64,000 nt of DNA. Source: Streptomyces sp. B3I8 (GTDB lineage Bacteria; Actinomycetota; Actinomycetes; Streptomycetales; Streptomycetaceae). This document shows, in pieces, positions 1 to 64,000 of the stretch; position 1 is the first letter of the stretch, and every line of letters begins with the position of its first letter. The DNA lies in contig NZ_JAUSYN010000002.1 of NCBI RefSeq assembly GCF_030816915.1, forward strand, positions 967,501 through 1,031,500, read 5' to 3'. Both the position numbers and the translations under genes were made by a program. The notes beneath the pieces were generated by a model that was given only the letters and a program-made list of their open reading frames with translations, was not told the DNA's origin and searched no databases.

Positions 1-33
1 GGTGGACCCGCCGCACGAGCGGAGACGGGTGAG

Positions 34-1704
34 ATGGAGACAACGCTGCGAGGCGTCGGTGTGAGCCACGGGGTGGCGATCGGCGAGGTACGGCATATGG
101 GCACGGCGGTGCTGGAGCCGCCTGCCAAGCAGATACCGGTGGAAGAGGCGGAGCGCGAGCAGGGGCGCGCCCGTCAGGCCGTGGAGGCCGTCGCGGCGGA
201 TCTCAACGCGCGCGGCAATCTGGCGGGAGGCGACGCGCAGGCCGTGCTGGAGGCGCAGGCCATGATGGCGCAGGACCCCGAGCTGATGGCCGACGTGGAG
301 CGCAGGATCGCCGTGGGCAGCACGGCCGAACGGGCCGTCTACGACGCCTTCGCCTCGTACCGTGCGCTGCTCGCCGGTGCGGGTGAGTACCTGGCGGGCC
401 GGGTCGCCGACCTCGACGACGTGCGGAACCGGATCGTCGCGCGACTGCTGGGTGTGCCGATGCCGGGTGTTCCGGACAGTGACCAGCCGTATGTGCTGAT
501 CGCGCGGGATCTGGCGCCTGCCGACACCGCGCTGCTCGACCCCTCGCTGGTTCTCGGTTTTGTCACCGAGGAGGGCGGGCCGACCAGCCACAGTGCCATT
601 CTGGCGCGTGCGCTGGGAGTGCCCGCCGTGGTGGCGCTGCCGGGCGCGGGCGAGCTCGCCGAGGGCACGATGATCGCCGTGGACGGCAGCACCGGTGAGA
701 TCTTCGTCGAGCCGGGCGAGGAGAAGAAGGCGCAATTGGAGGCCACGGCGGCCGAGCGGCGGGCGGCGCTGTCCGCCTCGACCGGGCCGGGTGCCACCTC
801 CGACGGCCACAAGGTGCCGCTGCTCGCCAATGTGGGCGGGCCCGCGGATGTGCCGGCGGCGGTGGAGGCCGGGGCCGAGGGTGTCGGACTGTTCCGTACC
901 GAGTTCCTCTTCCTGGACGACAGCGAGAACGCGCCGTCCGAGGAGAAGCAGGTGGAGGCCTACCGTCAGGTACTGGAGGCCTTCCCTGAGGGCCGGGTCG
1001 TGGTGCGGGTGCTGGATGCCGGTGCCGACAAGCCGTTGGACTTCCTGACCCCGGCGGACGAGCCGAACCCCGCGCTGGGCGTGCGGGGCCTGCGCACCCT
1101 GCTGGACCACCCCGAGGTGCTGCGCACCCAGCTCACCGCGCTGGCCAAGGCGGCCGAGGGCCTGCCGGTGCATCTCGAGGTCATGGCACCGATGGTCGCG
1201 GACCGCGCCGACGCCAAGGCGTTCGCCGACGCCTGTCGGGACGCCGGTCTGCGGGCCAAGTTCGGGGCGATGGTCGAGATCCCGTCGGCCGCGCTGCGGG
1301 CGCGGTCGATCCTCCAGGAGGTCGAGTTCCTCTCGCTGGGCACGAACGACCTGGCGCAGTACACGTTCGCGGCCGACCGGCAGGTGGGTGCCGTCTCCCG
1401 TTTGCAGGACCCGTGGCAGCCCGCGCTGCTCGACCTGGTCGCGCTGGCGGCCGAGGCGGCCCGGGCAGAGGGCAGGAGCTGCGGCGTCTGCGGTGAGGCC
1501 GCCTCCGATCCGCTGCTGGCGTGTGTGCTGACCGGTCTGGGCGTCACCTCCTTGTCGATGGGTGCGGCGTCGCTTCCCTATGTGCGGGCGGCGTTGTCGA
1601 AGCACACGCTGGCCCAGTGCGAGCGTGCGGCGTCGGCGGCGCGGGCGGCGGACAGCGCCGAGGAGGCGCGTGAGGCCGCCCGGGCGGTGCTGTCGGGCGA
1701 GTAG
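34..1704 (+). CDS. ptsI: PTS enzyme I (phosphoenolpyruvate-protein phosphotransferase)
   Basis: Cytoplasmic enzyme I of the sugar phosphotransferase system; it takes phosphate from PEP onto a histidine and passes it to HPr. At 556 aa it has the full family length: HPr-binding N-terminal region (about 1-140), swivelling domain with GGPTSHSAILAR carrying the phosphorylated His186, and a PEP-binding barrel with GLFRTEFLF, LGTNDLAQY and the late Cys486 in VCGEAASDP. The ATG follows GGAGACGGGTGAG. Streptomyces ptsI usually lies behind crr (EIIA-Glc); the window opens just upstream, so that cannot be verified. A convergent hairpin follows the stop. Confidence 0.97.
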   Translation: METTLRGVGVSHGVAIGEVRHMGTAVLEPPAKQIPVEEAEREQGRARQAVEAVAADLNARGNLAGGDAQAVLEAQAMMAQDPELMADVERRIAVGSTAERAVYDAFASYRALLAGAGEYLAGRVADLDDVRNRIVARLLGVPMPGVPDSDQPYVLIARDLAPADTALLDPSLVLGFVTEEGGPTSHSAILARALGVPAVVALPGAGELAEGTMIAVDGSTGEIFVEPGEEKKAQLEATAAERRAALSASTGPGATSDGHKVPLLANVGGPADVPAAVEAGAEGVGLFRTEFLFLDDSENAPSEEKQVEAYRQVLEAFPEGRVVVRVLDAGADKPLDFLTPADEPNPALGVRGLRTLLDHPEVLRTQLTALAKAAEGLPVHLEVMAPMVADRADAKAFADACRDAGLRAKFGAMVEIPSAALRARSILQEVEFLSLGTNDLAQYTFAADRQVGAVSRLQDPWQPALLDLVALAAEAARAEGRSCGVCGEAASDPLLACVLTGLGVTSLSMGAASLPYVRAALSKHTLAQCERAASAARAADSAEEAREAARAVLSGE

Positions 1705-1734
1705 GCATGGCGGCACGGCGTGGCCGTGCGGAGT

Positions 1735-1770
1735 CGAGGGGCGCTTCACCCAAGGGTGGGGCGCCCCTCG
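1735..1770. terminator. Bidirectional terminator hairpin
   Basis: CGAGGGGCGC (1735-1744) pairs with GCGCCCCTCG (1761-1770), with an inner CACCC/GGGTG extension. It sits between the convergent stops of ptsI and the next minus-strand gene. There is no U tract, as is common in Streptomyces. Confidence 0.75.
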
Positions 1771-1789
1771 CGCGTGCGGGGGCGGCGGG

Positions 1790-2680
1790 TCAGTGCGGGT
1801 GGCCGGGCCAGCCGGTGTCGCCGAGGTCGGGTGGTGCGCAGTAGTCGACGCCGGGCTCCGGGGAGAGGAGGTCGCCGGAGGCGGCGTCGGTGCAGTAGGC
1901 GTCGAAGACCTCCGCGGCGGTCAGCGGCGTCAGGCCGCCGGCGCGCAGGCGCCAGCCGTGGACCCTGTCGGGTCCGTCCGGGGTGCTGCCTCGTACGACG
2001 AGGCCGCCGGGGCTCCCGGTGGCGATGCCGAGGGCGAGCACGGTGGTGAATTCCAGGGCCTCGGTGTCGTCCGGCAGAGGGTCGCCGCCGGGACCCTCGT
2101 CGGTGCGGAGGACGGCGAGGAGGGGTTCGGGACGGGTGGCGACGCTGCAGACGAGGTGGCGTTCGCCGGCGGCCGGGGTGGCGAGGATGCGGGTGAGCAG
2201 GGCGGAGGCGTGGGCGAGGGCGGCGCGTCCGATGTCCTCGCCGCAGTCGGCGCAGGGGCCGAGGGCGGCCAGGGTGGTGGCGGCGTACTCCCAGGTGGCT
2301 TGGCGTACGGCCTCGTCGACGAGGTGCGGGACGAGGTCGGACAGAGGTTGGCCCTCGTAGGGGACGGCGGGGCCGGTCAGGGCGAGCCGGGCGGTGAAGC
2401 GGGTGCGGCTGGCCGGGGCGTCGGGGTCGAGGCCGAGTTCGGCGCAGTATTCGGCGTAGTCCTCGGGGTCGAAGAGGGCGACGGTGGTGTGGCTGCCCTG
2501 GTCGGCGAGGGTGCGGAGCAGGATCTCCGCCTGCTGGAGGTAGGTGGTGTGGTCGTCGAAGGCGAAGGTGCGGTAGCGGCGCATCGCGCCGAAGTCCTGC
2601 TCGTCGGCGAGCAGGCCGATGGTTCCGGCGATCTCGCGGCGCAGGACGCGTCGCATGGTCTCGCTGCGGGTGTCCCCCAT
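1790..2680 (-). CDS. Conserved hypothetical protein, 296 aa
   Basis: I do not recognise a named family. The 296-aa protein is soluble, acidic and without signal peptide or membrane segments. It begins with a helical stretch (RRVLRREIAGTIGLLADEQDFGAM) and has one CADC pair near the middle that could bind metal or be incidental. The start was set at the ATG at 2680 because AGGGGGAC lies just upstream; the frame could extend to 2734 but that adds no Shine-Dalgarno. A perfect inverted repeat lies about 50 bp upstream, so it may be regulated from there. No link to the neighbouring ptsI or acetoacetyl-CoA synthetase is evident. Confidence 0.7.
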   Translation of the reverse strand: MGDTRSETMRRVLRREIAGTIGLLADEQDFGAMRRYRTFAFDDHTTYLQQAEILLRTLADQGSHTTVALFDPEDYAEYCAELGLDPDAPASRTRFTARLALTGPAVPYEGQPLSDLVPHLVDEAVRQATWEYAATTLAALGPCADCGEDIGRAALAHASALLTRILATPAAGERHLVCSVATRPEPLLAVLRTDEGPGGDPLPDDTEALEFTTVLALGIATGSPGGLVVRGSTPDGPDRVHGWRLRAGGLTPLTAAEVFDAYCTDAASGDLLSPEPGVDYCAPPDLGDTGWPGHPH

Positions 2681-2726
2681 GATGTCCCCCTGTGGTGCGC
2701 GGTACGGCGCGCCGGAGTGGCGCACC

Positions 2727-2751
2727 GTGAGCATGGTCGATCAATGCTCAC
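2727..2751. promoter_or_regulatory. Operator-like inverted repeat
   Basis: GTGAGCAT (2727-2734), nine bases, then ATGCTCAC (2744-2751): perfect 8-bp arms, 47 bp upstream of the minus-strand start at 2680. The size and symmetry fit a dimeric repressor site. No regulator gene lies adjacent, so the binding protein is unknown. Confidence 0.45.
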
Positions 2752-2821
2752 TCACAGTAATGGGCGGCACTGACAATGCCCGTCGGCTGGGACGTTCACG
2801 CAGGTCGGGGCATGTGGGGGG

Positions 2822-2849
2822 CGGACGGCCGCGGTACTGCGGCCGTCCG
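2822..2849 (-). terminator. Terminator hairpin after acetoacetyl-CoA synthetase
   Basis: CGGACGGCCGC and GCGGCCGTCCG form a perfect 11-bp stem with a six-base loop, about 20 bp past the stop of the minus-strand ligase gene. Confidence 0.7.
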
Positions 2850-2871
2850 GTCGGGGCTGTCCGGGGGGGCG

Positions 2872-4848
2872 TCAGGCGCGCTTGCGGGCCAGTTCCTCGT
2901 AGAAGTGCAGCAGGTCGAGGTTGTCGATCGAGCCGGGATTGACCGCCTTGTCCAGCGGGGTGCCCTGGAGGAGGCGTTTGACCGGGACTTCGATGCGCTT
3001 GCCGGTGAGGGTGTGCGGGACGCCGGGGACCTCGATGACCTCGTCGGGCACGTGGCGCGGTGAGAGCTGTTCCCGGATGGCCTTCTTGATGCGGTCGAGC
3101 AGGTGTTCGTCGAGCACCGCACCCGGGGCGAGGTGGACGAAGAGGGGCATCCAGTAGCCGCCGTCGGGCTGTTCGATGCCGAGGACGAGGGACTCCCGGA
3201 TCTCCGGGAGGCGTTCGACCACTTCGTAGATGTCGGCCGAGCCCATGCGGACGCCCTGGCGGTTGAGCGTGGAGTCGGAGCGTCCGTGGATGATCACGGA
3301 GCCCCGGGAGGTGAGCGTGATCCAGTCGCCGTGGCGCCAGACGCCGGGGTAGACGGAGAAGTAGCTGTCGTGGTAGCGGCTGCCGTCGGGGTCGTTCCAG
3401 AAGCGGATGGGCATGGAGGGCATCGGGTTGGTGACGACGAGCTCGCCGACCTCGTCGACCAGGGGTTCGCCGTTCGGGTCCCAGGAGCGCAGGTCGGTCC
3501 CGAGGCAGGGGGCCTGGAGTTCGCCGATGTACACCGGCAGTGTGGGGACGGCCCCGGCGAAGCAGGAGCAGACGTCGGTGCCGCCGCTGACGGAGGCGAT
3601 CCACAGGTCGGCGCCGCGGTCGGCGAACTCGTCGTGGAGCCAGCGGAAGCCGTCCGGCGGCAGGGGCGAGCCGGTGGTGGCGACGCACTTGACGCGGGAG
3701 AGGTCGTGGTCGCGCGCGGGGTGGGCGCCGGCCTTGCGGCAGGCCATGACGTAGGCGGCGGAGGTGCCGTACAGGGTGGCGCCGGTGCGCGCGGCGATCT
3801 GCCACTGGGCGTCGATGGCGGGGTGTCCGGGACTGCCGTCGTACATGACGATCGTGGTGCCGGTGAGCAGGCCGGAGACGAGGAAGTTCCACATCATCCA
3901 GCCGGTGGACGTGTACCAGAAGAAGACGTCCTCGGGGCCGAGGTCGCAGTGCAGGCCGAGTTGTTTGAGGTGTTCGACCAGGATGCCGCCCTGGGACTGG
4001 ACGATCGCCTTGGGCAGTCCGGTGGTGCCCGAGGAGTAGAGCACCCACAGGGGGTGGTCGAAGGGGACCTGTTCGAATTCCGGTTCCACGTCGGCGGCGG
4101 TCAGGGCCGTCCAGTCGAGGGCGCCCTCGGGTGTGTCCGTGCCGAGGAGCGGGATGTGGACGACGGCGCGCAGGGTGGGCAGCTCGCGGCGGAGTTCGGC
4201 CACGGTGTCCCGGCGGTCGTGCTCCTTGCCGCCGTAGCGGTAGCCGTCGACGGTGAACAGGACGACGGGTTCGACCTGCTGGAAGCGGTCCAGGACGCTG
4301 CGGGCGCCGAAGTCGGGAGCGCAGGAGGTCCAGACGGCGCCGACGGCGGCGCTGGCGAGGAGGGCGACGGCGGCCTGCGGGATGTTGGGCAGGTAGCCGC
4401 TGACGCGGTCGCCGGGGCGTACGCCGAGGGCGCGGAGTTCGGCGGCGAGGGAGCCGACCTGGCGGCGCAGTTCGGCCCAGGTGACCGGGCGGGGCTCATG
4501 GCTCTCGTCGACGGCGAGGACGGCCGGTTCGTCCGGGCGGGTGGCGGCGGCGCGCAGGGCGTGCTCGGCGTAGTTCAGCCGGGCTCCGGGGAACCACTGG
4601 GCGCCGGGCATGGCGCGGTCGCCCAGCACGCGCGCGTAGGGCGTGCTGAACCGTACGTCGAACCACTCGGTGACGGCCTTCCAGAAGGTCTCGGGTTCGG
4701 CCACGGACCAGCGGTGCAGGGCTGGGTAGCCGCCGTCGGCGGGCGCCCGGTGGTGGGTGGCCGCCCAGGACTGGAAGGCGGTGATGCGGGCCTGTTCGAT
4801 GCGGTCCTCGTCGGGCCGCCAGAGCGGCGAGGGGTGCGCTGAGGTCAT
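2872..4848 (-). CDS. aacS: Acetoacetyl-CoA synthetase (acetoacetate-CoA ligase)
   Basis: ANL-superfamily ligase that activates acetoacetate to acetoacetyl-CoA through an acyl-adenylate, feeding ketone bodies or PHB breakdown products into central metabolism. The 658-aa length is typical of this family. Visible motifs: P-loop-like LYSSGTTGLPKAIVQSQGG, the YTSTGWMMWN segment characteristic of acetoacetyl-CoA and acetyl-CoA synthetases, GRSDSTLNRQGVRMGSADIY, and the C-terminal catalytic lysine region LTGKRIEVPVKRLL. Start set at the ATG at 4848 (TSAHPSPLWRP follows), which aligns with the usual N-terminus; the frame stays open to 4932 but that stretch is Arg-rich and not conserved in character. 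Confidence 0.93.
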   Translation of the reverse strand: MTSAHPSPLWRPDEDRIEQARITAFQSWAATHHRAPADGGYPALHRWSVAEPETFWKAVTEWFDVRFSTPYARVLGDRAMPGAQWFPGARLNYAEHALRAAATRPDEPAVLAVDESHEPRPVTWAELRRQVGSLAAELRALGVRPGDRVSGYLPNIPQAAVALLASAAVGAVWTSCAPDFGARSVLDRFQQVEPVVLFTVDGYRYGGKEHDRRDTVAELRRELPTLRAVVHIPLLGTDTPEGALDWTALTAADVEPEFEQVPFDHPLWVLYSSGTTGLPKAIVQSQGGILVEHLKQLGLHCDLGPEDVFFWYTSTGWMMWNFLVSGLLTGTTIVMYDGSPGHPAIDAQWQIAARTGATLYGTSAAYVMACRKAGAHPARDHDLSRVKCVATTGSPLPPDGFRWLHDEFADRGADLWIASVSGGTDVCSCFAGAVPTLPVYIGELQAPCLGTDLRSWDPNGEPLVDEVGELVVTNPMPSMPIRFWNDPDGSRYHDSYFSVYPGVWRHGDWITLTSRGSVIIHGRSDSTLNRQGVRMGSADIYEVVERLPEIRESLVLGIEQPDGGYWMPLFVHLAPGAVLDEHLLDRIKKAIREQLSPRHVPDEVIEVPGVPHTLTGKRIEVPVKRLLQGTPLDKAVNPGSIDNLDLLHFYEELARKRA

Positions 4849-4949
4849 GGGGCGGCTCCCGGGCTGTGCGCGTCGTGTGCGCGGTCGTGCACGGGTGGGG
4901 TGCGCGGCACGCGGTGACAGGGACGATGCCATGTGATCGACTTCCGCAC

Positions 4950-4989
4950 CAGGGTGCGCCTCGGACGCGCATCAGGGTGCGCCTCGGAC
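4950..4989. repeat. 17-bp direct repeat in a divergent promoter region
   Basis: The 17-mer CAGGGTGCGCCTCGGAC occurs at 4950-4966 and 4973-4989, a period of 23 bp (about two helical turns), between the divergent ligase (start 4848) and the GH31-like gene (start 5080). It could be a tandem regulator site or a local duplication. Confidence 0.55.
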
Positions 4990-5079
4990 CGTCGGCCACG
5001 TGAACATGTGACTCCCCTGCTGGTGAACGGCAGTTGAACGACTTCGATGTGCGGCGCCGGTGATGGCAGGGTGAGCAGC

Positions 5080-7467
5080 ATGGACGGTCGTGACCTGGTG
5101 CGTTCGGTGAGGGTGTTCGGTTCGGGGGGTGCGGCGCAGGGGTTGCGTACGGTGCGGGCGGCGTGGTCGAGGAGACGTGCGGACGCCGTCGGGCTGCCGC
5201 CGCGGGGGGCGGAGCGGGCCCGGGTGCCGGGTGCGGTGCGGGAGGCGGAGCCGGGTCCCGGGGGCGGGGTGATCCGGTTCGCGCGTTCGGAGCTGCGGGT
5301 GGCGGTGGCGCGGGACGGGGCGGTGTTCTGGGGCTGGGACGGGGTCGGCCCGGAGCCGTCGTACGCGCTGGCGGGAGGCTGTCCCGAGCCGGATCCGAGG
5401 GCGGTGCTCGAGCCGGACAAGGACGGCGGCTGGCGGGTGGTGGCGGAGCGGGTCACGGTCGTGGTGTCGCGCACCGGTGCCGTCGAGGTGTGCACGCCGG
5501 GCGGGGTGACGCTGCGGCGGGACCTGCCGCCCCGCTGGTGGGAGCCGGTCGGCGGCGGTCCGGCGCGCTGGACGCAGCGCGCGGAGACGGCGCCGGACGC
5601 CCGGTTCTTCGGGCTCGGGGCAAGGGCGGACGGGCCCCGGCTGCGGGGCGGGACGTACCGGCTGTGGAACACGGGGCCGGGGCGGCGGCTCCTGCCCGGT
5701 GACGAGGGGCCCTACCTGGCGATGCCGGTGCAGCTCGTGGTGGCCGACGCGGGCACGCATCTGGTCTTCCACGACTCGCCCTGGGACGGGGTGGTGACGC
5801 TGGCGGAGGGCGCGGAGGGTGCCGGTTCGGGGCACGACCGGCCCGCGACCTGCGAGCTGCGCATGGAGGGGGGCCCTCTGCGCTGCTGGGTGGTGGTGGG
5901 CTCCCCCGAACGCGTGCTGCGCGTCTGGGCGTCGCTCACGGGCGGGTCGGCGCTGCCGCCGGCCTGGGCGCTGGGGCACCAGCTCGCGCCCGACGACCGC
6001 GGCGACGAACAGGAGGTGCGGCGGCTCGTGGCGGAGTACCAGGGGCACGGTCTGCCGCTGGACGCCGTGCACCTCGGCGTCGGGCACGCCGACCGGAACC
6101 GGGTGTTCACCGTCGACCGGAAGCGGTTCCCGAAGCTGCCGGTGCTGGCCGAGGAGCTGCGCCGGGACGGCATCCGCCTGGTGTCCTTCGTCGACCCCGC
6201 GGTGCGGGCCGAGCCGGGGTACGCGGTCTTCGACGGCGGCGGTGCCGAGGACGTGTTCGTGCGGGGCGCCTCGGGGCGGCGCGTGGAGGGGCTCGCGCGG
6301 TCCGGGACGGCGGTGTACCCGGACTTCACGGACGCGCGGGTGCGTGCGTGGTGGGGCGCGCACTACGAGGAGCGCCTCGGGGAGGGTTTCACGGGGTTCT
6401 GGCACGAGATGGACGAGCCGGTGGCGTTCGCGGCCTTCGGGGACAACACGTTGCCCCGGTCGGCCCGGCACGCGCTGGAGGGCCGCGGCGGCGACCACCG
6501 GGAGGCCCACAACGTGTACGCACTGTGCATGGCGCGGGCGGCCCACGAGTCGTTGCGGACGCTGGCGCCCGGGGAGCGGCCCTTCGTGGTGTCGCGGTCG
6601 GGCTGGGCGGGGTCGCAGCGCCACGGGGGCGTCTGGGCCGGCGAGGTACCGGCCGGCTGGCCCGGGCTGCGGGCGTCGTTGTCGCTGGTGCTGGGGCTCG
6701 GACTGTCCGGGGTGCCGTATGCCGGGCCGGACGCGGGCGGTCACGCCGGCGACCCGTCCCCCGAGCTGTCCCTGCGCCGGCTGCAGCTCCACGCGTACCT
6801 GCCACTGTTCCGCACGCGCTCCGGAGCGGGGGGCGAGCCGTGGGAGCGGGGGGCGGCGGTGCGGGAGCACGTGCGCGCGGCGCTGCTCGAACGCCGTCGG
6901 CTGCTGCCGTACTTCATGACGCTGGCGCACCTTTCCCGCCGTACCGGTGCCCCGTACGTGCGCCCCCTGTGGTGGGGCGCGCCGCAGGACCGGGAACTGC
7001 GCGACTGCGAGGACGCGTTCCTGCTCGGTGACTGTCTCCTGGTGGCGCCGGTGCTGGAGCCCGGCCGGGACCGGCGTACGGTGCGGCTGCCCCGGGGGCG
7101 CTGGTACGACACGGCGACGGGGCGGGCGTACGAGGGGCCGGGGAGGGCCGTGGTGGAGGCTCCCCTGTCGCGGATCCCCGTGCTGGCGCGCGCGGGCGCG
7201 GTGCTGCCGGTGCGGGGCGCGGACGGGGGTGTGGAGCTGGAGGTCTGGGCGCCGGGGCGCGGGCGGACCGGGGGCGGTGTGGTCGCGCGGGATCTGGGTG
7301 AGGGCCGGGATGTGAGTGACTGCCGGGACGCTGATGACGGCCGGGACGCGACGGTGATCGAGCGGTACGTGGCACGGCGGCAGGGCGGGCGGGTCGTCGT
7401 ACGGCCGCATGGGGCGGAGGGGGAACCGCCGTATCCGGTGCGGGTGCGGGGGTTGTTCGGTTCATGA
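5080..7467 (+). CDS. GH31-like family protein (alpha-glucosidase fold) with altered catalytic residues
   Basis: A 795-aa protein with the GH31 layout: N-terminal beta-sandwich, (beta/alpha)8 barrel (about 300-620) and C-terminal beta domains. GH31 landmarks are recognisable but changed: GFWHEMDEP replaces GFWxDMNEP (Glu443 at the nucleophile position), VWAGE replaces WxGDN (Glu522 at the acid/base position), HLGVGHAD replaces HLDIDYM, and FRTRS replaces FRxHS. It has no signal peptide, so it is probably cytoplasmic. The start at the ATG at 5080 has AGGG eight bases upstream; an ATG at 5047 is in frame without a ribosome site. Substrate unknown; the altered residues leave activity open. Confidence 0.85.
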   Translation: MDGRDLVRSVRVFGSGGAAQGLRTVRAAWSRRRADAVGLPPRGAERARVPGAVREAEPGPGGGVIRFARSELRVAVARDGAVFWGWDGVGPEPSYALAGGCPEPDPRAVLEPDKDGGWRVVAERVTVVVSRTGAVEVCTPGGVTLRRDLPPRWWEPVGGGPARWTQRAETAPDARFFGLGARADGPRLRGGTYRLWNTGPGRRLLPGDEGPYLAMPVQLVVADAGTHLVFHDSPWDGVVTLAEGAEGAGSGHDRPATCELRMEGGPLRCWVVVGSPERVLRVWASLTGGSALPPAWALGHQLAPDDRGDEQEVRRLVAEYQGHGLPLDAVHLGVGHADRNRVFTVDRKRFPKLPVLAEELRRDGIRLVSFVDPAVRAEPGYAVFDGGGAEDVFVRGASGRRVEGLARSGTAVYPDFTDARVRAWWGAHYEERLGEGFTGFWHEMDEPVAFAAFGDNTLPRSARHALEGRGGDHREAHNVYALCMARAAHESLRTLAPGERPFVVSRSGWAGSQRHGGVWAGEVPAGWPGLRASLSLVLGLGLSGVPYAGPDAGGHAGDPSPELSLRRLQLHAYLPLFRTRSGAGGEPWERGAAVREHVRAALLERRRLLPYFMTLAHLSRRTGAPYVRPLWWGAPQDRELRDCEDAFLLGDCLLVAPVLEPGRDRRTVRLPRGRWYDTATGRAYEGPGRAVVEAPLSRIPVLARAGAVLPVRGADGGVELEVWAPGRGRTGGGVVARDLGEGRDVSDCRDADDGRDATVIERYVARRQGGRVVVRPHGAEGEPPYPVRVRGLFGS

Positions 7468-7513
7468 CGGGGCGGGGCGGTTCGGCGTACCGGTTCTCAG
7501 CGCTCGGGCCGGG

Positions 7514-8050
7514 TCAGATGTAGCGGCCCTCGAACCAGGCACGGGCGGCCAGGGTATGCAGCGGGAACGCCAGTTCGGTCGGGCGGCGCAGGAGTTGCCG
7601 GCCCTCCGTCTCGTCGGTGCGGGTGAAGGACGGCAGGTCGGCGGCCGGGCGTTCGGGCAGGAGCCCGAAGAGCAGCAGGTGGCCGTCGGGTGAGCTCATC
7701 GCGTCGGCGAGCCGCACCTCGCGCTCGGCCGCCTCGATGCCGGTCTCCTCCTTGAGCTCCCGGACGACGGCGTGCCGCCAGTCCTCCCTGTGGTCGACGA
7801 AGCCGCCGGGCAGGGCGGTGCCGCCCCGGGCCGGCGGGATGGTGCGGGTGATGACGACCAGGCCGGTGCCCCGGGTGTCGTACGCGGGCTGGAGCGCCAC
7901 CGCGACGGGCAGCGGGTTGCGGTACGCCACGGTGCCGCAGGCGGCGCAGGTGCGCGGCCGTCCGGGGAGGCCCTCCGGGTAGGCCGTGCCGCAGCTCGCG
8001 CAGTGGGAGTCCGGTACCGGGGCGACGGACGGGCGGTGGGATGCGGACAC
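7514..8050 (-). CDS. NUDIX hydrolase with N-terminal zinc ribbon
   Basis: Hydrolase of nucleoside diphosphate-X compounds. The NUDIX box fits GX5EX7REUXEEXGU exactly (GGFVDHRE then VVRELKEETGI). Ahead of it lies a four-cysteine zinc ribbon (CASCG then CAACG), the NudC/NADH-pyrophosphatase-like arrangement, followed by RNPLPVAVAL. At 178 aa it is compact. The start is GTG at 8050. It converges with the GH31-like gene (stop 7467). Substrate cannot be told from sequence. Confidence 0.9.
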   Translation of the reverse strand: MSASHRPSVAPVPDSHCASCGTAYPEGLPGRPRTCAACGTVAYRNPLPVAVALQPAYDTRGTGLVVITRTIPPARGGTALPGGFVDHREDWRHAVVRELKEETGIEAAEREVRLADAMSSPDGHLLLFGLLPERPAADLPSFTRTDETEGRQLLRRPTELAFPLHTLAARAWFEGRYI

Positions 8051-8132
8051 GCCGCGGACTGTAGCCGATCACCGGGCGGACGTCAGCGGTCCGGACGACT
8101 GCGTTCGGACGTCCGCGGTTCGGCGTGCGCGG

Positions 8133-8166
8133 TCCGGACGCCCCGATCTCGGCCGGGGCGTCCGGA
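8133..8166 (-). terminator. Terminator hairpin after the VanX-like gene
   Basis: TCCGGACGCCCCG (8133-8145) and CGGGGCGTCCGGA (8154-8166) form a perfect 13-bp stem with an eight-base loop, 10 bp past the minus-strand stop at 8177. Confidence 0.8.
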
Positions 8167-8176
8167 GGGCCGTGGC

Positions 8177-8989
8177 TCAGCGCGGTCCGGGAAGGGAGGC
8201 GCGGGAGACCGGGAAGTCGAAGTAGGTGTCGGGGTACGGCTCCGGCTGGTACGTGTAGTGCCACCACTCCTCGGCGAGGTTGACGAAGCCGAGGCCCTCC
8301 AGGGTGCTCTTCAGCAACTGGCGGCGGGCACGCGGGGCGCCGGTGACACGGGGGTCGTCGGTGTGGGCGAGGGTGTCGAAGCAGTCGTAGCCGGTGCCCA
8401 TGTCCACGGAGTTGTCGGGGAAGCGCTCCCCCTTGGGGGCGTAGCAGGGCACCAGGGGCTCTCCGGGCACATAGGGGCGCGTCGGCTTCGCCGGGAGTTC
8501 CACGAGAGTGAGGTCCATGGTGGAGCCGCGGCTGTGGCCGGACTTCTCGGCGATGTAGCCGTCCAGGAACAGTCTCGATTTGTCGACCTGGGGGTAGAAC
8601 TCCGCCTTCATCCGCTGGTCGTCGAGGTCCTTCGCCCAGCGGACGAAGTGGTCCACGGCCCGCTGCGGCCGGTAGCAGTCGTACACCTTGAGCGTATAGC
8701 CCTGTCGGCGCAGGCGGTTCTGGGCGCGGTGCAGGGCTTCGGCGGCGGGACGGGTGAGGAGGCACAGGGGCTGCCGGTAGCCGTCGATCGGCTCGCCGAC
8801 GAAGTTGTGCGGGGCGGCGTAGCGGATCTCCTCGAGGATCGTCGGGTCGACGCTGTCCAATGCGACGAAGTCGGCCGGGGCCTGGGGTTCGGGGGTCGCC
8901 CGGGCGGGGGCGGTGGTGGTGCCGAGGGTCAGCAGCGCGGTCAGGGCGGCGGTCACGAGGGCGCGGACCGTACGCGGGAGAGGTGTCAT
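8177..8989 (-). CDS. Secreted D-alanyl-D-alanine dipeptidase, VanX family (M15D)
   Basis: Zinc dipeptidase cleaving D-Ala-D-Ala, in peptidoglycan turnover or vancomycin-type resistance. The 270-aa precursor has a Sec-type signal (RTVRALVTAALTALLTLG, cleavage near ARA). The catalytic signatures are present: SGHSRGSTMDL (SxHxxGxAxD type) and EEWWH (ExxWH). Start at the ATG at 8989, with AGGGTGC upstream; the frame extends to 9343 but that part is Arg/Pro noise. There is no vanHA or vanRS next to it, so a housekeeping cell-wall role is likelier than inducible resistance. Confidence 0.88.
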   Translation of the reverse strand: MTPLPRTVRALVTAALTALLTLGTTTAPARATPEPQAPADFVALDSVDPTILEEIRYAAPHNFVGEPIDGYRQPLCLLTRPAAEALHRAQNRLRRQGYTLKVYDCYRPQRAVDHFVRWAKDLDDQRMKAEFYPQVDKSRLFLDGYIAEKSGHSRGSTMDLTLVELPAKPTRPYVPGEPLVPCYAPKGERFPDNSVDMGTGYDCFDTLAHTDDPRVTGAPRARRQLLKSTLEGLGFVNLAEEWWHYTYQPEPYPDTYFDFPVSRASLPGPR

Positions 8990-9435
8990 GCACCCTGCGT
9001 CTACCAGATCTCCGGGCCCGGGCGGGCGGACGGCGAAGGGATGGCCGGAACCACCCCCGTCGGTCCCGGCCATCCCTCGCGCTATCTCGGACGCCGCCGG
9101 GGCGCGCATGGTTCTCCCGCGTGCCGATGGTTTCGGCGGAGGCCGAAAATCCGCGTCCCGCCGGGCCGCCGGGGTGCCGGGCCGCCGACGCCGTGCCGCC
9201 GCGCGTCGTGGGGCGCGGCCGGCGCGAGGGGCGGAATCACGGGCGACGACCCCAGAATGGTCATGTGCGTTTTCACCCGCTTTCGCGCGATGCGTTCGAC
9301 CGTTCCGTCGTTCTCGTCCATCGCCTTGACGCCCCAGGAGCACCGGTGAACACTTCCGGAAGGCAGTCGGCCCGCCGCGCGACCTCGGACCCGCATCTTT
9401 CGCATCTCCCGAACCGAGCGACCAAGGGGTAAGTC
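8990..9435. other. Divergent intergenic region upstream of glpK
   Basis: About 446 bp without a credible gene. The glpK-proximal part holds the ribosome site AAGGGG and is locally less GC-rich (for example TTTCGCATCTCCCGAACC). Promoters for both flanking genes should lie here, but I could not assign boxes with confidence. Confidence 0.4.
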
Positions 9436-10959
9436 ATGCCGGACACCGCCCACACGTACGTCGCCGCGATCGACCAGGGCACGACGTCGAGCCGCTGCAT
9501 CGTCTTCGACGGTGACGGTGCGATCGTCGCCGTCGATCAGCGCGAGCACCGTCAGATCTTTCCCCGGCCCGGCTGGGTGGAGCACGACGCCACCGAGATC
9601 TGGTCCAAGGTGCAGGCCGTGGTGGCGGGCGCGCTCGCCAAGGCGGGCCTGCGCGCCGACCAGCTCAGTGCCCTCGGCATCACCAATCAGCGCGAGACGA
9701 CGCTGCTCTGGGACCGCGCCACCGGGAAACCGGTGCACAACGCGATCGTCTGGCAGGACACCCGGACCGCCGCGCTCTGCGACGAACTGGGCGGCGCGGA
9801 CGGGCAGGACCGGTTCCGCGAGCAGACCGGGCTCCCCCTGGCCAGCTACTTCTCCGGCCCCAAGGCGGCCTGGCTGCTCGACAACGTGCCGGGACTGCGG
9901 GCCCGGGCCGAGCGGGGCGAGATCGCGTTCGGGACCATGGACTCCTGGCTGATCTGGAACCTCACCGGCGGCCCCGACGGCGGACGGCACGTCACCGACG
10001 TCACCAACGCCTGCCGCACCATGCTGATGGACCTGCGGACCCTCCAGTGGGACCCCGCGATCTGTGCCGCCATGAACGTGCCCGAGGCGATGCTCCCGGA
10101 GATCCGGTCCTCCTCAGAGGTGTACGGCACCGCGGTGGGCCAGCTCGCCGGCGTCCCGGTCGCCTCGGCGCTGGGCGACCAGCAGGCCGCCGTCTTCGGT
10201 CAGGCCTGCTACGACGTCGGCAGCGCCAAGAACACGTACGGCACCGGCAGCTTCCTGCTGCTCAATACCGGTGAGCGGCCCGTGCCGTCGAAGAACGGCC
10301 TGTTGACCACCATGGGGTACAAGATCGGCGACGAGGCACCCGTCTACTGTCTGGAGGGGTCCATCGCGATCACCGGCGCGCTGGTGCAGTGGTTCCGCGA
10401 CCAGCTCGGGATCATCCGCAGTGCCGACGAGATCGAGTCGCTCGCGGCGAGCGTGGAGGACAACGGCGGCGCGTACATCGTGCCCGCGTTCTCCGGCCTG
10501 TTCGCCCCGTACTGGCGTTCGGACGCACGCGGAGTGGTCACCGGACTGACCCGCTACGTGACCAAGGCGCACCTCGCGCGGGCGGTCCTGGAGGCGACGA
10601 GCTGGCAGACCCGCGAGGTCGTGGACGCGATGTACCAGGACTCCGGGGTGCGGATCAACACCCTGAAGGTGGACGGCGGCATGACCGCCAACAACCTGCT
10701 CATGCAGCACCAGGCGGACGTGCTCGACGTGCCCGTGATCCGCCCCAGAATCTCCGAGACGACCTGTCTGGGCGCCGCGTACGCGGCCGGGCTGGCGACC
10801 GGGGTGTGGAACGGCCTGGACGAGCTCAAGACTCACTGGGCCAAGGACGCCGAGTGGACGCCGAGCATGGAGGAGTCGGTGCGGGACCGCGAGTACCGCA
10901 ACTGGCGCAGGGCGGTGGAGAAGAGCTTCGGCTGGGAGGAGCGGGGCGGCGGGGGCTGA
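9436..10959 (+). CDS. glpK: Glycerol kinase
   Basis: FGGY-family kinase that phosphorylates glycerol to sn-glycerol 3-phosphate with ATP. The 507-aa length is standard. Motifs: [16 protein letters not shown] at the N-terminus, [30 protein letters not shown] and [13 protein letters not shown]. The ATG follows AAGGGGTAAGTC. It stands alone here: no glpF channel or glpD dehydrogenase is next to it, unlike the usual glycerol operon, so it may be a second copy. It converges with the conservon. Confidence 0.97.
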
Positions 10960-11034
10960 CCCCAGGCGGCGGGCACGCGGGCACGGGGCAGCCGTGGAAC
11001 CGCCCCCTGCCCGGGGTCCCGGACGGTGACCGCC

Positions 11035-11640
11035 TCAGACGGTGACCGCCCGGCGGCGGTTCGCGGCCTGCGCCATCGCGTGCGCCACGACCTCCACGAG
11101 GACCTCCTTGACCGACTCCCGCTCCCTGGCGTCGCACAGCACCACGGGCACCGCGGGGTCGAGGTCGAGTGCCTGCCGCACGGTCTGGGCCGGATAGCGG
11201 GCGGCCCCGTCGAAGCAGTTGACGCCCACGACGAAGGGGATGGAGCGCCGCTCGAAGTAGTCGACCGCGGCGAAGCAGTCCTCCAGACGGCGGGTGTCGG
11301 CGAGGACGACCGCGCCCAGCGCGCCGGTGGCGAGCTCGTCCCAGAGGAACCAGAAGCGGTCCTGCCCCGGCGTACCGAACAGGTACAGCACCAGGTTCTC
11401 GCGGAGCGTGATGCGGCCGAAGTCCATGGCGACGGTGGTGGTGTTCTTGCCCTCCACGCCGCGCAGGTCGTCGACGGGGCGGCCCGCCTCGGTGAGAAAT
11501 TCCTCGGTGCGCAGCGGTCTGATCTCGCTGACCGCGCCGACCAGGGTGGTCTTGCCCGCCCCGAAGCCGCCGGCCACGAGGATCTTGAGCGTGACGGGGT
11601 CGACCGGCGGCGTACCGCGTTCAGGACGCCCGGGCTTCAT
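11035..11640 (-). CDS. cvnD: Conservon GTPase-like protein CvnD
   Basis: Small Ras/MglA-like GTP-binding protein, the last gene of a conservon. The 201-aa protein has P-loop GGFGAGKTT, a G3 motif GTPGQ in place of DTAGQ, and a G4-like NCFD instead of NKxD, all usual for this family. Start at the ATG at 11640, with GGAGAG ten bases upstream. In characterised conservons CvnD associates with the CvnA-B-C membrane complex in a way compared to eukaryotic GPCR signalling. About 100 bp of repeats separate it from cvnC, more than usual. Confidence 0.93.
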   Translation of the reverse strand: MKPGRPERGTPPVDPVTLKILVAGGFGAGKTTLVGAVSEIRPLRTEEFLTEAGRPVDDLRGVEGKNTTTVAMDFGRITLRENLVLYLFGTPGQDRFWFLWDELATGALGAVVLADTRRLEDCFAAVDYFERRSIPFVVGVNCFDGAARYPAQTVRQALDLDPAVPVVLCDARERESVKEVLVEVVAHAMAQAANRRRAVTV

Positions 11641-11670
11641 CGCTTGTCTCTCCTGCTCGTTCGATCGGTA

Positions 11671-11717
11671 ACGACGGGGCACTGGACGACGGGGCACTGG
11701 ACGACGCGGGCCCCTGG
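11671..11717. repeat. Short tandem repeat between cvnC and cvnD
   Basis: ACGACGGGGCACTGG occurs twice head to tail (11671-11700), followed by a third degenerate 17-bp unit to 11717. It lies in the only sizeable gap of the conservon operon. Confidence 0.7.
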
Positions 11718-11736
11718 ACGACGGCCTGTGCGCGCC

Positions 11737-12147
11737 TCACAGCGCCCTCAGGCCGTTGATCACGTCGCGCAGAATGCTTTCGTCAACCAGCTCTGCCGCC
11801 GGGACGGGCCGTGACACGTGGACGAGGCCCTCGTCCACGAGGTCGCCGATCAGGACCCGTACGACCCCGATCGGCAGGTCGAGCCCGGCGGCGAGTTCCG
11901 CGACCGACTGGGGGGTGTCGCGGCACAGCGCGACGATCTCCATGTGCTCCGGGGACAGCGACTCCGCCCCGGCGTCGTCGGCGTCGGGCTCCGCGAGCAC
12001 CAGTGCGATCAGATCGAGGCGGTGCTGGCCGGCGTGACTGGTGCGCCCGCGGGTCATGGCATACGGGCGGACCACCGGTCCGGCGTCGTCGTCGAACCAG
12101 TGACCGTTTTCCTGTCCCTGTGCGGGTCCCTGTCCCTCGGGGTTCAT
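11737..12147 (-). CDS. cvnC: Conservon protein CvnC (DUF742)
   Basis: 136-aa protein of the DUF742 family with the diagnostic VRPYAMTRGR segment near residue 27 and a winged-helix-like second half (SVAELAAGLDLPIGVVRVLIGDLVDEGLV). In conservons this partner interacts with CvnA and CvnB at the membrane; it is not thought to be a classical promoter-binding regulator. It starts 9 bp after cvnB, so the two are translationally close. Confidence 0.93.
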   Translation of the reverse strand: MNPEGQGPAQGQENGHWFDDDAGPVVRPYAMTRGRTSHAGQHRLDLIALVLAEPDADDAGAESLSPEHMEIVALCRDTPQSVAELAAGLDLPIGVVRVLIGDLVDEGLVHVSRPVPAAELVDESILRDVINGLRAL

Positions 12148-12156
12148 GCCCTGTCA

Positions 12157-12594
12157 CTACCCACCGGCGGGAAGATCGGTGCGTGGGGCGGTGCCCAGGT
12201 GCGTGCCGACCCGCTTGACCAGCAGCGTCATCTCGTACGCGACCTGCCCCATGTCCGCGTCGGCGTCCGCCAGGACGGCCAGACAGCTGCCGTCGCCGGC
12301 GGCCGTGACGAACAGGAACGCCTCGTCGAGTTCGACCACGGTCTGGCGGACGCTGCCGACCTCGAAGTGGCGGCCGACGCCCTTGGCGAGGCTGTGGAAC
12401 CCGGAGGCGACGGCGGCCAGGTGCTCGCTGTCCTCGCGGCTCAGGTCCGTGGACGTCCCGGTGGGCAGGCCGTCGCCGGAGAGCACGATCGCCTTGCGGA
12501 TGCTGGCGACCCTGTCGACCAGGTCGTCGAGGAGCCAGTTGAGCTCGCCCGTCGTGCCGGTCCGGTTGGCGCCTGCGTCCTTCGGTGCGGTCAT
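12157..12594 (-). CDS. cvnB: Conservon roadblock/LC7 protein CvnB
   Basis: 145-aa roadblock/LC7 (MglB-like) protein. It opens with the family core LNWLLDDLVDRVASIRKAIVLSGDG and contains the usual HLAAVASGFHSLA helix and a C-terminal MTLLVKRVGTHLG. Members act as regulators or activating partners of the small GTPase encoded downstream (CvnD). The start codon overlaps the cvnA stop by 4 nt (ATGA), indicating coupled translation. Confidence 0.93.
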   Translation of the reverse strand: MTAPKDAGANRTGTTGELNWLLDDLVDRVASIRKAIVLSGDGLPTGTSTDLSREDSEHLAAVASGFHSLAKGVGRHFEVGSVRQTVVELDEAFLFVTAAGDGSCLAVLADADADMGQVAYEMTLLVKRVGTHLGTAPRTDLPAGG

Positions 12595-15506
12595 CGACCG
12601 TCCCCCTCTGTCGTTCCTGGTGCTGAGCCGTCCGGTCCCTCGTCACCGGCGGCGTTCTCGTGGCGGCCGCGCTGCCAGCCCCGCTGGAGCGAGGCCATCC
12701 GGCTGCGGACCTCGTCCGCGTCACGATCGGCGGGATCCGCCGCGTGCGTGCCGCCGGGCCGGGTGTCGGGGCCCTGCCTCAACTGCGGGGCGAGGCTGGC
12801 CTGGCGTACGCGCCGGGGCAGCGGGCCCGCACCCGATTCTGCCTGGCCGGTCGCGGGGCCGATGCGGGGGGTGGGGTCCGGGGTCCCGGGCGTCGGGTCG
12901 GCGGCGCCGGATCCGGGCGCCCACCGGTCGGCGCGGGGGCGGCCGGTGTCGCCCCGGTCGCCCCGGTAACTCCCGTCGCTGCGGTAGGTGCCGTCGCTGC
13001 GGTCGCCGCGGACGAGTGAGGTGTTCCGCCGGTCGGTGTCCCGCCCGTCGGTGCGGCGTCGGCCGGTCCCGGACCGGTCGTCGTGCGGTCGGTTCTCGTC
13101 CGGTCGATCCTCGTGCGGCCGGTCGTCGTGCATGCGCCCGGCGTCCGTGGCGTCGCCGTGTACGCGGGCCTCGGAGGGTTCCTGGTCCCAGCCCCCGCGC
13201 CGTGCGCGGTTGTCCGGCACGGGGCGGCCGTGCGAGCTGACCAGCTTGGGGGTGTGGCGCCGGGGCAGCGGTACGGGGCCGTCGGAACGCGTGGGGTCCC
13301 CGTGTGCGGTGGGCTCGTCGCGGGCGTCACGCGTTTCGCGGGTGTGCTGCTCGTCGGGCACGCCGGTGAGGGACCTGCGGGGGCCGAACAGTCCGCGGTG
13401 CCCGTCCTCCCCGGCCAGGACGTCGGGGAAGCCGGCGAGCGCGTCCAGGTCGACGGGGGCCTCGAGTTCGACGGGTCCGTCCAGGACCGGGGTCGGCAGG
13501 CCGGGCGGGTCGCCGGGCACCCGGCCGAGCGCGGAGTCGCGGCCCGCCCCGCCCCTGGCCTTCTTGCCGGACAGCCGGTCCAGGCGGAAGCCGGTGCCGT
13601 TGGTGTCCGGAATGTCGTCGGTGAGCAAGGTGTCGGGGATGAGGACGACCGCGGTGATCCCGCCGTACGGCGACGGCTGGAGCGAGACGCGGATGTTCTG
13701 CCGCTGGGCGAGCCGGCTGACGACGAACAGGCCGAGCCGGTCGGTGTCGGAGAGCTCGAACTCCGGTGTCTCGGCGAGACGGAGGTTGGCGTCCAGGAGG
13801 GCCTCGGCGGCCATGCCCAGGCCGCGGTCGTGGATCTCCAGGGTGAAGCCGTTGGGGACGCGTTCACCGATCACCTGGACCGCGGTGTGCGGGGGCGAGA
13901 ACACGGTGGCGTTCTCGAGGAGTTCGGCCACGAGGTGGGTGAGGTCGGCCACGGCCGGGCCGGTGACGGCGACCCGGGGCAGCCGGCGGACCTCTATGCG
14001 CTCGTAGTCCTCGACCTCGGCGACGGCGGCGCGCACGACGTCCATGAGCTGGATGGGCTTGCGCCACTGCCGGGAGGGCGCGGCGCCGGAGAGGATGACG
14101 AGGCCCTCGGCGTGGCGGCGCATGCGCGTGGTGAGGTGGTCGAGGCGGAACAGGTCGGCGAGTTCGTCGGTGTCCTCGGTCCGGCGCTCCATGGTGTCGA
14201 GCAGGGTGAGCTGCTTGTGCAGCAGGACCTGGCTGCGCCGGGCGAGGTTGACGAACACCTCGGAGATCCCGGCGCGCAGTTCGGCCTGCCTGACGGCGCC
14301 CTCGACGGCCGCGCGCTGGAGGGTGTTGAGGGCCTGCCCGACCTCGCCGATCTCGTTCTTCTCGAATTCCAGGCGCGGCACCTCGGTCTCGACGTCGACC
14401 TGTTCGCCCGCCGAGAGCCGGCGCAGGACGCCGGGCAGCCGGACGCCCGACGCCTCGTGGGCCTCCTGGCGCAGCCGGCGCAGGTCGCGGACGAGACCGC
14501 TGCCGACGCGGACGGAGAGCACGACGGAGAACACCAGGGCGATCAGGCCGAGGACGCCCACGACGGCGGCCTCGGTGATGGTGCCCACAGCGGCCGGGTG
14601 GACCCGGTCCTGGTAACGGTCGGCCGCCGCGTCGTCGAGCGCGGCGAGCCGGTCGAGCACATGCCCGCCGAGGGAGTCCCAGCTCTTGGCGGTGACACCG
14701 GGGGGCATCTCGTCGGGGTCCGTGTTCTGGACGAACTTCTCGGCCTCGCGCAGCGAAGCGGTGGGGGCGCCCTGCCAGAAGTTGTCGTAGCGGTCGCGTT
14801 CCTCGGCCGGCAGCTGGTCCGTGCTGACCTCGTACACGGCCCCGCGCTGGGCGATCAGCTCGGAGATGTCCCGCAGTTCGGTACGGGTGACCCGGCCGGT
14901 GACGAGGGCCGAGCCGAGCAGCGCGTCCTCGCGGGAGAACAGTTCGCGGGCGCGGGCGGCGTTGACGAGGGCGCGGTACTGCTTGTCCAGCTCCGTGGTG
15001 TCGACGACGTCGAGGGTGGCGAGCAGGGCGTAACAGGGGTCGACCACGCGGTTGTAGAGGTCGAGGGCCCGGGCCCGGGTGAGGTTGCTGCCGTCGACGC
15101 TCTCGCGCACGGAGTCGACGCTCCGGAAGCCGTCGAGCACGGTGGTGAGGTCGGCGGAGTCGTCCCGGTCGAGCGCGTCGCGCACCTTCGAGGTCTTGAC
15201 GTTGCCGCGCAGTGTGGCCAGGGCGTCGTCCGTGGCGATCCGGGTACGGCGCAGCGCGCCCAGGGCGTCGGAGGCGCGGGGGTCGGCGAGGTAGATGAGG
15301 GTCTGCCGCCGCTCCTGCTCCAGGGCACGGACGGCGTCCTCGGTGGGGTAGGCGATCTTCTCGACGACGGAGGAGACGTGGAACAGTTGGAGGACTTCGC
15401 GGCCCATGAGGACCGAGGCGTAGCCCCAGACGGCGGTCAGGGCCAGCAGAGGCACCAGGAGCAGTGCCACGATCTTCCGGCGGATGGACTTCCCGCGAAA
15501 GCGCAT
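12591..15506 (-). CDS. cvnA: Conservon sensor histidine kinase-like protein CvnA
   Basis: 971-aa membrane sensor. Order: N-terminal membrane helix (VALLLVPLLALTAVWGYASV), an extracytoplasmic nitrate/nitrite-sensor-like helical domain (about 45-310), second membrane helix (VVGVLGLIALVFSVVLSV), a HAMP-like linker, and a HATPase domain with ELLENATVFSPP (N box), HDRGLGM (G1) and LFVVSRLA. The last roughly 300 residues are disordered and contain Asp/Arg-rich repeats. Start at the ATG at 15506, behind GGGGGAGG. No response regulator is encoded nearby, as expected for conservons. No cytochrome P450 (cvnE) accompanies this one. Confidence 0.94.
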   Translation of the reverse strand: MRFRGKSIRRKIVALLLVPLLALTAVWGYASVLMGREVLQLFHVSSVVEKIAYPTEDAVRALEQERRQTLIYLADPRASDALGALRRTRIATDDALATLRGNVKTSKVRDALDRDDSADLTTVLDGFRSVDSVRESVDGSNLTRARALDLYNRVVDPCYALLATLDVVDTTELDKQYRALVNAARARELFSREDALLGSALVTGRVTRTELRDISELIAQRGAVYEVSTDQLPAEERDRYDNFWQGAPTASLREAEKFVQNTDPDEMPPGVTAKSWDSLGGHVLDRLAALDDAAADRYQDRVHPAAVGTITEAAVVGVLGLIALVFSVVLSVRVGSGLVRDLRRLRQEAHEASGVRLPGVLRRLSAGEQVDVETEVPRLEFEKNEIGEVGQALNTLQRAAVEGAVRQAELRAGISEVFVNLARRSQVLLHKQLTLLDTMERRTEDTDELADLFRLDHLTTRMRRHAEGLVILSGAAPSRQWRKPIQLMDVVRAAVAEVEDYERIEVRRLPRVAVTGPAVADLTHLVAELLENATVFSPPHTAVQVIGERVPNGFTLEIHDRGLGMAAEALLDANLRLAETPEFELSDTDRLGLFVVSRLAQRQNIRVSLQPSPYGGITAVVLIPDTLLTDDIPDTNGTGFRLDRLSGKKARGGAGRDSALGRVPGDPPGLPTPVLDGPVELEAPVDLDALAGFPDVLAGEDGHRGLFGPRRSLTGVPDEQHTRETRDARDEPTAHGDPTRSDGPVPLPRRHTPKLVSSHGRPVPDNRARRGGWDQEPSEARVHGDATDAGRMHDDRPHEDRPDENRPHDDRSGTGRRRTDGRDTDRRNTSLVRGDRSDGTYRSDGSYRGDRGDTGRPRADRWAPGSGAADPTPGTPDPTPRIGPATGQAESGAGPLPRRVRQASLAPQLRQGPDTRPGGTHAADPADRDADEVRSRMASLQRGWQRGRHENAAGDEGPDGSAPGTTEGDGR

Positions 15507-15757
15507 GGCCTCCCCCAGCCGGCCCCTCGCCGATCGGGGGCACACATGTGCGTCAACAAACGGCGTGAGCCTACTACTGCCGAGGGAAGAACTCGAAGCT
15601 TCACAGGTGTGCCCGGGGCTTGAAAGGGGAAAGCGACGGAGGGAGTTGTCCGCCCATAGAGGTCATGCCCGGACATGCGTGTCCGGGCTTTCGGTGGCCG
15701 GCGCTCCGCATGTCCGGAGGCAGAGATCGGCGAGTTGGCCGAAATTTTGGCTTCCGA

Positions 15758-15784
15758 GGGAATCTTCACGGAATCTGGATCGTC
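15758..15784 (+). promoter_or_regulatory. Possible ECF (sigma-R-like) promoter
   Basis: GGGAAT (15758-15763), exactly 18 bases, then GTC (15782-15784). This has the geometry of a sigma-R promoter (GGGAAT-N18-GTT) with the last base changed. It points at the membrane protein starting at 15934. The remainder of the 427-bp gap between cvnA and that gene holds no clear ORF. Confidence 0.4.
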
Positions 15785-15933
15785 TTCTTCTACAGGGAAA
15801 TCGGGGCGGAACCGGCCAGGGCTGTCGTATGCCGCACTCAGGCGGCTTATATCTGTGCAAGCCGGGCAGCAGCTGGGAAACGGTGTCGGCCGACACCGTG
15901 GGGCGGCCGGGCGGCAGCGGGGAGGACGAGTTG

Positions 15934-16485
15934 ATGGGGACGGCGGAGCGGAGCGAGGCTCCCGCGAGCGGGGCCGTCGGTCCTCCGGGGCTCGACGAGG
16001 GCGACCTCGCGTTCGAGGGCGAGCGGGAGTTCGCGTTCGACGACGAGGAGGGTGAGCGGGGGGCCTGCGCGGAGGGTGAGCGGGAAGTGTACGCGCGGCG
16101 CGCGCCGTTGTGGGTCGAGGAGCCGGCGAAGCGCCGCAGGCTGCCGGATCCGGTGAGGACGGCGGCCGTGCGGGCGGTACTGCTCATCGCGGTGACGCTG
16201 GTCCAGGCGGTCACGGCGTTCCTGTGCACGCTGGCCGGGTCCTGGCTGGCCTTCCCGATGGTGTTGAGCAGCGTGGTCAGCACGGTCGTGGCGACCTGGG
16301 GCGTGCTCGACGTGTGGGTGACCCGGCAGGTGTGGAAGCAGCGTCACGGCGTGGTGTCCACGCCGAGCGCGGCAGCCCGGGCGCTGCGCCGCGAGCGGCG
16401 CCGGGTGCGGCGCCAGGAGCGGTCCGCGGAGCGGGCGCAGGAGCGCATACGCCGGCGGGGCGCGGGCCGGTTGTCGCACCCCTGA
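15934..16485 (+). CDS. Conserved membrane protein, two TM segments
   Basis: 183-aa protein of unknown function. An acidic N-terminal half (about 1-70) is followed by two adjacent membrane helices (VRAVLLIAVTLVQAVTAFLC, then a stretch around MVLSSVVSTVVATWGVLDV) and a strongly basic C-terminal tail with repeated Arg residues (RRERRRVRRQERSAERAQER), probably cytoplasmic. The ATG at 15934 has GGGGAGG 12 bases upstream. It is convergent with the SMC-like operon and divergent from the conservon, with no functional link visible. Confidence 0.75.
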   Translation: MGTAERSEAPASGAVGPPGLDEGDLAFEGEREFAFDDEEGERGACAEGEREVYARRAPLWVEEPAKRRRLPDPVRTAAVRAVLLIAVTLVQAVTAFLCTLAGSWLAFPMVLSSVVSTVVATWGVLDVWVTRQVWKQRHGVVSTPSAAARALRRERRRVRRQERSAERAQERIRRRGAGRLSHP

Positions 16486-16657
16486 CGACGGCGACGTCGC
16501 GGCGGCACCACGGCGGCGCCAAAGGACCGACGCGCTCCCGCCCCTTTTCGCGGGGCGACGGGCGTTCCCCCGCCTGCGCCTGTCACGGAGCGACTGCGTT
16601 CTGCCGTCCCGCGCCCTTCGCAGGGCGCGACGGGCGGGACGCGGAGGGGCAGGAGGC

Positions 16658-16714
16658 CAGGGCCTGCTCTCGATTCCTTCCGGGCGGACGACGGGAATTG
16701 AGAGACAGGCCCTG
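16658..16714 (-). terminator. Long hairpin terminator of the SMC-like operon
   Basis: Left arm CAGGGCCTGCTCTCGATTCC (16658-16677) pairs with the right arm at 16694-16714 (GGAAT, GAGAG, CAGGCCCTG), about 20 bp with one bulge. It starts 2 bp past the minus-strand stop at 16717 and closes the operon, leaving no room for a fourth gene. Confidence 0.75.
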
Positions 16715-16716
16715 TC

Positions 16717-19700
16717 TCAGGCGCGCGGGGTCTCCTGCGCGGGGCGTCTGAACATCCGGGTGGCCGTGATCTCGCTGTGGACCGCCTCGTCCGCCCGGGT
16801 CGGCCGGGGCAGTCCCGGGCGGAGGTGCTCCTCGACGCTGATGTACTTCAGCCCCGCCCTGAGGTCGGCGTCGTTGCGCAGCCGGATCACCAGGGGGAAC
16901 TCGGCGAGCGCGGTCGTGTCGAACAGGCCGGTGGTGTACAGCAGTTGCACGCCGAGCGCATCGGAGACGGCCCGCTGGAGCTCCAGCAGATACGTGGCGT
17001 TGGCGCGGCCGATGGGGTTGTCGAGGAACAGGGTGCCGGCGTGCCGGTGCTTGTCGCGGCCCCGGTCGTTGGAGCGCAGCGCGGCCATCGTGCAGTAGAG
17101 GGCGATGGCGGCGGTGAGGAGCTGGCCGCCGGAGAACACGTCCCCCATCTGTCCGACGGGCACGCGCTCGGCGCGCAGCACCGCGTCCGGCTTGAGGATC
17201 TCCACGGCGATGCCCTTGGGGCGCAGGGCGGCGGCGACCCCGCGCAGCAGCAGGGACATGCCGTCCCGGCGCAGGTCCGCGTTCTTCTTGACGGCGGCGC
17301 GGGTCGCCTCGTCGATAACCTCGCCCAGCCGTTCGGTAAGGGTGGCCTGGTCGGGTTCCTCGAAGCGGATGCGGAGGAACTCCTGTCCGGACCACTCGCC
17401 GAGCCCTTCGGGCAGCCGGGACAGACGTTGGGCGGAGCGCAGGGTGGCGAGCGCGGACTCCACCAGCCCGCGCAGCCGGTCCACGATGGAGTCACGGTTG
17501 CGTTCGAGCTGCGCGAGTTCGTCGGTGAGGACGCGCAGCCGGGGAGCGAACGCCTCCTTCCAGCGCCGGGCGTGCTCCGGCAGCGCGGAGGCGGGCAGTT
17601 CGCGGATCTGCTGCCGGGCCGGGGTGCGGACCTGTTCGTACCGGGTGGAGTTGGCGTGCCGGACGAGGATGTCGCTCGCCTCGCGGACGGCGCTCTCGGC
17701 GGCGGACAGGTCGGCGGCACAGCCGCGCAGTGAGCGGCGGGCCTCGGCGGCGGAGTGCCGGGCCTCCTCCAGAGTGCCCGGGTAGGGCTCGGGTTCGGTC
17801 TGCTCCTCGTCGGCGGTGTGCTCGCGCAGCAGGTCGCGGAGCATCGCGGCGATCTCGTCGAAGCCGCCGGCCGCGTCCTCGGCGGCCCGGTGGGCGTCGA
17901 GGAGCTCGGCGTGGGTGTCCCGCGCCCCGGTCAGTTCCTCGGTGCGGACGGCGAGTTCGGTGGTGGCGGTGCGCAGCAGTGCCTGGGCGTGCTCTGCGTC
18001 GCGGGGGACGAGGTCGCCGGGCAGGTCGGTGTGCGCCTCCCCGTCGTCGGGAGCGAGCCGTTCGGCCTCGCCGCGCAGCCGGCCGAGTTGCTCGCTGGCG
18101 GTGGACATCCGGGTCTCGAGGAGTTGCACGAGTTCCTCGGCGCGGGCGGCGGCGGCCTGACGGGAAGGCCCGTCGGCGCCGTCCGGGGCGGCCAGGAGCT
18201 GCTCGGCGCGGGTGCGCACCTTGTTGGTGAGCCGGTCCAGTTCCCGGCGGGCGGCGGATTCCTCGCTCTCGGCCCGTGCCTGCTCGGCCCGCAGATCGGC
18301 GCCGACACCGACCTTCTCGTACAGCTGGGAGGCGGCCCGGTAGGCCTCGCGCAGCGCGGGGAGCGACGACGTCGGCGCGGCACGGTCGTCCTCCGGCACA
18401 TCGTCGGGGGCGCCGGCGATCTCGGCCCGCTCGGCGCGCAGGGTGCGGGCCGTGCGGCGGGCGTCGTCGGCGGCGCGCTGGGCGGCGCGCCGGTCCTCGT
18501 CTGCGGCGCGGGCGCGGTCCAGGCAGGACTGGGCGCGGGCCTCGCACTCGACGGCGACGTCGGCGAGTTCGCGGAGGCCGGCCTGCCAGCCGGCGCGTTC
18601 ACGCAGCCGGAAGGCGAGTCCGGCGAGCGCGTCGGCGGCGCGCCGGGCCCGCTGCGCGCCCTCCTGACGTTCGTCACGTACGGCGGTGGCCTCCGCGGCG
18701 GCCTCGTCGGCCTCGGCGCGGGCGGTGCGGGCCTCGGCGAGTTCGGCCTCGGCCTCCTCGGCGAACGCGCGGGCCTCGGCGGCGGCCGCGGCGAGTTCGG
18801 TGAGGCGTCCGGCCGGGCAGCCGGTGCGCCAGGACGCGAGCCGGGCCGCCAGTTCGCGGTCCTTGCCGAGGCGGGCGGCGAGCGCCCGGATCTCCTCGTC
18901 GCGTCCGGTCGCGCGGGCGCGCAGCGCCTGGCGTTCCTCGTCGGCGGCGTGCTCGTCGTGCATGGCGGGGTTCGGCGGGACGAGGAACACCTCGCCCTCC
19001 CCCGTCGCGTCCGGTGCCGGGGTCGGGGCGAGCAGGGCGGCGGCGGTGCCGACGGCGACGGCGGAACGGGGCAGCAGCGCGGCCTCGCCGAGCGCCTCGC
19101 GGGCACGGGCGTGCGAGGCGGGGTCGGTGATGATGACGCCGTCGACGAGTTCGGGCCGGGCGGCGAGCACGCGCGCGTGGTCGGCGGGGTCGACCGCCTG
19201 GGCCAGGTAGCGCCAGCCGGGCAGAGCCGGGATGCCGTGTTCGCCGAGGAACTCCACGGTGGCCAGCACGTCGGGGCCGGGCGGCAGCAGTCCGCCGTCG
19301 CCGAGGGCGCCGAGGATGCGGGCGTCGTCGGCGGCGGCGGTCCGCAGGTCGAAGAGTTGGCGTTCGGCGGAGGAGACGGCGTCGTCGAGGAGTTCCCGCA
19401 GTTCGTCGGCGAAGTGGTCGAGCTGCTCGGGGGTGAGGGGTCGGTCGGGGACGGCGCCGGAGACGGAACCCGGCACGGACGCGGCGTCGGCGTGGGCGTC
19501 TTCGGAGGTGTGTCCGGTGCCGGTGGCCGCGGCCTCGCGGCGGGCCGGGCGGTCGGCGCCTTCGGCGCCGGTGCGGTCGCCGGACGGGTCCTCGGTCCCC
19601 GTCCTGGGGCCGGGCACGCCCACCCGTGCCGCTCCGGACGGGCCGGTCGCCGCCCCCGTCCGGCCGGTCGCCGCTCCCGTCGAGGCTCCCGGCAGACCGA

Positions 19701-21531
19701 GCAGTTCCGCGAGACGTTCCTCCGTCGCCAGGGACTCGGCGAGCCGGCGTTCTGCCTCGTGGGCGCGCGTGGCGGCTGTCGCCGCGTCGGCCGAGCGGGC
19801 GGCGGTCAGTTCCGCGCGGGACTCGGCCGAGGCCGCCTCCCGCGCCAGTTCCGTGGCCCTGTGGGCCGCCTCGCGGGCGGTGTCCCAGGCCGCGACCGCG
19901 TTCTTCTCGGCGTCGCTGGCCGTGAGCGCGGCGCGGGCCGGGTCGGCGTCGGGGGCGCTGTCGTCGAGCCAGCCCGCGCGCACGGCCTCGGCCGTCTCCT
20001 GCTCGACCTCGGTCAGCCGCTGGCGCAGGTGCCCGGCCTCGCTGCGGGCGCGCTGCGCCTCGGTGGCCGCCGCGGTGGCGTCCCGGTGGGCCGCCTCGCC
20101 CGTCTCCTGGAGGGCGGCCGAGCGCTCCTCCTCCTCGTTGGCGAGGGCCTCGGCGTCGTCGGCCGCCGACCGCAGCGCCCGTACGAGGTCGACGGCCGCC
20201 TTGGCGCGGGCGGCGAGCGCGGGTGCCGCGTCCCGTTCGGCCTCGCGGATGGCGACGGCCACGCGCGCGGAGCGGTCACCGGCGGCCCGGTGGCGCAGCA
20301 CGACCTCGGCGGCCTGCCATGCGGAGTGCAGGGTGCGCGCGTCGGCCAGCTCGCGCTTCTGCGCGGCCGCCGCCTTCTCGGCGCCCGCCAGGGCCAGCGA
20401 GGCGTGCCGGTAGGCGAGTTCGGCGGCGACCAGGGCGGCCCGCTCGCGGGCGCCCTCGGCGTGGGTGACGGCGTGGGCGGCGGCGGTGACGCGCTGGGCG
20501 AGGTCGGCGGCGCGCGCCCGCTCCCGCACGCCCCGCGCGGACAGCCGCCGGGCGAGCGTGCGGGTGCGCCGTTCGGCGCCCGCGTGGATGTCGCGGGCGC
20601 GGGCGCGCGTCTCGGCGGCCTCGACGATGCGGCCGAGCAGGTCCACCGAGCCAGCGGTGAAGTCGCGTTCGGCGATCAGTTCGGCGCGCCGGCCCAGCTT
20701 GTTGCCGAAGCCGCTGACCAGGTCCGCGAGTCCGTCGGTGTCCCGGGTGTCGGTGACGGCGCGCAGCAGCAGGTCGGTGAAGTCGGCGTCCTTCTTGACC
20801 GCGAACAGGCCGGCGGCCTCGCCCTCGTCGGCGTTCATCTCCCGCTGGTAGCGGAAGAGTTCGGGGTCGAGGCCGAGGTCGGTGAGGTGTTCGTTCCAGC
20901 GGTCGTGGATCTCCTCCCAGTGGACCTCCAGGTGCGGGTACGCCTTGCCCGCGTCCGTGAGCGCGTCCCGGAAGCCCTTCATCGTGCGCCGCCGCCCGTG
21001 GGCGCCCGAGACGCCCTCGACGGGGGGCCGCACGGCGGTGGACTCGGCGACCGGCAGATTGTCCAGGGTGAGTCCGGGGCCGGGCCGGAAGGAGTACCAG
21101 GCCTCGGCGAACTTGCGCGGGTCGCCCGAGACCTGGCGGCCGCGCCACTCGCTGGCCTTGCCGACCACGACGCACTCGCCGGTCAGCGTGTGCTGCCACT
21201 CCAGGGCCACGTGCCCGCAGTCGTCGGCCAGCAGGAACTTGCGCAGCACGCCGGAGCTGGCGCCGCCCAGGGTGTTGCGGTGGCCCGGCAGCATCACGGA
21301 GAAGATCAGCTTGAGCAGTACGGACTTGCCGCCGCCGTTCTCCAGGAAGAGCACGCCGGCCGGCGCGGGCCGGCGCGGCGGGCCGACCGGTTCCTCCTCG
21401 AAGAATTCCGCCTGCGTGGGCGCGGGGTCGGGCACGGGCTCGCCGACGCCCCGCAGGTCCAGCACGGTGTCGGCGTAGCGCGCGCCGGCCGGCCCGATGG
21501 AGTAGAGGCGGACCCGGGACAGTTCGTACAT
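16717..21531 (-). CDS. SMC/MukB-like ATPase (JetC/MksB type)
   Basis: 1604-aa ABC-type ATPase with SMC architecture: N-terminal P-loop FLENGGGKSVLLK (Lys69), two very long Ala/Glu/Arg-rich coiled-coil arms interrupted by a central hinge-like segment and a Gly/Ser/Thr-rich linker (about 610-700), and a C-terminal signature FSGGQLLTAAIALY (1466 on) with Walker B GTLFLDNPIGRAN. The Walker B has Asn1505 where the catalytic Glu is expected. It is the third gene after kleisin- and MukE-like genes, the order of MukFEB and of Wadjet jetABC. Role inferred: DNA loop extrusion, in chromosome organisation or plasmid exclusion. It is annotated only as a chromosome-segregation-type ATPase by resemblance. 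Confidence 0.85.
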   Translation of the reverse strand: MYELSRVRLYSIGPAGARYADTVLDLRGVGEPVPDPAPTQAEFFEEEPVGPPRRPAPAGVLFLENGGGKSVLLKLIFSVMLPGHRNTLGGASSGVLRKFLLADDCGHVALEWQHTLTGECVVVGKASEWRGRQVSGDPRKFAEAWYSFRPGPGLTLDNLPVAESTAVRPPVEGVSGAHGRRRTMKGFRDALTDAGKAYPHLEVHWEEIHDRWNEHLTDLGLDPELFRYQREMNADEGEAAGLFAVKKDADFTDLLLRAVTDTRDTDGLADLVSGFGNKLGRRAELIAERDFTAGSVDLLGRIVEAAETRARARDIHAGAERRTRTLARRLSARGVRERARAADLAQRVTAAAHAVTHAEGARERAALVAAELAYRHASLALAGAEKAAAAQKRELADARTLHSAWQAAEVVLRHRAAGDRSARVAVAIREAERDAAPALAARAKAAVDLVRALRSAADDAEALANEEEERSAALQETGEAAHRDATAAATEAQRARSEAGHLRQRLTEVEQETAEAVRAGWLDDSAPDADPARAALTASDAEKNAVAAWDTAREAAHRATELAREAASAESRAELTAARSADAATAATRAHEAERRLAESLATEERLAELLGLPGASTGAATGRTGAATGPSGAARVGVPGPRTGTEDPSGDRTGAEGADRPARREAAATGTGHTSEDAHADAASVPGSVSGAVPDRPLTPEQLDHFADELRELLDDAVSSAERQLFDLRTAAADDARILGALGDGGLLPPGPDVLATVEFLGEHGIPALPGWRYLAQAVDPADHARVLAARPELVDGVIITDPASHARAREALGEAALLPRSAVAVGTAAALLAPTPAPDATGEGEVFLVPPNPAMHDEHAADEERQALRARATGRDEEIRALAARLGKDRELAARLASWRTGCPAGRLTELAAAAAEARAFAEEAEAELAEARTARAEADEAAAEATAVRDERQEGAQRARRAADALAGLAFRLRERAGWQAGLRELADVAVECEARAQSCLDRARAADEDRRAAQRAADDARRTARTLRAERAEIAGAPDDVPEDDRAAPTSSLPALREAYRAASQLYEKVGVGADLRAEQARAESEESAARRELDRLTNKVRTRAEQLLAAPDGADGPSRQAAAARAEELVQLLETRMSTASEQLGRLRGEAERLAPDDGEAHTDLPGDLVPRDAEHAQALLRTATTELAVRTEELTGARDTHAELLDAHRAAEDAAGGFDEIAAMLRDLLREHTADEEQTEPEPYPGTLEEARHSAAEARRSLRGCAADLSAAESAVREASDILVRHANSTRYEQVRTPARQQIRELPASALPEHARRWKEAFAPRLRVLTDELAQLERNRDSIVDRLRGLVESALATLRSAQRLSRLPEGLGEWSGQEFLRIRFEEPDQATLTERLGEVIDEATRAAVKKNADLRRDGMSLLLRGVAAALRPKGIAVEILKPDAVLRAERVPVGQMGDVFSGGQLLTAAIALYCTMAALRSNDRGRDKHRHAGTLFLDNPIGRANATYLLELQRAVSDALGVQLLYTTGLFDTTALAEFPLVIRLRNDADLRAGLKYISVEEHLRPGLPRPTRADEAVHSEITATRMFRRPAQETPRA

Positions 21532-21645
21532 CGTCTGGCTCTCGTCAGTCTTCGGTCTTCGGCGGATCGGGATGCCGCGGTGCTCGGCGTGCTGCGGTGC
21601 CAGGCCGGGCGGCGGTTCTGGACGGTGCGGGGTGCCGCGGTGCGG

Positions 21646-22536
21646 TCATGGCTGCGGGGAGTGGAACGGCAGTCCGGCGTCGGCCACCAGTTCCAGGTCG
21701 TCGGCGTCGTCGGCGGGCAGCAGGGTCGGCGTGCCGTCGGTCACCGGGACGACGCCGAGCTCCAGCAGTTCGGCCATGGCGGCACTGCCGGCCATGTCGC
21801 GGACCTGGAGCTGGTAGCGGGCGGTGGTGCGGTAGGTGCCGCCGCCGTCGTCGCCGGTGCGCTGCAGGAAGCCGGAGTCGGTGAGGAAGGCGACGGCCTT
21901 GCCGATGATGCCGGTGGTGGAGCCGGCCAGTCTGCGCGCGTCCTTGGTGGCGCCGGTGGCGCTGCGCCGCACCCAGATACGCCAGGCGGCCTCGAGTCCG
22001 GGTGCGTCGGTCGCCGGGTCGGTGTTCTCGCCCCGCGTGGCCGCCTGTTCCTCCAGACGGCGGCAGGCCTGGCGGACGAAGGCGTCGACGCCGTTGACCG
22101 TGACCCGGCCGATGTAGCCGTCGTCGGCGAGGTCCTCGGGGCGGGGGAAGGCGAGGGCGGCGACGGCGAGATGGGCGAGGCCGTGCAGGAAGCGGTCGCC
22201 CGCGTCGGCGGACGCGCGGCGGGCGTAGTCGCCCATGCGGACGGCGAAGACGGAGTCCTCGGCGGCGGTCACGGCCATGCCCGCGCGCGGGGAGACCTCC
22301 AGCACCACGAGGCCGAGCCCGGCGGCCACGGCGTCGGCGAGCCGGGCGAAGTGCGGGTCCTCCCGGTGGCGGCGGAGCAGTTCGGCGTACTCCTGGTCGC
22401 GGGCGGGCTGCAGTCTGGGCTGCAGTCCGAAGGCGACGAGTCGCGCGGCGTCGGCGGCGTCGGCGGGCGTGACGCCACCGTTCGCCGGTGGCGCGGCGAC
22501 GGCCTCCGGCTCACTCCACTCGACGGACTCACTCAC
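21646..22536 (-). CDS. MukE/JetB-like winged-helix subunit
   Basis: 296-aa soluble protein between a kleisin-like and an SMC-like gene. Position, size and predicted winged-helix segments (for example TGIIGKAVAFLTDSGFLQR followed by a beta hairpin TYRTTARYQLQVRDMA) fit the KITE-type MukE/MksE/JetB subunit that binds the kleisin. Similarity is structural and contextual; I cannot cite a named family from sequence alone. Good ribosome site AAGGAG before the ATG at 22536. 114 bp separate it from the ATPase gene. Confidence 0.7.
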   Translation of the reverse strand: MSESVEWSEPEAVAAPPANGGVTPADAADAARLVAFGLQPRLQPARDQEYAELLRRHREDPHFARLADAVAAGLGLVVLEVSPRAGMAVTAAEDSVFAVRMGDYARRASADAGDRFLHGLAHLAVAALAFPRPEDLADDGYIGRVTVNGVDAFVRQACRRLEEQAATRGENTDPATDAPGLEAAWRIWVRRSATGATKDARRLAGSTTGIIGKAVAFLTDSGFLQRTGDDGGGTYRTTARYQLQVRDMAGSAAMAELLELGVVPVTDGTPTLLPADDADDLELVADAGLPFHSPQP

Positions 22537-22678
22537 GGTCGGGGCTCCTTGGTGCGGGGGGTGGGGGTTGCGGGCACACGGGTCGACCGGCGGCGTACGC
22601 CGGGGACCGTGCCACGGCGACGGACCGTGGCGGCCGGGCGGGCGGTTCGCCGGGCGGGGGTGCTGTCGTGTCGGGGGG

Positions 22679-24205
22679 TCACGCGGTCTCCGCGCGGGCC
22701 GTCGCCATCGCCGCCGCGTCCAGCAGGGCCGTGCCGACGATGAGGTCGGCGCCGCCGAACTCCCGGTCGTCGAGCTGCGTGCCGTCGTCCACCGCGAACA
22801 GCAGTCTCTCCTCGCCCTGACGGTAGGCGGTGCCGACCGGCGGGCTGGCCGCGTGCACCGCCAGCAGGGCGACGAGGTAGGGGAGGTCGGGGTCGCGGCG
22901 CCGGGCCTCCGCGAGCAGGCCGGAGAGCCGGCGGGGCGCGTCGGCGGGCAGGTCGAGCAGTTCCGTCGCGGCGGCGAGCTGCTCCTCGCTGAAGCGGCTG
23001 TCGTCCGGGGTGGCGATGAGGTCCGGCTCGGGCATCTCGACGCCGAGATGTTCGCGCTCCACGGGCGGCGTCAGCAGCAGCTCGACGAGATCCCCGACGC
23101 GTACCGAGGCGGGGGTGCGCAGTCCCGTGCCACGGGCGAAGAACGCGTCGGTGACGCGGACGGACCGCTCCAGCGGCAGCGGCAGGAGCGGGGCGAGCAG
23201 GTGTCCGTACAGGTCCGTGCCGGACGCCGCCGTGACCGGGGCGAACGCCTGGCGATCCTGTTCGGCGCGGAACAGCGGGCCGGCCTCCAGCAGCCGGGAC
23301 TGGAGCTGGGTGTGGCGGCGGATGCAGTCCTTGACGATGTCGACGAGCTCGGCGGCGCGCCGCTTGTTCTCGGGGTCCTCGGACTCGTCGCGTGCCCGGC
23401 GGATGTTGGTGAGGATCGCGTTCTCGTGGCGGTAGCGGTCGGCGACGTGGTCGAGGGCCTCGGCGATCAGGTCGGGGACCGCGTTCAGCCAGTCCACCGC
23501 CCGTACGTTGCGCCGCGTCGCCTCCAGGGCGCGGCGCAGCGTCTCAGCGTACTGCACGGTGCGGTAGCGGGCCTGTTCGGCGGCGAGCTGGGCGTCGGCG
23601 AGCCGGCCCCGGCTGACGAGCACCTCCAGTTTGACCTCGGCGGCGATCTGCGCGCTGGTGACGTCCGTGTCGAGGGCGCCCACCAGGACGTTGACCGCCT
23701 CGTCGGTCGTGCGCAGATAGACGCCTCCGCCGTAGCCGGGGACCTCCTCGACGAGCTTGAAGTCGTAGTCCCGGCGCACGTACGTGCCGTCCGGGGCGAA
23801 CGTGCCGTAGACCGCGCGGAAGCCGCGGTCCACGCTGCCGACGTTGATCAGGTTCTCCAGGACCCAGCGGGCCACCCGCTCGTGCTCGGCGGCCGGGCGC
23901 CGTGGGGCCTGGGCGGCGATGCGAGGGAGGAGGCGGGAGACGATCTGTTCCTGGTCGGCGCCCGTGTCGAAGTCCATGTGGAGGGTGACCAGGTCGATGG
24001 CGGCGAGGGCGACCTCCGCCATGCCGTACACGGAGTACTCACCGGCGAGATTGGCCTTGCGGGCGTCCAGGTCGTGCAGGGGCGCGGTGCACGCGAGCGC
24101 GCGCAGGCGGCGGGCCAGGCCCTCGTCGGCGGCCGGCCCCGGGGCGGGGCGTGGGCCCGCGCTGAGCTGGGGCGGAACGCGGTCCGTCGGTACGGGGGAA
24201 GTCAC
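22679..24205 (-). CDS. MukF/JetA-like kleisin subunit
   Basis: 508-aa protein, first gene of the SMC-like operon. The N-terminal half reads as winged-helix (LARRLRALACTAPLHDLDARKANLAGEY onward), the middle as long helices (AQLAAEQARYRTVQYAETLR; DVVADRYRHENAILTNIRRAR-like coil), and the C-terminus as another compact domain, the pattern of MukF/MksF/JetA kleisins that bridge SMC heads. The start was taken as GTG at 24205 because a TAGTCT box sits 7 bases upstream, suggesting a leaderless mRNA; an in-frame TTG at 24235 is the alternative. Function by context and architecture. Confidence 0.7.
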   Translation of the reverse strand: MTSPVPTDRVPPQLSAGPRPAPGPAADEGLARRLRALACTAPLHDLDARKANLAGEYSVYGMAEVALAAIDLVTLHMDFDTGADQEQIVSRLLPRIAAQAPRRPAAEHERVARWVLENLINVGSVDRGFRAVYGTFAPDGTYVRRDYDFKLVEEVPGYGGGVYLRTTDEAVNVLVGALDTDVTSAQIAAEVKLEVLVSRGRLADAQLAAEQARYRTVQYAETLRRALEATRRNVRAVDWLNAVPDLIAEALDHVADRYRHENAILTNIRRARDESEDPENKRRAAELVDIVKDCIRRHTQLQSRLLEAGPLFRAEQDRQAFAPVTAASGTDLYGHLLAPLLPLPLERSVRVTDAFFARGTGLRTPASVRVGDLVELLLTPPVEREHLGVEMPEPDLIATPDDSRFSEEQLAAATELLDLPADAPRRLSGLLAEARRRDPDLPYLVALLAVHAASPPVGTAYRQGEERLLFAVDDGTQLDDREFGGADLIVGTALLDAAAMATARAETA

Positions 24206-24246
24206 GGTGCACAGACTAGGTCCTCGGTCTGACAACGGGCCAAACG
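24206..24246 (-). promoter_or_regulatory. Possible leaderless promoter of the SMC-like operon
   Basis: On the minus strand TAGTCT (a TANNNT -10 box) ends 7 bases before the GTG at 24205, and no Shine-Dalgarno lies at normal distance. A TTGGCC at 19 bp spacing is a weak -35 candidate. Confidence 0.4.
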
Positions 24247-24517
24247 GTACGGAGGGCCGCGTTCGCGGCGGGGTACTCGGCGCGGGGGCTGCGGTGCGGG
24301 GGCGCGGGGCTGCGGCGCGGGGTGCGCCGGGTTCCGGCTGCCGTCGGGGGCTTGGCCGAGGCCGCTTTTTCTCGCCCCGGCGGGGCCCCAGCCCTTCCCG
24401 CCCGCCCTCCAGGGGCTGCGCCCCTCCGGCCCCGGGGAGGGGGCGCGGTTGCGATGCGGCTGCGGCCGCGTCGTAGTCGCTCGCTCACACGCGGCAGAGC
24501 CGCATATCGACAAGGCC
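24247..24517. other. Gene-free stretch with GC-rich inverted repeats
   Basis: About 270 bp between the SMC-like operon and the GntR gene without a credible gene. It contains several short GC-rich hairpin arms (GGCGGGGCCCC, AGGGGCTGCGCCCCT, GCGGCAGAGCCGC), similar in style to the dispersed intergenic repeats elsewhere in the window. Confidence 0.5.
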
Positions 24518-24540
24518 CCGCGCCCCTTTCGAGGGCGCGG
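24518..24540 (-). terminator. Terminator hairpin after the GntR regulator
   Basis: CCGCGCCC and GGGCGCGG with a seven-base loop (24518-24540) abut the minus-strand stop codon at 24541. Confidence 0.65.
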
Positions 24541-25236
24541 TTAGCCGGCGTCCGCCACCCGGCGGGCGTAGACGTGGACCAGGCCCTCTCTCGAGTCGTC
24601 CAGGTAGGTCGCGAGGAGGTGTTCGGCGCGGTCGCGATCGCCCGCCTGGAGGGTGTGCAGGAGTTGGCGGTTGCGGGCCAGGTAGGGCTCGTGGAGGCGG
24701 CGGGGGTCGTCCACCACGTGGAAGGCGAGGCGGAGTTCGGCGAAGACGCTGCGCATCACCTCGTCCGTGCGGTCGCTGCCCGCGAGGGCGACCAGGGCGC
24801 GGTGGAAGTGGATGTTGGCGGTGGAGACGCCCTTCCAGTCGCCCTCGCGGGCCGCCTCCAGGCCCTCCTCGACCGCCGCGGCGAGTCCGTCCACGGCGTA
24901 CGGCGGGGCGCCCAGGCCGCGCACGACGGCGCACTCGACGAGCCGACGCACCCGGTAGATGTCCGCCACGTCCTCGACGGTCAGCACCCGTACGAACACG
25001 CCCCGGTTCAGCTCGTGGACCAGCAGCCGTTCGTGCGTGAGGAGCCGGAACGCCTCGCGCAGGGTGTTGCGGGAAACACCGAGCGCCCCGCCGATGCCGT
25101 CCTCGGACAGCCGCGTGCCGGGCGGGAAGTACCCCTCGGCGATGCGGCTTCTGAGGATGTCCGCCACCCGCTCGGCGGTGCTGGTCCGGCCCAGGAGGGC
25201 GCGGTCGTCGGCCAGCGGCGTCAACTGGTCTGCCAT
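24541..25236 (-). CDS. GntR-family regulator, FCD subfamily
   Basis: 231-aa transcription factor: N-terminal winged HTH (TAERVADILRSRIAEGYFPPGTRLSED, then LGVSRNTLREAFRLLTHERLL) and an all-helical FCD ligand-binding domain with metal-type His positions (FHRALVAL, HVVDDPRRLHEPY). FCD regulators usually bind a carboxylate effector. It is divergent from the MFS/5-oxoproline operon, and a perfect 19-bp palindrome sits between them, so it most likely represses that operon and responds to 5-oxoproline, glutamate or a related acid (inference). The stop is TAA. Confidence 0.9.
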   Translation of the reverse strand: MADQLTPLADDRALLGRTSTAERVADILRSRIAEGYFPPGTRLSEDGIGGALGVSRNTLREAFRLLTHERLLVHELNRGVFVRVLTVEDVADIYRVRRLVECAVVRGLGAPPYAVDGLAAAVEEGLEAAREGDWKGVSTANIHFHRALVALAGSDRTDEVMRSVFAELRLAFHVVDDPRRLHEPYLARNRQLLHTLQAGDRDRAEHLLATYLDDSREGLVHVYARRVADAG

Positions 25237-25284
25237 GCACGGGATTCAATCGCACACAGAAGAACGAGACAACATGGGTATTGA

Positions 25285-25303
25285 AGGATCGTTCAACGAT
25301 CCT
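25285..25303. promoter_or_regulatory. Perfect palindromic operator of the GntR/oxoproline operon
   Basis: AGGATCGTT-C-AACGATCCT: perfect 9-bp arms around one base, 49 bp from the regulator start (25236) and 82 bp from the MFS start (25385). Size and position suit an FCD-GntR dimer controlling both directions. Confidence 0.75.
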
Positions 25304-25384
25304 CTACCTTCCTGAGTAGGCCGCACAGGCTCGCACCGCTCGGCTCGTTCCCACGCACCCTCCGTCCCCTCATGCGAGGTGCTC

Positions 25385-26743
25385 ATGAGTACGACCCCTC
25401 CCTCCCGGGCCCCCTCCTCCACCGACCCGCGCCCCGGCGTCCACACCGGAACCGGCACTGACACCGGCGCCGGCGCCGCGGCCCCGCCCGCCGACGACGG
25501 CCCTCTCGCCTTCTGGCGCGCGCTCGGACCGCGCGGCCGGCGCGCCTTCGGGGGCGCGTTCGGCGGCTACGCGCTGGACTCCTACGACTACTTCACGCTG
25601 CCGCTGAGCATGGTGGCGCTGGCCGCCTACTTCGACCTGGACAGCGGCCAGACCGGACTGATCACCACCGTCACCCTGGTGGTCTCCGCGGTAGGCGGCG
25701 CCGTCGCGGGTGTCGTCGCCGACCGGATCGGCCGCGTCAAGGCGCTGCTGATCACCGTGGTCACGTACGCCGTCTTCACGGTGGCCTGCGGCTTCGCGCC
25801 CAGCTACGAGACGCTGCTGCTCTTCCGCGCGCTCCAGGGGCTCGGCTTCGGCGGCGAGTGGGCGGTCGGCGCGATCCTGGTCGCCGAGTACGCGAGCGCC
25901 CGGCACCGGGGGCGCACGCTGGGCGCGATCCAGAGTTCCTGGGCCGTGGGCTGGGGACTGTCCGTCGTCGTCTACACACTGGTGTTCTCCTTCGCGGGCG
26001 ACGACCTCGCCTGGCGCGTGATGTTCTGGACCGGCGCGCTGCCCGCACTGCTGGTGCTGTGGGTGCGCAGCCGGGTGCACGACGCGCCCGAGGCGGCCGC
26101 CGCGCGCCGGGAGAACAAGGGGAAGGGCTCGTTCGCCGCGATCTTCCGGCCGGGCACCGCGCGGGAGCCCGGGCTGCTGCGCACCACCGTCTTCGCGGGT
26201 CTGCTCTCCACCGGTGTCCAGGGCGGCTACTACACGCTGGCCACCTGGGTGCCGACGTATCTGAAGTCGGACCGCGGTCTGTCGGTGGTCGGCACCGGCT
26301 CGTACCTGACGTTCCTCATCTCGGGCGCCTTCATCGGCTATCTGACCGGCGGATACCTCACCGACCGGCTCGGCCGCCGGCGCAACATCTGGCTGTTCTC
26401 CGTGCTGTCGGCGGTCTGCGTCCTGGCGTACACGCACATCCCCGACGGCGCCAACACCCTTCTGCTGATACTCGGTTTCCCGCTCGGGTTCTGCATGTCG
26501 GCGATCTTCAGCGGCTTCGGCTCGTACCTGAGCGAGCTGTACCCGACGGCGGTGCGCGGTGCCGGCCAGGGGTTCACCTACAACACCGGACGCGCCGTCG
26601 GCGCCGTCTTCCCCACCCTGGTCGGCTACCTCGCCGACAGTTGGGGTGTGGGCGGCGCGCTCGTCTTCGGCGCCCTCGGCTACGGCCTCGCGGCGCTCGC
26701 GCTGCTGGGGCTCCCGGAGACGCGTGGAAAGGAACTGCGGTGA
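25385..26743 (+). CDS. MFS metabolite:proton symporter
   Basis: 452-aa transporter of the major facilitator superfamily with about 12 membrane segments. The MFS loop signature is present twice ([12 protein letters not shown] and [10 protein letters not shown]), as is the [15 protein letters not shown] segment typical of the sugar/organic-acid symporter (AAHS/MHS-like) branch. Start at the ATG at 25385 with GAGGTG upstream. It heads a five-gene run of overlapping genes for 5-oxoproline/D-glutamate metabolism, so its likely cargo is 5-oxoproline, glutamate or a related carboxylate (inference). Confidence 0.9.
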
Positions 26744-27609
26744 ATCGCACCCAGGAGCGCCAGTCGGCCGGCACCGGGGACCGCCCCCCGGCCCGCGCAC
26801 AGGACCGCCCCGTGACGGCGGTCGACGCGCACGCGCACGCGTGGAGCCCGAAAACGGCGCGCGCCCGCTTCCGCGAGGGGCTGGCAGGTCCCACGGCCGG
26901 GGTCGCCTTCGGCCACACCCAGGCCAATCTGATCTCCGTCCCCGCCGACTGGGCGTACGACGTCCTGCTGTTCTGCCAGCGCAACCCCAAGCCCTGTCCG
27001 GTCCTCGACGTCACGGACGCCGGCTCCCCCGCCACCGTGCTGGCCGAGGGCGCGGACCTGCGGACCGATCTGCCGCGCTACCGGGTGTGGCGCGACGGCG
27101 ATCTGGTGGCCGAGCCCACGGATGTGACGCCGTACTGGCGCGACGACCTCGTGTCGTTCCTGATCGGCTGCAGCTTCACCTTCGAGTCGGTGCTGACCGG
27201 GGCGGGGGTTCCGCTCCGCCACATCGAGCAGGACCGCAACGTGCCCATGTACGTGACGGACCGCCAGTGCCGTCCGGCGGGGCGGCTGCACGGGCCGATG
27301 GTGGTCTCGATGCGGCCCGTGCAGCCGGAGCACCTGTCGGCGGCGATCCGGGAGACCAGCCTGCTCCCGGCGGTGCACGGCAGCCCGGTGCACTGCGGGG
27401 ACCCCGCGGTGCTCGGCATCGGGGACCTCGCACGGCCCGACTTCGGGGAGCCGGTGGACCTGCGGCCGCGCGACATCCCGGTGTTCTGGGCGTGCGGGGT
27501 GACCCCGCAGGCCGCCGTCATGGCCTCCCGGCCGCCGTTCGCGCTCACCCACGCCCCCGGACAGATGTTCCTCACCGACGCTCGCGACGAGCAGTACCGC
27601 GTAGCCTGA
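26740..27609 (+). CDS. D-glutamate cyclase-like protein (DUF1445 family)
   Basis: 289-aa protein of the DUF1445 hydro-lyase family, whose characterised relative cyclises D-glutamate to 5-oxo-D-proline. Recognisable core: [62 protein letters not shown] and [11 protein letters not shown]. The GTG start overlaps the MFS stop (GTGA), implying coupling; a GTG at 26812 is an alternative start that would give the more usual family length. Feeding 5-oxoproline to the PxpABC enzymes encoded next fits the operon. Confidence 0.88.
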
Positions 27610-27654
27610 AAACCCTGAGAACAGGGCCCGGACAGGGCCCGAGCAGGAGAGAAC

Positions 27655-28407
27655 ATGATCGACCTGAACGCCGATCTGGGCGAGGGCTTCGGCCGCTGGC
27701 GGCTCACCGACGACGCGGCACTGCTGTCGGTCGTCACGAGCGCCAACGTGGCCTGCGGCTTCCACGCCGGGGACCCGGCCACCATGCGGCGCGTGTGCGC
27801 GCTGGCGGCCGAGCGGGGCGTCCGCATCGGCGCCCAGGTCTCCTACCGCGACCTGGCCGGCTTCGGGCGGCGCGCGATGGACGTGCCGGCCGACGAGCTG
27901 GCCGCCGAGGTCGCCTACCAGATCGGCGCCCTGGAGGTGTTCGCCCGGGCGGCGGGGGCGCGCGTGGCGTACGTGAAGCCGCACGGCGCGCTCTACAACC
28001 GGGTGGTGCGCGACGAGGAGCAGGCGGCGGCCGTGGTCGAGGGAGTGCGCCTCGCCGACGCCGCGCTGCCGGTGCTCGGGCTGCCCGGCTCCCGGTTCCT
28101 GGAAGCCGCCGCGAAGGCCGGCCTGCCCACCGTCACCGAGGCGTTCGGGGACCGCGCGTACACCGACGAGGGCACGCTGGTGCCGCGCGGCCGGGACGGC
28201 GCGGTGGTCACCGAGCCGGACACGGTGGTCGAGCGGTCCCTGGGGCTGGCCCGTGAGGGCGAGGTGACCGCGCTGTCGGGCCGTCGGATCCCGGTGCGGG
28301 CCCGGTCGTTGTGCCTGCACGGCGACACCCCGGGCGCGGTGGAGCTGGCCCGCCGGGTGCGGGCACGGCTGGAGGAGGCGGGCGTGCGGGTGGAGGCGTT
28401 CGCATGA
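27655..28407 (+). CDS. pxpA: 5-oxoprolinase subunit A (LamB/YcsF family)
   Basis: 250-aa LamB/YcsF protein, the A component of the bacterial ATP-dependent 5-oxoprolinase PxpABC that opens 5-oxoproline to glutamate. Signatures: MIDLNADLGEGFGRW at the N-terminus, SANVACGFHAGDP, GAQVSYRDLAGFGRR, VKPHGALYN and LCLHGDTPGA. Ribosome site CAGGAGAG. It overlaps pxpB by ATGA. Confidence 0.95.
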   Translation: MIDLNADLGEGFGRWRLTDDAALLSVVTSANVACGFHAGDPATMRRVCALAAERGVRIGAQVSYRDLAGFGRRAMDVPADELAAEVAYQIGALEVFARAAGARVAYVKPHGALYNRVVRDEEQAAAVVEGVRLADAALPVLGLPGSRFLEAAAKAGLPTVTEAFGDRAYTDEGTLVPRGRDGAVVTEPDTVVERSLGLAREGEVTALSGRRIPVRARSLCLHGDTPGAVELARRVRARLEEAGVRVEAFA

Positions 28408-29177
28408 CGATCCCGGTGCGGGCGCTGCCCGTCGGTGACCGGGCCCTGCTGGTGGAACTGGACTCCGGTGACGCGGCCCAGGCCCTCCACGCGGAGCTGC
28501 TCCGCCGCCGGGCCGCGGGCGCGCTGACGGTACGGGAGATCGTGCCCGCCGCGCGCACGGTTTTGCTCGACGGTCTGGACGAGCCGGACCGGCTCGCCGC
28601 CGAACTCCCCGGCTGGGAGGTGCCGCCGCTCGCCGCGCGGACACAGGAGGCCATCGAGATCCCCGTCCGGTACGACGGGCCCGACCTGCCGGACGTCGCC
28701 GCGCTGTGGGGTGTTCCGCCGGCCGAGGTGGCGCGGATCCACTCCGCCGCCGGCTTCCGGGTCGCCTTCTGCGGTTTCGCCCCCGGGTTCGGCTATCTGA
28801 CGGGGCTGCCGGAACGGTACGACGTGCCGCGCCGGGCCACCCCGCGCACCGCGGTCCCGGCGGGGTCGGTCGCCCTGGCCGGGCCGTACACGGGCGTCTA
28901 CCCGCGCGCGTCGCCGGGCGGCTGGCAGCTCATCGGGACGACGGACGCGGTCCTGTGGGACCACGCGCGGGTACCGGCGGCGCTGCTCACGCCGGGGGCC
29001 CGGGTGCGCTTCGTACCTGTGGGCCGGCGGGAGGACGAACCGGTCAGTCACCGGGAGACCGAGCCGGTGAGCCACCGCGAGGACGAACAGGCGGGCCACC
29101 GGGAGGACCACCCGATGAGCCACCAGGATCACGAACCGGTGAGCCGCCGGCGGAGCGACCCGGCGGGGTCGTCATGA
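28404..29177 (+). CDS. pxpB: 5-oxoprolinase subunit B (KipI/AHS1 family) with repetitive tail
   Basis: 257-aa protein with the AHS1/KipI domain: LPVGDRALLVELDS at the start, FCGFAPGFGYLTGLP, PAGSVALAGPYTGVYP and GGWQLIG. It works with PxpA and PxpC. Unusually, after the domain ends (about residue 208) there is a hydrophilic tail made of five 8-residue units (DEPVSHRE-like), encoded by five 24-bp tandem repeats at 29034-29153. Start ATG overlaps the pxpA stop; the stop overlaps pxpC. Confidence 0.93.
   Translation: MTIPVRALPVGDRALLVELDSGDAAQALHAELLRRRAAGALTVREIVPAARTVLLDGLDEPDRLAAELPGWEVPPLAARTQEAIEIPVRYDGPDLPDVAALWGVPPAEVARIHSAAGFRVAFCGFAPGFGYLTGLPERYDVPRRATPRTAVPAGSVALAGPYTGVYPRASPGGWQLIGTTDAVLWDHARVPAALLTPGARVRFVPVGRREDEPVSHRETEPVSHREDEQAGHREDHPMSHQDHEPVSRRRSDPAGSS
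29034..29153 (+). repeat. Five 24-bp tandem repeats in pxpB
   Basis: Units at 29034, 29058, 29082, 29106 and 29130, each 24 bp (8 codons), encode DEPVSHRE, TEPVSHRE, DEQAGHRE, DHPMSHQD and HEPVSRRR. In-frame length keeps the downstream overlap with pxpC intact whatever the copy number. Confidence 0.85.
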
Positions 29178-30043
29178 GCGACCGCGCGCTCTCCGTCGTA
29201 CGCCCCGGGGCGCTGACCACCGTGCAGGACCTCGGGCGGCACGGGCAGGCCCATCTCGGAGTGCCGCGCTCGGGTGCCCTGGACGCGCCGGCCGCCGCGC
29301 TCGTCAACCGGCTGGTCGGCAATCAGCCCGCCGCCGCCGTCCTGGAGACGACTCTCGACGGGTGCGCCGTGCGCCCCCGCTCGACGGTCTCCGTCGCGGT
29401 CGGCGGTGCCCCCTGCCCGGTCACCGTGGACAGCCGTCCGGCCCCCTGGGGCGCCCCGTTCCGGGTGCCGGGCGGTTCCCTGCTGGACGTCGGGGCCGCG
29501 CGGTACGGGGTGCGGAGCTACGTCGCCGTCTCGGGCGGGGTGGCCGTGGAGTCGGTGCTCGGCAGCCGCTCCACCGACCTGCTGTCCGGGCTGGGCCCAC
29601 CGCCGCTCACGGCCGGCATGGTGCTCCCCCTCGGCCGCCCGGTCGGCGTTCCCGCCCACGTGGACGTCGGTCCGCAGCCGGCGCCGCCGGCCGAACTGGT
29701 GCTGCGCGTCACGCTCGGGCCGCGCGACGACTGGTTCACCGCGGCCGCGGTGCGCACGTTCACCACCCGCGCGTACCGCGTGTCCTCGGCCGGCAACCGG
29801 ATCGGACTGCGCACGGAGGGGCCCGCCCTGGAACGGGCGCTGACCGGGGAACTGCCCAGCGAGGGCATGGTGCTCGGCGCGGTGCAGGTGCCCCCGGACG
29901 GGCACCCGGTGGTGTTCCTGGCCGACCATCCGACCACCGGGGGCTACCCGGTCCTCGCGGTCGTCCACCCCGCCGACCTGCCGGCCGCGGCCCAGGCGGC
30001 GCCGGGTACGCCGGTCCGGTTCGTGGTGGTGCGGCACCGCTGA
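29174..30043 (+). CDS. pxpC: 5-oxoprolinase subunit C (AHS2/biotin-dependent carboxylase-like family)
   Basis: 289-aa AHS2 domain protein, last of the pxpABC set. Motifs: VVRPGALTTVQDLGRHGQAH, GVPRSGALD, SYVAVSGGV, LGPRDDWF, YRVSSAGNRIGLRTEGP, LPSEGMVLGAVQVPPDG and FLADHPTTGGYPV. The ATG overlaps the pxpB stop. No hairpin with a clear stem follows; about 500 bp without an intact gene come next. Confidence 0.95.
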   Translation: MSDRALSVVRPGALTTVQDLGRHGQAHLGVPRSGALDAPAAALVNRLVGNQPAAAVLETTLDGCAVRPRSTVSVAVGGAPCPVTVDSRPAPWGAPFRVPGGSLLDVGAARYGVRSYVAVSGGVAVESVLGSRSTDLLSGLGPPPLTAGMVLPLGRPVGVPAHVDVGPQPAPPAELVLRVTLGPRDDWFTAAAVRTFTTRAYRVSSAGNRIGLRTEGPALERALTGELPSEGMVLGAVQVPPDGHPVVFLADHPTTGGYPVLAVVHPADLPAAAQAAPGTPVRFVVVRHR

Positions 30044-30129
30044 CGCGCGGCCCGGCGGTACCGCCCGCGGCTCGGGGCGCCCCGGGCCGCCGCCTCCCGT
30101 CGGCCGGGCGGCGGAAGTGCCGTCGGCGC

Positions 30130-30391
30130 GGGCGTCGCCCCGGGCGTCGATCCCACCCCGTGCACCGGCTCCGCCGCCCACGTCGGCAGTGCCTCGTGTG
30201 CCGCGGGGAACGCGCTCACCGCCGGGTCCGGGTCGAAGTGGGTGGCCTCGCGCGCGTGCCGCCTCGCGGCGCTCGTTCTCCGGGCGGTCGAGGACGTCCT
30301 CCACCGCGTCCGCGAAGGCCCGGGCGCCTCCTGCCGCGACAGCGCCCGCCGCGTACCGGTGTGGTCCCCGGGCCGGACGTGTTCGCGTCAA
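30130..30391 (-). pseudogene. Remnant of a glycosyltransferase C-terminus
   Basis: On the minus strand one frame reads GGARAFADAVEDVLDRPENERREAARAR and, after a +1 shift near 30240, continues as EATHFDPDPAVSAFPAAHEALP. Joined, these match the C-terminal helix and tail of group 1 glycosyltransferases (..AFADAV..L.RPE..R..ARARA..F...AV..F...H..L). No N-terminal part or Rossmann domain is present upstream, and the frames are interrupted, so it looks like a decayed fragment. The rest of 30044-30544 holds nothing I can identify. Confidence 0.45.
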
Positions 30392-30544
30392 CGTGGATCT
30401 TTCCTGACGGAGAACGTCCCATGAGCGGCCGGTTCCTCCGCCGCCCCGGGGTCCTCTCGCGCCTCAGCGGGTACGGGCCTCTGCACCTCGCATCCGCAGA
30501 AGCCCCTCGGCTCGCACCCGTCGATGCCCCTCGGCTGACGGGAC

Positions 30545-31966
30545 TCACACCCGCCGGTGTCCCTCCGGTCCGATCCGGCTCCGTACGGCGGTCTGGACCT
30601 CGGCCTCCTCCGCCGGGTCCGCGGCGAGGCGGCGCAGGCGTTCGACGACGCGGGCGTCGCCGGTCTCGGCGTGCCGGGCGGCGATTTCGCGGGTGGTCTC
30701 CTCGCAGTCCCACAGGCATTCGACGGCGAACCCGGTCGCGAAGGAGGGGTCGGTGGCGGCCAGGGCACGGGCGGCCCGGCCGCGCAGATGGGAGGAGGCG
30801 GTCTCGCGGTAGACGTGCCGCAGGACGGGAGCCGCGCAGTCGATGCCGAGCCGTCCGGCGCCGTCGACGAGGGTCCACAGGGTCGGCGCGTCGGGTCCCT
30901 CGCCGCGCACGGCCTCACGGAGGGCGGCGAGCACCAGCTCCTTGTCCTCGGCCCCGCCGCGGCAGGCGAGCATCCGCCCGGCGGCGGCGCCCAGCGCGTC
31001 GGGCCGGTGGACCCAGCCGCGCGCCCGCTGGACCGCGGCGGCGTCGCGCATGCGTTCGAAGGCGGCGACGGCGGCCTCCGCGACGAGCGTGCCGCCGTCC
31101 GCCACGGCATCCTCGACCAGGTCGAGGATGCCGGGATCGCCCGCGTCGGCCAGATAGCGCAGGGCGGTGCAGCGGGCGCCGTCGCCGCCGAAGCGGGCGG
31201 CGTGCACGATCTCGGCCCGGTCCTCGGGCCCGGCCACGGCGCTCAGGCAGCGCGCGGCGGGCACATGGAGGGCGGCGCCGCGGTCGAGGCCCTGCTGGGC
31301 CCAGTCGAACACGGCCCGCACGCTCCAGCCGGGGCGGGGCCCGGAGGGCCTGAGCTGGCGCTGCCAGCGGTCGAAGCTGCCGGCCTCCTGGGCGGCGCGC
31401 ACCCGGGCGGCGACAGAGGTGCGGGGGTCCTCGGCCCACAGCCGCCAGGGCCGGGGTTCGAAGGCGTCGCGCACCACCGCGGCGAGTTCGGCCTCGCCCT
31501 CGGGATCGGCGGGGAAGCGGGCGAGGACGGGGGCGGCCAGGGCACGCAGTGCCTCGTCGTCGTCGCGCAGCGCCAGCTCGTCCAGGGCCCAGGCCCAGTT
31601 GCTGCCGGTGGCCGCGTAGCGGCGCAGCAGGGCGAGGGCGTCCCGCCGGCCGTAGGAGGCGAGATGGCCGAGGACGGCGAGGGCGAGCCCGGTGCGGGAT
31701 TCCTCGGTGTCCAGGACGTCCTCGGGATCGAAGAGGTGGGCCTCCACGGCATCGAGCTCGCCGTTCAGGTCGAGGTAGAGGCGGGCGTAGTAGAGGGAGC
31801 GGTTCTCCACCTGCCAGTCGTGGCGGGGGTCGCGCAGCACGCAGTGGTTCAGGGCCGCGAGCGCCTCGGCGCGGGGGGCGGTGAGCGCGTGCAGTGTGCC
31901 GTCGCCGCGGCCCCGCTGGAGGAGGCCGAGCAGCGTACCGCTGGGCGCTATGACCGGATCGAACAT
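30545..31966 (-). CDS. HEAT-repeat-like helical protein, 473 aa
   Basis: No named family recognised. The 473-aa protein is a run of short amphipathic helix pairs (for example LALAVLGHLASYGRRDALALLRRYA, LVEDAVADGG then AAVAAFERM) ending in HLRGRAARALAATDPSFATGF, the look of an alpha-solenoid of HEAT/PBS-like repeats used for protein binding. It has no signal or membrane segments. Start at the ATG at 31966 with GAGG about 10 bases upstream; a GTG at 31981 lacks a ribosome site. The 350 bp upstream contain no convincing gene. Confidence 0.75.
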   Translation of the reverse strand: MFDPVIAPSGTLLGLLQRGRGDGTLHALTAPRAEALAALNHCVLRDPRHDWQVENRSLYYARLYLDLNGELDAVEAHLFDPEDVLDTEESRTGLALAVLGHLASYGRRDALALLRRYAATGSNWAWALDELALRDDDEALRALAAPVLARFPADPEGEAELAAVVRDAFEPRPWRLWAEDPRTSVAARVRAAQEAGSFDRWQRQLRPSGPRPGWSVRAVFDWAQQGLDRGAALHVPAARCLSAVAGPEDRAEIVHAARFGGDGARCTALRYLADAGDPGILDLVEDAVADGGTLVAEAAVAAFERMRDAAAVQRARGWVHRPDALGAAAGRMLACRGGAEDKELVLAALREAVRGEGPDAPTLWTLVDGAGRLGIDCAAPVLRHVYRETASSHLRGRAARALAATDPSFATGFAVECLWDCEETTREIAARHAETGDARVVERLRRLAADPAEEAEVQTAVRSRIGPEGHRRV

Positions 31967-32318
31967 GGGAAACAGCCTCACATCAAGCGTCGACGCAACC
32001 GGGGAGCAACCGTGGTGCCTGGGTTACCTGGCCGCGTGACAACACGTCGGAGCGCCCGCCGTCTCTTGCTTGCTGTGAACCATCTTCCTCTGCCTCTCGT
32101 CGGTGGCCCATACGGACCGGTCACGGTCCGCGCGGTGCGGCAACACCTGCCCAGCCGTCGCGTCCGTGAATCACGACGTCATGATGGCCCGCTGGTCCTG
32201 CTGCCGCGACCGTATTTCCGGCGGCCCCGTGCCGCCTCCCCCGTCGTTCGGCGTCCTGTCCGGTCCGGGACGGTGTGGGCCGGTGTGCCCGTCGTCCCGA
32301 ATGGCCAGGAGATTACCG

Positions 32319-32711
32319 TCAGTTGGCGCCGAAGAGCGCGAGGAGTTCGGCCCGGCCGAACATCCGCGCGGTGTCGGCGGCGGACGGCGTGCCGGCCGTC
32401 GGGTCGGCGCCGGCGGCCAGCAGGACCTCGATCACCTCGCGCTCGTTCTTGAAGACCGCCCCCGCGAGGGGGGTCTGGCCGCGGTCGTTGACGCGGTCGG
32501 CCTCGGCACCGCGCTCCAGCAGGGCACGGACCGCACCGGCGTGGCCGTGGTAGGCGGCGAGCATCACGAGCGAGTCGCCGCGGTCGTTGGTGAGGTCGGC
32601 CGGGACGCCCGCGTCGACGTAATCCACGAGTTCCTCGGTCCGGCCCCGCCGGGCGAGGTCGAAGATCCTGGTCGCGAGCTCCACGACCTCCGGGTCGGGG
32701 GCTTCACTCAT
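32319..32711 (-). CDS. Ankyrin-repeat protein, 130 aa
   Basis: Small cytoplasmic protein of about three ankyrin repeats: TNDRGDSLVMLAAYHGHAGA, VNDRGQTPLAGAVFKNEREV and the capping helix DTARMFGRAELLALFG. Ankyrin proteins bind partner proteins; the target here is unknown. In other streptomycetes such small ankyrin proteins lie next to catalases or stand alone. Start at the ATG at 32711, behind GAAAGGTGAAG; an upstream ATG at 32729 is in frame. Confidence 0.88.
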   Translation of the reverse strand: MSEAPDPEVVELATRIFDLARRGRTEELVDYVDAGVPADLTNDRGDSLVMLAAYHGHAGAVRALLERGAEADRVNDRGQTPLAGAVFKNEREVIEVLLAAGADPTAGTPSAADTARMFGRAELLALFGAN

Positions 32712-32969
32712 CGCCGCTTCACCTTTCACTTCACTGCGTCCGTGGGGGGGTGCCCGTGAGGGGTGCCCGTGGGGGCCCGTCGGGCGGCCGGGGCGCGGCC
32801 GTACGGGTGAATCGCCAGCGTACTGGCTCCGCCCGGCACATGACCGGCGTCCGTCGTGGCGAGGATCACCAGGAGCCGTCCGCCCCGGGGGCCGGGCGGC
32901 CCGCCCCGGATGACGCCGGGGAGCGAGGCGGGAACACCAGGAGGATGCGGGAGGTGAAACGCCCGGAGA

Positions 32970-33058
32970 TCACCCAGTTGCACCTTTTGTCATATGGATA
33001 CATTCTGTGATCCTGGAAGAACTCGTGGTGACCACCCCCATCAACCAGGAGAGCTCAA
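32970..33058 (+). promoter_or_regulatory. smeA promoter region
   Basis: An AT-rich island (TTGCACCTTTTGTCATATGG then ATACATTCTGTGA) stands out upstream of smeA in otherwise very GC-rich DNA and is the obvious promoter location. A TTGCAC/TACATT pair is visible but with only 15-bp spacing. The smeA-sffA promoter in S. coelicolor is known to be developmentally controlled. The ribosome site is CAGGAGAG. Upstream (32712-32969) nothing else is evident. Confidence 0.4.
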
Positions 33059-33253
33059 ATGATTCTGTCCATCTCAGGCGTGGTCCTGTTCGGCATCATC
33101 GTCTTCCTGTTCTTCAGGAAGGACGGCCTCAAGGCTTCCCACGCGACGGTCTCGGCCCTGTTCGGCTTCTACCTGGCGAGCACCGCGATCGCCCCCAGCA
33201 TCAAAGCGGGCGGCGAGAGCCTGGCGAGCCTCCTCGGCGGAATCAACTTCTGA
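33059..33253 (+). CDS. smeA: SmeA, small sporulation membrane protein
   Basis: 64-aa protein with two hydrophobic segments (ILSISGVVLFGIIVFLFF, and a second around ALFGFYLASTAIA) separated by RKDGLKASH. Size, sequence style and position directly before an FtsK/SpoIIIE-like gene match SmeA of S. coelicolor, which is produced in sporogenic hyphae and targets SffA to sporulation septa. It is separated from sffA by 35 bp, so the two form one operon. Confidence 0.9.
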   Translation: MILSISGVVLFGIIVFLFFRKDGLKASHATVSALFGFYLASTAIAPSIKAGGESLASLLGGINF

Positions 33254-33288
33254 CCTCCCTCAACCGCCCCGCACCTCCAGGAGACGCC

Positions 33289-34896
33289 GTGGTCCGCCGC
33301 CCTCTTCCCCGCATCCTCGCGCGAGGCAGCGCACGGTTCACCGGCACGGGCGGCGCTCAGCTCGCCCGCGGCCGTGAACTGGCCCGGACGGCGGCGGACG
33401 GAGCCACCGACGTCCTCCACCCGCTGATCACGGTCGCCCGTGGACTGCGCCGGCTGGCCTCGGCCGGACGGCGCAGGTGGGCGGAGACACCGAAGGACCG
33501 GCGCGGACCGCTGGTGTTCCTCGTCGTCGCGGTGCTCCTGGTGGTGGGCCTCGCCCCCTACGGGCCGCTGCTCGCCGTCGTGGCACTGATGGCGGCGGCC
33601 GCATGGCAGGGCCGCGGACAGGCCGCGCCGGTGTCCGAGGGCCCCGACGAGGCGCAGGCCGAGCGGCTGCGCGCGCTGTACGACGCGCTCGTCCCCTACT
33701 TCACGGCCGTCGGCGACCCCTCCCCGCTCTTCACCCACGGCGGCGACTGGACGGCGGCGCTGTCCGGCTACGAGTTCGACGAGGCGGACCGGGTCCGCGG
33801 GCTGACGATCCGTTACCCGGCGTATTTCACCGACGGCGAGCCCGAGTCGCGTGCCCGGATCGAGCAGGTGCTGCAGGCCAAGGCAGGCCGGGGCCGCGAA
33901 TACCGCTTCACATGGGACGAGGTGGGCAACGAGTTGACGCTGAGCGTCCTGCCTCCGCTCCCCACCGACATCGTCGCCCAGCGCTTCGTGACCGCGCCGG
34001 GCGAACTCGTGCTCGGCTTCACCGACCCCGCCGGTGTCCCGCGCACCGTCCCCCTGGACTACGGCGCGGAACGGCGCGACGAGCCGCCGGTGCTGTGGCG
34101 CACCGGCCCGCGCTCCACGGAGCCGCACCTGCTGGCCGTCGGCGAGCCCGGCAGCGGCACGACGACCCTGCTGCGCTCGCTCGCCCTCCAGGCGCTCCGG
34201 CACGGCGACGTAGTGATCGTCGAGGGCGGGGGCACCGGCGAGTACGCATGCCTGACCGGGCGCGACGGCGTGCTGGCGGTGGAGTGCGCGCTCGCGGGGG
34301 CGGTGGCGAGCCTGCAGTGGGCGACCCACGAGACGGAGCGCCGGCTGATCGCCGCGAACCGGGCCCGGCAGGCCGGACAGCCGGCGCCGGACGACGTCCG
34401 GCGTCCGCTGTGGATCCTCCTCGACCGACCCGCCGTCCTCGGCCACCTGGCCGCCGGCGGCGGGCACGAGGACCCGTTGGCACTGCTCAAGGTGCCACTG
34501 CGGCACGGCCGGGCGGCGAACGTCACCGTGATGGTGGCCGAGCACGTCGACGGCCTCGACGCGCTGCCGGACGCGGTCCGGCAGCACACCCGGGCGCGCG
34601 TGGTCCTCGGACCGGCCGCCGCCGACCTGCTCACGGCGGTGCTGGGGGCACCGCCGCACACGACCCCCACCAAGGACGTCCCGCCCGGGCGCGGGTACGC
34701 CCGGCTCGGCGCCGGCCCGGTCCACCGGCTCCAGGTGCCGGCCACGCCGGACCCGTACGACGACGCCACCGGCGAGCGGGAGCGCGAGGCAGTGCTGGCC
34801 CTGCTGCCGGAGCGCACGGCGCCCGCGGGCGCGGGGCGCCTCACCAAGGACACCGGGTCCCGGACCGCGTCGGAGCCGGTGGCCGCGGAGGGGTGA
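33289..34896 (+). CDS. sffA: SffA, FtsK/SpoIIIE-like sporulation protein
   Basis: 535-aa membrane-anchored protein: two close N-terminal membrane helices (about 70-108, GPLVFLVVAVLLVVGLAPYG), a spacer, then a P-loop ATPase-like domain (about 275-480) of the FtsK/SpoIIIE type. In S. coelicolor SffA goes to septa through SmeA and affects spore nucleoid partition. The Walker A reads GEPGSGTTT, with Thr291 at the lysine position, and the Walker B region WILLDRP lacks Glu, so ATPase function is uncertain. GTG start behind CAGGAG. It ends 24 bp from a convergent MocR gene. Confidence 0.88.
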   Translation: MVRRPLPRILARGSARFTGTGGAQLARGRELARTAADGATDVLHPLITVARGLRRLASAGRRRWAETPKDRRGPLVFLVVAVLLVVGLAPYGPLLAVVALMAAAAWQGRGQAAPVSEGPDEAQAERLRALYDALVPYFTAVGDPSPLFTHGGDWTAALSGYEFDEADRVRGLTIRYPAYFTDGEPESRARIEQVLQAKAGRGREYRFTWDEVGNELTLSVLPPLPTDIVAQRFVTAPGELVLGFTDPAGVPRTVPLDYGAERRDEPPVLWRTGPRSTEPHLLAVGEPGSGTTTLLRSLALQALRHGDVVIVEGGGTGEYACLTGRDGVLAVECALAGAVASLQWATHETERRLIAANRARQAGQPAPDDVRRPLWILLDRPAVLGHLAAGGGHEDPLALLKVPLRHGRAANVTVMVAEHVDGLDALPDAVRQHTRARVVLGPAAADLLTAVLGAPPHTTPTKDVPPGRGYARLGAGPVHRLQVPATPDPYDDATGEREREAVLALLPERTAPAGAGRLTKDTGSRTASEPVAAEG

Positions 34897-34919
34897 GCGC
34901 TCCGGGCGTCCGGGCGGGC

Positions 34920-36428
34920 TCACGCCACGAACGTCCGCGGCGCCTCCGTCGTCCCCGTCGTCCCCGGCACCCCCGTGCGCACCATGTGCGCGGCGGCGGC
35001 CAGCCGGGTCGCCGCCTCCTGGGCCACCGCACCGCCCACGGTGAACGGCAGCCGGACGTAGCCCTCGAAGGCGCCGTCCACCCCGAAGCGCGGCCCCGAG
35101 GGGACGCGGACGCCCGCCCGCTCCCCCGCCTCGGCCAGCCGCGAGCCGGACAGCCCGCCGGTGCGGACCCACAGGGTGAGGCCACCGTGCGGCACCTCGA
35201 ACTCCCAGTCGGGCAGCTCCCGGCGCACCGCCGCGACCAGGGCGTCCCGGTTCTCCCGGGCCTGGCCGCGCCGCAGCGCGACCGCCTCCTCCCAGCCGCC
35301 CGTGCTGAGCAGCCAGTTGACGGCGAGCTGTTCGAGGACGGGGGTGCCCATGTCGGCGTAGGCCCGGGCCGCGACCAGGCTGCGGATGACGTCCGGCGCG
35401 GCCCGTACCCAGCCGATGCGCAGACCGGCCCAGAACGCCTTGCTGGCCGAGCCGACCGTGATGACGGTCGAGCCCGCGGGGTCGAAGCCGCACACCGGGC
35501 GCGGCAGCACGGTGTCCTCGTCGAGGAGCAGCTCGCTCATCGTCTCGTCGACGACGACCACGGTGCCGGCCGAGCGTGCCAGCTCCACCAGACGGCGCCG
35601 CTGGCCCTCGTCGGCCAGCGCGCCGGTGGGGTTGTGGAAGTCGGCGACCACGTAGGCCAGCCGCGGCGCCGCCTCGCGCAGTACCTGCCGCCAGCGCTCC
35701 AGGTCCCAGCCGGCCAGCCCCTCGGCCATGGCGACGGGCACCAGCCGGGCGCCCGCCTCGCGCATGAGCTGGAGGATGTTGGCGTAGGAGGGCGACTCCA
35801 CGGCGATCCGTTCGCCGCGCCCGGCGAAGAGGTGGCAGATGGCGTCGATCGCGCCCATCGCTCCGGTGGTGACCATGATCTGCTCGGGCATGGTCGGGAT
35901 GCCCCGCACGGTGTAGCGCTCGGCGAGCATGGCGCGCAGCGCGGGCAGCCCCGCCGGGTAGTCGCCGTGCGTGTGGGCGTACGGCGGCAGCTCCTCCAGG
36001 GCGCCCTGGACGGCGCGGGTGAGCCAGGGCTCGGGGGCGGGCAGCGCGGCGGTGCCGAGGTCGATCAGCGAGCCGAGCGACTCGGGCGGCAGTGGTTCCA
36101 GGCCGCGCGCGGGCAGCGGGTTCCCCGCGGGTACGGCGGTCCAGCTCCCCGCTCCCCTGCGGGACTCCAGGAACCCCTCGCCGCGCAGGGCCTCGTAGGC
36201 GGCGGCGACCGTGGTACGGCTCACCGAGAGGGCGAGCGCCAGTTCGCGCTCGGCGGGCAGCCGGGCGGCGACCGGGACCCGGCCCTCCAGGACCAGCAGC
36301 CGGATGCCGTCGGCCAGGGCGCGGTAGGCGGGCGGGCGGCGGGTGCCGGGGCCGGCGGGGCGGTCCGCCTGCGAGCCGAGCAGCCGGGCGAGCTGTGCCG
36401 CGCCGACCGCGGATGTCCACTTCACCAT
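34920..36428 (-). CDS. MocR-family regulator (GntR HTH fused to aminotransferase domain)
   Basis: 502-aa regulator. N-terminal GntR winged HTH (YRALADGIRLLVLEGRVPVAARLPAERELA, then LSVSRTTVAAAYEALRGEGFLESR) joined by a Pro-rich linker to a fold-type I aminotransferase-like domain with VADFHNPTGA, the PLP lysine in SASKAFWAGLRIGW and a C-terminal Arg (GYVRLPF). MocR proteins use PLP as an effector-sensing cofactor. Start at the ATG at 36428, behind AGGAAGG. It is divergent from a YczE-like membrane protein, a recurrent MocR partner whose expression it probably controls. Confidence 0.92.
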   Translation of the reverse strand: MVKWTSAVGAAQLARLLGSQADRPAGPGTRRPPAYRALADGIRLLVLEGRVPVAARLPAERELALALSVSRTTVAAAYEALRGEGFLESRRGAGSWTAVPAGNPLPARGLEPLPPESLGSLIDLGTAALPAPEPWLTRAVQGALEELPPYAHTHGDYPAGLPALRAMLAERYTVRGIPTMPEQIMVTTGAMGAIDAICHLFAGRGERIAVESPSYANILQLMREAGARLVPVAMAEGLAGWDLERWRQVLREAAPRLAYVVADFHNPTGALADEGQRRRLVELARSAGTVVVVDETMSELLLDEDTVLPRPVCGFDPAGSTVITVGSASKAFWAGLRIGWVRAAPDVIRSLVAARAYADMGTPVLEQLAVNWLLSTGGWEEAVALRRGQARENRDALVAAVRRELPDWEFEVPHGGLTLWVRTGGLSGSRLAEAGERAGVRVPSGPRFGVDGAFEGYVRLPFTVGGAVAQEAATRLAAAAHMVRTGVPGTTGTTEAPRTFVA

Positions 36429-36527
36429 GACGATCGGTCCACCTTCCTGGAATTGGCCCTGGATGGTTCGATTCCCCGAGCCACAGAGTGGCACGCGCCG
36501 GTCCACTTCAACCACCCGGGGGCTTCC

Positions 36528-37304
36528 TTGCCGACCACGCCGTCCGTCCCTATCTCGGGCCCCCCGCCCTGCGGCTCTTCACCCACCGCCCCTCCTGCTC
36601 CCGTCGTCCCTTCTGCCGTCCCCGATCCCGCCGGCCCCGCCCCGTCCGTGCCGCCGGAGCGCCGTCGTCTCGTGCGTCGGCTGATCCAGCTCTACGCCGG
36701 CCTGACGCTGTACGGCGTGAGCTCCGCCCTGCTCGTGACGGCGGGCCTGGGGATGGAGCCGTGGGGTGTGCTGCACCAAGGGCTCGCGGAGCGGTCCGGT
36801 TTCACCATCGGCGAGGTGACGATCGCGGTGGGCGCCGTGGTGCTGCTGCTGTGGATCCCGCTGCGCCAGCGCCCGGGGCTCGGCACCGTCTCGAACGTCT
36901 TCGCGATCGGTCTGGCCATGGACGCGACGCTCGCCGTGCTGCCCCCGGTGCACGCGCTGTGGCTGCGGATCCCGATGACGGCCACCGGCGTGGTCCTCAA
37001 CGGGCTGGCCACCGGCCTGTACATCGCCGCCCGCTTCGGGCCGGGCCCGCGCGACGGGCTGATGACGGGGCTGCACACCCGCACGGGCCGGTCGATCCGG
37101 CTGCTGCGGACCGCCATCGAGGTCGTGGTCGTGGCCACCGGCTTCGCCCTGGGCGGCACCGTAGGTGTGGGCACCGTGCTCTACGCGCTGGCCATCGGGC
37201 CGCTGGCACAGTTCTTCCTGCGACTGTGCGCCGTCCCGTCGTCACTCCCGGGCGGCACCATGGTCGCCGGAGGGAAACCGCGGCGGACCATACTGCGGCG
37301 GTGA
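36528..37304 (+). CDS. YczE-like integral membrane protein
   Basis: About 258-aa (shorter if the start is downstream) membrane protein with five to six hydrophobic segments and the YczE-type pattern: QLYAGLTLYGVSSALLVTAGLGMEPWGVLHQGL, then TIGEVTIAVGAVVLLLWIPL and GPGPRDGLMTGLHTRTG. Function is not established; family members commonly pair with MocR regulators, as here. The start is uncertain: TTG at 36528 follows GGGGG, while GTG at 36648 gives a size closer to homologues but lacks a ribosome site. The first 40 residues are Pro/Ser-rich. The stop overlaps the next start (GTGA). Confidence 0.8.
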   Translation: MPTTPSVPISGPPPCGSSPTAPPAPVVPSAVPDPAGPAPSVPPERRRLVRRLIQLYAGLTLYGVSSALLVTAGLGMEPWGVLHQGLAERSGFTIGEVTIAVGAVVLLLWIPLRQRPGLGTVSNVFAIGLAMDATLAVLPPVHALWLRIPMTATGVVLNGLATGLYIAARFGPGPRDGLMTGLHTRTGRSIRLLRTAIEVVVVATGFALGGTVGVGTVLYALAIGPLAQFFLRLCAVPSSLPGGTMVAGGKPRRTILRR

Positions 37305-38068
37305 CCACCGCGATACGCCACCCCTACCTCGACCACCGCGGACCGCTCGCCTTCGCCCACCGGGGCGGGGCCGCCGGCGGCCTGGAGAACACCGCCGCCC
37401 AGTTCCGGCGGGCGGTGACGGCCGGCTACCGCTACCTGGAGACGGACGTGCACGCCACGGCCGACGGCCGGCTCGTCGCGTTCCACGACGCGACCCTGGA
37501 CCGGATGACCGAAGGCGCCGGCCGGATCGCCGACCTCCCCTGGGCCGAGGTGGCCCGCGCACGTGTGGCGGGCGGCGAACCGGTACCCCTCTTCGAGGAT
37601 TTGCTGGCGGAGTTCCCCGACGTCCGTTGGAACGTCGACTGCAAGGCGGAGTCCGCCCTGTTCCCCCTGCTCGGTCTCCTCGGGCGCACCGGCGCCTGGG
37701 ACCGGGTGTGCGTGGGCTCGTTCTCCGAGGCGCGGGTGGCCAGGGCGCAGCGGCTGGCCGGGCCCCGGCTGGCGACGTCGTACGGCACGCGGGGCGTGCT
37801 CGGCCTGCGGCTGCGTTCCTGGGGGCTGCCCGCCGCCGTCCGCGGTTCGGCGGTCGCGGCCCAGGTGCCCGAGCGGCAGGCGGGGGTGCCCGTGGTCGAC
37901 GCCCGGTTCGTGCGGACCGCGCACGCGCTGGGGCTGCAGGTGCACGTGTGGACGGTGAACGAGGCGGAACGCATGCACCGGCTGCTGGACCTCGGCGTCG
38001 ACGGCATCATGACCGATCACCTCGACACGCTGCGAGCGGTCCTGGAGGAACGGGGCGCCTGGGCCTGA
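37301..38068 (+). CDS. Glycerophosphodiester phosphodiesterase
   Basis: 255-aa GDPD-family TIM-barrel enzyme releasing glycerol 3-phosphate and an alcohol from deacylated phospholipids. Catalytic features: FAHRGGAAGGLENT, YLETDVHATADGRLVAFHD (Glu/Asp metal ligands and the second His), WNVDCKAE, and GVDGIMTDHLD at the C-terminus. No signal peptide, so it is probably cytoplasmic. GTG start overlaps the stop of the upstream membrane protein, so they are co-translated. Confidence 0.93.
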   Translation: MTTAIRHPYLDHRGPLAFAHRGGAAGGLENTAAQFRRAVTAGYRYLETDVHATADGRLVAFHDATLDRMTEGAGRIADLPWAEVARARVAGGEPVPLFEDLLAEFPDVRWNVDCKAESALFPLLGLLGRTGAWDRVCVGSFSEARVARAQRLAGPRLATSYGTRGVLGLRLRSWGLPAAVRGSAVAAQVPERQAGVPVVDARFVRTAHALGLQVHVWTVNEAERMHRLLDLGVDGIMTDHLDTLRAVLEERGAWA

Positions 38069-38301
38069 GGCCGACGCGCCGATCGCGTCACGCCGGCCAC
38101 CGTTCCCCCGCCGGCCGGCGGCCACCATGACGCGATCGTTTCGCCGACGGTCGCCCTCGCCGCCGGATTCGCCCTCTCTTGCGCGGGTTTCCTCACGACC
38201 GACGACGGATGACGCGGGCGACCCCGCCCCGACCGGATTTAGCACTCTGGACCAAAGGGCGGTAGTGTACGCGTTTGGCCTGCCAGGCGTACCGTTACTG
38301 C

Positions 38302-38346
38302 GCGTCAGAGAAGACGCAACGCTGGGTGACATCTGCTAGCAGATGT
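38302..38346. other. Two adjacent hairpins upstream of rbpA
   Basis: GCGTC-AGAGAA-GACGC (38302-38317) is followed by a perfect 18-bp palindrome, ACATCTGCT/AGCAGATGT (38329-38346). They lie between the GDPD gene and the rbpA promoter in a 450-bp gap. They could be a terminator pair, a protein-binding palindrome or part of an RNA leader. No U tract follows. Confidence 0.55.
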
Positions 38347-38432
38347 GACAAACCGGGCGCCGTTGGGTACTGCATGGGGAGACAAGGCTGCGGCTACGAC
38401 GGCGACGCATGACCCGAAACGGGACACGGGAC

Positions 38433-38459
38433 GGGAATCTTTACCGCCGACCGGACGTT
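38433..38459 (+). promoter_or_regulatory. Sigma-R promoter of rbpA
   Basis: GGGAAT (38433-38438), 18 bases, GTT (38457-38459): an exact match to the sigma-R consensus GGGAAT-N18-GTT. The transcript would start near 38465, about 55 nt before the ATG. In S. coelicolor rbpA is a known member of the disulfide-stress sigma-R regulon with a second, constitutive promoter upstream. Confidence 0.88.
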
Positions 38460-38520
38460 GACCGGATGACGACGACAGCGACACCTGTCCTGTGGGCGAC
38501 AAGCCCGGGAGGCACGATTC

Positions 38521-38895
38521 ATGAGTGAGCGAGCTCTTCGCGGCACGCGCCTCGTGGTGACCAGCTACGAGACGGACCGCGGCATCGACCTGGCCCCCCG
38601 CCAGGCCGTGGAGTACGCATGCGAGAAGGGGCATCGATTCGAGATGCCCTTCTCGGTCGAGGCGGAGATCCCGCCGGAGTGGGAGTGCAAGGTCTGCGGG
38701 GCCCAGGCACTCCTGGTGGACGGTGACGGCCCGGAGGAGAAGAAGGCCAAGCCCGCCCGTACGCACTGGGACATGCTGATGGAACGGCGCACCCGCGAGG
38801 AGCTCGAAGAGGTCCTCGAGGAGCGGCTGGCCGTCCTGCGGTCCGGTGCGATGAACATCGCGGTTCATCCGCGGGACAGCCGCAAGTCCGCGTGA
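38521..38895 (+). CDS. rbpA: RNA polymerase-binding protein RbpA
   Basis: 124-aa actinobacterial transcription factor that binds core RNA polymerase and group 1/2 sigma factors, stabilising open complexes. Parts visible: N-terminal tail (SERALRGTRLVVTSYETDRG), the RbpA core with YACEKGHRFEMPFSVEAE and CKVCG, the basic linker (EEKKAKPARTHWDM) and the sigma-interaction helix MERRTREELEEVLEERLAVLR. Ribosome site GGGAGG. Behind a sigma-R promoter and closed by a strong terminator, so it is monocistronic. Confidence 0.97.
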   Translation: MSERALRGTRLVVTSYETDRGIDLAPRQAVEYACEKGHRFEMPFSVEAEIPPEWECKVCGAQALLVDGDGPEEKKAKPARTHWDMLMERRTREELEEVLEERLAVLRSGAMNIAVHPRDSRKSA

Positions 38896-38940
38896 TCCCT
38901 GCGGGGGTCGAGCGGTAGCACGGCGCACATCAGGCAGAAA

Positions 38941-38990
38941 CGCGGGCGCCGTACGTGAAACACGTACGGCGCCCGCGCCTTTTTCTTTTT
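38941..38990 (+). terminator. Intrinsic terminator of rbpA
   Basis: A perfect 17-bp stem (38941-38957 with 38961-38977), an AAA loop, then CCTTTTTCTTTTT. It is the only classical hairpin-plus-T-tract terminator seen in the window. Confidence 0.95.
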
Positions 38991-39013
38991 CAGGGGCGCG
39001 GGGAACTGCGCAT

Positions 39014-39083
39014 CTTCTGGAGGTCCGGGGGCGGAGCCCCGGGGACGGGAAGGGCAGGGGCGGCGGGGGGAGAGAACCCGCCC
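39014..39083. repeat. Dispersed intergenic repeat, copy 1
   Basis: GGGGCGGAGCCCC palindrome (39028-39040) followed by GGGACGGGAAGGGCAGGGG, CGGCGGGGGG and AACCCG. The same modular sequence recurs near 44332-44384 and 61294-61358. A GGGGCGCGGGGAACTGCGC leader just before (38993 on) is also found in front of the copy near 61231. Confidence 0.7.
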
Positions 39084-39113
39084 GCCCGCCAGGTGGCGAC
39101 GCCACCGACCCGT

Positions 39114-39677
39114 TCAGCCCGTGAGCGGCGGCCGATCGCCGTCGGCGTCGTGCGGGTTGCCGGGACCGTCGTCCCGGACGACCTCACCCGGCACCACCTT
39201 CCCGTCGGGCTGCCGCATCCGAGCCTGCTGGAACGCGTCACCGAGCGCCCCCGGGACCGCGGCGCGCAGCTTGCGGTCGATCGTGCGTTCCGTGTACGCG
39301 CTCACGGCCTTCTGGACCGGCGGGACGAGCAGCAGCAGTCCCACCACGTCGGAGAGCAGGCCGGGCAGCATGATCAGCAGACCGGCCAGCATCGTCAGGC
39401 CGTTGGCACCGCCGCTCTGCGGAGGCGCGCCGCGCTGCAGCGACTCGCTGAGGTTGGCGAACGCCCTGCGCCCGGCCCGTTTGACGACCGCCGCGCCGCC
39501 CACGAGCCCGGCGACCAGCAGCAGGAAGACCGCGAGCCCCCCGGCGGCGTCCGCGACCAGCAGGAGCAGCCAGATCTCCAGCACCAGCCACGCGGCGACG
39601 CCGAGCGGCAGGAGGGTGCGCAGGCGCGAGCGGCGGGGTCGGGCCGGGTACGTGGGACTCGAAGCACCAGACGTCAT
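39114..39677 (-). CDS. fxsA: FxsA-family cytoplasmic membrane protein
   Basis: 187-aa FxsA protein. In E. coli FxsA overexpression relieves phage T7 exclusion by F; its physiological role is unknown. Hydrophobic segments: LLPLGVAAWLVLEIWLLLLV, GLAVFLLLVAGLVGGAAVV and the conserved glycine-leucine helix MLAGLLIMLPGLLSDVVGLL, followed by PPVQKAVSAY. The C-terminal tail is hydrophilic. It is convergent with rbpA and lies 46 bp downstream of ppm1 on the same strand, so it may be co-transcribed. Confidence 0.92.
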   Translation of the reverse strand: MTSGASSPTYPARPRRSRLRTLLPLGVAAWLVLEIWLLLLVADAAGGLAVFLLLVAGLVGGAAVVKRAGRRAFANLSESLQRGAPPQSGGANGLTMLAGLLIMLPGLLSDVVGLLLLVPPVQKAVSAYTERTIDRKLRAAVPGALGDAFQQARMRQPDGKVVPGEVVRDDGPGNPHDADGDRPPLTG

Positions 39678-39723
39678 GGCTCCAGTGTGCCTGGGGCCTG
39701 CTCAGAACGGCGTAAGAGGGTGA

Positions 39724-40527
39724 TCAGTCGGGCTGCTTCGGTTCCGTGCGCCCGGTGAGCCGGCCGACCCTCTCCCCCACGCCCCAGGAGGTGACCCGCC
39801 ACAGGGCCTCCACCAGGATGTCGCGGCTCATCTTGGAGTCGCCGAACTCCCGCTCGACGAAGGTGATGGGCACCTCGACCACGTGGTAGCCGGCCTTGAC
39901 CGCGCGGCGGGCGAGGTCGACCTGGAAGCAGTAGCCCTGGGAGGCCACCTCGTCGAGGCCGAGGCCCTCCAGGGTCTCGCGGCGGAACGCGCGGTAACCG
40001 CCGGTGATGTCGCGCAGCGGCAGGTCGAGGGCGAGCCGGGAGTAGAGGCTGCCGCCGCGGGAGATGATCTCGCGGGAGCGGGGCCAGTTGACCACGCGGC
40101 CGCCGGGCACCCAGCGGGAGCCGAGCACCAGGTCCGCGTTCTTCAGCGCGGTGAGCAGCCGGGGCAGCTCCTCAGGCTGGTGCGAGCCGTCGGCGTCCAT
40201 CTCGATCAGCACGCCGTAGTCGTGCTCCATGCCCCAGCGGAAGCCCGCGAGGTAGGCGGCGCCGAGGCCTTCCTTGCCCTTGCGGTGCAGCACCTGGACG
40301 TGGTCGTCCTCGGCGGCCAGTTCGTCGGCCAGCTTGCCGGTGCCGTCGGGGCTGTTGTCGTCGGCCACGAGGACGTGCGCCTCGGGAACGGCCTCCCGCA
40401 CCCGGCCGACGATGGCCCGGATGTTCTCCGCCTCGTTGTAGGTGGGGATGATCACCAAGGCCGTGCCGAGCGGGCCGAACCGTCTTCCCTGGGCTCCCGC
40501 CTCGGGGGTCCCCTCGCCGTCGTTCAC
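39724..40527 (-). CDS. ppm1: Polyprenol-phosphate mannosyltransferase Ppm1
   Basis: 267-aa GT2 glycosyltransferase making polyprenyl-phospho-mannose from GDP-mannose, the donor for protein O-mannosylation; in S. coelicolor ppm1 mutants resist phage phiC31 and are antibiotic-sensitive. Motifs: VIIPTYNEAENI, ADDNSPDGTG, GLGAAYLAGFRWG, EMDADGSHQPEELP (DxD), GSRWVPGG, ITGGYRAFRRETLE and EVPITFVERE. GTG start at 40527 after AAGGGG. The acyltransferase domain fused to Ppm1 in mycobacteria is absent. Confidence 0.95.
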   Translation of the reverse strand: MNDGEGTPEAGAQGRRFGPLGTALVIIPTYNEAENIRAIVGRVREAVPEAHVLVADDNSPDGTGKLADELAAEDDHVQVLHRKGKEGLGAAYLAGFRWGMEHDYGVLIEMDADGSHQPEELPRLLTALKNADLVLGSRWVPGGRVVNWPRSREIISRGGSLYSRLALDLPLRDITGGYRAFRRETLEGLGLDEVASQGYCFQVDLARRAVKAGYHVVEVPITFVEREFGDSKMSRDILVEALWRVTSWGVGERVGRLTGRTEPKQPD

Positions 40528-41096
40528 TGCAGCCCCTTCATGTCCGTACGCAGAGCACCACCATAGTGGCCGCTGTCCGCGAGGACGCGACAGCACATGC
40601 CCACGGGGGTGTCGGTCGGACAGAAAGTGGGTAGGAGTGCGCGCCTTCGGGTGTCTTCTACCCGCCGCGGGCCGCTTCCACGGCCGTCGCGGGGGACGGG
40701 TTGGGGGCCCGGCGGCCCTTCGGGCCGGCCTGGGAACCGCGGGCTGCGGATCGACCTGAAGCCGTTGTCTACTGAGCGGCCGGGCCCCACCCGGGTCGCA
40801 CCTGCCGGCCGGGCACGAAACGTCCCTTCGCCGTGGTGCGAACGCTGGGCCTGGCTCCCAGTGGCGGCGCGCCGACGGCGCACCAGCCCTGACCCAGCGG
40901 GCTCCGGCGGCCTCTCGGACGTGTCCCGGCCGGACGTGACGGTGGTGGACCCGGCAGAACCTACCGGCCCCCGACGGCTCGCTGTCAACACCCGTTCATG
41001 CTGCGGCTTTCCGATCGCGCCGCAGGTCAGCGGGGAGGAAACGCAGGTCGCGCCGCACCGTGCGGGGCGGGGGCGGCACCCGGGCGCCCAAGGAGA
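40528..41096. other. 569-bp stretch without an identified gene
   Basis: Between ppm1 and the amidohydrolase gene. Open frames here have mixed third positions and low-complexity products, so I do not call a gene. It contains a stable CGGCCC-TTC-GGGCCG hairpin (about 40715-40730) and must hold the ppm1 promoter. A structured leader or small RNA is possible but unsupported. Confidence 0.4.
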
Positions 41097-42719
41097 TCAC
41101 TCGCCCGGCCGTACGAACACGGTCCGGCCGCCCACCACGGTCCGCAGGCAGAGCGGCAGGTCCCGGCCGGGGGTCAGATCGGGCAGGCCGGGAGTGCCGG
41201 AGCGCGGGTCGGTGGACCAGCGGGCGACCCGGTCGTCGGGAGCCTGGACGACCAGTTCGTCGGTGCGCCAGACGGCGTAGTCCGCGGGTGCGCCGGGCAC
41301 CAGGACGCCGGCGTCGTCGCGGCCGACGGCCCGCCAGCCGCCGCGGGTGTGTGCCGTGAAGGCGGCGCGCACCGAGACGCGGTGCTCCCGGGTGCGGTGG
41401 AAGGCGGCCGCGCGGACGGTGCCCCAGGGGTCGAGCGGGGTGACGGGGCTGTCGGAGCCGAGGGCGAGCGGCACTCCGGCGCGCAGCAGCGCCGCGAAGG
41501 GGTTGAGGGTGCGGGCCCGTTCGGTGCCCAGCCGCCGCGCGTACATGCCGTCCTCGCCGCCCCACAGGGCGTCGAACGCGGGCTGCACGGAGGCGGTGAG
41601 GCCGAGTTCGGCGAAGGCGGCGACCGTCTCGGGGGTGAGCATCTCGGCGTGCTCGACGCGGTGCCGGGCCGCCCGCACGCGGGCGAGGCCGGCCTTCTCG
41701 GCGGCGGCGCGGACGCCCTCGACCACCGTGGTGACGGCGGCGTCCCCGATGGCGTGGAACCCGGCCTGCAGCCCCGCCTCGGTGCAGGCGACGACGTGCG
41801 CGGTGACGGCGGCGGCGTCCAGGTGGGCGGTGCCGGTGTGGGCGGCGTCGGCGTACGGCTCGTGCAGGCAGGCGGTGTGCGAGCCGAGGGCCCCGTCGAC
41901 GAAGAGGTCGCCGGCGGCTCCCCTCGCGCCCAGCTCACGCGCCCTGGCCACGCCTTCGTCGCCCTGTTCGGCCCAGTAGCCCACCACGCGGGGGCCGGGC
42001 TCACCGGCGGCGAGCCGGAGCAGCGCGGTGAAGTCGTCCTCGGAGGAGATGTCCGGGCCGCCGCACTCGTGGAGCGAGCCGATGCCGAGCGAGGCCGCGT
42101 GCGCGAGCGCGGCCCGCTGGGCGCCGTCGCGCTGGGCGGGAGTCAGCGCGTCCAGCGCGACGGCGCGCACCGCGTGGTGGGCGTCGCCGGTCAGCGGGCC
42201 GTCGGCGTACCCGGCGAGGCCGGTGACGCCGGGGACCAGGTCGAGCAGGGCGGTGGTGACGACCGCGGAGTGGACGTCGATGCGGGAGAGGTAGAGCGGA
42301 CGGCCGCCGGTGGCCTCGTCGAGCTCGGCGCGGGCCGGGGGCCGGCCGTCGGGCCAGCGGGCGGCGTCCCAGCCGTGGCCGAGCAGGACGCGATCGGCGG
42401 GGCGGGCGGCGGCGAAGTCGCGGACCAGGTCGAGGGCGGCCCGGAGGGTCGGCGCGGCGGACAGGTCGAGCCCGGTGAGCGCGAGTCCGGTGGCGGTGGT
42501 GTGCACATGTGCGTCGGTGAACGCGGGGGTGACGAGTGCGCCGTCGAGGTCGACGATCTCGTCGACGCCGTCCGCGAAGGCGTCGGCGGCGCCTTCGGAG
42601 CCGACCCAGGCGACCCGGCCGCGTTCGACGACCATCGCGGTCGCGAACGGGTCGGCGGGGCTGTGGACCTCGCCGCGGCGGAGGAGGACGGTCTGCGGGT
42701 CGGGGGTGCGCTCACTCAT
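41097..42719 (-). CDS. YtcJ-like amidohydrolase
   Basis: 540-aa metal-dependent hydrolase of the amidohydrolase_3 (YtcJ-like) group. Features: N-terminal beta domain (LLRRGEVHSPADPFATAMVVERGRV is its start), metal-ligand FTDAHVHT, LGHGWDAARWPDG, a central FVDGALGSHTACL carrying the usual DGALGS motif, HAIGDAAV, RHRVEHAEML and LGSDSPVTPLDP near the end. Substrate unknown. Start at the ATG at 42719; the frame extends to 42869 but that stretch is Arg/Pro noise. Encoded 85 bp after an Lrp-type regulator on the same strand. Confidence 0.92.
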   Translation of the reverse strand: MSERTPDPQTVLLRRGEVHSPADPFATAMVVERGRVAWVGSEGAADAFADGVDEIVDLDGALVTPAFTDAHVHTTATGLALTGLDLSAAPTLRAALDLVRDFAAARPADRVLLGHGWDAARWPDGRPPARAELDEATGGRPLYLSRIDVHSAVVTTALLDLVPGVTGLAGYADGPLTGDAHHAVRAVALDALTPAQRDGAQRAALAHAASLGIGSLHECGGPDISSEDDFTALLRLAAGEPGPRVVGYWAEQGDEGVARARELGARGAAGDLFVDGALGSHTACLHEPYADAAHTGTAHLDAAAVTAHVVACTEAGLQAGFHAIGDAAVTTVVEGVRAAAEKAGLARVRAARHRVEHAEMLTPETVAAFAELGLTASVQPAFDALWGGEDGMYARRLGTERARTLNPFAALLRAGVPLALGSDSPVTPLDPWGTVRAAAFHRTREHRVSVRAAFTAHTRGGWRAVGRDDAGVLVPGAPADYAVWRTDELVVQAPDDRVARWSTDPRSGTPGLPDLTPGRDLPLCLRTVVGGRTVFVRPGE

Positions 42720-42804
42720 GCGTAACAGTGTCGCGCGGACGGTGGGCGCGGCGGACGCCGGGTGGCCCCCGACGCGCGCCGGACCAGGGACGACGGTTGC
42801 CGGG

Positions 42805-43245
42805 TCAGATGCGGGGCGGGCGGGCCTCGTACGGTGTCGACAGGACGACCGTGGTGCGGGTGGAGACACCGGCCAGGGTGCGCACGCGGGCCAGCAGCTC
42901 CTCCAGTTCGTGGGGCGTGGCGACGCGCACCTTGAGGATGTAGTTCTCGTCGCCGGCCACGCTGTGGCACGCCTCGATCTCGGGGACGCCGGCCAGCCTG
43001 TCCGCGATGTCGTCGGGGGCGCTGGGGTCGAACGGCTTCACGGAGATGAAGGCGGTCATCGGCAGCCCCACCGCCTCCGGATCGACGACCGCGGCGTAGC
43101 CGCGGATGACACCGCGCTGCTCCAGCCGGCGCACGCGCTGGTGCACGGCCGACGTGGACAGGCCCGTGGCCCTGCCCAGGTCGGTGTAGCTCATCCGCCC
43201 GTCCGTGACGAGCAGCTGCACGATCTGTCGGTCCAGCTCCTCCAT
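42805..43245 (-). CDS. Lrp/AsnC-family regulator
   Basis: 146-aa feast/famine regulator: HTH (LDRQIVQLLVTDGRMSY, LGRATGLSTSAVHQRVRRLEQRG) and RAM effector domain (MTAFISVKPFDPSAPDD, ACHSVAGDENYILKVRVAT). These usually sense amino acids and act as octamers. Start at the ATG at 43245. It is on the same strand as, and 85 bp ahead of, the amidohydrolase, and divergent from the 43516 gene. Confidence 0.93.
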   Translation of the reverse strand: MEELDRQIVQLLVTDGRMSYTDLGRATGLSTSAVHQRVRRLEQRGVIRGYAAVVDPEAVGLPMTAFISVKPFDPSAPDDIADRLAGVPEIEACHSVAGDENYILKVRVATPHELEELLARVRTLAGVSTRTTVVLSTPYEARPPRI

Positions 43246-43515
43246 GGCGCAAGAACCTACAGTGCCGCCGATCACCCCGGACAGCTCCGCGTCACAGGTC
43301 GTGCCCGTTCGTGACCTGCGCCGGGCCCGGTACGCGCGGGCGGGCGTGTCCCGCGGGGCACCTCGTCAGGCACCTGCGGGCGGCATGTGACGAACGCCAC
43401 AGTGCCCGGACAGGCTTCGTGATGTCCTCGTGATTACCCGACTGGCGGGGCGGGAAGTGCTTGCTGTGGTCGAGGCCGTAGCGCCTGATCGGCCCAGCCC
43501 TAGGGGGAGAATCCC

Positions 43516-43938
43516 ATGCAGAGTGTGAAGCGCCCTGGCCGTTCCGTGCCCAAGCGGCTCAAGGCCGTGATCGAGCCCGAGCCGGAGGGCGTCGAACCGG
43601 ACGACGAGTTCGACGCGTACGACACGTTCGAGATGTACCGGGTGATCTGCCCGGACTGCGCGCAGCCCATCGCGCTCCTCGCCGACGAGGAGGTCCTGCC
43701 CGAGCACGCGCTGTGCGCGTCGCCGTGGAACCCCTTCGGCCTCACGGTGTGCGCCGGCACGGGCCGCGCGGCGGACGAGGCCCGCCCCGCGGACGAGTCG
43801 CTGGAGCCGCAGCAGCAGGAGACGGCTCTTCTGCTGACCCTGCCGCAGGGTCTCGACTGGCGCACCCAGCCGTTCTCCCACGTCGGCGGCCCCGGCTCCC
43901 GCCCGATCCGCGTCCCGACGATGCGCCGAGCCGCTTAG
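43516..43938 (+). CDS. Conserved hypothetical protein, 140 aa, with cysteine pairs
   Basis: No named function recognised. The 140-aa protein has a basic N-terminus, an acidic segment (EPEPEGVEPDDEFDAYDT) and a central region with CPDCAQP followed by two more cysteines (ALCASPWNPFGLTVCAG), which may form a zinc-binding knuckle. The C-terminus ends RPIRVPTMRRAA. A ribosome site (GGGGGAG) precedes the ATG, and a 270-bp regulatory gap separates it from the divergent Lrp gene. I believe it is conserved in streptomycetes, but this is a recollection of style. Confidence 0.7.
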   Translation: MQSVKRPGRSVPKRLKAVIEPEPEGVEPDDEFDAYDTFEMYRVICPDCAQPIALLADEEVLPEHALCASPWNPFGLTVCAGTGRAADEARPADESLEPQQQETALLLTLPQGLDWRTQPFSHVGGPGSRPIRVPTMRRAA

Positions 43939-44040
43939 ACCACCCCGACGCCGGGCCCTCGACCGGGGCCGCCCAGGGGTCCGCAGGGGCGGACCCCACA
44001 CGCCCCACGGAGGCAGGGGCCCTGCCTTGGACTCAGGGGG

Positions 44041-44387
44041 CGACTGGGGGCGAAGCCTCACGTGTCGCTCAGCGTTGAGTGAGCAGAGCCCATCTCTCGC
44101 GGCCGGCAGAAGGCGAAGCCCCACGTCTCACTCAGAGCCCGGCTTCTCGGGGTTGGCAGGGAACGAAGCTCCGGGTGCCCTCTCGGAGCCCAAGGGGCGG
44201 AGCCCCTCTCTCTCGGGGTCCGGGGGCGGAGCCCCTCGGGGGTCCGGGCGGAGCGCGAGGGACGGCTCGGGGGCGGAGCCCCGCACGTCTTTCGGGGGTC
44301 CGGGGGCCTGCCTGCCCCCGGTGGGGTTGAAGGGGCGGAGCCCCTCGGGGACGGGAAGGGTAGGGGCGGCGGGGGGAAAACCCGGGT
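44041..44387. repeat. Cluster of GGGGCGGAGCCCC hairpin repeats
   Basis: Four perfect copies of the 13-bp palindrome GGGGCGGAGCCCC (44194-44206, 44223-44235, 44270-44282, 44332-44344) plus degenerate ones, mixed with TCTCGGGGTCCGG spacers and related CACGTSTC-type modules from 44041. It ends with the dispersed module GGGACGGGAAGGGTAGGGG. It fills most of a 575-bp gene-free gap and is built of self-complementary units. Confidence 0.85.
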
Positions 44388-44513
44388 TCGCCCACCTACC
44401 CCCGTAAGAAAGACCGCGCCCCAGGGCGCGAACCCCCGTACGGACCCCGTGTGGGACACACGCCCGAATCCCCGGGCCGGTGACCCCACCACCCACCCTC
44501 GCGTTTGCCCGGT

Positions 44514-44867
44514 ATGACCCCCACGTCCTCAGTGACCGGCCACCGCCGACGGGTGTTTCTGCCGGCCCCGGCCGATTCGGTCACTGTTCCCCCCGCCCCG
44601 CCGCAGCCACGGCCGCAGGACCCTCCCATCTACCGCGCCCTGATCCGCACCTGGGCCGACCGCGGCCGCACCCTCCCCGGTCGCCACGACCCGGAGTGGA
44701 CCCGCCTGACGGCGCCCCCGCGCACCACGGCCCGGGGCGCCGACGAACCACCGTGGACTCCCCCGGCCGTAGCGCGCGAGCCCGGCGGCACCGTGCACGG
44801 CTCCGGCCGCGTACGGACACTCGACCCGGCCGTCGGCGGCCCGGCCGTCGGCGCGCTGCACTCCTGA
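44514..44867 (+). CDS. Hypothetical protein, 117 aa
   Basis: Small Pro/Arg-rich protein with one plausible conserved core, PIYRALIRTWADRGRTLPGRHDPEWTRLTAP, a pattern I associate with small streptomycete proteins of unknown role. The rest is low complexity. Start at the ATG at 44514 (an in-frame TTG lies at 44505). Convergent with the TetR gene. Moderate confidence that it is expressed. Confidence 0.5.
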   Translation: MTPTSSVTGHRRRVFLPAPADSVTVPPAPPQPRPQDPPIYRALIRTWADRGRTLPGRHDPEWTRLTAPPRTTARGADEPPWTPPAVAREPGGTVHGSGRVRTLDPAVGGPAVGALHS

Positions 44868-44882
44868 CGGTTCAGGCGCGCC

Positions 44883-45620
44883 TCAACCCCGCGTGGCCCC
44901 GCCCCGATGCGCCGCCGCCGGCGCCGGATACGCCGGGTCCAGCTCCTCGATGGCCCGCAGCGTGCCACCGAGCATCTTCGCCAGCAGCTCCCGCAACGTG
45001 TCCCGGGGCAGACCCGGACGGTCGATCCAGTCGAGGGTCGTGCCCTCGACGCTGCACAACCAGCCCAGCAGCCCCATCCGTGCGAGCGGCGCGGTCTCCT
45101 TGCGGCCGTACGTGCTCTCGGCGATCGCCTCGATCATGGCCTCGCGCACCCCGTCCCGTATCTCCTGCACCTCGGTGTCGAAGCCGACGCCCCCGCTGAC
45201 GATCGCGCGGTACGCGGCCTGGTTGTGCTCGGCGTAGCGGAGGTAGCCGTCGAGGGTGCGGTGCAGCCGTTGTGCGGGCGGCAGATCCTGCCCCTCGGCG
45301 GCACGCGTGACGAGGCCCGCGACCGAGTCCTGGATGATCGCCAGGTAGTAGCCGCGCTTGGACTGGAAGTAGTAGTAGATCAGCCCCTTGGCCACCTGCG
45401 CGTGCCGGGCGATGTCGTCCATCGAGAGCGCGTCGTAGGACGTGTCGGAGAACAACGTCCGCCCGATGGCGATGAGTTCGGCGCGGCGCGCCACGGAACG
45501 GTCGGTCCCGCGCGCCCGGGGGCGTGCGGTGTCGCGCTGCTGACTGTGCGTCAATTTCGGCCCATGTCTGGAGCGGTCGGGCGGGACAGCGGCAGTATGG
45601 CAGAGCCATCCCGCCCGCAT
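44883..45620 (-). CDS. TetR-family regulator
   Basis: Up to 245 aa. TetR HTH: RRAELIAIGRTLFSD, then MDDIARHAQVAKGLIYYYF and QSKRGYYLAII; helical C-terminal domain with GFDTEVQEIRDGVREAMIEA. The start is uncertain: ATG at 45620 has GGAG six bases before it but adds 22 unusual residues; TTG at 45554 begins closer to the basic arm that normally precedes the HTH. The target genes and ligand are unknown; the neighbour on the far side is a small membrane protein on the same strand. Confidence 0.88.
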   Translation of the reverse strand: MRAGWLCHTAAVPPDRSRHGPKLTHSQQRDTARPRARGTDRSVARRAELIAIGRTLFSDTSYDALSMDDIARHAQVAKGLIYYYFQSKRGYYLAIIQDSVAGLVTRAAEGQDLPPAQRLHRTLDGYLRYAEHNQAAYRAIVSGGVGFDTEVQEIRDGVREAMIEAIAESTYGRKETAPLARMGLLGWLCSVEGTTLDWIDRPGLPRDTLRELLAKMLGGTLRAIEELDPAYPAPAAAHRGGATRG

Positions 45621-45681
45621 GTTCGACTCCGATCACCGACCCGCGTTCAGGGATGTGCCCTCCGAGGGGCGGACCCGCGGG

Positions 45682-45828
45682 TCAGAGCAGGCCGAGCTGC
45701 GTGACGAGCATCGCGAGGACGACGACGAGGATCCAGCCGAGGGCGTGCTCGAGGTACGGGGGGCGGTCGTCCTTCGGCCCGCCGGTGCGGGCGTTCAGGC
45801 GTGCGGCGGTGGCAGACAGTGCGGTCAT
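45682..45828 (-). CDS. Small single-pass membrane protein, 48 aa
   Basis: 48-aa protein with a soluble N-terminal half (TALSATAARLNARTGGPKDD) and one C-terminal membrane helix (HALGWILVVVLAMLVTQLGL). GAGAAG precedes the ATG at 45828. Tail-anchored layout. Function unknown; compact protein features and clean hydrophobic helix make it likelier real than the overlapping frames. Confidence 0.6.
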   Translation of the reverse strand: MTALSATAARLNARTGGPKDDRPPYLEHALGWILVVVLAMLVTQLGLL

Positions 45829-45959
45829 GGCTTCTCGCTGTTGTTCGTCGTGCGGCGGACCCGGACTCCCCCACCGTGCCACCGGATGCGACGGACGCGG
45901 CCGAGAGCTTGGTCACAGGCGGTGGTGCGCACGGTGGGGCCGGGGTACGAGGTGCGCGG

Positions 45960-46721
45960 TCAGCCCTCCCGGCCGGGGAGCATGGACAGCGCCCGGGAGC
46001 GCAGGGCGACGAGGTCGTCGTAGGTGCCGTCGCGCTCGGCGAAGCGGTGCCCGAGGACCCCCTTGACGAGAATCTCGCGGGGTGTGGGGTCCTGCGACAG
46101 CAGCTCCATGACTTCGCTCAGGAAGTCGTCGAGCGGCAGCGCGTTCGGATTCACCTTCTCCTGGCCCGCCGTGGCGACGGCCGGCGGGACGAGTTCGACG
46201 ACGTCGACCCCGGTGCCGTCGAGCTGGGCGCGCAACGCCTCGGAGTAGGCGTGCACCGCGGCCTTCGAGGCGGCGTAGCTGGGCATGGGCGGGAAGGGCA
46301 GGAACGCGATGCCGGAGGTGACGGTGACGAAGGTGCCGGCGCCCCGCCCGACCAGGTGCGGGGTGAAGGCGTCGAGGACCCGGACGGTGCCGAGCAGATT
46401 GGTTTCCACCGTCCAACGGGCCGTCTCGAAGTGCGCGGGGTCGCGCAGGTCCTCCATGGCCATGACGCCTGACATCGTCACCACGGTGTCCAGTCCCGGG
46501 TAGCGGGCGAGCACGGCATCCCGGGCCTCGGTGACGGAGGCGTCGTCGGTGACGTCGAGGGCGACCGTGCCGAAGCCCTCTCCGGCGAGTTCCGCGAGTG
46601 CGCGCGGGCTGCGGCCGGCGACGGCCACGGTGCTGCCCGCCGCGGCGAAGCGGCGGGCGAGTTCGCGTCCGATGCCGGAGGTTGCGCCGACGACGAGGAC
46701 GGTGCGGTCGGAGAGATCCAC
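45960..46721 (-). CDS. Short-chain dehydrogenase/reductase
   Basis: 253-aa classical SDR. NAD(P) motif VVGATSGIGRELARRFA, DVTDD, the NNAG-equivalent changed to TMSGV, catalytic Ser in TSGIAFLPF and YAASK (Tyr/Lys). Arg after GRSP suggests NADP. Substrate unknown. Divergent from an XRE regulator with a 202-bp gap, a common regulator/target arrangement. Confidence 0.92.
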   Translation of the reverse strand: MDLSDRTVLVVGATSGIGRELARRFAAAGSTVAVAGRSPRALAELAGEGFGTVALDVTDDASVTEARDAVLARYPGLDTVVTMSGVMAMEDLRDPAHFETARWTVETNLLGTVRVLDAFTPHLVGRGAGTFVTVTSGIAFLPFPPMPSYAASKAAVHAYSEALRAQLDGTGVDVVELVPPAVATAGQEKVNPNALPLDDFLSEVMELLSQDPTPREILVKGVLGHRFAERDGTYDDLVALRSRALSMLPGREG

Positions 46722-46911
46722 GGGATCTTCCCTTCGTACGGGGCGCCGTCGGCACGGGGCCGGCGACGCGAGCGATGAGGAACGGGTGAGGAAGAGCGTC
46801 CGTCCAGAACGGGCGGCACGACGGCAAGTCTCGGCGGGCCGCGCCGGAAGTGGCAGAGCCCCCGTCCTCCCTGGTCCTGACAGGGCCCCCCTCGCCGCCC
46901 GCGCCCCGCAT

Positions 46912-46917
46912 TACGGT
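46912..46917 (+). promoter_or_regulatory. Possible -10 box of a leaderless XRE gene
   Basis: TACGGT ends 6 bases before the ATG at 46924 and no Shine-Dalgarno is present, which suggests a leaderless transcript. No convincing -35 seen. Confidence 0.4.
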
Positions 46918-46923
46918 GTCGGT

Positions 46924-47853
46924 ATGGGTGGCACGAAGGACGACGAATCCGGCAATCGGCTCGGCAGCTATCTGCGTGCCCGGCGTGAGCTGGTCTCCCC
47001 CGAGCAGGCGGGGCTCCCGCCCGGCGGCAACCGGCGGGTGCCCGGTCTGCGCCGTGAGGAGGTCGCCCTGCTCGCCGGGATCAGTCCGGACTACTACCTG
47101 CGCCTGGAACGGGGCCGGGACCGCAATCCCTCCCCCCAGGTGCTCGCCGCCCTCGCACGCGTCCTGCGGCTCGACGACGTGGAGCGGACGTATCTACTCG
47201 GCCTCACGCCCGCCCGCCCCCGGACACCGCGTCCCAAGCGGCCCGAACGGGTGCCGGCACGGGTGCACGAGTTGCTCGCCCACCTCTCGATCCCCGCGTT
47301 CGTCGAGGGCCGTGCCTTCGACGTTCTGGCGTCCAATCCGATGGCCGTCGCGCTCTCGCCCCGGCTGCGGCCCGGCGAGAACCGGCTGCGCTCCCTGCTC
47401 CTCGACCCCGAGGAACAGGCCTTCCAGCAGGACTGGGAGAGGGCGACCGCCGACATCGTCGCCGCGCTGCGCACTACGATCGGCGACGACACCGACAACC
47501 CCCGGTTCGTCGAACTCGTGGGCGAACTGGCCCTGTCCAGCGGGCGTTTCCGCACCCTGTGGGCCCGGCACGACGTGCGCACCCTGGAGGGCGGCACGGT
47601 CACGGTCCACCACCCGGTCGTCGGCGGACTGCGCCTGCACCGCGACAAACTGCCCGTCGGCGGAGTCCTCCTCGTCGTCTACTACCCGGACAAGGGCAGT
47701 GACAGCGACGAGAAGCTGCGGCTCCTCGCCTCCCTCTCGGAAACGGATTCCGCGGAGGCCGCAGACGCGCGGCCCGCCTACGAGGAGTCCGCCGACACGG
47801 GGTTCACCGATCCGGGACCCGCCGGCACGGGGTCCGTCGGCCCGACGCCGTAG
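46924..47853 (+). CDS. XRE-family regulator with MmyB-like ligand domain
   Basis: 309-aa regulator: N-terminal HTH (LGSYLRARRELVSPEQAGL, LRREEVALLAGISPDYYLRLERGRD) followed by the MmyB-like PAS-type domain (FDVLASNPMAVALSP, RSLLLDPEEQAF, HPVVGGLRLHRDKLP), a pairing seen often beside oxidoreductases. The C-terminal tail (about 40 residues) is disordered with a Gly/Thr/Asp repeat. Probably represses the divergent SDR gene. Convergent with the C39-like gene, 22 bp apart. Confidence 0.92.
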   Translation: MGGTKDDESGNRLGSYLRARRELVSPEQAGLPPGGNRRVPGLRREEVALLAGISPDYYLRLERGRDRNPSPQVLAALARVLRLDDVERTYLLGLTPARPRTPRPKRPERVPARVHELLAHLSIPAFVEGRAFDVLASNPMAVALSPRLRPGENRLRSLLLDPEEQAFQQDWERATADIVAALRTTIGDDTDNPRFVELVGELALSSGRFRTLWARHDVRTLEGGTVTVHHPVVGGLRLHRDKLPVGGVLLVVYYPDKGSDSDEKLRLLASLSETDSAEAADARPAYEESADTGFTDPGPAGTGSVGPTP

Positions 47854-47875
47854 CGCGCCGGGCCGGCGGGTTCGG

Positions 47876-49234
47876 TCACTCGACCCCGACGCTCGCCAGG
47901 GCGCGCCGCCCGTCCGATGTCGGACGGGCCGGGAAGTACAGGTAGCACACCCCGCCCGAACCGCTCTTGACCTGGCCGTTCGCGTCGTAGCGCTTGGTGC
48001 GCAGCCAGATGTTCTCGAACTCGCGTCGCCGGTAGACGCGGCGCACCTCGGCGTCGCTCGGCGCCGCGGGGTCGTTGGCGATCACGTCGCCGTCGGCGGT
48101 GAAGCCGATCACGGTCATCAGGTGCCCGGAGGTGCCGTAGCCGGCTCCCGTGAGCTCCTCCTTGAGGAAGGACTGCGAGGTGATGACCGGGATGCCCGCC
48201 GCGACCAGCGTCTCCACATCGGTGAGCGAGGTCAGCCGGGTCACCACGCCCTGCATGTCCGGGTAGGTGGCCGCGTAGGCCGCGTTGAACGGCCAGTTGC
48301 CGCAGCCCTCGTACTGGTAGTCGAAGGTGTACCGGGCCGCGTGGCAGACCTGGGGGTCGGCGTACGACGGATCCACCCAGGCCAGTTGCCCGGCGGTGGG
48401 CCGGCGGCCCCAGTACTCGACGATCATCTGGGAGGAGGTCGGGCTGCACCAGGCCTCGCCGCCGTTGTCGTACTGCGGGTACTGGCCCTTGTGGATCTCC
48501 TGCGAGTAGCGCGGGACGCGGAGTTCTCCGGCGTGCCCCGGCGTGGAGGCCGGCACCGTGAAGCGGTCGGGGACGTCGGAGCCCATGGCGCCGAGCCGCC
48601 ACACGGTGGGGGTCTTCCGGGTGCCGGGGACGCGGTACAGGGTGAGGCGCAGCCGGTAGGAGGCCAGCCGCAGTCCGCTCGCGGCGTCGTCGATGGCGAA
48701 GGTGTCGGTCCAGACGCTGCTCCGGCCGTCGCTCTGGCCGTCGACGGAGGTGCGGCGGATGTCCTCGTCGCCCGCCGCCCAGCGGCCCATCACGTACCAG
48801 GGCGTGTCCGTGCCGTCGGAGTAGCGGCCCGACAGCTCGGTCTGGATCCAGGTGCCGGCCGGGGTGTGCGCGTTCCAGGAGGCGATGACCTCGGTGGCGG
48901 GCACGGAGAGGGTGTGGGCCGGGGAGGTCCAGGTGGCGTAGTCCCAGGTGGAGGTGCGGCCGGTGTGCGGGTCGGCGTAGTCGGTGCGGCCCGCGGGGAT
49001 GTCGAGCACCAGGCCGGGACGGGCGCCGGCGACGGCGCGGGTGCCCTTGGACGTGCCGGAGCGCCAGTCGGTGGGGGAGGTCCAGGCGTGGTGATCCACG
49101 GTGCGTGCGGGCTTCGTTCTCGTCGGCCGGTGGGACGGGACGGCGACCGCGGGGGTCGCGGCGCCGGCCGCGGCGGCGACGGCCACTGCGGCGGTGAGGA
49201 GAGTGCGGCGGGAGGGCTGGGAAGGTCCGGTCAT
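47876..49234 (-). CDS. Tat-exported C39-family peptidase-like protein
   Basis: 452-aa secreted protein with a twin-arginine signal (SRRTLLTAAVAVAAAAG, cleavage near AVAV). The N-terminal half is beta-rich; the C-terminal half has a papain-like C39 fold: Cys in GGEAWCSPTSSQM, His in TSGHLMTVIGF and Asp in VIANDPAAPSD. Extra cysteines (VCHAAR, EGCGNW) may form a disulfide. Start at the ATG at 49234. Likely a cell-wall or extracellular cysteine peptidase; substrate unknown. Confidence 0.88.
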   Translation of the reverse strand: MTGPSQPSRRTLLTAAVAVAAAAGAATPAVAVPSHRPTRTKPARTVDHHAWTSPTDWRSGTSKGTRAVAGARPGLVLDIPAGRTDYADPHTGRTSTWDYATWTSPAHTLSVPATEVIASWNAHTPAGTWIQTELSGRYSDGTDTPWYVMGRWAAGDEDIRRTSVDGQSDGRSSVWTDTFAIDDAASGLRLASYRLRLTLYRVPGTRKTPTVWRLGAMGSDVPDRFTVPASTPGHAGELRVPRYSQEIHKGQYPQYDNGGEAWCSPTSSQMIVEYWGRRPTAGQLAWVDPSYADPQVCHAARYTFDYQYEGCGNWPFNAAYAATYPDMQGVVTRLTSLTDVETLVAAGIPVITSQSFLKEELTGAGYGTSGHLMTVIGFTADGDVIANDPAAPSDAEVRRVYRRREFENIWLRTKRYDANGQVKSGSGGVCYLYFPARPTSDGRRALASVGVE

Positions 49235-49478
49235 GCGTGTCTACCCCCGGTTGTCCTTGAGTCCTTGAGTGGTGGTCGGACGCGAGTGGGCCAACTATGG
49301 CCGCCGGACGCGGACACCTGCCAGCATTCCGACGCATCGGCGCGCCACCACTATTGGTCTCGACCATCGAAGAAAGCCGCGGGGGTCGGCCGAGCGGGTC
49401 GCAGTGAGCGGCGGTGATCCGCCGGACGCCGAAGGCACGGCAGACGGGGCCCACACGGCAGGCGCGGCGGAACCTAGG

Positions 49479-50129
49479 ATGGTGCTGTTGGCTCTGCACA
49501 GGACTCGGCGCTCGGGGCTCGTCATTCAGCAGCTTGTTTCTTCGGTGCGGCGGACGCCGCCGTCGTGCGGGGACGTGCGGCTCGTCGGTGTCGACGGACA
49601 CGCCGGGTCCGGGAAGAGCACGTTCGCGGAGCGGCTGGCCGAAGCGCTGGGTGACGCGCCCGTACTGCACCTCGACGACATCGCCACCCACGACCAACTG
49701 TTCGACTGGACCGAGCGGCTGCTGCGCGAGGTCGTCGAACCGCTGCGTGAGGGCCGCACGGCGCACTACCGCCCGTACGACTGGCGCGCGCGGCGCTTCG
49801 GACCGGCGCGCGCGCTGCCGCCCGCTTCCGTGGTTCTGGTCGAGGGGGTCGGCGCGGGGCGGCGGGCCCTGCGGCCCCATCTGGCGCGGCTGCTGTGGAT
49901 GGAGCTGCCCGCCGAGGAGGCCTGGCGGGCCGGGCGGGAGCGGGACGGCGCGGAGCAGCGGGAGTTCTGGGCCGGCTGGATCCCGGCGGAGCGCCGGCAC
50001 TTCGCCCGTGACCCGTCGCGGCCCTTCGCCGATTGGCTGGTGCGGCGGACGGGCGACAGGAACGACGGGAACGCTGCCGGGCCCTGCGAGGAATATCTGG
50101 TGCTGCCGGGGCCCGTGGGGACCGCCTGA
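49479..50129 (+). CDS. Uridine kinase-like P-loop kinase
   Basis: 216-aa nucleoside/nucleotide-kinase-like protein: Walker A GVDGHAGSGKSTFAERL, HLDDIATHD, HYRPYDWRARRFG (substrate loop) and the Walker B-like VVLVEGVGAGRRAL; ends with a LVRRT lid-type helix. Probably phosphorylates a small nucleoside-like substrate. TAGGAT overlaps the ATG at 49479, so the true start may be a few codons downstream (GTG 49482 or TTG 49488) if that is a -10 box. Confidence 0.85.
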   Translation: MVLLALHRTRRSGLVIQQLVSSVRRTPPSCGDVRLVGVDGHAGSGKSTFAERLAEALGDAPVLHLDDIATHDQLFDWTERLLREVVEPLREGRTAHYRPYDWRARRFGPARALPPASVVLVEGVGAGRRALRPHLARLLWMELPAEEAWRAGRERDGAEQREFWAGWIPAERRHFARDPSRPFADWLVRRTGDRNDGNAAGPCEEYLVLPGPVGTA

Positions 50130-50464
50130 CGGGGGATTCCCTCACGGAGGGTGACGGATCGTCAGCGGCGTGTCGATTTCGTGAAGGCCCTGCTCATCGA
50201 CGCGCGCGACCGGGCCTTCCCGCGGCTTGACCGGGGCGCCGTGCACGTCCTACGTTTTCGCTGTGCGGTTCGTCGGAGCCGCCCTCGCACGCGAAGCCCC
50301 CGGTTGTTCCCCCGTGATCGGGGGCTTCGTTCCGCCCGCGGCCCCTTTCCCGTGCGCCGAGCGGCGCGCAGTGCTCACTCACCGTCACCGGCGCGTGTGC
50401 GCCCCCGTGCTCCCACCTCGCACAACGGCCCGGACGGCACCCTTCGATGGGTGGCTGCCCCGCA

Positions 50465-50470
50465 GGTACG
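50465..50470 (+). promoter_or_regulatory. Possible -10 box upstream of the EccA-like gene
   Basis: TACGAT with a weak TTCGAT -35 at 18-bp spacing. It would give a leader of about 125 nt before the ATG at 50602. Confidence 0.35.
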
Positions 50471-50601
50471 ATGCCCTCGGCGCGACCGGGGCCGCCTGGT
50501 CGTACCACTGCAACTCCGGTCCGCGGTACAGCGGTTCGAGGACTGCCGACGGGTACCTGCCCGGCGGTGAACCATCGGGGGCACGGTTTGTGGGGGACGT
50601 G

Positions 50602-52521
50602 ATGGACTTCGGCACGCAGGGCCCCGAGGCTCCGGCCGACCTCGCCTGGCTGCGGGGCGTGGACGCCTACACCATGGGCGCCTACCCGCAGGCCGAGGAG
50701 GAGTTCCGGGCCGCGGTGCGGATGGACCCCGGGATGGCGGACGGCTGGCTCGGGCTGCACGCGCTCCGCGTCGACACGACGACCGCCCTGCTGCGGATGT
50801 TCCACCACCGGGAACGCTTCGGGGAGCAGCGGGCCCGGCACCGGCGCACCTTCAACTCCTGGTACTGGCTGGGCTGGTGGGTACAGCCGGTACTGGAGAG
50901 CCCGCGTGATCTGCTGCTGGCGCACGCCTCGCACTGGCTGGACGGCCGGCACGTGCCGGAGCTCGACCGGGCCCTCGCGGGGCTGCCGCCGATCGACACC
51001 GACCCCCAGGTCCGTTTCCTGCACGCCTGCCGCGCCTATCTGGTCAAGGACTGGGAGCAGCTGGTCCGGCACACCGATCCGCTGATCGACGACACCCTGC
51101 TCGGCATCGAGGCGGGGCTGTTCGGCGGCATGGCCCGGGTGCGGCTGGAGATGTTCGGGCAGGCGGAACCGCTGCTGTCGGCCGCGCTGATGCGGTGCCG
51201 CAGCGAGCAGCCGCAGCGCAAGGAGCTGCGCTACTGGCTGGCGCGGGCGCACGAGGGCACGGGCCGTTCGGCGGCCGCGCTGCCCCTGTACCGGGCGGTG
51301 CATCGGGTGGACCCGGCGTTCATGGACACCTCGGCCCGGCTCGCGGCGATAGCGGAGGGGGACGGGTACGAGGACGCGGCCGGTCTCGCGGCGGTCACCC
51401 TCGCAGGCATCGGCCAGGATCTGCTGGACGGCCCGGACGGACTCGACGGGGTCGACCCGCTGTTCGGTGCCGGCGCGGAGGGGTGGGACCTGCGGACCTC
51501 CCCCGAGCCCGAGCCGCCCACCGTCCCCGGAGTTCCCGGAGTTCCCGGAGTCCCGTCCGCCCCGGTCGTCGCGGCGCCGGCCGCCGACGCGGCCCGGGAG
51601 CGGACCCCGGGGACGGGCTCGCCGCTGCCGACCGGGCCCACCGATCCGGTGCTGCTTGAACAGGCACTCGCGGAACTGGAGCGGATGGTCGGGCTGGAGC
51701 CGGTGAAGCGCCAGGTCAAGGCGTTGTCGGCGCAGCTCAACATGGCGCGGCTGCGGGCCGGTCAGGGGCTGCCCGTGCAGCCGCCGAAGCGGCACTTCGT
51801 CTTCTCGGGCCCTTCCGGCACCGGCAAGACCACGGTGGCGCGCATTCTCGGCCGGGTGTTCTACGCGCTCGGGCTGCTCGGCGGCGACCATCTGGTGGAG
51901 GCGCAGCGGGCGGACCTGGTCGGCGAGTACCTCGGGCAGACGGCCGTGAAGGCCAACGAGCTGATCGACTCGGCGATCGGCGGCGTCCTCTTCGTCGACG
52001 AGGCGTACGCCCTGTCCAACTCCGGGTACGGCAAGGGCGACGCGTACGGCGACGAGGCGCTGCAGGTGCTGCTGAAGCGGGCGGAGGACAACCGGGACCA
52101 CCTGGTGGTGATCCTCGCCGGGTACCCGGAGGGCATGGACCGGCTGCTGGCCGCCAACCCCGGGCTGTCCTCACGGTTCACCACTCGGGTGGACTTCCCC
52201 TCGTACCGGCCGCTGGAGCTGACGTCCATCGGGGAGGTGCTGGCGGCGGAGAACGGTGACGTCTGGGACGAGGAGGCGCTGGACGAGCTGCGCTCGATCG
52301 CCGGGCACGTCGTGGACCAGGGGTGGATCGACGAGCTGGGCAACGGACGGTTCCTGCGCACGCTGTACGAGAAGAGCTGCGCGTACCGGGACCTGCGGCT
52401 GTCCGCGTGTCCCGGTACGCTGACCCGGGACGACCTCGCCACGCTGCGGCTGCCGGACCTGATGCAGGCGTACGGGGAGGTCCTGTCCGGGCGGAACCCG
52501 CAGGACCCGTCGGCGCTGTAG
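50602..52521 (+). CDS. EccA-like AAA+ ATPase (CbxX/CfqX family)
   Basis: 639-aa protein: N-terminal TPR-like helical domain (about 1-270; YPQAEEEFRAAVRMDPGMADGW), a Pro/Val-rich linker with three GVP-type repeats (about 300-330), then a CbxX AAA+ domain with Walker A FSGPSGTGKTTVARILG, Walker B GVLFVDEAYAL, sensor VVILAGYPEGMDRLL and Arg finger NPGLSSRF. This is the EccA architecture of type VII secretion, but no ESX core genes (eccB/C/D/E, esx) are in the window. Start at the ATG at 50602 after GGGGGAC; the frame runs open to 50227 without conserved character. Confidence 0.9.
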   Translation: MDFGTQGPEAPADLAWLRGVDAYTMGAYPQAEEEFRAAVRMDPGMADGWLGLHALRVDTTTALLRMFHHRERFGEQRARHRRTFNSWYWLGWWVQPVLESPRDLLLAHASHWLDGRHVPELDRALAGLPPIDTDPQVRFLHACRAYLVKDWEQLVRHTDPLIDDTLLGIEAGLFGGMARVRLEMFGQAEPLLSAALMRCRSEQPQRKELRYWLARAHEGTGRSAAALPLYRAVHRVDPAFMDTSARLAAIAEGDGYEDAAGLAAVTLAGIGQDLLDGPDGLDGVDPLFGAGAEGWDLRTSPEPEPPTVPGVPGVPGVPSAPVVAAPAADAARERTPGTGSPLPTGPTDPVLLEQALAELERMVGLEPVKRQVKALSAQLNMARLRAGQGLPVQPPKRHFVFSGPSGTGKTTVARILGRVFYALGLLGGDHLVEAQRADLVGEYLGQTAVKANELIDSAIGGVLFVDEAYALSNSGYGKGDAYGDEALQVLLKRAEDNRDHLVVILAGYPEGMDRLLAANPGLSSRFTTRVDFPSYRPLELTSIGEVLAAENGDVWDEEALDELRSIAGHVVDQGWIDELGNGRFLRTLYEKSCAYRDLRLSACPGTLTRDDLATLRLPDLMQAYGEVLSGRNPQDPSAL

Positions 52522-52616
52522 CCGCGACGACGGGGCGGGCGAGCCCCCTGCGCCGGGGGCAGGACGTGAACCCCTGAGCCGGGGAGCGGCGGGACGACGG
52601 CCGGTGAGCCGGTGGC

Positions 52617-52650
52617 GGCGGGACGGAGACCCGTGAGCCCCCGTCCCGCC
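52617..52650. terminator. Terminator hairpin between convergent genes
   Basis: GGCGGGACGG (52617-52626) and CCGTCCCGCC (52641-52650) form a perfect 10-bp stem. The region from 52555 also carries about three degenerate 30-bp direct repeats (GAGCCGG..GGCGGGACG). Confidence 0.7.
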
Positions 52651-52655
52651 GTGCG

Positions 52656-53708
52656 CTACGCCACCGGGGTCTGCGCCCCGTCGGCGCTGAGCCGGTGCGC
52701 CGGGTCCCGTACCTCGCCGACCAGTAGCTCCAGTACGTCCTCCAGGGCGACCAGGCCCAGCACCCGGCCGGAGGCGTCCGCCACCTGCGCCAGGTGGGTC
52801 GCGGCGCGCCGCATCACCGTCAGGGCGTCGTCCAGCGGCAGTTCGGCGGCCAGGGTGGTCATCGGCCGCCACACGTGCTGCGGCACCGCGCGCTCGGACT
52901 CCTCGAGGTCGAGGACGTCCTTCACGTGCAGGTAGCCCATGAAGGCGCCGTTCTCCGCGGCGACGGGGAACCGGGAGTATCCGGTCCGGGCCGTCAGCGC
53001 CACGATCTCCCCCGGGGTGACCGCGGGGCGCACGGTCACCAGCGAGGTGCGGTCCAGGAGGACGTCGGTGACCGGACGGGAGCCCAGTTCCAGCGCGTCC
53101 TCCAGTCGCTCCTGCTCCTCGGGGTCGAGCAGTCCGGCCTGGCCGGAGTCCTCCACGAGCTGGTTGAGCTGCTCGCTGGTGAAGACCGCCTCGACCTCGT
53201 CCTTGGGCTCCACCCGGAACATCCTGAGGACCAGTCGGGCGCAGGCGCTCAGGAAAGCCGTGACGGGCCTGCACAGGCGGGCGAAGGCGACCAGGCCGGG
53301 GCTGAGCCACAGCGCGGCCTTCTCGGGGGCGGCCATCGCGAGGTTTTTCGGCACCATCTCGCCGATGACGAGGTGGAAGAAGACGACGGCGGCGAGCGCG
53401 AGGACGTACCCGAGGGGGTGGACCATTCCCTCGGGTAGGCGGATCGCCGTGAAGAGGGGCTCCAGCAGGTGCGCCACGGTGGGCTCCGCGACGGCGCCGA
53501 GGGTGAGGGAACAGACGGTGATGCCGAACTGGGCCGCCGCCATCATCTGCGGCAGCCGCTCCAGGCCGTACAGCACCTGGCGGGCCCGGGTGGTGCCGAG
53601 CGGCTCGATCTGGCTGCGCCGCACGGAGACCAGGGCGAACTCGGCCCCGACGAAGAATCCGTTCGTGAGCACCAGCAGCGCGGCGAACAGGAGTTGGACG
53701 ACGCTCAT
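52656..53708 (-). CDS. CNNM/CBS-domain membrane protein (HlyC/CorC family), short paralogue
   Basis: 350-aa membrane protein: DUF21/CNNM domain with four hydrophobic segments (VQLLFAALLVLTNGFFVGAEFALVSVRRS, then FGITVCSLTLGAVAEP and FFHLVIGEMVPKNLA), then a CBS pair (VTVRPAVTPGEIVALTARTGYSRFPV and LVALEDVLELLVGEVRD). The family is linked to magnesium or other cation efflux. It lacks the C-terminal transporter-associated domain. It overlaps the upstream paralogue by 4 nt. Confidence 0.92.
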   Translation of the reverse strand: MSVVQLLFAALLVLTNGFFVGAEFALVSVRRSQIEPLGTTRARQVLYGLERLPQMMAAAQFGITVCSLTLGAVAEPTVAHLLEPLFTAIRLPEGMVHPLGYVLALAAVVFFHLVIGEMVPKNLAMAAPEKAALWLSPGLVAFARLCRPVTAFLSACARLVLRMFRVEPKDEVEAVFTSEQLNQLVEDSGQAGLLDPEEQERLEDALELGSRPVTDVLLDRTSLVTVRPAVTPGEIVALTARTGYSRFPVAAENGAFMGYLHVKDVLDLEESERAVPQHVWRPMTTLAAELPLDDALTVMRRAATHLAQVADASGRVLGLVALEDVLELLVGEVRDPAHRLSADGAQTPVA

Positions 53709-55360
53709 CGCACGGCCTCCGCGGCGGAACCGCTGCGGGCGGTCCGCCCGGCGTGCGCGGAGGTGTCCGCGCCGCCGTCCGGTGCCGGTTCGGGGCCGCT
53801 TCCACCGGTGCCCCCGCGGGGATCCCCCGCCGGCGCCGCGCCGCCGGAGGCGGCGTGCGACAGCACGGCCCCGGTGCTCGGGTCGTGCGCCGCGGTCATG
53901 CTCCGGGGCGCGGCCGACGCCGCCGCGGGGGTCGGTGATGCCGCGGGGCCGCCGCCGGTCGCCTGCGCCTGCGCCGCGGCGGTGCGCGCCGGGGCGGATG
54001 CCGGTGGCGCGGTGCGCGGGGCCGGTGGGGACGAGGCCGCGGGGCACTCCGGCGCCGGGTCCGTGCGGGTCAGGCGGACGCGTTCGGCGCGGTAGTGGTC
54101 CACCTGCCGGACGGTCAGGCGCCAGCCGGGAAGGTCCGCGCGGTCGCCGGGGGCGGGGATGCGTCCGAGGAGGTCGGCGACGAGGCCGGCCACCGTCTCG
54201 TACGGCCCCTCCGGCGCTTCGAGGCCGATGCGCCGCAGCACGTCGACCCGCAGGCCGCCGTCGACGTCCCACGACGGACGTCCGTCCTCGGGCGGGGCGA
54301 CGGCGAGTTCGGGCAGGTCGTGGCCGTCGTGCTCGTCGCGGACCTCGCCGACGAGTTCCTCGACGATGTCCTCCAGGGTGACCACGCCGGCCGTGCCGCC
54401 GTACTCGTCGACGACGACGGCGATGGGCTGCTCGCTGCGCAGCCGCGTCAGCAGCGGCCGCACCGGCAGGGTCTCGGGGACCAGGACCGGCGGCTGGGCG
54501 ATCCGGCCGACGGTGGTGCGCAGCCGGTCGCGCACGGGCACGGCGAGCGCGTCCTTGAGGTGGACCATGCCGACGATCTCGTCGATCTTCTCCCGGTAGA
54601 CGGGGAAGCGGGACAGTCCGGTGGCCCGGGTCAGGTTGACCACGTCCTCGGCGGTGGCGGAGGACTGCAGGGCGCTGACCTTCACGCGGGGGGTCATCAC
54701 ATGCTGGGCGGTGAGGTCGCCCAGCGACAGGGTGCGCACGAAGAGGTCGGCCGTGTCCTGCTCCAGCGTGCCTGCCCGCGCGGAGTGGCGGGCCAGCGAG
54801 ACGAGTTCGCCGGGGGTCCGGGCGGAGGCCAGTTCGTCGGCCGGTTCCACGCCGAGGGCCCGTACGAGCCGGTTGGCGACGGTGTTGAGCGCCGAGATCA
54901 CCGGGCGGAACAGGCGGGCGAACACGTGCTGGGGGCCCGCGACGAAGCGCGCGACCTGCAACGGCCGGGACACCGCCCAGTTCTTCGGCACGAGCTCGCC
55001 GATCACCATCTGTATCGCGGAGGCCAGCAGCATGCCGACCACCACCGCGAGCCCGGAGCCGACGCCGCCCGACAGGCCGAGGGCGGCGAACGGGCCACGC
55101 AGCAGTTCGGCCAGCGCCGGTTCGGCGAGCATGCCGACGACGAGGGAGGTGATCGTGATGCCGAGCTGGGTGCCGGAGAGTTGGAACGACAGGTGCTTGA
55201 GCGCCTCGACGACCGTGCGCGCGCGCCGGTCACCGTCGGCGGCGGCCTTCTCCGCCTCGGGCCGCTCGACCGTGACCAGGCCGAACTCGGCGGCCACGAA
55301 GAAGCCGTTGGCAAGGATCAGTACGAATGCCGCTGCCAGGAGCAGCAGGGTGAGGGTCAT
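53705..55360 (-). CDS. CNNM/CBS-domain membrane protein (HlyC/CorC family), long paralogue
   Basis: 551-aa: CNNM domain (LLLAAAFVLILANGFFVAAEFGLV; GITITSLVVGMLAEP; MVIGELVPKNWAVSRP), CBS pair (HVMTPRVKVSALQ, GLSRFPVYREKIDEIVGMVHLKD, and DEYGGTAGVVTLEDIVEELVGEV) and the CorC_HlyC C-terminal domain (DVDGGLRVDVL). The last 130 residues are Ala/Pro/Gly/Ser-rich and low complexity. Coupled by ATGA overlap to the shorter paralogue; such pairs are probably hetero-oligomers (inference). Confidence 0.92.
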   Translation of the reverse strand: MTLTLLLLAAAFVLILANGFFVAAEFGLVTVERPEAEKAAADGDRRARTVVEALKHLSFQLSGTQLGITITSLVVGMLAEPALAELLRGPFAALGLSGGVGSGLAVVVGMLLASAIQMVIGELVPKNWAVSRPLQVARFVAGPQHVFARLFRPVISALNTVANRLVRALGVEPADELASARTPGELVSLARHSARAGTLEQDTADLFVRTLSLGDLTAQHVMTPRVKVSALQSSATAEDVVNLTRATGLSRFPVYREKIDEIVGMVHLKDALAVPVRDRLRTTVGRIAQPPVLVPETLPVRPLLTRLRSEQPIAVVVDEYGGTAGVVTLEDIVEELVGEVRDEHDGHDLPELAVAPPEDGRPSWDVDGGLRVDVLRRIGLEAPEGPYETVAGLVADLLGRIPAPGDRADLPGWRLTVRQVDHYRAERVRLTRTDPAPECPAASSPPAPRTAPPASAPARTAAAQAQATGGGPAASPTPAAASAAPRSMTAAHDPSTGAVLSHAASGGAAPAGDPRGGTGGSGPEPAPDGGADTSAHAGRTARSGSAAEAVR

Positions 55361-55504
55361 GATGCCGCCGCCCGAGCACGCGCGCGGAGGGGGTCCGCGC
55401 TATGTCGGCAGGGGGCGGCGCAGGTACTGCAGGACGGTCCGTCCATCGCCGGAGGGAGTCACTCCTCGGTTAGCAGGAGCCCCAGGGCACCGGGCGGTGC
55501 GGCA

Positions 55505-55537
55505 GGGGCGGAGGCGTTGTGTCAACGCCTCCGCCCC
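55505..55537 (-). terminator. Terminator hairpin ending the rib-his transcript
   Basis: GGGGCGGAGGCGTTG and CAACGCCTCCGCCCC form a perfect 15-bp stem with a three-base loop, 50 bp past the minus-strand stop at 55587, separating that operon from the CNNM genes. The flank on the plus side is unusually AT-rich (AAGATTAATCAAG). Confidence 0.85.
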
Positions 55538-55586
55538 CAAGATTAATCAAGACATGGCCGGATGCGGCAGGGCCGGCTTCCCCGAC

Positions 55587-56153
55587 TCAGCCCTGATGTT
55601 CCGCGGAGGGCGGCTCGGGGTCGTCGACGGAGTGGGCCCGGACGAGCGCGCGCAGGGCCCGCGCGTCGGCGACGGCGCGCGCCCGGGCGATGCCCGGCTG
55701 GATGCCCAGCGCGGGCAGGCTGGTTCCATCGCTGAGGTCGAGGAAGACCCACGCGTCACCCGGGCGCAGATTGACCTGGATGATCTGCGCCCATTCCAGC
55801 CGGCGCCGGCTGGTGATGTTCACCACGGTCACCCCGGAGTCGTCGGCGGTGATCCGGGGCCGGGAGAGGAGGACGAGTATCCCGGCGAGCAGCAGGGCGG
55901 TGAGCAGGAAGCTGAGCCGCTCACCGGGTCCGAGCTGTTCGAGCAGGAACGCGACGACCGTGATCACGACGACGATCGCCACGGCCGCCGTGAGCAGCAC
56001 GGCCCGGGTGCGCCCCGGCCGGAAGGTGACCGGCAGGGCGGGCACCTCCGGAGGGCCCGCAGCACCCGGGGCATCCGGAGTACCTGGGACGTCCGGGGCG
56101 CCCGGGACGTCCGGGGCGCCGGCAGGGCCGGAGGAGGCAGGCGGTGTCGGCAT
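55587..56153 (-). CDS. PH-domain-like membrane protein with Pro/Gly repeat N-terminus
   Basis: 188-aa protein: N-terminal low-complexity stretch of PGAPDV-type repeats (about 10-37), two membrane helices (AVLLTAAVAIVVVITVVAFLL; LSFLLTALLLAGILVLL), then a bacterial PH-like domain (ITADDSGVTVVNITSRRRLEWAQIIQVNL). Function unknown. It follows hisG by 17 bp and shares its transcript. Confidence 0.85.
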   Translation of the reverse strand: MPTPPASSGPAGAPDVPGAPDVPGTPDAPGAAGPPEVPALPVTFRPGRTRAVLLTAAVAIVVVITVVAFLLEQLGPGERLSFLLTALLLAGILVLLSRPRITADDSGVTVVNITSRRRLEWAQIIQVNLRPGDAWVFLDLSDGTSLPALGIQPGIARARAVADARALRALVRAHSVDDPEPPSAEHQG

Positions 56154-56170
56154 GGTGTCGCTCCGGCCGG

Positions 56171-57019
56171 TCAGAGGCGACAGGCGTGGATCGCCGTGGT
56201 CAGGATGGCGCGCGCGCCCAGGTCGTAGAGGTCGTCCATGATCCGCTGCGCCTCCTTGGACGGGACCATGGCACGCACGGCGACCCAGCCCTCGTTGTGC
56301 AGCGGGGAGACGGTCGGCGACTCCAGTCCCGGGGTGAGCGCGACGGCCTTCTCGAGCTGTTCGACGCGGCAGTCGTAGTCCATCATCACGTACGTCCGGG
56401 CCACCAGGACGCCCTGGAGCCGGCGCAGGAACTGCTGCACCTTGGGCTCCTCGACGTCCGCCCCGGTGCGGCGGACGACGACCGCCTCCGAGGTCATGAT
56501 GGGCTCGCCGAAGACCTCCAGGCCCGCGTTGCGCAACGAGGTCCCGGTCTCGACGACATCCGCGATGACCTCGGCCACACCGAGCTCGATCGCGGTCTCC
56601 ACGGCCCCGTCGAGGTGGACGACGGAGGCGTCGATGCCGTGCTCGGCGAGGTGCCCGGCGACGATGCCCTCGTAGGACGTGGCGACGGTCAGGCCGGCCA
56701 GGTCCTTGACATCGCCGACGGTGCCCGGCTTGCCGGCGAAGCGGAAGGTCGAGCGGGCGAAGCCCAGCGGAAGGATCTCCTCCACCTGCGCGCCGGAGTC
56801 GACGAGCAGGTCACGTCCGGTGATGCCGATGTCGAGGCGGCCCGAGGAGACGTAGATCGCGATGTCTCGGGGGCGGAGGTAGAAGAACTCGACCTCGTTG
56901 ACCGGGTCGACGATCCGCAGTTCCTTGGACTCCCGGCGCTGCTGGTAGCCGGCCTCATGCAGCATCGCCGCCGCAGGGTCTGACAGGGAACCCTTGTTGG
57001 GGACGGCGATGCGCAGCAT
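56171..57019 (-). CDS. hisG: ATP phosphoribosyltransferase, long form
   Basis: 282-aa enzyme for the first step of histidine synthesis: ATP and PRPP to phosphoribosyl-ATP. Long (hexameric) form with a C-terminal regulatory domain (GWVAVRAMVPSKEAQRIMDDLY, GARAILTT) that normally binds histidine. Catalytic region: LRIAVPNKGSL start, FLRPRDIAIYVSSGRLDIGITGRD-type segment and PRPP loop ADVVETGTSLRNAGLEVF. Downstream of hisE. Confidence 0.96.
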   Translation of the reverse strand: MLRIAVPNKGSLSDPAAAMLHEAGYQQRRESKELRIVDPVNEVEFFYLRPRDIAIYVSSGRLDIGITGRDLLVDSGAQVEEILPLGFARSTFRFAGKPGTVGDVKDLAGLTVATSYEGIVAGHLAEHGIDASVVHLDGAVETAIELGVAEVIADVVETGTSLRNAGLEVFGEPIMTSEAVVVRRTGADVEEPKVQQFLRRLQGVLVARTYVMMDYDCRVEQLEKAVALTPGLESPTVSPLHNEGWVAVRAMVPSKEAQRIMDDLYDLGARAILTTAIHACRL

Positions 57020-57139
57020 GAGGTCGGCTTCCTTTGCGTGAGTGAGGCGCGTGAGTGGGTCAGGAGTGCGGAACGACGCGATGCGGAGGGATGTGACGCG
57101 GAGCGGGGAGGGACGGGAGGCGGTGCGGGGCCGGACGGC

Positions 57140-57412
57140 TCACAGATGGGCGTAGACGTCGTCCAGGGAGATGCCGCGGGCGACCATCATCACCTGGACG
57201 TGGTACAGCAGCTGCGAGATCTCCTCGGCCGCCGCCTCCTTGCCCTCGTGCTCGGCGGCCATCCAGACCTCTGCGGCTTCTTCGACGACCTTCTTGCCGA
57301 TGGCATGCACGCCCTTGCCGACCAGTTCCGCGGTGCGGGAGGTGGCGGGATCGCCGTGGGCTGCCTTGTGCTGGAGCTCGGTGAAGAGCTCCTCGAACGT
57401 CTTATTGGACAT
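57140..57412 (-). CDS. hisE: Phosphoribosyl-ATP pyrophosphatase
   Basis: 90-aa all-alpha NTP pyrophosphatase (MazG-like), second step of histidine synthesis: PR-ATP to PR-AMP. Core: [30 protein letters not shown] and [14 protein letters not shown] with the acidic metal ligands. Start at the ATG at 57412 behind GAGGACC. It follows ribH by 34 bp, so histidine and riboflavin genes share a transcript. HisI (cyclohydrolase) is not here. Confidence 0.95.
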
Positions 57413-57446
57413 GGTGGTCCTCACCCTACGCGGTCCGGACGGTGCC

Positions 57447-57932
57447 TCAGTGCCAGGGTTCGGATACCGAGCGGAGCGTGGCCGCGGTGGCGACCGCCGC
57501 CGTCACCGCCTCGTGGCCCTTGTCCTCGCTGGAGCCCGCGAGGCCGGCCCGGTCCAGGGCCTGCTCCTCCGTGTCGCAGGTGAGGACGCCGAAGCCGACC
57601 GGGACGCCGGTCTCGACGGAGACCTGGGTCAACCCCTGGGTGACGCCCTGGCACACGTAGTCGAAGTGGGGTGTGCCGCCGCGGATGACGACGCCCAGGG
57701 CGACGACGGCGTCGTAGCCGCGGCCCGCGAGGACCTTGGCGGCGACCGGGAGTTCGAAGCTGCCGGGGACCCGGAGCAGCGTGGGCTCGTCGATGCCCAG
57801 GTCGCCGAGGGCGCGCAGGGCACCGTCCACCAGTCCGTCCATCACCTTGTCGTGCCACTGTGCCGCGACGACGGCGACCCTGAGGTCGCTCACGTTCCGT
57901 ACGGACAGCTCCGGTGCGCCCTTGCCACTCAC
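57447..57932 (-). CDS. ribH: 6,7-dimethyl-8-ribityllumazine synthase
   Basis: 161-aa lumazine synthase: condenses the ribitylamino-pyrimidinedione with dihydroxybutanone phosphate. Motifs: [49 protein letters not shown] (catalytic His region) and [19 protein letters not shown] start at 57932. Separated from ribAB by a 7-bp tandem repeat. Confidence 0.97.
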
Positions 57933-57987
57933 GTTCTCGTGTCTCCTGAAGGTGGTCCGACCGGACTGCCCGGCCGTGTCGTGTTCC

Positions 57988-58071
57988 TGCTTCTTGCTTC
58001 TTGCTTCTTGCTTCTTGCTTCTTGCTTCTTGCTTCTTGGTGCTTGCTTCTTGGTGCTTGCTTCTTGGTGCT
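57988..58071. repeat. Heptanucleotide tandem repeat between ribAB and ribH
   Basis: Twelve heptamers head to tail: seven TGCTTCT (57988-58036), then TGGTGCT and TGCTTCT alternating to 58071. The tract is T-rich and far below genome GC. The ribAB stop codon (TAA, 58074-58076) abuts it. Confidence 0.97.
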
Positions 58072-58073
58072 TG

Positions 58074-59381
58074 TTACTGGTTGCCGCAAGGGGACGCGGT
58101 GGCCGTGTCCAGCCAGGGCAGGTCGTGCCCCATCCGGTCCCGTTTGGTGCGCAGGTAACGGAGGTTGTGCTCGCCGGCCTGCACGGGCATGGGTTCCCGC
58201 GCGGTGACCCGTACGCCGTGGCGTTCGAGCGCGTCGGTCTTGTCCGGGTTGTTGGTCAGCAGCCGGACGCTGCGCACCCCGAGGTCGGCGAGTATCCGCG
58301 CGCCGGCGCCGTAGTCCCGGGCGTCGGCGGGCAGACCCAGTTCGAGGTTGGCGTCGAGGGTGTCGCGGCCGCGCTCCTGGAGTTCGTACGCGCGCAGCTT
58401 GGACATCAGGCCGATGCCGCGCCCCTCGTGGCCGCGCAGGTAGACCACCACCCCCCTGCCCTCGCGCTGGACGAGCTCGAGGGAGGCTTCGAGCTGCGGT
58501 CCGCAGTCGCAGCGCAGGGAGTGGAAGACGTCGCCGGTGAGGCATTCGGAGTGGACGCGCACCAGGACGTCCTCGCCGTCGCCGAGGTCGCCGTGGACGA
58601 GGGCGATGTGCTCGACACCGTCGGCGGTGGCGCGGTAGCCGTGCGCGGTGAACTCGCCGTGCGTGGTGGGCAGTCGGACCTCGGCCTCGTGGCGGACGGC
58701 GGGCTCGGCGGGCCGGGCGGTCCCGGCGGAGCGGCGGTAGGCGACCAGGTCCTCGATGGAGATGATCGTCAGGCCGTGCTTGCGGGCGAACGGCACGAGG
58801 TCGGGCAGCCGCAGCATGCGGCCGTCCTCGCCGGCGATCTCCACGATCGCGCCGGCCGGGCGCAGGCCGGCGAGCCGGGCCAGGTCGACGGCGGCCTCGG
58901 TGTGGCCGTTGCGGGTGAGGACGCCCCCGGGGCGGGCGCGCAGCGGGAAGATGTGGCCGGGGCGGACGAGGTCGGCGGGCTCGGCGGTGCCGTCCGCAAG
59001 GAGCCGCAGCGTGGTGGCGCGGTCGGCGGCGGAGATGCCGGTGGTCACGCCGTGCGCGGGGCCCGCGTCCACGGAGACGGTGAACGCGGTCTTCATGGAC
59101 TCGGTGTTGTCGTCGACCATCTGGGGCAGCCGCAGCCGGTCCAGTTCCGCGCCCTCCATGGGGGCGCAGATCAGGCCGCGGCACTCGCTCATCATGAAGG
59201 CGACGTGCGCGGGGGTGACCTTCTCGGCGGCCATGACGAGGTCGCCCTCGTTCTCACGGTCCTCGTCGTCGACGACCACGACCGGGCGGCCGGCCGCGAT
59301 GTCGGCGATCGCCTGTTCGACGGGGTCGAGCGCGAGGTCGTCGAGGAGGTCGGTGCTGTGCAGGACGGGCGCCGTGGTCAT
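58074..59381 (-). CDS. ribAB: Bifunctional DHBP synthase / GTP cyclohydrolase II
   Basis: 435 aa with two enzyme domains. N-terminal 3,4-dihydroxy-2-butanone 4-phosphate synthase (about 1-215): [20 protein letters not shown]-like [14 protein letters not shown] and [15 protein letters not shown]-terminal GTP cyclohydrolase II (about 225-420): zinc cysteines in [31 protein letters not shown] and LLTNNPDK. Start overlaps ribM by ATGA. Ends TAA next to the heptamer repeat. Confidence 0.96.
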
Positions 59382-60022
59382 GCCGTGGCTCCTTCCAGGA
59401 CGGGCCGCGTGCCCCGGCGGGAGCGCAGCCACCAGTCGCGCAGGCCCCACAGGACGAGCGCGCCGTAGAGGACGTAGACGAAACCGGAGAAGGCGAAACC
59501 GTTGGCGAAGTTGAGCGGGACACCGACGGCGTCGACGAGCAGCCAGGCCAGCCAGAACTCGACCATGCCGCGGGCCTGGGCGTACATCGCGACGATCGTG
59601 CCGACGAAGATGTACGCGTCCGGCCAGGGGTCCCAGGACAGCGACGGGTACGCCTTGAACACGGCGGCGACGGCGACCGTGCCGACTGCGGCGACCGCGA
59701 TCAGCGCCGCGCGCTCGCGCCAGGTGGCGAACCGGACGGCGATGTGGCCGTCCTCGGCCCCGTCCCGGCCGCGGTTCCACCGCCACCAGCCGTAACCGGC
59801 GACGACCATGACGACGATCTGCTTGCCGGCGCTGCCGGAGAGGTGGGCGGTGGCGAACGCGGCGAAGAGGACGATGCCGGAGAGGAACTGGGTGGGCCAG
59901 CTCCAGATGGACCGGCGCCAGCCGAACGCCAGACCGACCAGGCCGATGACGTTGCCGATCATGTCCGACCACTTGATCTGCTGGTCGAAGAGGGTGAACG
60001 CCTGCGAGTTCAGCCAGTTCAC
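59378..60022 (-). CDS. ribM: Riboflavin transporter RibM (PnuC family)
   Basis: 214-aa membrane protein of the PnuC family with about seven hydrophobic segments ([58 protein letters not shown]). Within a rib operon and under an FMN riboswitch, PnuC-type proteins are riboflavin carriers, as for RibM in related streptomycetes. Overlaps ribE and ribAB by 4 nt each, so the three genes are tightly coupled. Confidence 0.92.
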
Positions 60023-60654
60023 CGCGCCGCCTCCCGGTCCGCGTCCACGGTCACGCTGACGTTCGCGTTCGCGCCGAGCAGCCGCTCGACGTACTTGGCG
60101 ACGATGTCGACCTCGAGGTTGACCGGGTCGCCGGGCTGCTTGCGGCCCAGCGTGGTCAGGGCGAGCGTCGTGGGGATCAGACTGACGGTGAAGTGCGCGT
60201 CACCGGCCTCGACGACGGTGAGGCTGATGCCGTCGACGGTGATGGAGCCCTTCTCCACGACATACCGCGCGAGGTCCGCGGGGAGGGAGACCTTGACGAG
60301 CTCCCAGTTCTCGGAGGGCGTACGCGCGAGGATCTCGCCCGTGCCGTCCACGTGGCCCTGCACGATGTGCCCGCCGAGGCGGGCGCCGACGGCGGTGGGG
60401 CGTTCGAGGTTGACGCGGGAGCCGACGGCTAGGGCGCCGAGGCTGGAGCGCGTCAGGGTCTCCGCCATGACGTCGGCGGTGAACTCGTCGCCCTCGTGGT
60501 CGACGACGGTGAGACAGACGCCGTTGACGGCGATGGAGTCGCCGTGCTGCGCCCCCTCGGTGACGACGGGGCCACGGAGCCGGAAGCGGGCGGCGTCGCC
60601 GAGGTCCTCCACGGCGGTCACTTCGCCCAGCTCTTCGACGATTCCGGTGAACAC
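60019..60654 (-). CDS. ribE: Riboflavin synthase (alpha subunit)
   Basis: 211-aa riboflavin synthase with two similar beta-barrel lumazine-binding repeats (about 1-97 and 98-195): [38 protein letters not shown] and [14 protein letters not shown]. Dismutates two lumazines to riboflavin. GTG start at 60654 with AGGAGG nine bases upstream. First gene of the operon, about 200 nt behind an FMN riboswitch. The frame stays open upstream into the leader. Confidence 0.96.
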
Positions 60655-60695
60655 TTCCCGGGTCCTCCTGCCTCTTCGGGCACGGACTCCGGGGG

Positions 60696-60710
60696 CTGTC
60701 GGAACGACAG
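60696..60710 (-). promoter_or_regulatory. Hairpin in the ribE leader (possible expression platform)
   Basis: CTGTCG-GAA-CGACAG, a 6-bp stem, between the FMN aptamer (60861-60990) and the ribE start (60654). It could be part of the switching structure or incidental. Confidence 0.4.
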
Positions 60711-60860
60711 ACTCGTACGGGAGGAACACCTGGGGCGACGCCGAGCGGACGCGTCCTGGGGCGCGTGGTGCGGGGCCGCGCGAGAGATCTCGCGGGTCCG
60801 CACGGTCGCGTGTCCCTGAGGACGAACCGGTACGGCGGCGCGCACGAATGCCCGCCCGCC

Positions 60861-60990
60861 GCGCACTGCCTCCCATCCGGACTTTAACCGTCGGTCCAGG
60901 AATTTCACCTGGTCAACCGGCCGCTGGAAGCGACCGGGTCGCGGACTGTAACCGCCGGTTCGGACTTTCACCGACCCCGGAGTGCGCTGC
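60861..60990 (-). ncRNA. FMN riboswitch (RFN element)
   Basis: On the minus strand the classical RFN order is present: GGGGTCGGTGAAAGTCCG, CGGCGGTTACAGTCCGCGACC, a variable stem, CAGGTGAAATTCCTGGACC, GACGGTTAAAGTCCGGATG, and closing GGGAGGCAGTGCG pairing with GCGCACTCC. It binds FMN and should switch off ribE-ribM-ribAB-ribH and downstream genes when FMN is plentiful. Confidence 0.98.
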
Positions 60991-61230
60991 TTCTGGTACA
61001 GACACAGTGTGCCACGCCCATGCGGGTGAGTGACTGTGCGGTGCCTCACAGACAGCGGTGCCTCACAGACAGCGGTGCTTCGCAGAGACCGGCTACGGGA
61101 AGCCCGGCGGCGGGCAAGGGCCGTCGTCACCACCGCCGGGCCGCCGGCGAACGCCGCTACGCGCACGGCGCGCGACGTCAGGGCTGACGGTAAGTGGTCT
61201 GGACCAGACGGTCAATGGGGCAGCGCCCGT

Positions 61231-61358
61231 AACCGTAGGGGGCGCGGGGAACCGCGCGCGACCACCGACCGCCTGCCGGAGAAAACACATGCGGGGTCGC
61301 AGGGACGGAGCACCTGAAGGGCGGGAGGGGCAGGGGCGGCGGGGGCGATGAACCCGCC
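61231..61358. repeat. Dispersed intergenic repeat, copy 3
   Basis: GGGGCGCGGGGAACCGCGC (from about 61240) then, after 50 bp, GGGACGGAGCACC and GGGCGGGAGGGGCAGGGG-CGGCGGGGG, matching the modular repeat at 38993-39083 and 44332-44387. The remainder of 60991-61377 shows no gene. Confidence 0.6.
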
Positions 61359-61377
61359 GGCACAGCCGGACCGGACG

Positions 61378-62559
61378 TCAGCCGAGCTGCGCCGCAGCCG
61401 CGAACACCGCCCGCTGCACCGCGTCACGGGCCATCAGGAGCGCGCCACGCAACACCGCCGCGCCTCCCAGCTCCCCCACCCGCACCTCCGTCGGCAGCGG
61501 CGACATCCCCGCCAGCCGCTCCGCCACGCGCCCCGCCAGCTCCTCCCCGCCGGCCTGCCCCACCTCGCCCCCCAGCACCACACACCCGGGATCCAGCACC
61601 GCGACCACGGACGACACCCCGATCGCCAGCCGTTCGGCGAGCGCGTCGAGGAACAACTCCGCGCCGCCGTCGATCCCCGCCCGCACCAGCCCCGCCGCAT
61701 GCGCCCCCGGCTCACCCCCGGGCGCCGTCACCCCGTACCGCTCCGCGAGCCGCACCACCGCCGCCGCCCCCGCCAGCGCGTGGAATCCGCCCGCGCAGTC
61801 GGTCGCCGACGGCAGCCCCCCGGTCCCCGGCACCGGCAGGAACCCGATCTCCCCGGTCCCGCCGGAGGCACCCCGCCGCAGCGCGCCGTCGAGCATCACC
61901 GCCGCCCCCGTGCCGTGCCCCAGCCACAGCAGCACGAACGTGTCGCGGTCGCGCACGGCCCCGTCGCGCCGCTCGGCCAGCGCCGCGAGGTTGGTCTCGT
62001 TCTCGACGATCACCCGCGCGGGCAGCCGCTCCTGCAACGCGGCCACCAGCCGCCGGTGCCACTCGGGCAGGCCGGAGGAGTCGCGCAGCTCCCCCGTGGC
62101 GGGGTGGATCAGCCCGGGTGCGCCGATCCCGACGGTGTGCAGCCGGTCGACGCCGGCCTCCTTGGCGGTGCGCTCCACCAACGTCACCGCCTGCTCGACG
62201 GCCGGCCCGGTCCCCGTGCCGTCGCCGATCGGCACGGAGGCCTCGGCGAGCACCACGCCGAGAAGATCGGCGACGACGACCGTCACCCCCTCGGTGCGCA
62301 CGTCGAGCGCGGCCAGATGCGCGCGCCCCGCGACGATCCCGTACAGCCGCGCGTTCGGCCCGCGCCGCTGCTCGCCCGACTCCCCCACCACCTCGATCAG
62401 ATCGGCCACGGCCAGGCGTTCGACGAGGTCGGCGACCGTGGGCCGGGACAGTCCGGTGAGCTGCTTCAACTGCCCGGCCGTGAGCGGGCCGTGCTCCTGC
62501 AGCAGCCGGAGTGCGAGCCGGTCGTTGATGGCCCGGGCGGTACGCGGGGATGCGGGCAT
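61378..62559 (-). CDS. ROK-family transcriptional regulator
   Basis: 393-aa ROK repressor: N-terminal HTH (NDRLALRLLQEHGPLTAGQLKQ, TGLSRPTVADLVERL) and the actin-like sugar-kinase fold (LGHGTGAAVMLDGALRRGASGGTGEIG). The usual zinc motif CxCGxxGCxE is missing; the matching place reads GTGGLPSATDCAGG. The kinase DxGxTK start is also degenerate. Start at the ATG at 62559 behind GGGAGG. Divergent from an MFS carrier, with a perfect inverted repeat between them. Confidence 0.92.
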   Translation of the reverse strand: MPASPRTARAINDRLALRLLQEHGPLTAGQLKQLTGLSRPTVADLVERLAVADLIEVVGESGEQRRGPNARLYGIVAGRAHLAALDVRTEGVTVVVADLLGVVLAEASVPIGDGTGTGPAVEQAVTLVERTAKEAGVDRLHTVGIGAPGLIHPATGELRDSSGLPEWHRRLVAALQERLPARVIVENETNLAALAERRDGAVRDRDTFVLLWLGHGTGAAVMLDGALRRGASGGTGEIGFLPVPGTGGLPSATDCAGGFHALAGAAAVVRLAERYGVTAPGGEPGAHAAGLVRAGIDGGAELFLDALAERLAIGVSSVVAVLDPGCVVLGGEVGQAGGEELAGRVAERLAGMSPLPTEVRVGELGGAAVLRGALLMARDAVQRAVFAAAAQLG

Positions 62560-62674
62560 GCGGGGATCCTCCCAGACGGGACGGACGGCCGGGGGCACCC
62601 GTCACCCCGGGCACCGGACCGCAGGCCACGGCCCCGGTAACAGGCCGCCGACCGCCCGACCGTAAAGCGGCTAT

Positions 62675-62697
62675 CTATCAGGCAGGGTCCCTGATAG
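62675..62697. promoter_or_regulatory. ROK operator (inverted repeat)
   Basis: CTATCAGG (62675-62682), seven bases, CCTGATAG (62690-62697): perfect 8-bp arms in the 194-bp gap between the ROK regulator and the MFS gene. An in-line TAGTTT (62695-62700) could be the carrier's -10 box overlapped by the operator, fitting repression. Confidence 0.8.
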
Positions 62698-62753
62698 TTT
62701 ACGCCGGTCGCCGGTCACTGCGGATTCACGGCTCCAGGGAGGGAAGAGGCACC

Positions 62754-63986
62754 ATGGCGGACGTGCACGGAACGGGCCACAGGGTCCATGACAGGCAGCG
62801 CGTGAGGCGGGCGCGGTACGCCGTGGCGGCCGTGTTCGCCGTGCACGGCGCGGTGACCGGCTCGTTCGCGACCCGGGTGCCCTGGATCCAGGACCACGCC
62901 TCGGTGAGTGCGGGCCAGCTCGGCCTGGCGCTGGCCTTCCCGGCGTTCGGCGCGGCCGCGGCGATGCCGCTCGCGGGCCGGATCACCCACCGCTTCGGTT
63001 CCCGCGCCGCGCTGCGCGGCCTGCTCGCACTGTGGACGCTCTCCCTGATCCTGCCGTCGCTGGCGCCGAACGTGTACGCGCTGTGCCCGGCGCTGTTCGC
63101 CTACGGCGCGGCGGCGGGCATGTCGGACGTGGCGATGAACGCGCTGGGCGTGGAGGTGGAGAACCGTCTCGACAAGTCGATCATGTCCGGGCTGCACGGG
63201 ATGTGGAGCGCCGGCGCCCTGATCGGCTCGGCCGGCGGCACCCTCGCCGCGCACCTGGGCAGCGACGCGCGCGTGCACCACGCGCTGGCCGCGGCCGCCT
63301 TGACCGTGCTCGGCCTCGTCGCCTGCCACTGGGTGCTGGACCTGCGGCCCGCCGAGGACGAGGAGCCGCCGCCCCGGTTCTCGCTGCCGCCCCGGTCCGC
63401 GCTGCTGATCGGCGCGGTCGGTTTCTGCGCGGTGTTCGCGGAGGGCGCGAGCCTGGACTGGTCGGCGGTGTACCTGCGGGACCGGCTGGAGACGTCGGCG
63501 GGCCTCGCGGCGGCCTGCACCACGGGCTTCACGCTCACCATGGCGGTGGCGCGGCTCGTGGGCGACGCGGTGGTGGACCGGTTCGGCGCCGCCAGGACCG
63601 TACGCGTGGGCGGCGTACTGGCGACGTTCGGCGGGCTGATGGTCGTACTGGCCGGGCACCCGGCCGTCGCCATGGGCGGCTTCGCGCTGATGGGCCTCGG
63701 CATCGCGGTGGTCGTCCCGCTGTGCTTCGCCGCGGCCGGCCGCAGTGGGCCGAACCCGAGCCAGGCCATCGCGGGCGTCGCGACCGTCACCTACACCTCG
63801 GGCCTCGTCGCCCCCGGCGCGATCGGCACACTGGCCCAGGCGACGAGCCTGATGGCGTCGTTCGGCCTGGTGACACTGCTCGCCTGCGGGCTCGCGGTGT
63901 TCGCCGGAGTGCTGCGGGTCGGCGACCGCGACCGGCAGAAGATCAGCGGTGGTCCGGGTGCAGCAGTTCCCGACCCACGGCCCTGA
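62754..63986 (+). CDS. MFS transporter (YbjJ-like)
   Basis: 410-aa major facilitator with about 12 hydrophobic segments; resembles the YbjJ-type branch (GSFATRVPWIQDHASVSAGQLGLAL at TM1; DVAMNALGVEVE; EGASLDWSAVYLRD). The loop 2-3 region carries LAGRITHRFGSRAAL. Cargo unknown; control by a ROK protein suggests a sugar or sugar derivative. Start at the ATG at 62754, behind GGGAGGGAAGAGG. The window ends 14 bp past the stop. Confidence 0.9.
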   Translation: MADVHGTGHRVHDRQRVRRARYAVAAVFAVHGAVTGSFATRVPWIQDHASVSAGQLGLALAFPAFGAAAAMPLAGRITHRFGSRAALRGLLALWTLSLILPSLAPNVYALCPALFAYGAAAGMSDVAMNALGVEVENRLDKSIMSGLHGMWSAGALIGSAGGTLAAHLGSDARVHHALAAAALTVLGLVACHWVLDLRPAEDEEPPPRFSLPPRSALLIGAVGFCAVFAEGASLDWSAVYLRDRLETSAGLAAACTTGFTLTMAVARLVGDAVVDRFGAARTVRVGGVLATFGGLMVVLAGHPAVAMGGFALMGLGIAVVVPLCFAAAGRSGPNPSQAIAGVATVTYTSGLVAPGAIGTLAQATSLMASFGLVTLLACGLAVFAGVLRVGDRDRQKISGGPGAAVPDPRP

Positions 63987-64000
63987 ACCGCTCGCTCCAG

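Follow-up and report, generated by a model that had tools for sequence, protein, structure and literature searches.

What does a Wadjet-type SMC operon do when its nuclease is missing? The question is raised by three neighboring genes in Streptomyces sp. B3I8, which lie within a 64,000-nt stretch of DNA (GCF_030816915.1, NZ_JAUSYN010000002.1, positions 967,501–1,031,500 of the forward strand) that was analyzed as a whole and is termed the window herein. A preliminary description of the locus had placed the genes with MukBEF or Wadjet and had suggested that they encode a second condensin. Their orthologs have attracted little annotation, as the named JetA and JetB relatives are mostly listed as "hypothetical protein" (best 120 of each). 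In the literature searched, with preprints and most subscription papers lying outside it, no description of a JetD-less Wadjet or of a second condensin in Streptomyces was found, and this includes passages of PMC10482375, PMC10586767, PMC12647877, PMC13121528 and PMC10123090.

The jet genes and their family

The three jet genes (Table 1) are real and intact. Their open reading frames show strong GC3 coding bias and have same-order relatives at other loci, in agreement with the minus-strand order JetA-JetB-JetC, with a long SMC-like ATPase, that was originally described. The 508-aa form of JetA, read from the GTG at 24205, is also the one backed by its orthologs: among 20 Streptomyces JetA proteins whose starts were picked by script, 13 begin MTSP and 12 have this exact length, while most of the best 120 database relatives are of 503–514 aa. 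A TTG at 24235 was considered as the JetA start and is a poorer fit to the ortholog starts and lengths.

Table 1. Features of the jet operon and its downstream boundary, in window coordinates.
Feature	Position	Strand	Remarks
jetA-like (type III JetA, putative kleisin)	22679..24205	-	508 aa, GTG start
jetB-like (putative KITE subunit)	21646..22536	-	296 aa
jetC-like (type III JetC, SMC-like ATPase)	16717..21531	-	1604 aa
Strong hairpin directly past jetC stop, between convergent genes	16653..16718	-	RNA fold

By profile, the operon is of the JetABC type, and its lineage is that of the type III Wadjets. JetC matched the PADLOC type III model JetC3 (PDLC00588) with 1408 bits and JetA matched JetA3 (PDLC00567) with 616 bits. 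JetB gave no direct match above cut-off to Pfam, PADLOC or NCBIfam profiles; it shares 54% identity with its counterpart in a Rhodococcus operon that has all four jetABCD genes, and some of its relatives weakly match PADLOC JetB3. The profile comparison with the Jet and Mks families proposed in the preliminary description places two of the three subunits in type III directly. None of the three proteins had a match above cut-off among the Pfam and NCBIfam profiles, including the Pfam families of MukB, MukE and MukF, and hhalign found no significant similarity to E. coli MukE or MukF, the best MukE alignment covering about 30 columns with an E value of about 0.5. Since the profile matches are to type III and there are none to Pfam, the operon is not, by sequence, a member of the MukBEF or type I MksBEF groups, and of the two likenesses first proposed it is that to Wadjet which stands. 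Sequence-profile searches of the PDB were without a relevant match, and at the profile level the putative kleisin fold of JetA and KITE fold of JetB are neither supported nor contradicted.

Absence of the JetD nuclease

The absence of the fourth Wadjet component, the TOPRIM nuclease, was already apparent in the preliminary description and extends well beyond this genome. No JetD was detected by tblastn within the window or at any of 40 core loci of the Streptomycetaceae, while the identical search detected it at 17 of 18 accessory Wadjet loci, five of those 17 being the sources of the JetD queries and the 18th (L096) ending at a contig end. Nor was JetD seen at any of the 63 named loci that have at least 1.2 kb of sequence beyond JetC (17 of 80 were dropped for a short flank). 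A JetD gene in the operon of close relatives, which had been put forward as evidence that would count against a nuclease-free system, is therefore not seen. JetD does adjoin more distant relatives (JetA identity at most 61%), and JetD is judged to have been lost from a type III Wadjet operon.

A nuclease encoded elsewhere in the genome had also been considered. Of the 98 Streptomyces genomes with a core JetA, 80 gave no match to either the type III JetD profile or Pfam JetD_C, which makes a JetD supplied from another locus an unlikely general answer. The genome of strain B3I8 does contain one type III JetD match, and this is placed in a separate, complete type III jetABCD operon (~C2:5892033-5899921). 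Ten of 101 Streptomyces genomes, B3I8 among them, have such an accessory type III Wadjet, recognized by its additional JetA; the type III JetD is found in exactly these 10 and never more than 7 kb from that JetA. The JetA proteins beside JetD share 31–52% identity with the core JetA, or 26% in G022, where the match is partial. The two kinds of operon also differ in gene spacing. The gap between jetB and jetC is 30 bp or less in none of 35 core loci vs. 15 of 16 nuclease-bearing loci, and that between jetA and jetB in 12 of 35 vs. 13 of 16; in the window these gaps are 114 and 142 bp, respectively.

A core operon of the Streptomycetaceae

What alters the meaning of this operon most, and was absent from the preliminary description, is its core status across the whole family. 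JetA and JetB were each matched in 98 of 101 Streptomyces genomes and canonical ScpA in 96, and a core JetA is present in 119 of 121 Streptomycetaceae genomes, representing 16 of 17 genera. Where the operon and scpA are on one contig, they share a strand in 54 of 58 genomes and are 300–600 kb apart in 47 of 58. The distance is 355 kb in the B3I8 genome. Of the canonical SMC-ScpAB assumed in the preliminary description, ScpA was the component searched for, and it is present. The jet operon is a core chromosomal one of mostly fixed position. A close ortholog was found in none of 15 genomes from other families of the order, and the operon is therefore dispensable in that sister lineage; a related nuclease-less clade is present in the Frankiaceae.

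The core operon is under purifying selection, with dN/dS values of at most 0.18 for jetA, jetB and jetC in six of seven Streptomycetaceae core pairs; in the remaining pair (L060/L061) that of JetC reaches 0.34, the level of accessory copies. The Walker A, signature and Walker B motifs are intact in the window JetC and in all 46 full-length JetC proteins labeled nuclease-less. Of the columns conserved in nuclease-bearing relatives, none in JetA and one in JetB are lost in nuclease-less copies. Some copies are broken: jetC is matched by tblastn in pieces of differing frame at L052 and L071 (Streptomycetaceae) and L081 (Frankiaceae), stops fall inside the JetA match of G168, and the operon of G012 is split, with jetB elsewhere in the genome. 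Errors of assembly may account for part of these cases. The JetA of L089 has a stop early in the aligned region, possibly upstream of the true start.

In S. coelicolor the operon presumably lies near SCO1398–SCO1400, judging from the gene neighborhood and the gene numbering, and no literature on SCO1398–SCO1401 was found. CvnA4 of this species is SCO1402 (PMC9739842).

Proposed function

We propose that the JetC-JetB-JetA SMC motor of a type III Wadjet lineage, minus JetD, has been inherited as a core operon in the Streptomycetaceae. JetABC would assemble, load on DNA, hydrolyze ATP and extrude loops as Wadjet motors do and, as it would be unable to cut, would serve the host's own chromosome as a condensin additional to Smc-ScpAB, its possible tasks being compaction, disentangling or arm organization in multigenomic hyphae and spores. 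That the operon is about as universal as ScpA suggests that an old defence motor has turned into a second chromosome organizer. Although with some reservation, we consider that a nuclease-less type III Wadjet motor, core in the Streptomycetaceae, most likely acts as a second condensin on the chromosome of its host. Weighing against this are the higher dN/dS of one core pair, the few broken copies, the near-complete retention of conserved JetA and JetB columns and the lack of close orthologs in the other families of the order. Of the condensin proposal in the preliminary description, what is observed is a JetABC-type SMC operon without nuclease in a ScpA-bearing genome; the condensin role is inferred.

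With type III Wadjet the operon shares the fit of JetA and JetC to the type III models, the gene order and the intact ATPase motifs of JetC, including a D-N Walker B that is common to nuclease-bearing copies; it differs in lacking JetD, in being core and mostly fixed in place rather than accessory, and in having its genes spaced apart. Smc-ScpAB has the same SMC-kleisin-KITE architecture, putative in the case of JetABC, and is a separate family, whose scpA gene lies 355 kb away in B3I8. The MksBEF of P. aeruginosa and MukBEF likewise have a kleisin-KITE-SMC gene order (with kleisin and KITE putative here) and no nuclease, but the Streptomyces operon has no Pfam match and no significant profile match to the E. 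coli MukE or MukF, and it is of the type III lineage, so that its loss of JetD would have been independent. The reading we favor is that of a second condensin that arose on its own, in the way proposed for MksBEF and MukBEF. MksBEFG of Corynebacterium glutamicum, a type I Wadjet, is likewise an SMC operon of the Jet type in an actinobacterium that also encodes canonical ScpA; in contrast, it retains its nuclease, MksG, and is directed against plasmids (PMC10123090).

The wider reading is that the Streptomycetaceae and, through the same event or a related one, the Frankiaceae organize their chromosomes with two condensins, Smc-ScpAB and a nuclease-less type III Wadjet that arose by a route independent of MksBEF and MukBEF, in which case SMC complexes would have been converted from defence to housekeeping more than once. 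We consider the chances of this to be evenly balanced.

A possible but distinctly less probable alternative is that JetABC still acts in defence, sensing or trapping circular foreign DNA and either silencing it without cutting or recruiting some other nuclease, unrelated to JetD, from another locus. The relatives of the operon are, after all, Wadjet operons with JetD, and because nearly all of the JetA and JetB columns conserved in them are kept, another partner could still dock in JetD's place. However, a near-universal, mostly fixed and mostly slowly evolving operon is unlike a typical defence gene, and the nuclease-bearing type III Wadjet of the 10 genomes described above forms an operon apart from the core one and has a JetA to itself. 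There is also no conserved partner gene adjoining the operon across families: among ORFs of at least 90 aa at up to 10 representative loci, none within 4 kb is common to Streptomycetaceae and to Frankiaceae or other loci, and so no replacement effector is visible beside it. It is very improbable that an accessory Wadjet supplies the core JetABC with JetD in trans: this is conceivable in B3I8, which has such an operon, but in most core-JetA genomes neither search found a JetD and every type III JetD adjoins a divergent JetA of its own. Least credible of all is that the operon is a decaying relic of a defence system, as the few broken copies might suggest, given the intact catalytic motifs, the low dN/dS of nearly all core pairs and the retention of JetA and JetB in all but three of the Streptomyces species.

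If the second-condensin reading holds, a near-universal second SMC complex has been overlooked in a genus that has been studied intensively. It would then be an independent case, open to experiment, of an immune SMC system that became a housekeeping machine, and the nuclease-bearing sister systems present in some of these genomes would serve as natural controls. This may also matter for defence annotation, as a tool that counts single JetA or JetC matches would score the non-cutting core operon as a Wadjet system.

The region downstream of jetC

The hairpin reported directly after the ATPase stop is real. It forms a long imperfect stem of −38.7 kcal/mol (z −4.1), and none of 200 shuffled sequences folded as well. 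It has no T-tract, is missing from the list of a simple terminator scan, and is likely a terminator. The convergent gene described beyond it is present as an ORF on the plus strand at 15484–16485, or about 15919–16485 with a later start. It has no Pfam match, and tblastn finds it at 18 of the 20 Streptomyces loci examined.

The three genes and their neighborhood

The core operon is a real, nuclease-less derivative of the lineage of type III Wadjet, the JetABCD immune system in which JetABC is the SMC motor and JetD the nuclease. The reading frames of jetA, jetB and jetC are open, GC3 coding bias is strong in all three, and PADLOC assigns JetA and JetC to type III, bearing out the three-gene SMC-type operon on the minus strand in the preliminary description. 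Its likening of the operon to MukBEF or Wadjet stands for the Wadjet type III lineage but not for MukBEF/MksBEF, of which the operon is not a member by sequence. Comparison with the Jet models, suggested there, succeeded for JetA and JetC but not directly for JetB, and none of the three proteins is named by Pfam or NCBIfam profiles. JetB is identified by its position, by 54% identity to a Rhodococcus JetB from a complete jetABCD operon on a plasmid, and by weak JetB3 matches in some relatives (PDLC00571 in 7 and PDLC00573 in 5 of the 16 members of alignment A5; PDLC00573 in 4 of the 37 members of alignment A2). The hairpin reported past the ATPase gene was recovered, and the gene 3' of jetC is indeed convergent.

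Features of the core operon and its surroundings (window coordinates)
Feature	Position	Strand	Description
jetA	22679-24205	minus	508 aa; PADLOC JetA type III, 616 bits
jetB	21646-22536	minus	296 aa; no direct PADLOC match
jetC	16717-21531	minus	1604 aa; PADLOC JetC type III, 1408 bits
Strong hairpin	16653-16718		between jetC and convergent downstream gene; -38.7 kcal/mol, z -4.1; without T-tract
Conservon, four genes	11035-15545		downstream of jetC; NIT/HATPase kinase, roadblock (Robl_LC7), DUF742, GTP-binding protein
GntR/FCD regulator and MFS transporter			upstream of core operon
LamB/YcsF and carboxyltransferase genes	27655-29177		upstream of core operon

When 20 fetched Streptomyces loci were searched by tblastn, the four conservon genes had matches in 17 (the kinase), 17, 15 and 8 of them, the regulator in 14 and the transporter in 10; the LamB/YcsF and carboxyltransferase genes were matched in 15. 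Conservon genes, regulator and transporter had no tblastn match in 18 further loci (L077-L094). No replacement effector is visible beside the operon, since no ORF (at least 90 aa, up to 10 representative loci) within 4 kb was common to 37 Streptomycetaceae loci and the Frankiaceae/other loci (9 downstream, 13 upstream).

Absence and loss of JetD

None of 40 core loci from Streptomycetaceae (20 from Streptomyces besides the window, 19 from other genera; L053 is a piece of JetA only) yielded a JetD match by tblastn with five JetD queries at E up to 1e-4 across the fetched 16-20 kb or the 64 kb window. The identical search detected it in 17 of 18 accessory Wadjet loci (L002-L006, L069, L085, L088, L095, L096 and L097-L104), or 12 of 13 once the five sources of the queries are set aside; the one locus lacking a match, L096, is truncated by a contig end. 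Among the best 80 of at least 555 relatives, 63 named loci (59 Streptomycetaceae and 4 Frankiaceae, 17 being dropped) contain the JetC end and at least 1.2 kb beyond, and 11 JetD queries matched none of them; the two sets overlap in some species. The absence of the nuclease from the operon thus holds in close relatives also, and, with JetD looked for and missing, the core operon is not a Wadjet in the strict sense.

A search of the rest of the B3I8 genome, also proposed earlier, did find a JetD, which belongs to a separate, complete accessory type III Wadjet (C2 ~5892033-5899921; 9531-17443 of locus L002) encoding JetA, JetB, JetC and JetD of 518, 271, 1486 and 353 aa, its JetA 37-38% identical to the core JetA. 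The type III JetD profile matches 10 of 101 Streptomyces genomes, precisely those with a second, divergent JetA (G000, G007, G022, G032, G057, G058, G086, G090, G091 and G094; the second match in G005, a 46-residue piece adjoining the core gene, is left out), and each of the 11 matches lies less than 7 kb from a divergent JetA of this kind. Pfam JetD_C matches 14 genomes, 6 of them among these 10; in the remaining 8 it and the core JetA are on different contigs or over 1.7 Mb apart. Some JetD is therefore detected by one search or the other in 18 genomes, and by neither in 80 of the 98 genomes with a core JetA.

In a JetA+JetB tree of 72 loci (quick search, SH-aLRT support only, long-branch warnings), one clade (support 100) holds all 39 Streptomycetaceae core loci and a separate clade (support 100) holds 15 Frankiaceae loci, of which 9 extend at least 1.2 kb past JetC and lack JetD, 5 end before JetD could show and one, L080, carries the label of a locus without JetD but ends 91 bp after JetC and so counts as unknown. 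A third clade contains six loci with JetD and one without, L089, and the fork joining the three clades is poorly supported. With loci of unknown JetD status omitted, the tree needs no more than two switches between presence and absence of JetD, L089 being one. A single loss common to Streptomycetaceae and Frankiaceae is likely, and L089 (genome G555, third family), which has JetABC and no JetD in 8 kb past JetC and groups with nuclease-bearing copies, is possibly a second, independent loss. Nuclease-bearing copies also occur in two Frankiaceae genomes (L085 and L088). One of these genomes, G511, holds both the nuclease-bearing L085, whose JetA shares 61% identity with the core JetA, and, on a different contig, a nuclease-less copy (L086).

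Integrity of the motor

Walker A, signature and Walker B motifs are kept in all 46 JetC proteins that carry the nuclease-less label and are 1400 aa or longer (including L080 and L089; L052, L071 and L081, whose JetC falls into pieces in different frames, are left out), and a D-N Walker B is common to nuclease-less and nuclease-bearing JetC. Pairwise Nei-Gojobori dN/dS, from pairs unmatched in distance and partly sharing loci, is at most 0.18 for all three genes in six of seven Streptomycetaceae core pairs, 0.14-0.34 in the seventh (L060/L061), 0.17-0.37 in two accessory pairs and 0.19-0.36 in one Frankiaceae pair. JetD loss left little trace on the remaining proteins, as, of the columns that 12 nuclease-bearing relatives conserve, 37 Streptomycetaceae have lost 0 in JetA, 1 in JetB and 9 in JetC.

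The core operon has become more widely spaced. A jetB-jetC gap of at most 30 bp occurs at none of 35 Streptomycetaceae loci, against 15 of 16 loci with the nuclease and 11 of 12 from Frankiaceae; for the jetA-jetB gap the corresponding counts are 12 of 35, 13 of 16 and 8 of 12. Median JetC length is 1563 aa in nuclease-less versus 1498 aa in nuclease-bearing copies, and much of the extra length in Streptomycetaceae is a variable low-complexity linker (about residues 581-720 of the window's JetC) of 140 residues in the window and 58-181 in the family (median 85); the corresponding medians are 57 for nuclease-bearing copies and 60 for Frankiaceae.

Distribution and chromosomal position

Of 101 Streptomyces genomes, 98 have a core JetA (81-92% identity outside B3I8; in G081 a fragment next to a contig end), 98 have JetB, and 96 have ScpA of the canonical Smc-ScpAB. 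The same three genomes lack JetA and JetB: G050 (82% complete), G079 (78%) and G073 (98%, in 1140 contigs). Across the family, a core ortholog of at least 74% identity is present in 119 of 121 genomes, representing 16 of 17 genera; G109, the sole sampled genome of its genus, has a distant complete Wadjet only, G169 has no core JetA match, and G168 has stops within its match. Among 15 genomes of other families in the order there is no close ortholog, only two matches at 33 and 45% identity. A class survey scoring three candidates per genome matched 64 of 394 genomes (40 Streptomyces, 19 Frankiaceae, one third family, four at E ~1e-3), and at least one Frankiaceae genome, G231, had no match in it. 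Where ScpA and JetA share a contig (58 genomes), they are on the same strand in 54, and their distance is 300-600 kb in 47 (median 458 kb) and over 5 Mb in 4. This distribution and the mostly constant distance and strand show that the jetABC operon is an inherited core locus.

In one genome, G012, the operon is split by rearrangement or misassembly, with an early-ending jetA match at C1:5735565 (L053) and jetB 3.3 Mb away at C1:9003459, close to the contig end.

Proposed function

Plasmid extrusion by Wadjet is the work of a dimeric JetABC motor, and JetD is activated when extrusion is complete; Wadjet-III hinges are without a channel (PMC12647877). By analogy, core JetABC would be expected to load onto and extrude DNA and not to cut it, which, with its universality, points to the chromosome as substrate. 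We lean towards a motor that loads and extrudes without cutting and works on the chromosome; from its anatomy, condensin-like working should be expected. Wadjet is enriched in Actinobacteria and, in Streptomyces, commoner towards chromosome ends (PMC10482375); the excerpted text of that source makes no mention of the core operon, and, by term search, the word Wadjet does not occur in a study from 2026 of SMC during Streptomyces germination (PMC13121528).

Accessory Wadjets

The JetD of L103 (genome G146) is 98% identical to that of L002. G090 has one divergent type III Wadjet in mirror image at C1:8876-16700 and C1:9222521-9230258, each close to one end of a 9.2 Mb contig, an arrangement that terminal inverted repeats would give; in the right-hand copy the JetD match is shorter and has an internal stop. 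Large linear Streptomyces plasmids carry complete, divergent jetABCD operons of type III at three loci (L004, L005 and L006), all four genes being annotated in the records as hypothetical proteins.
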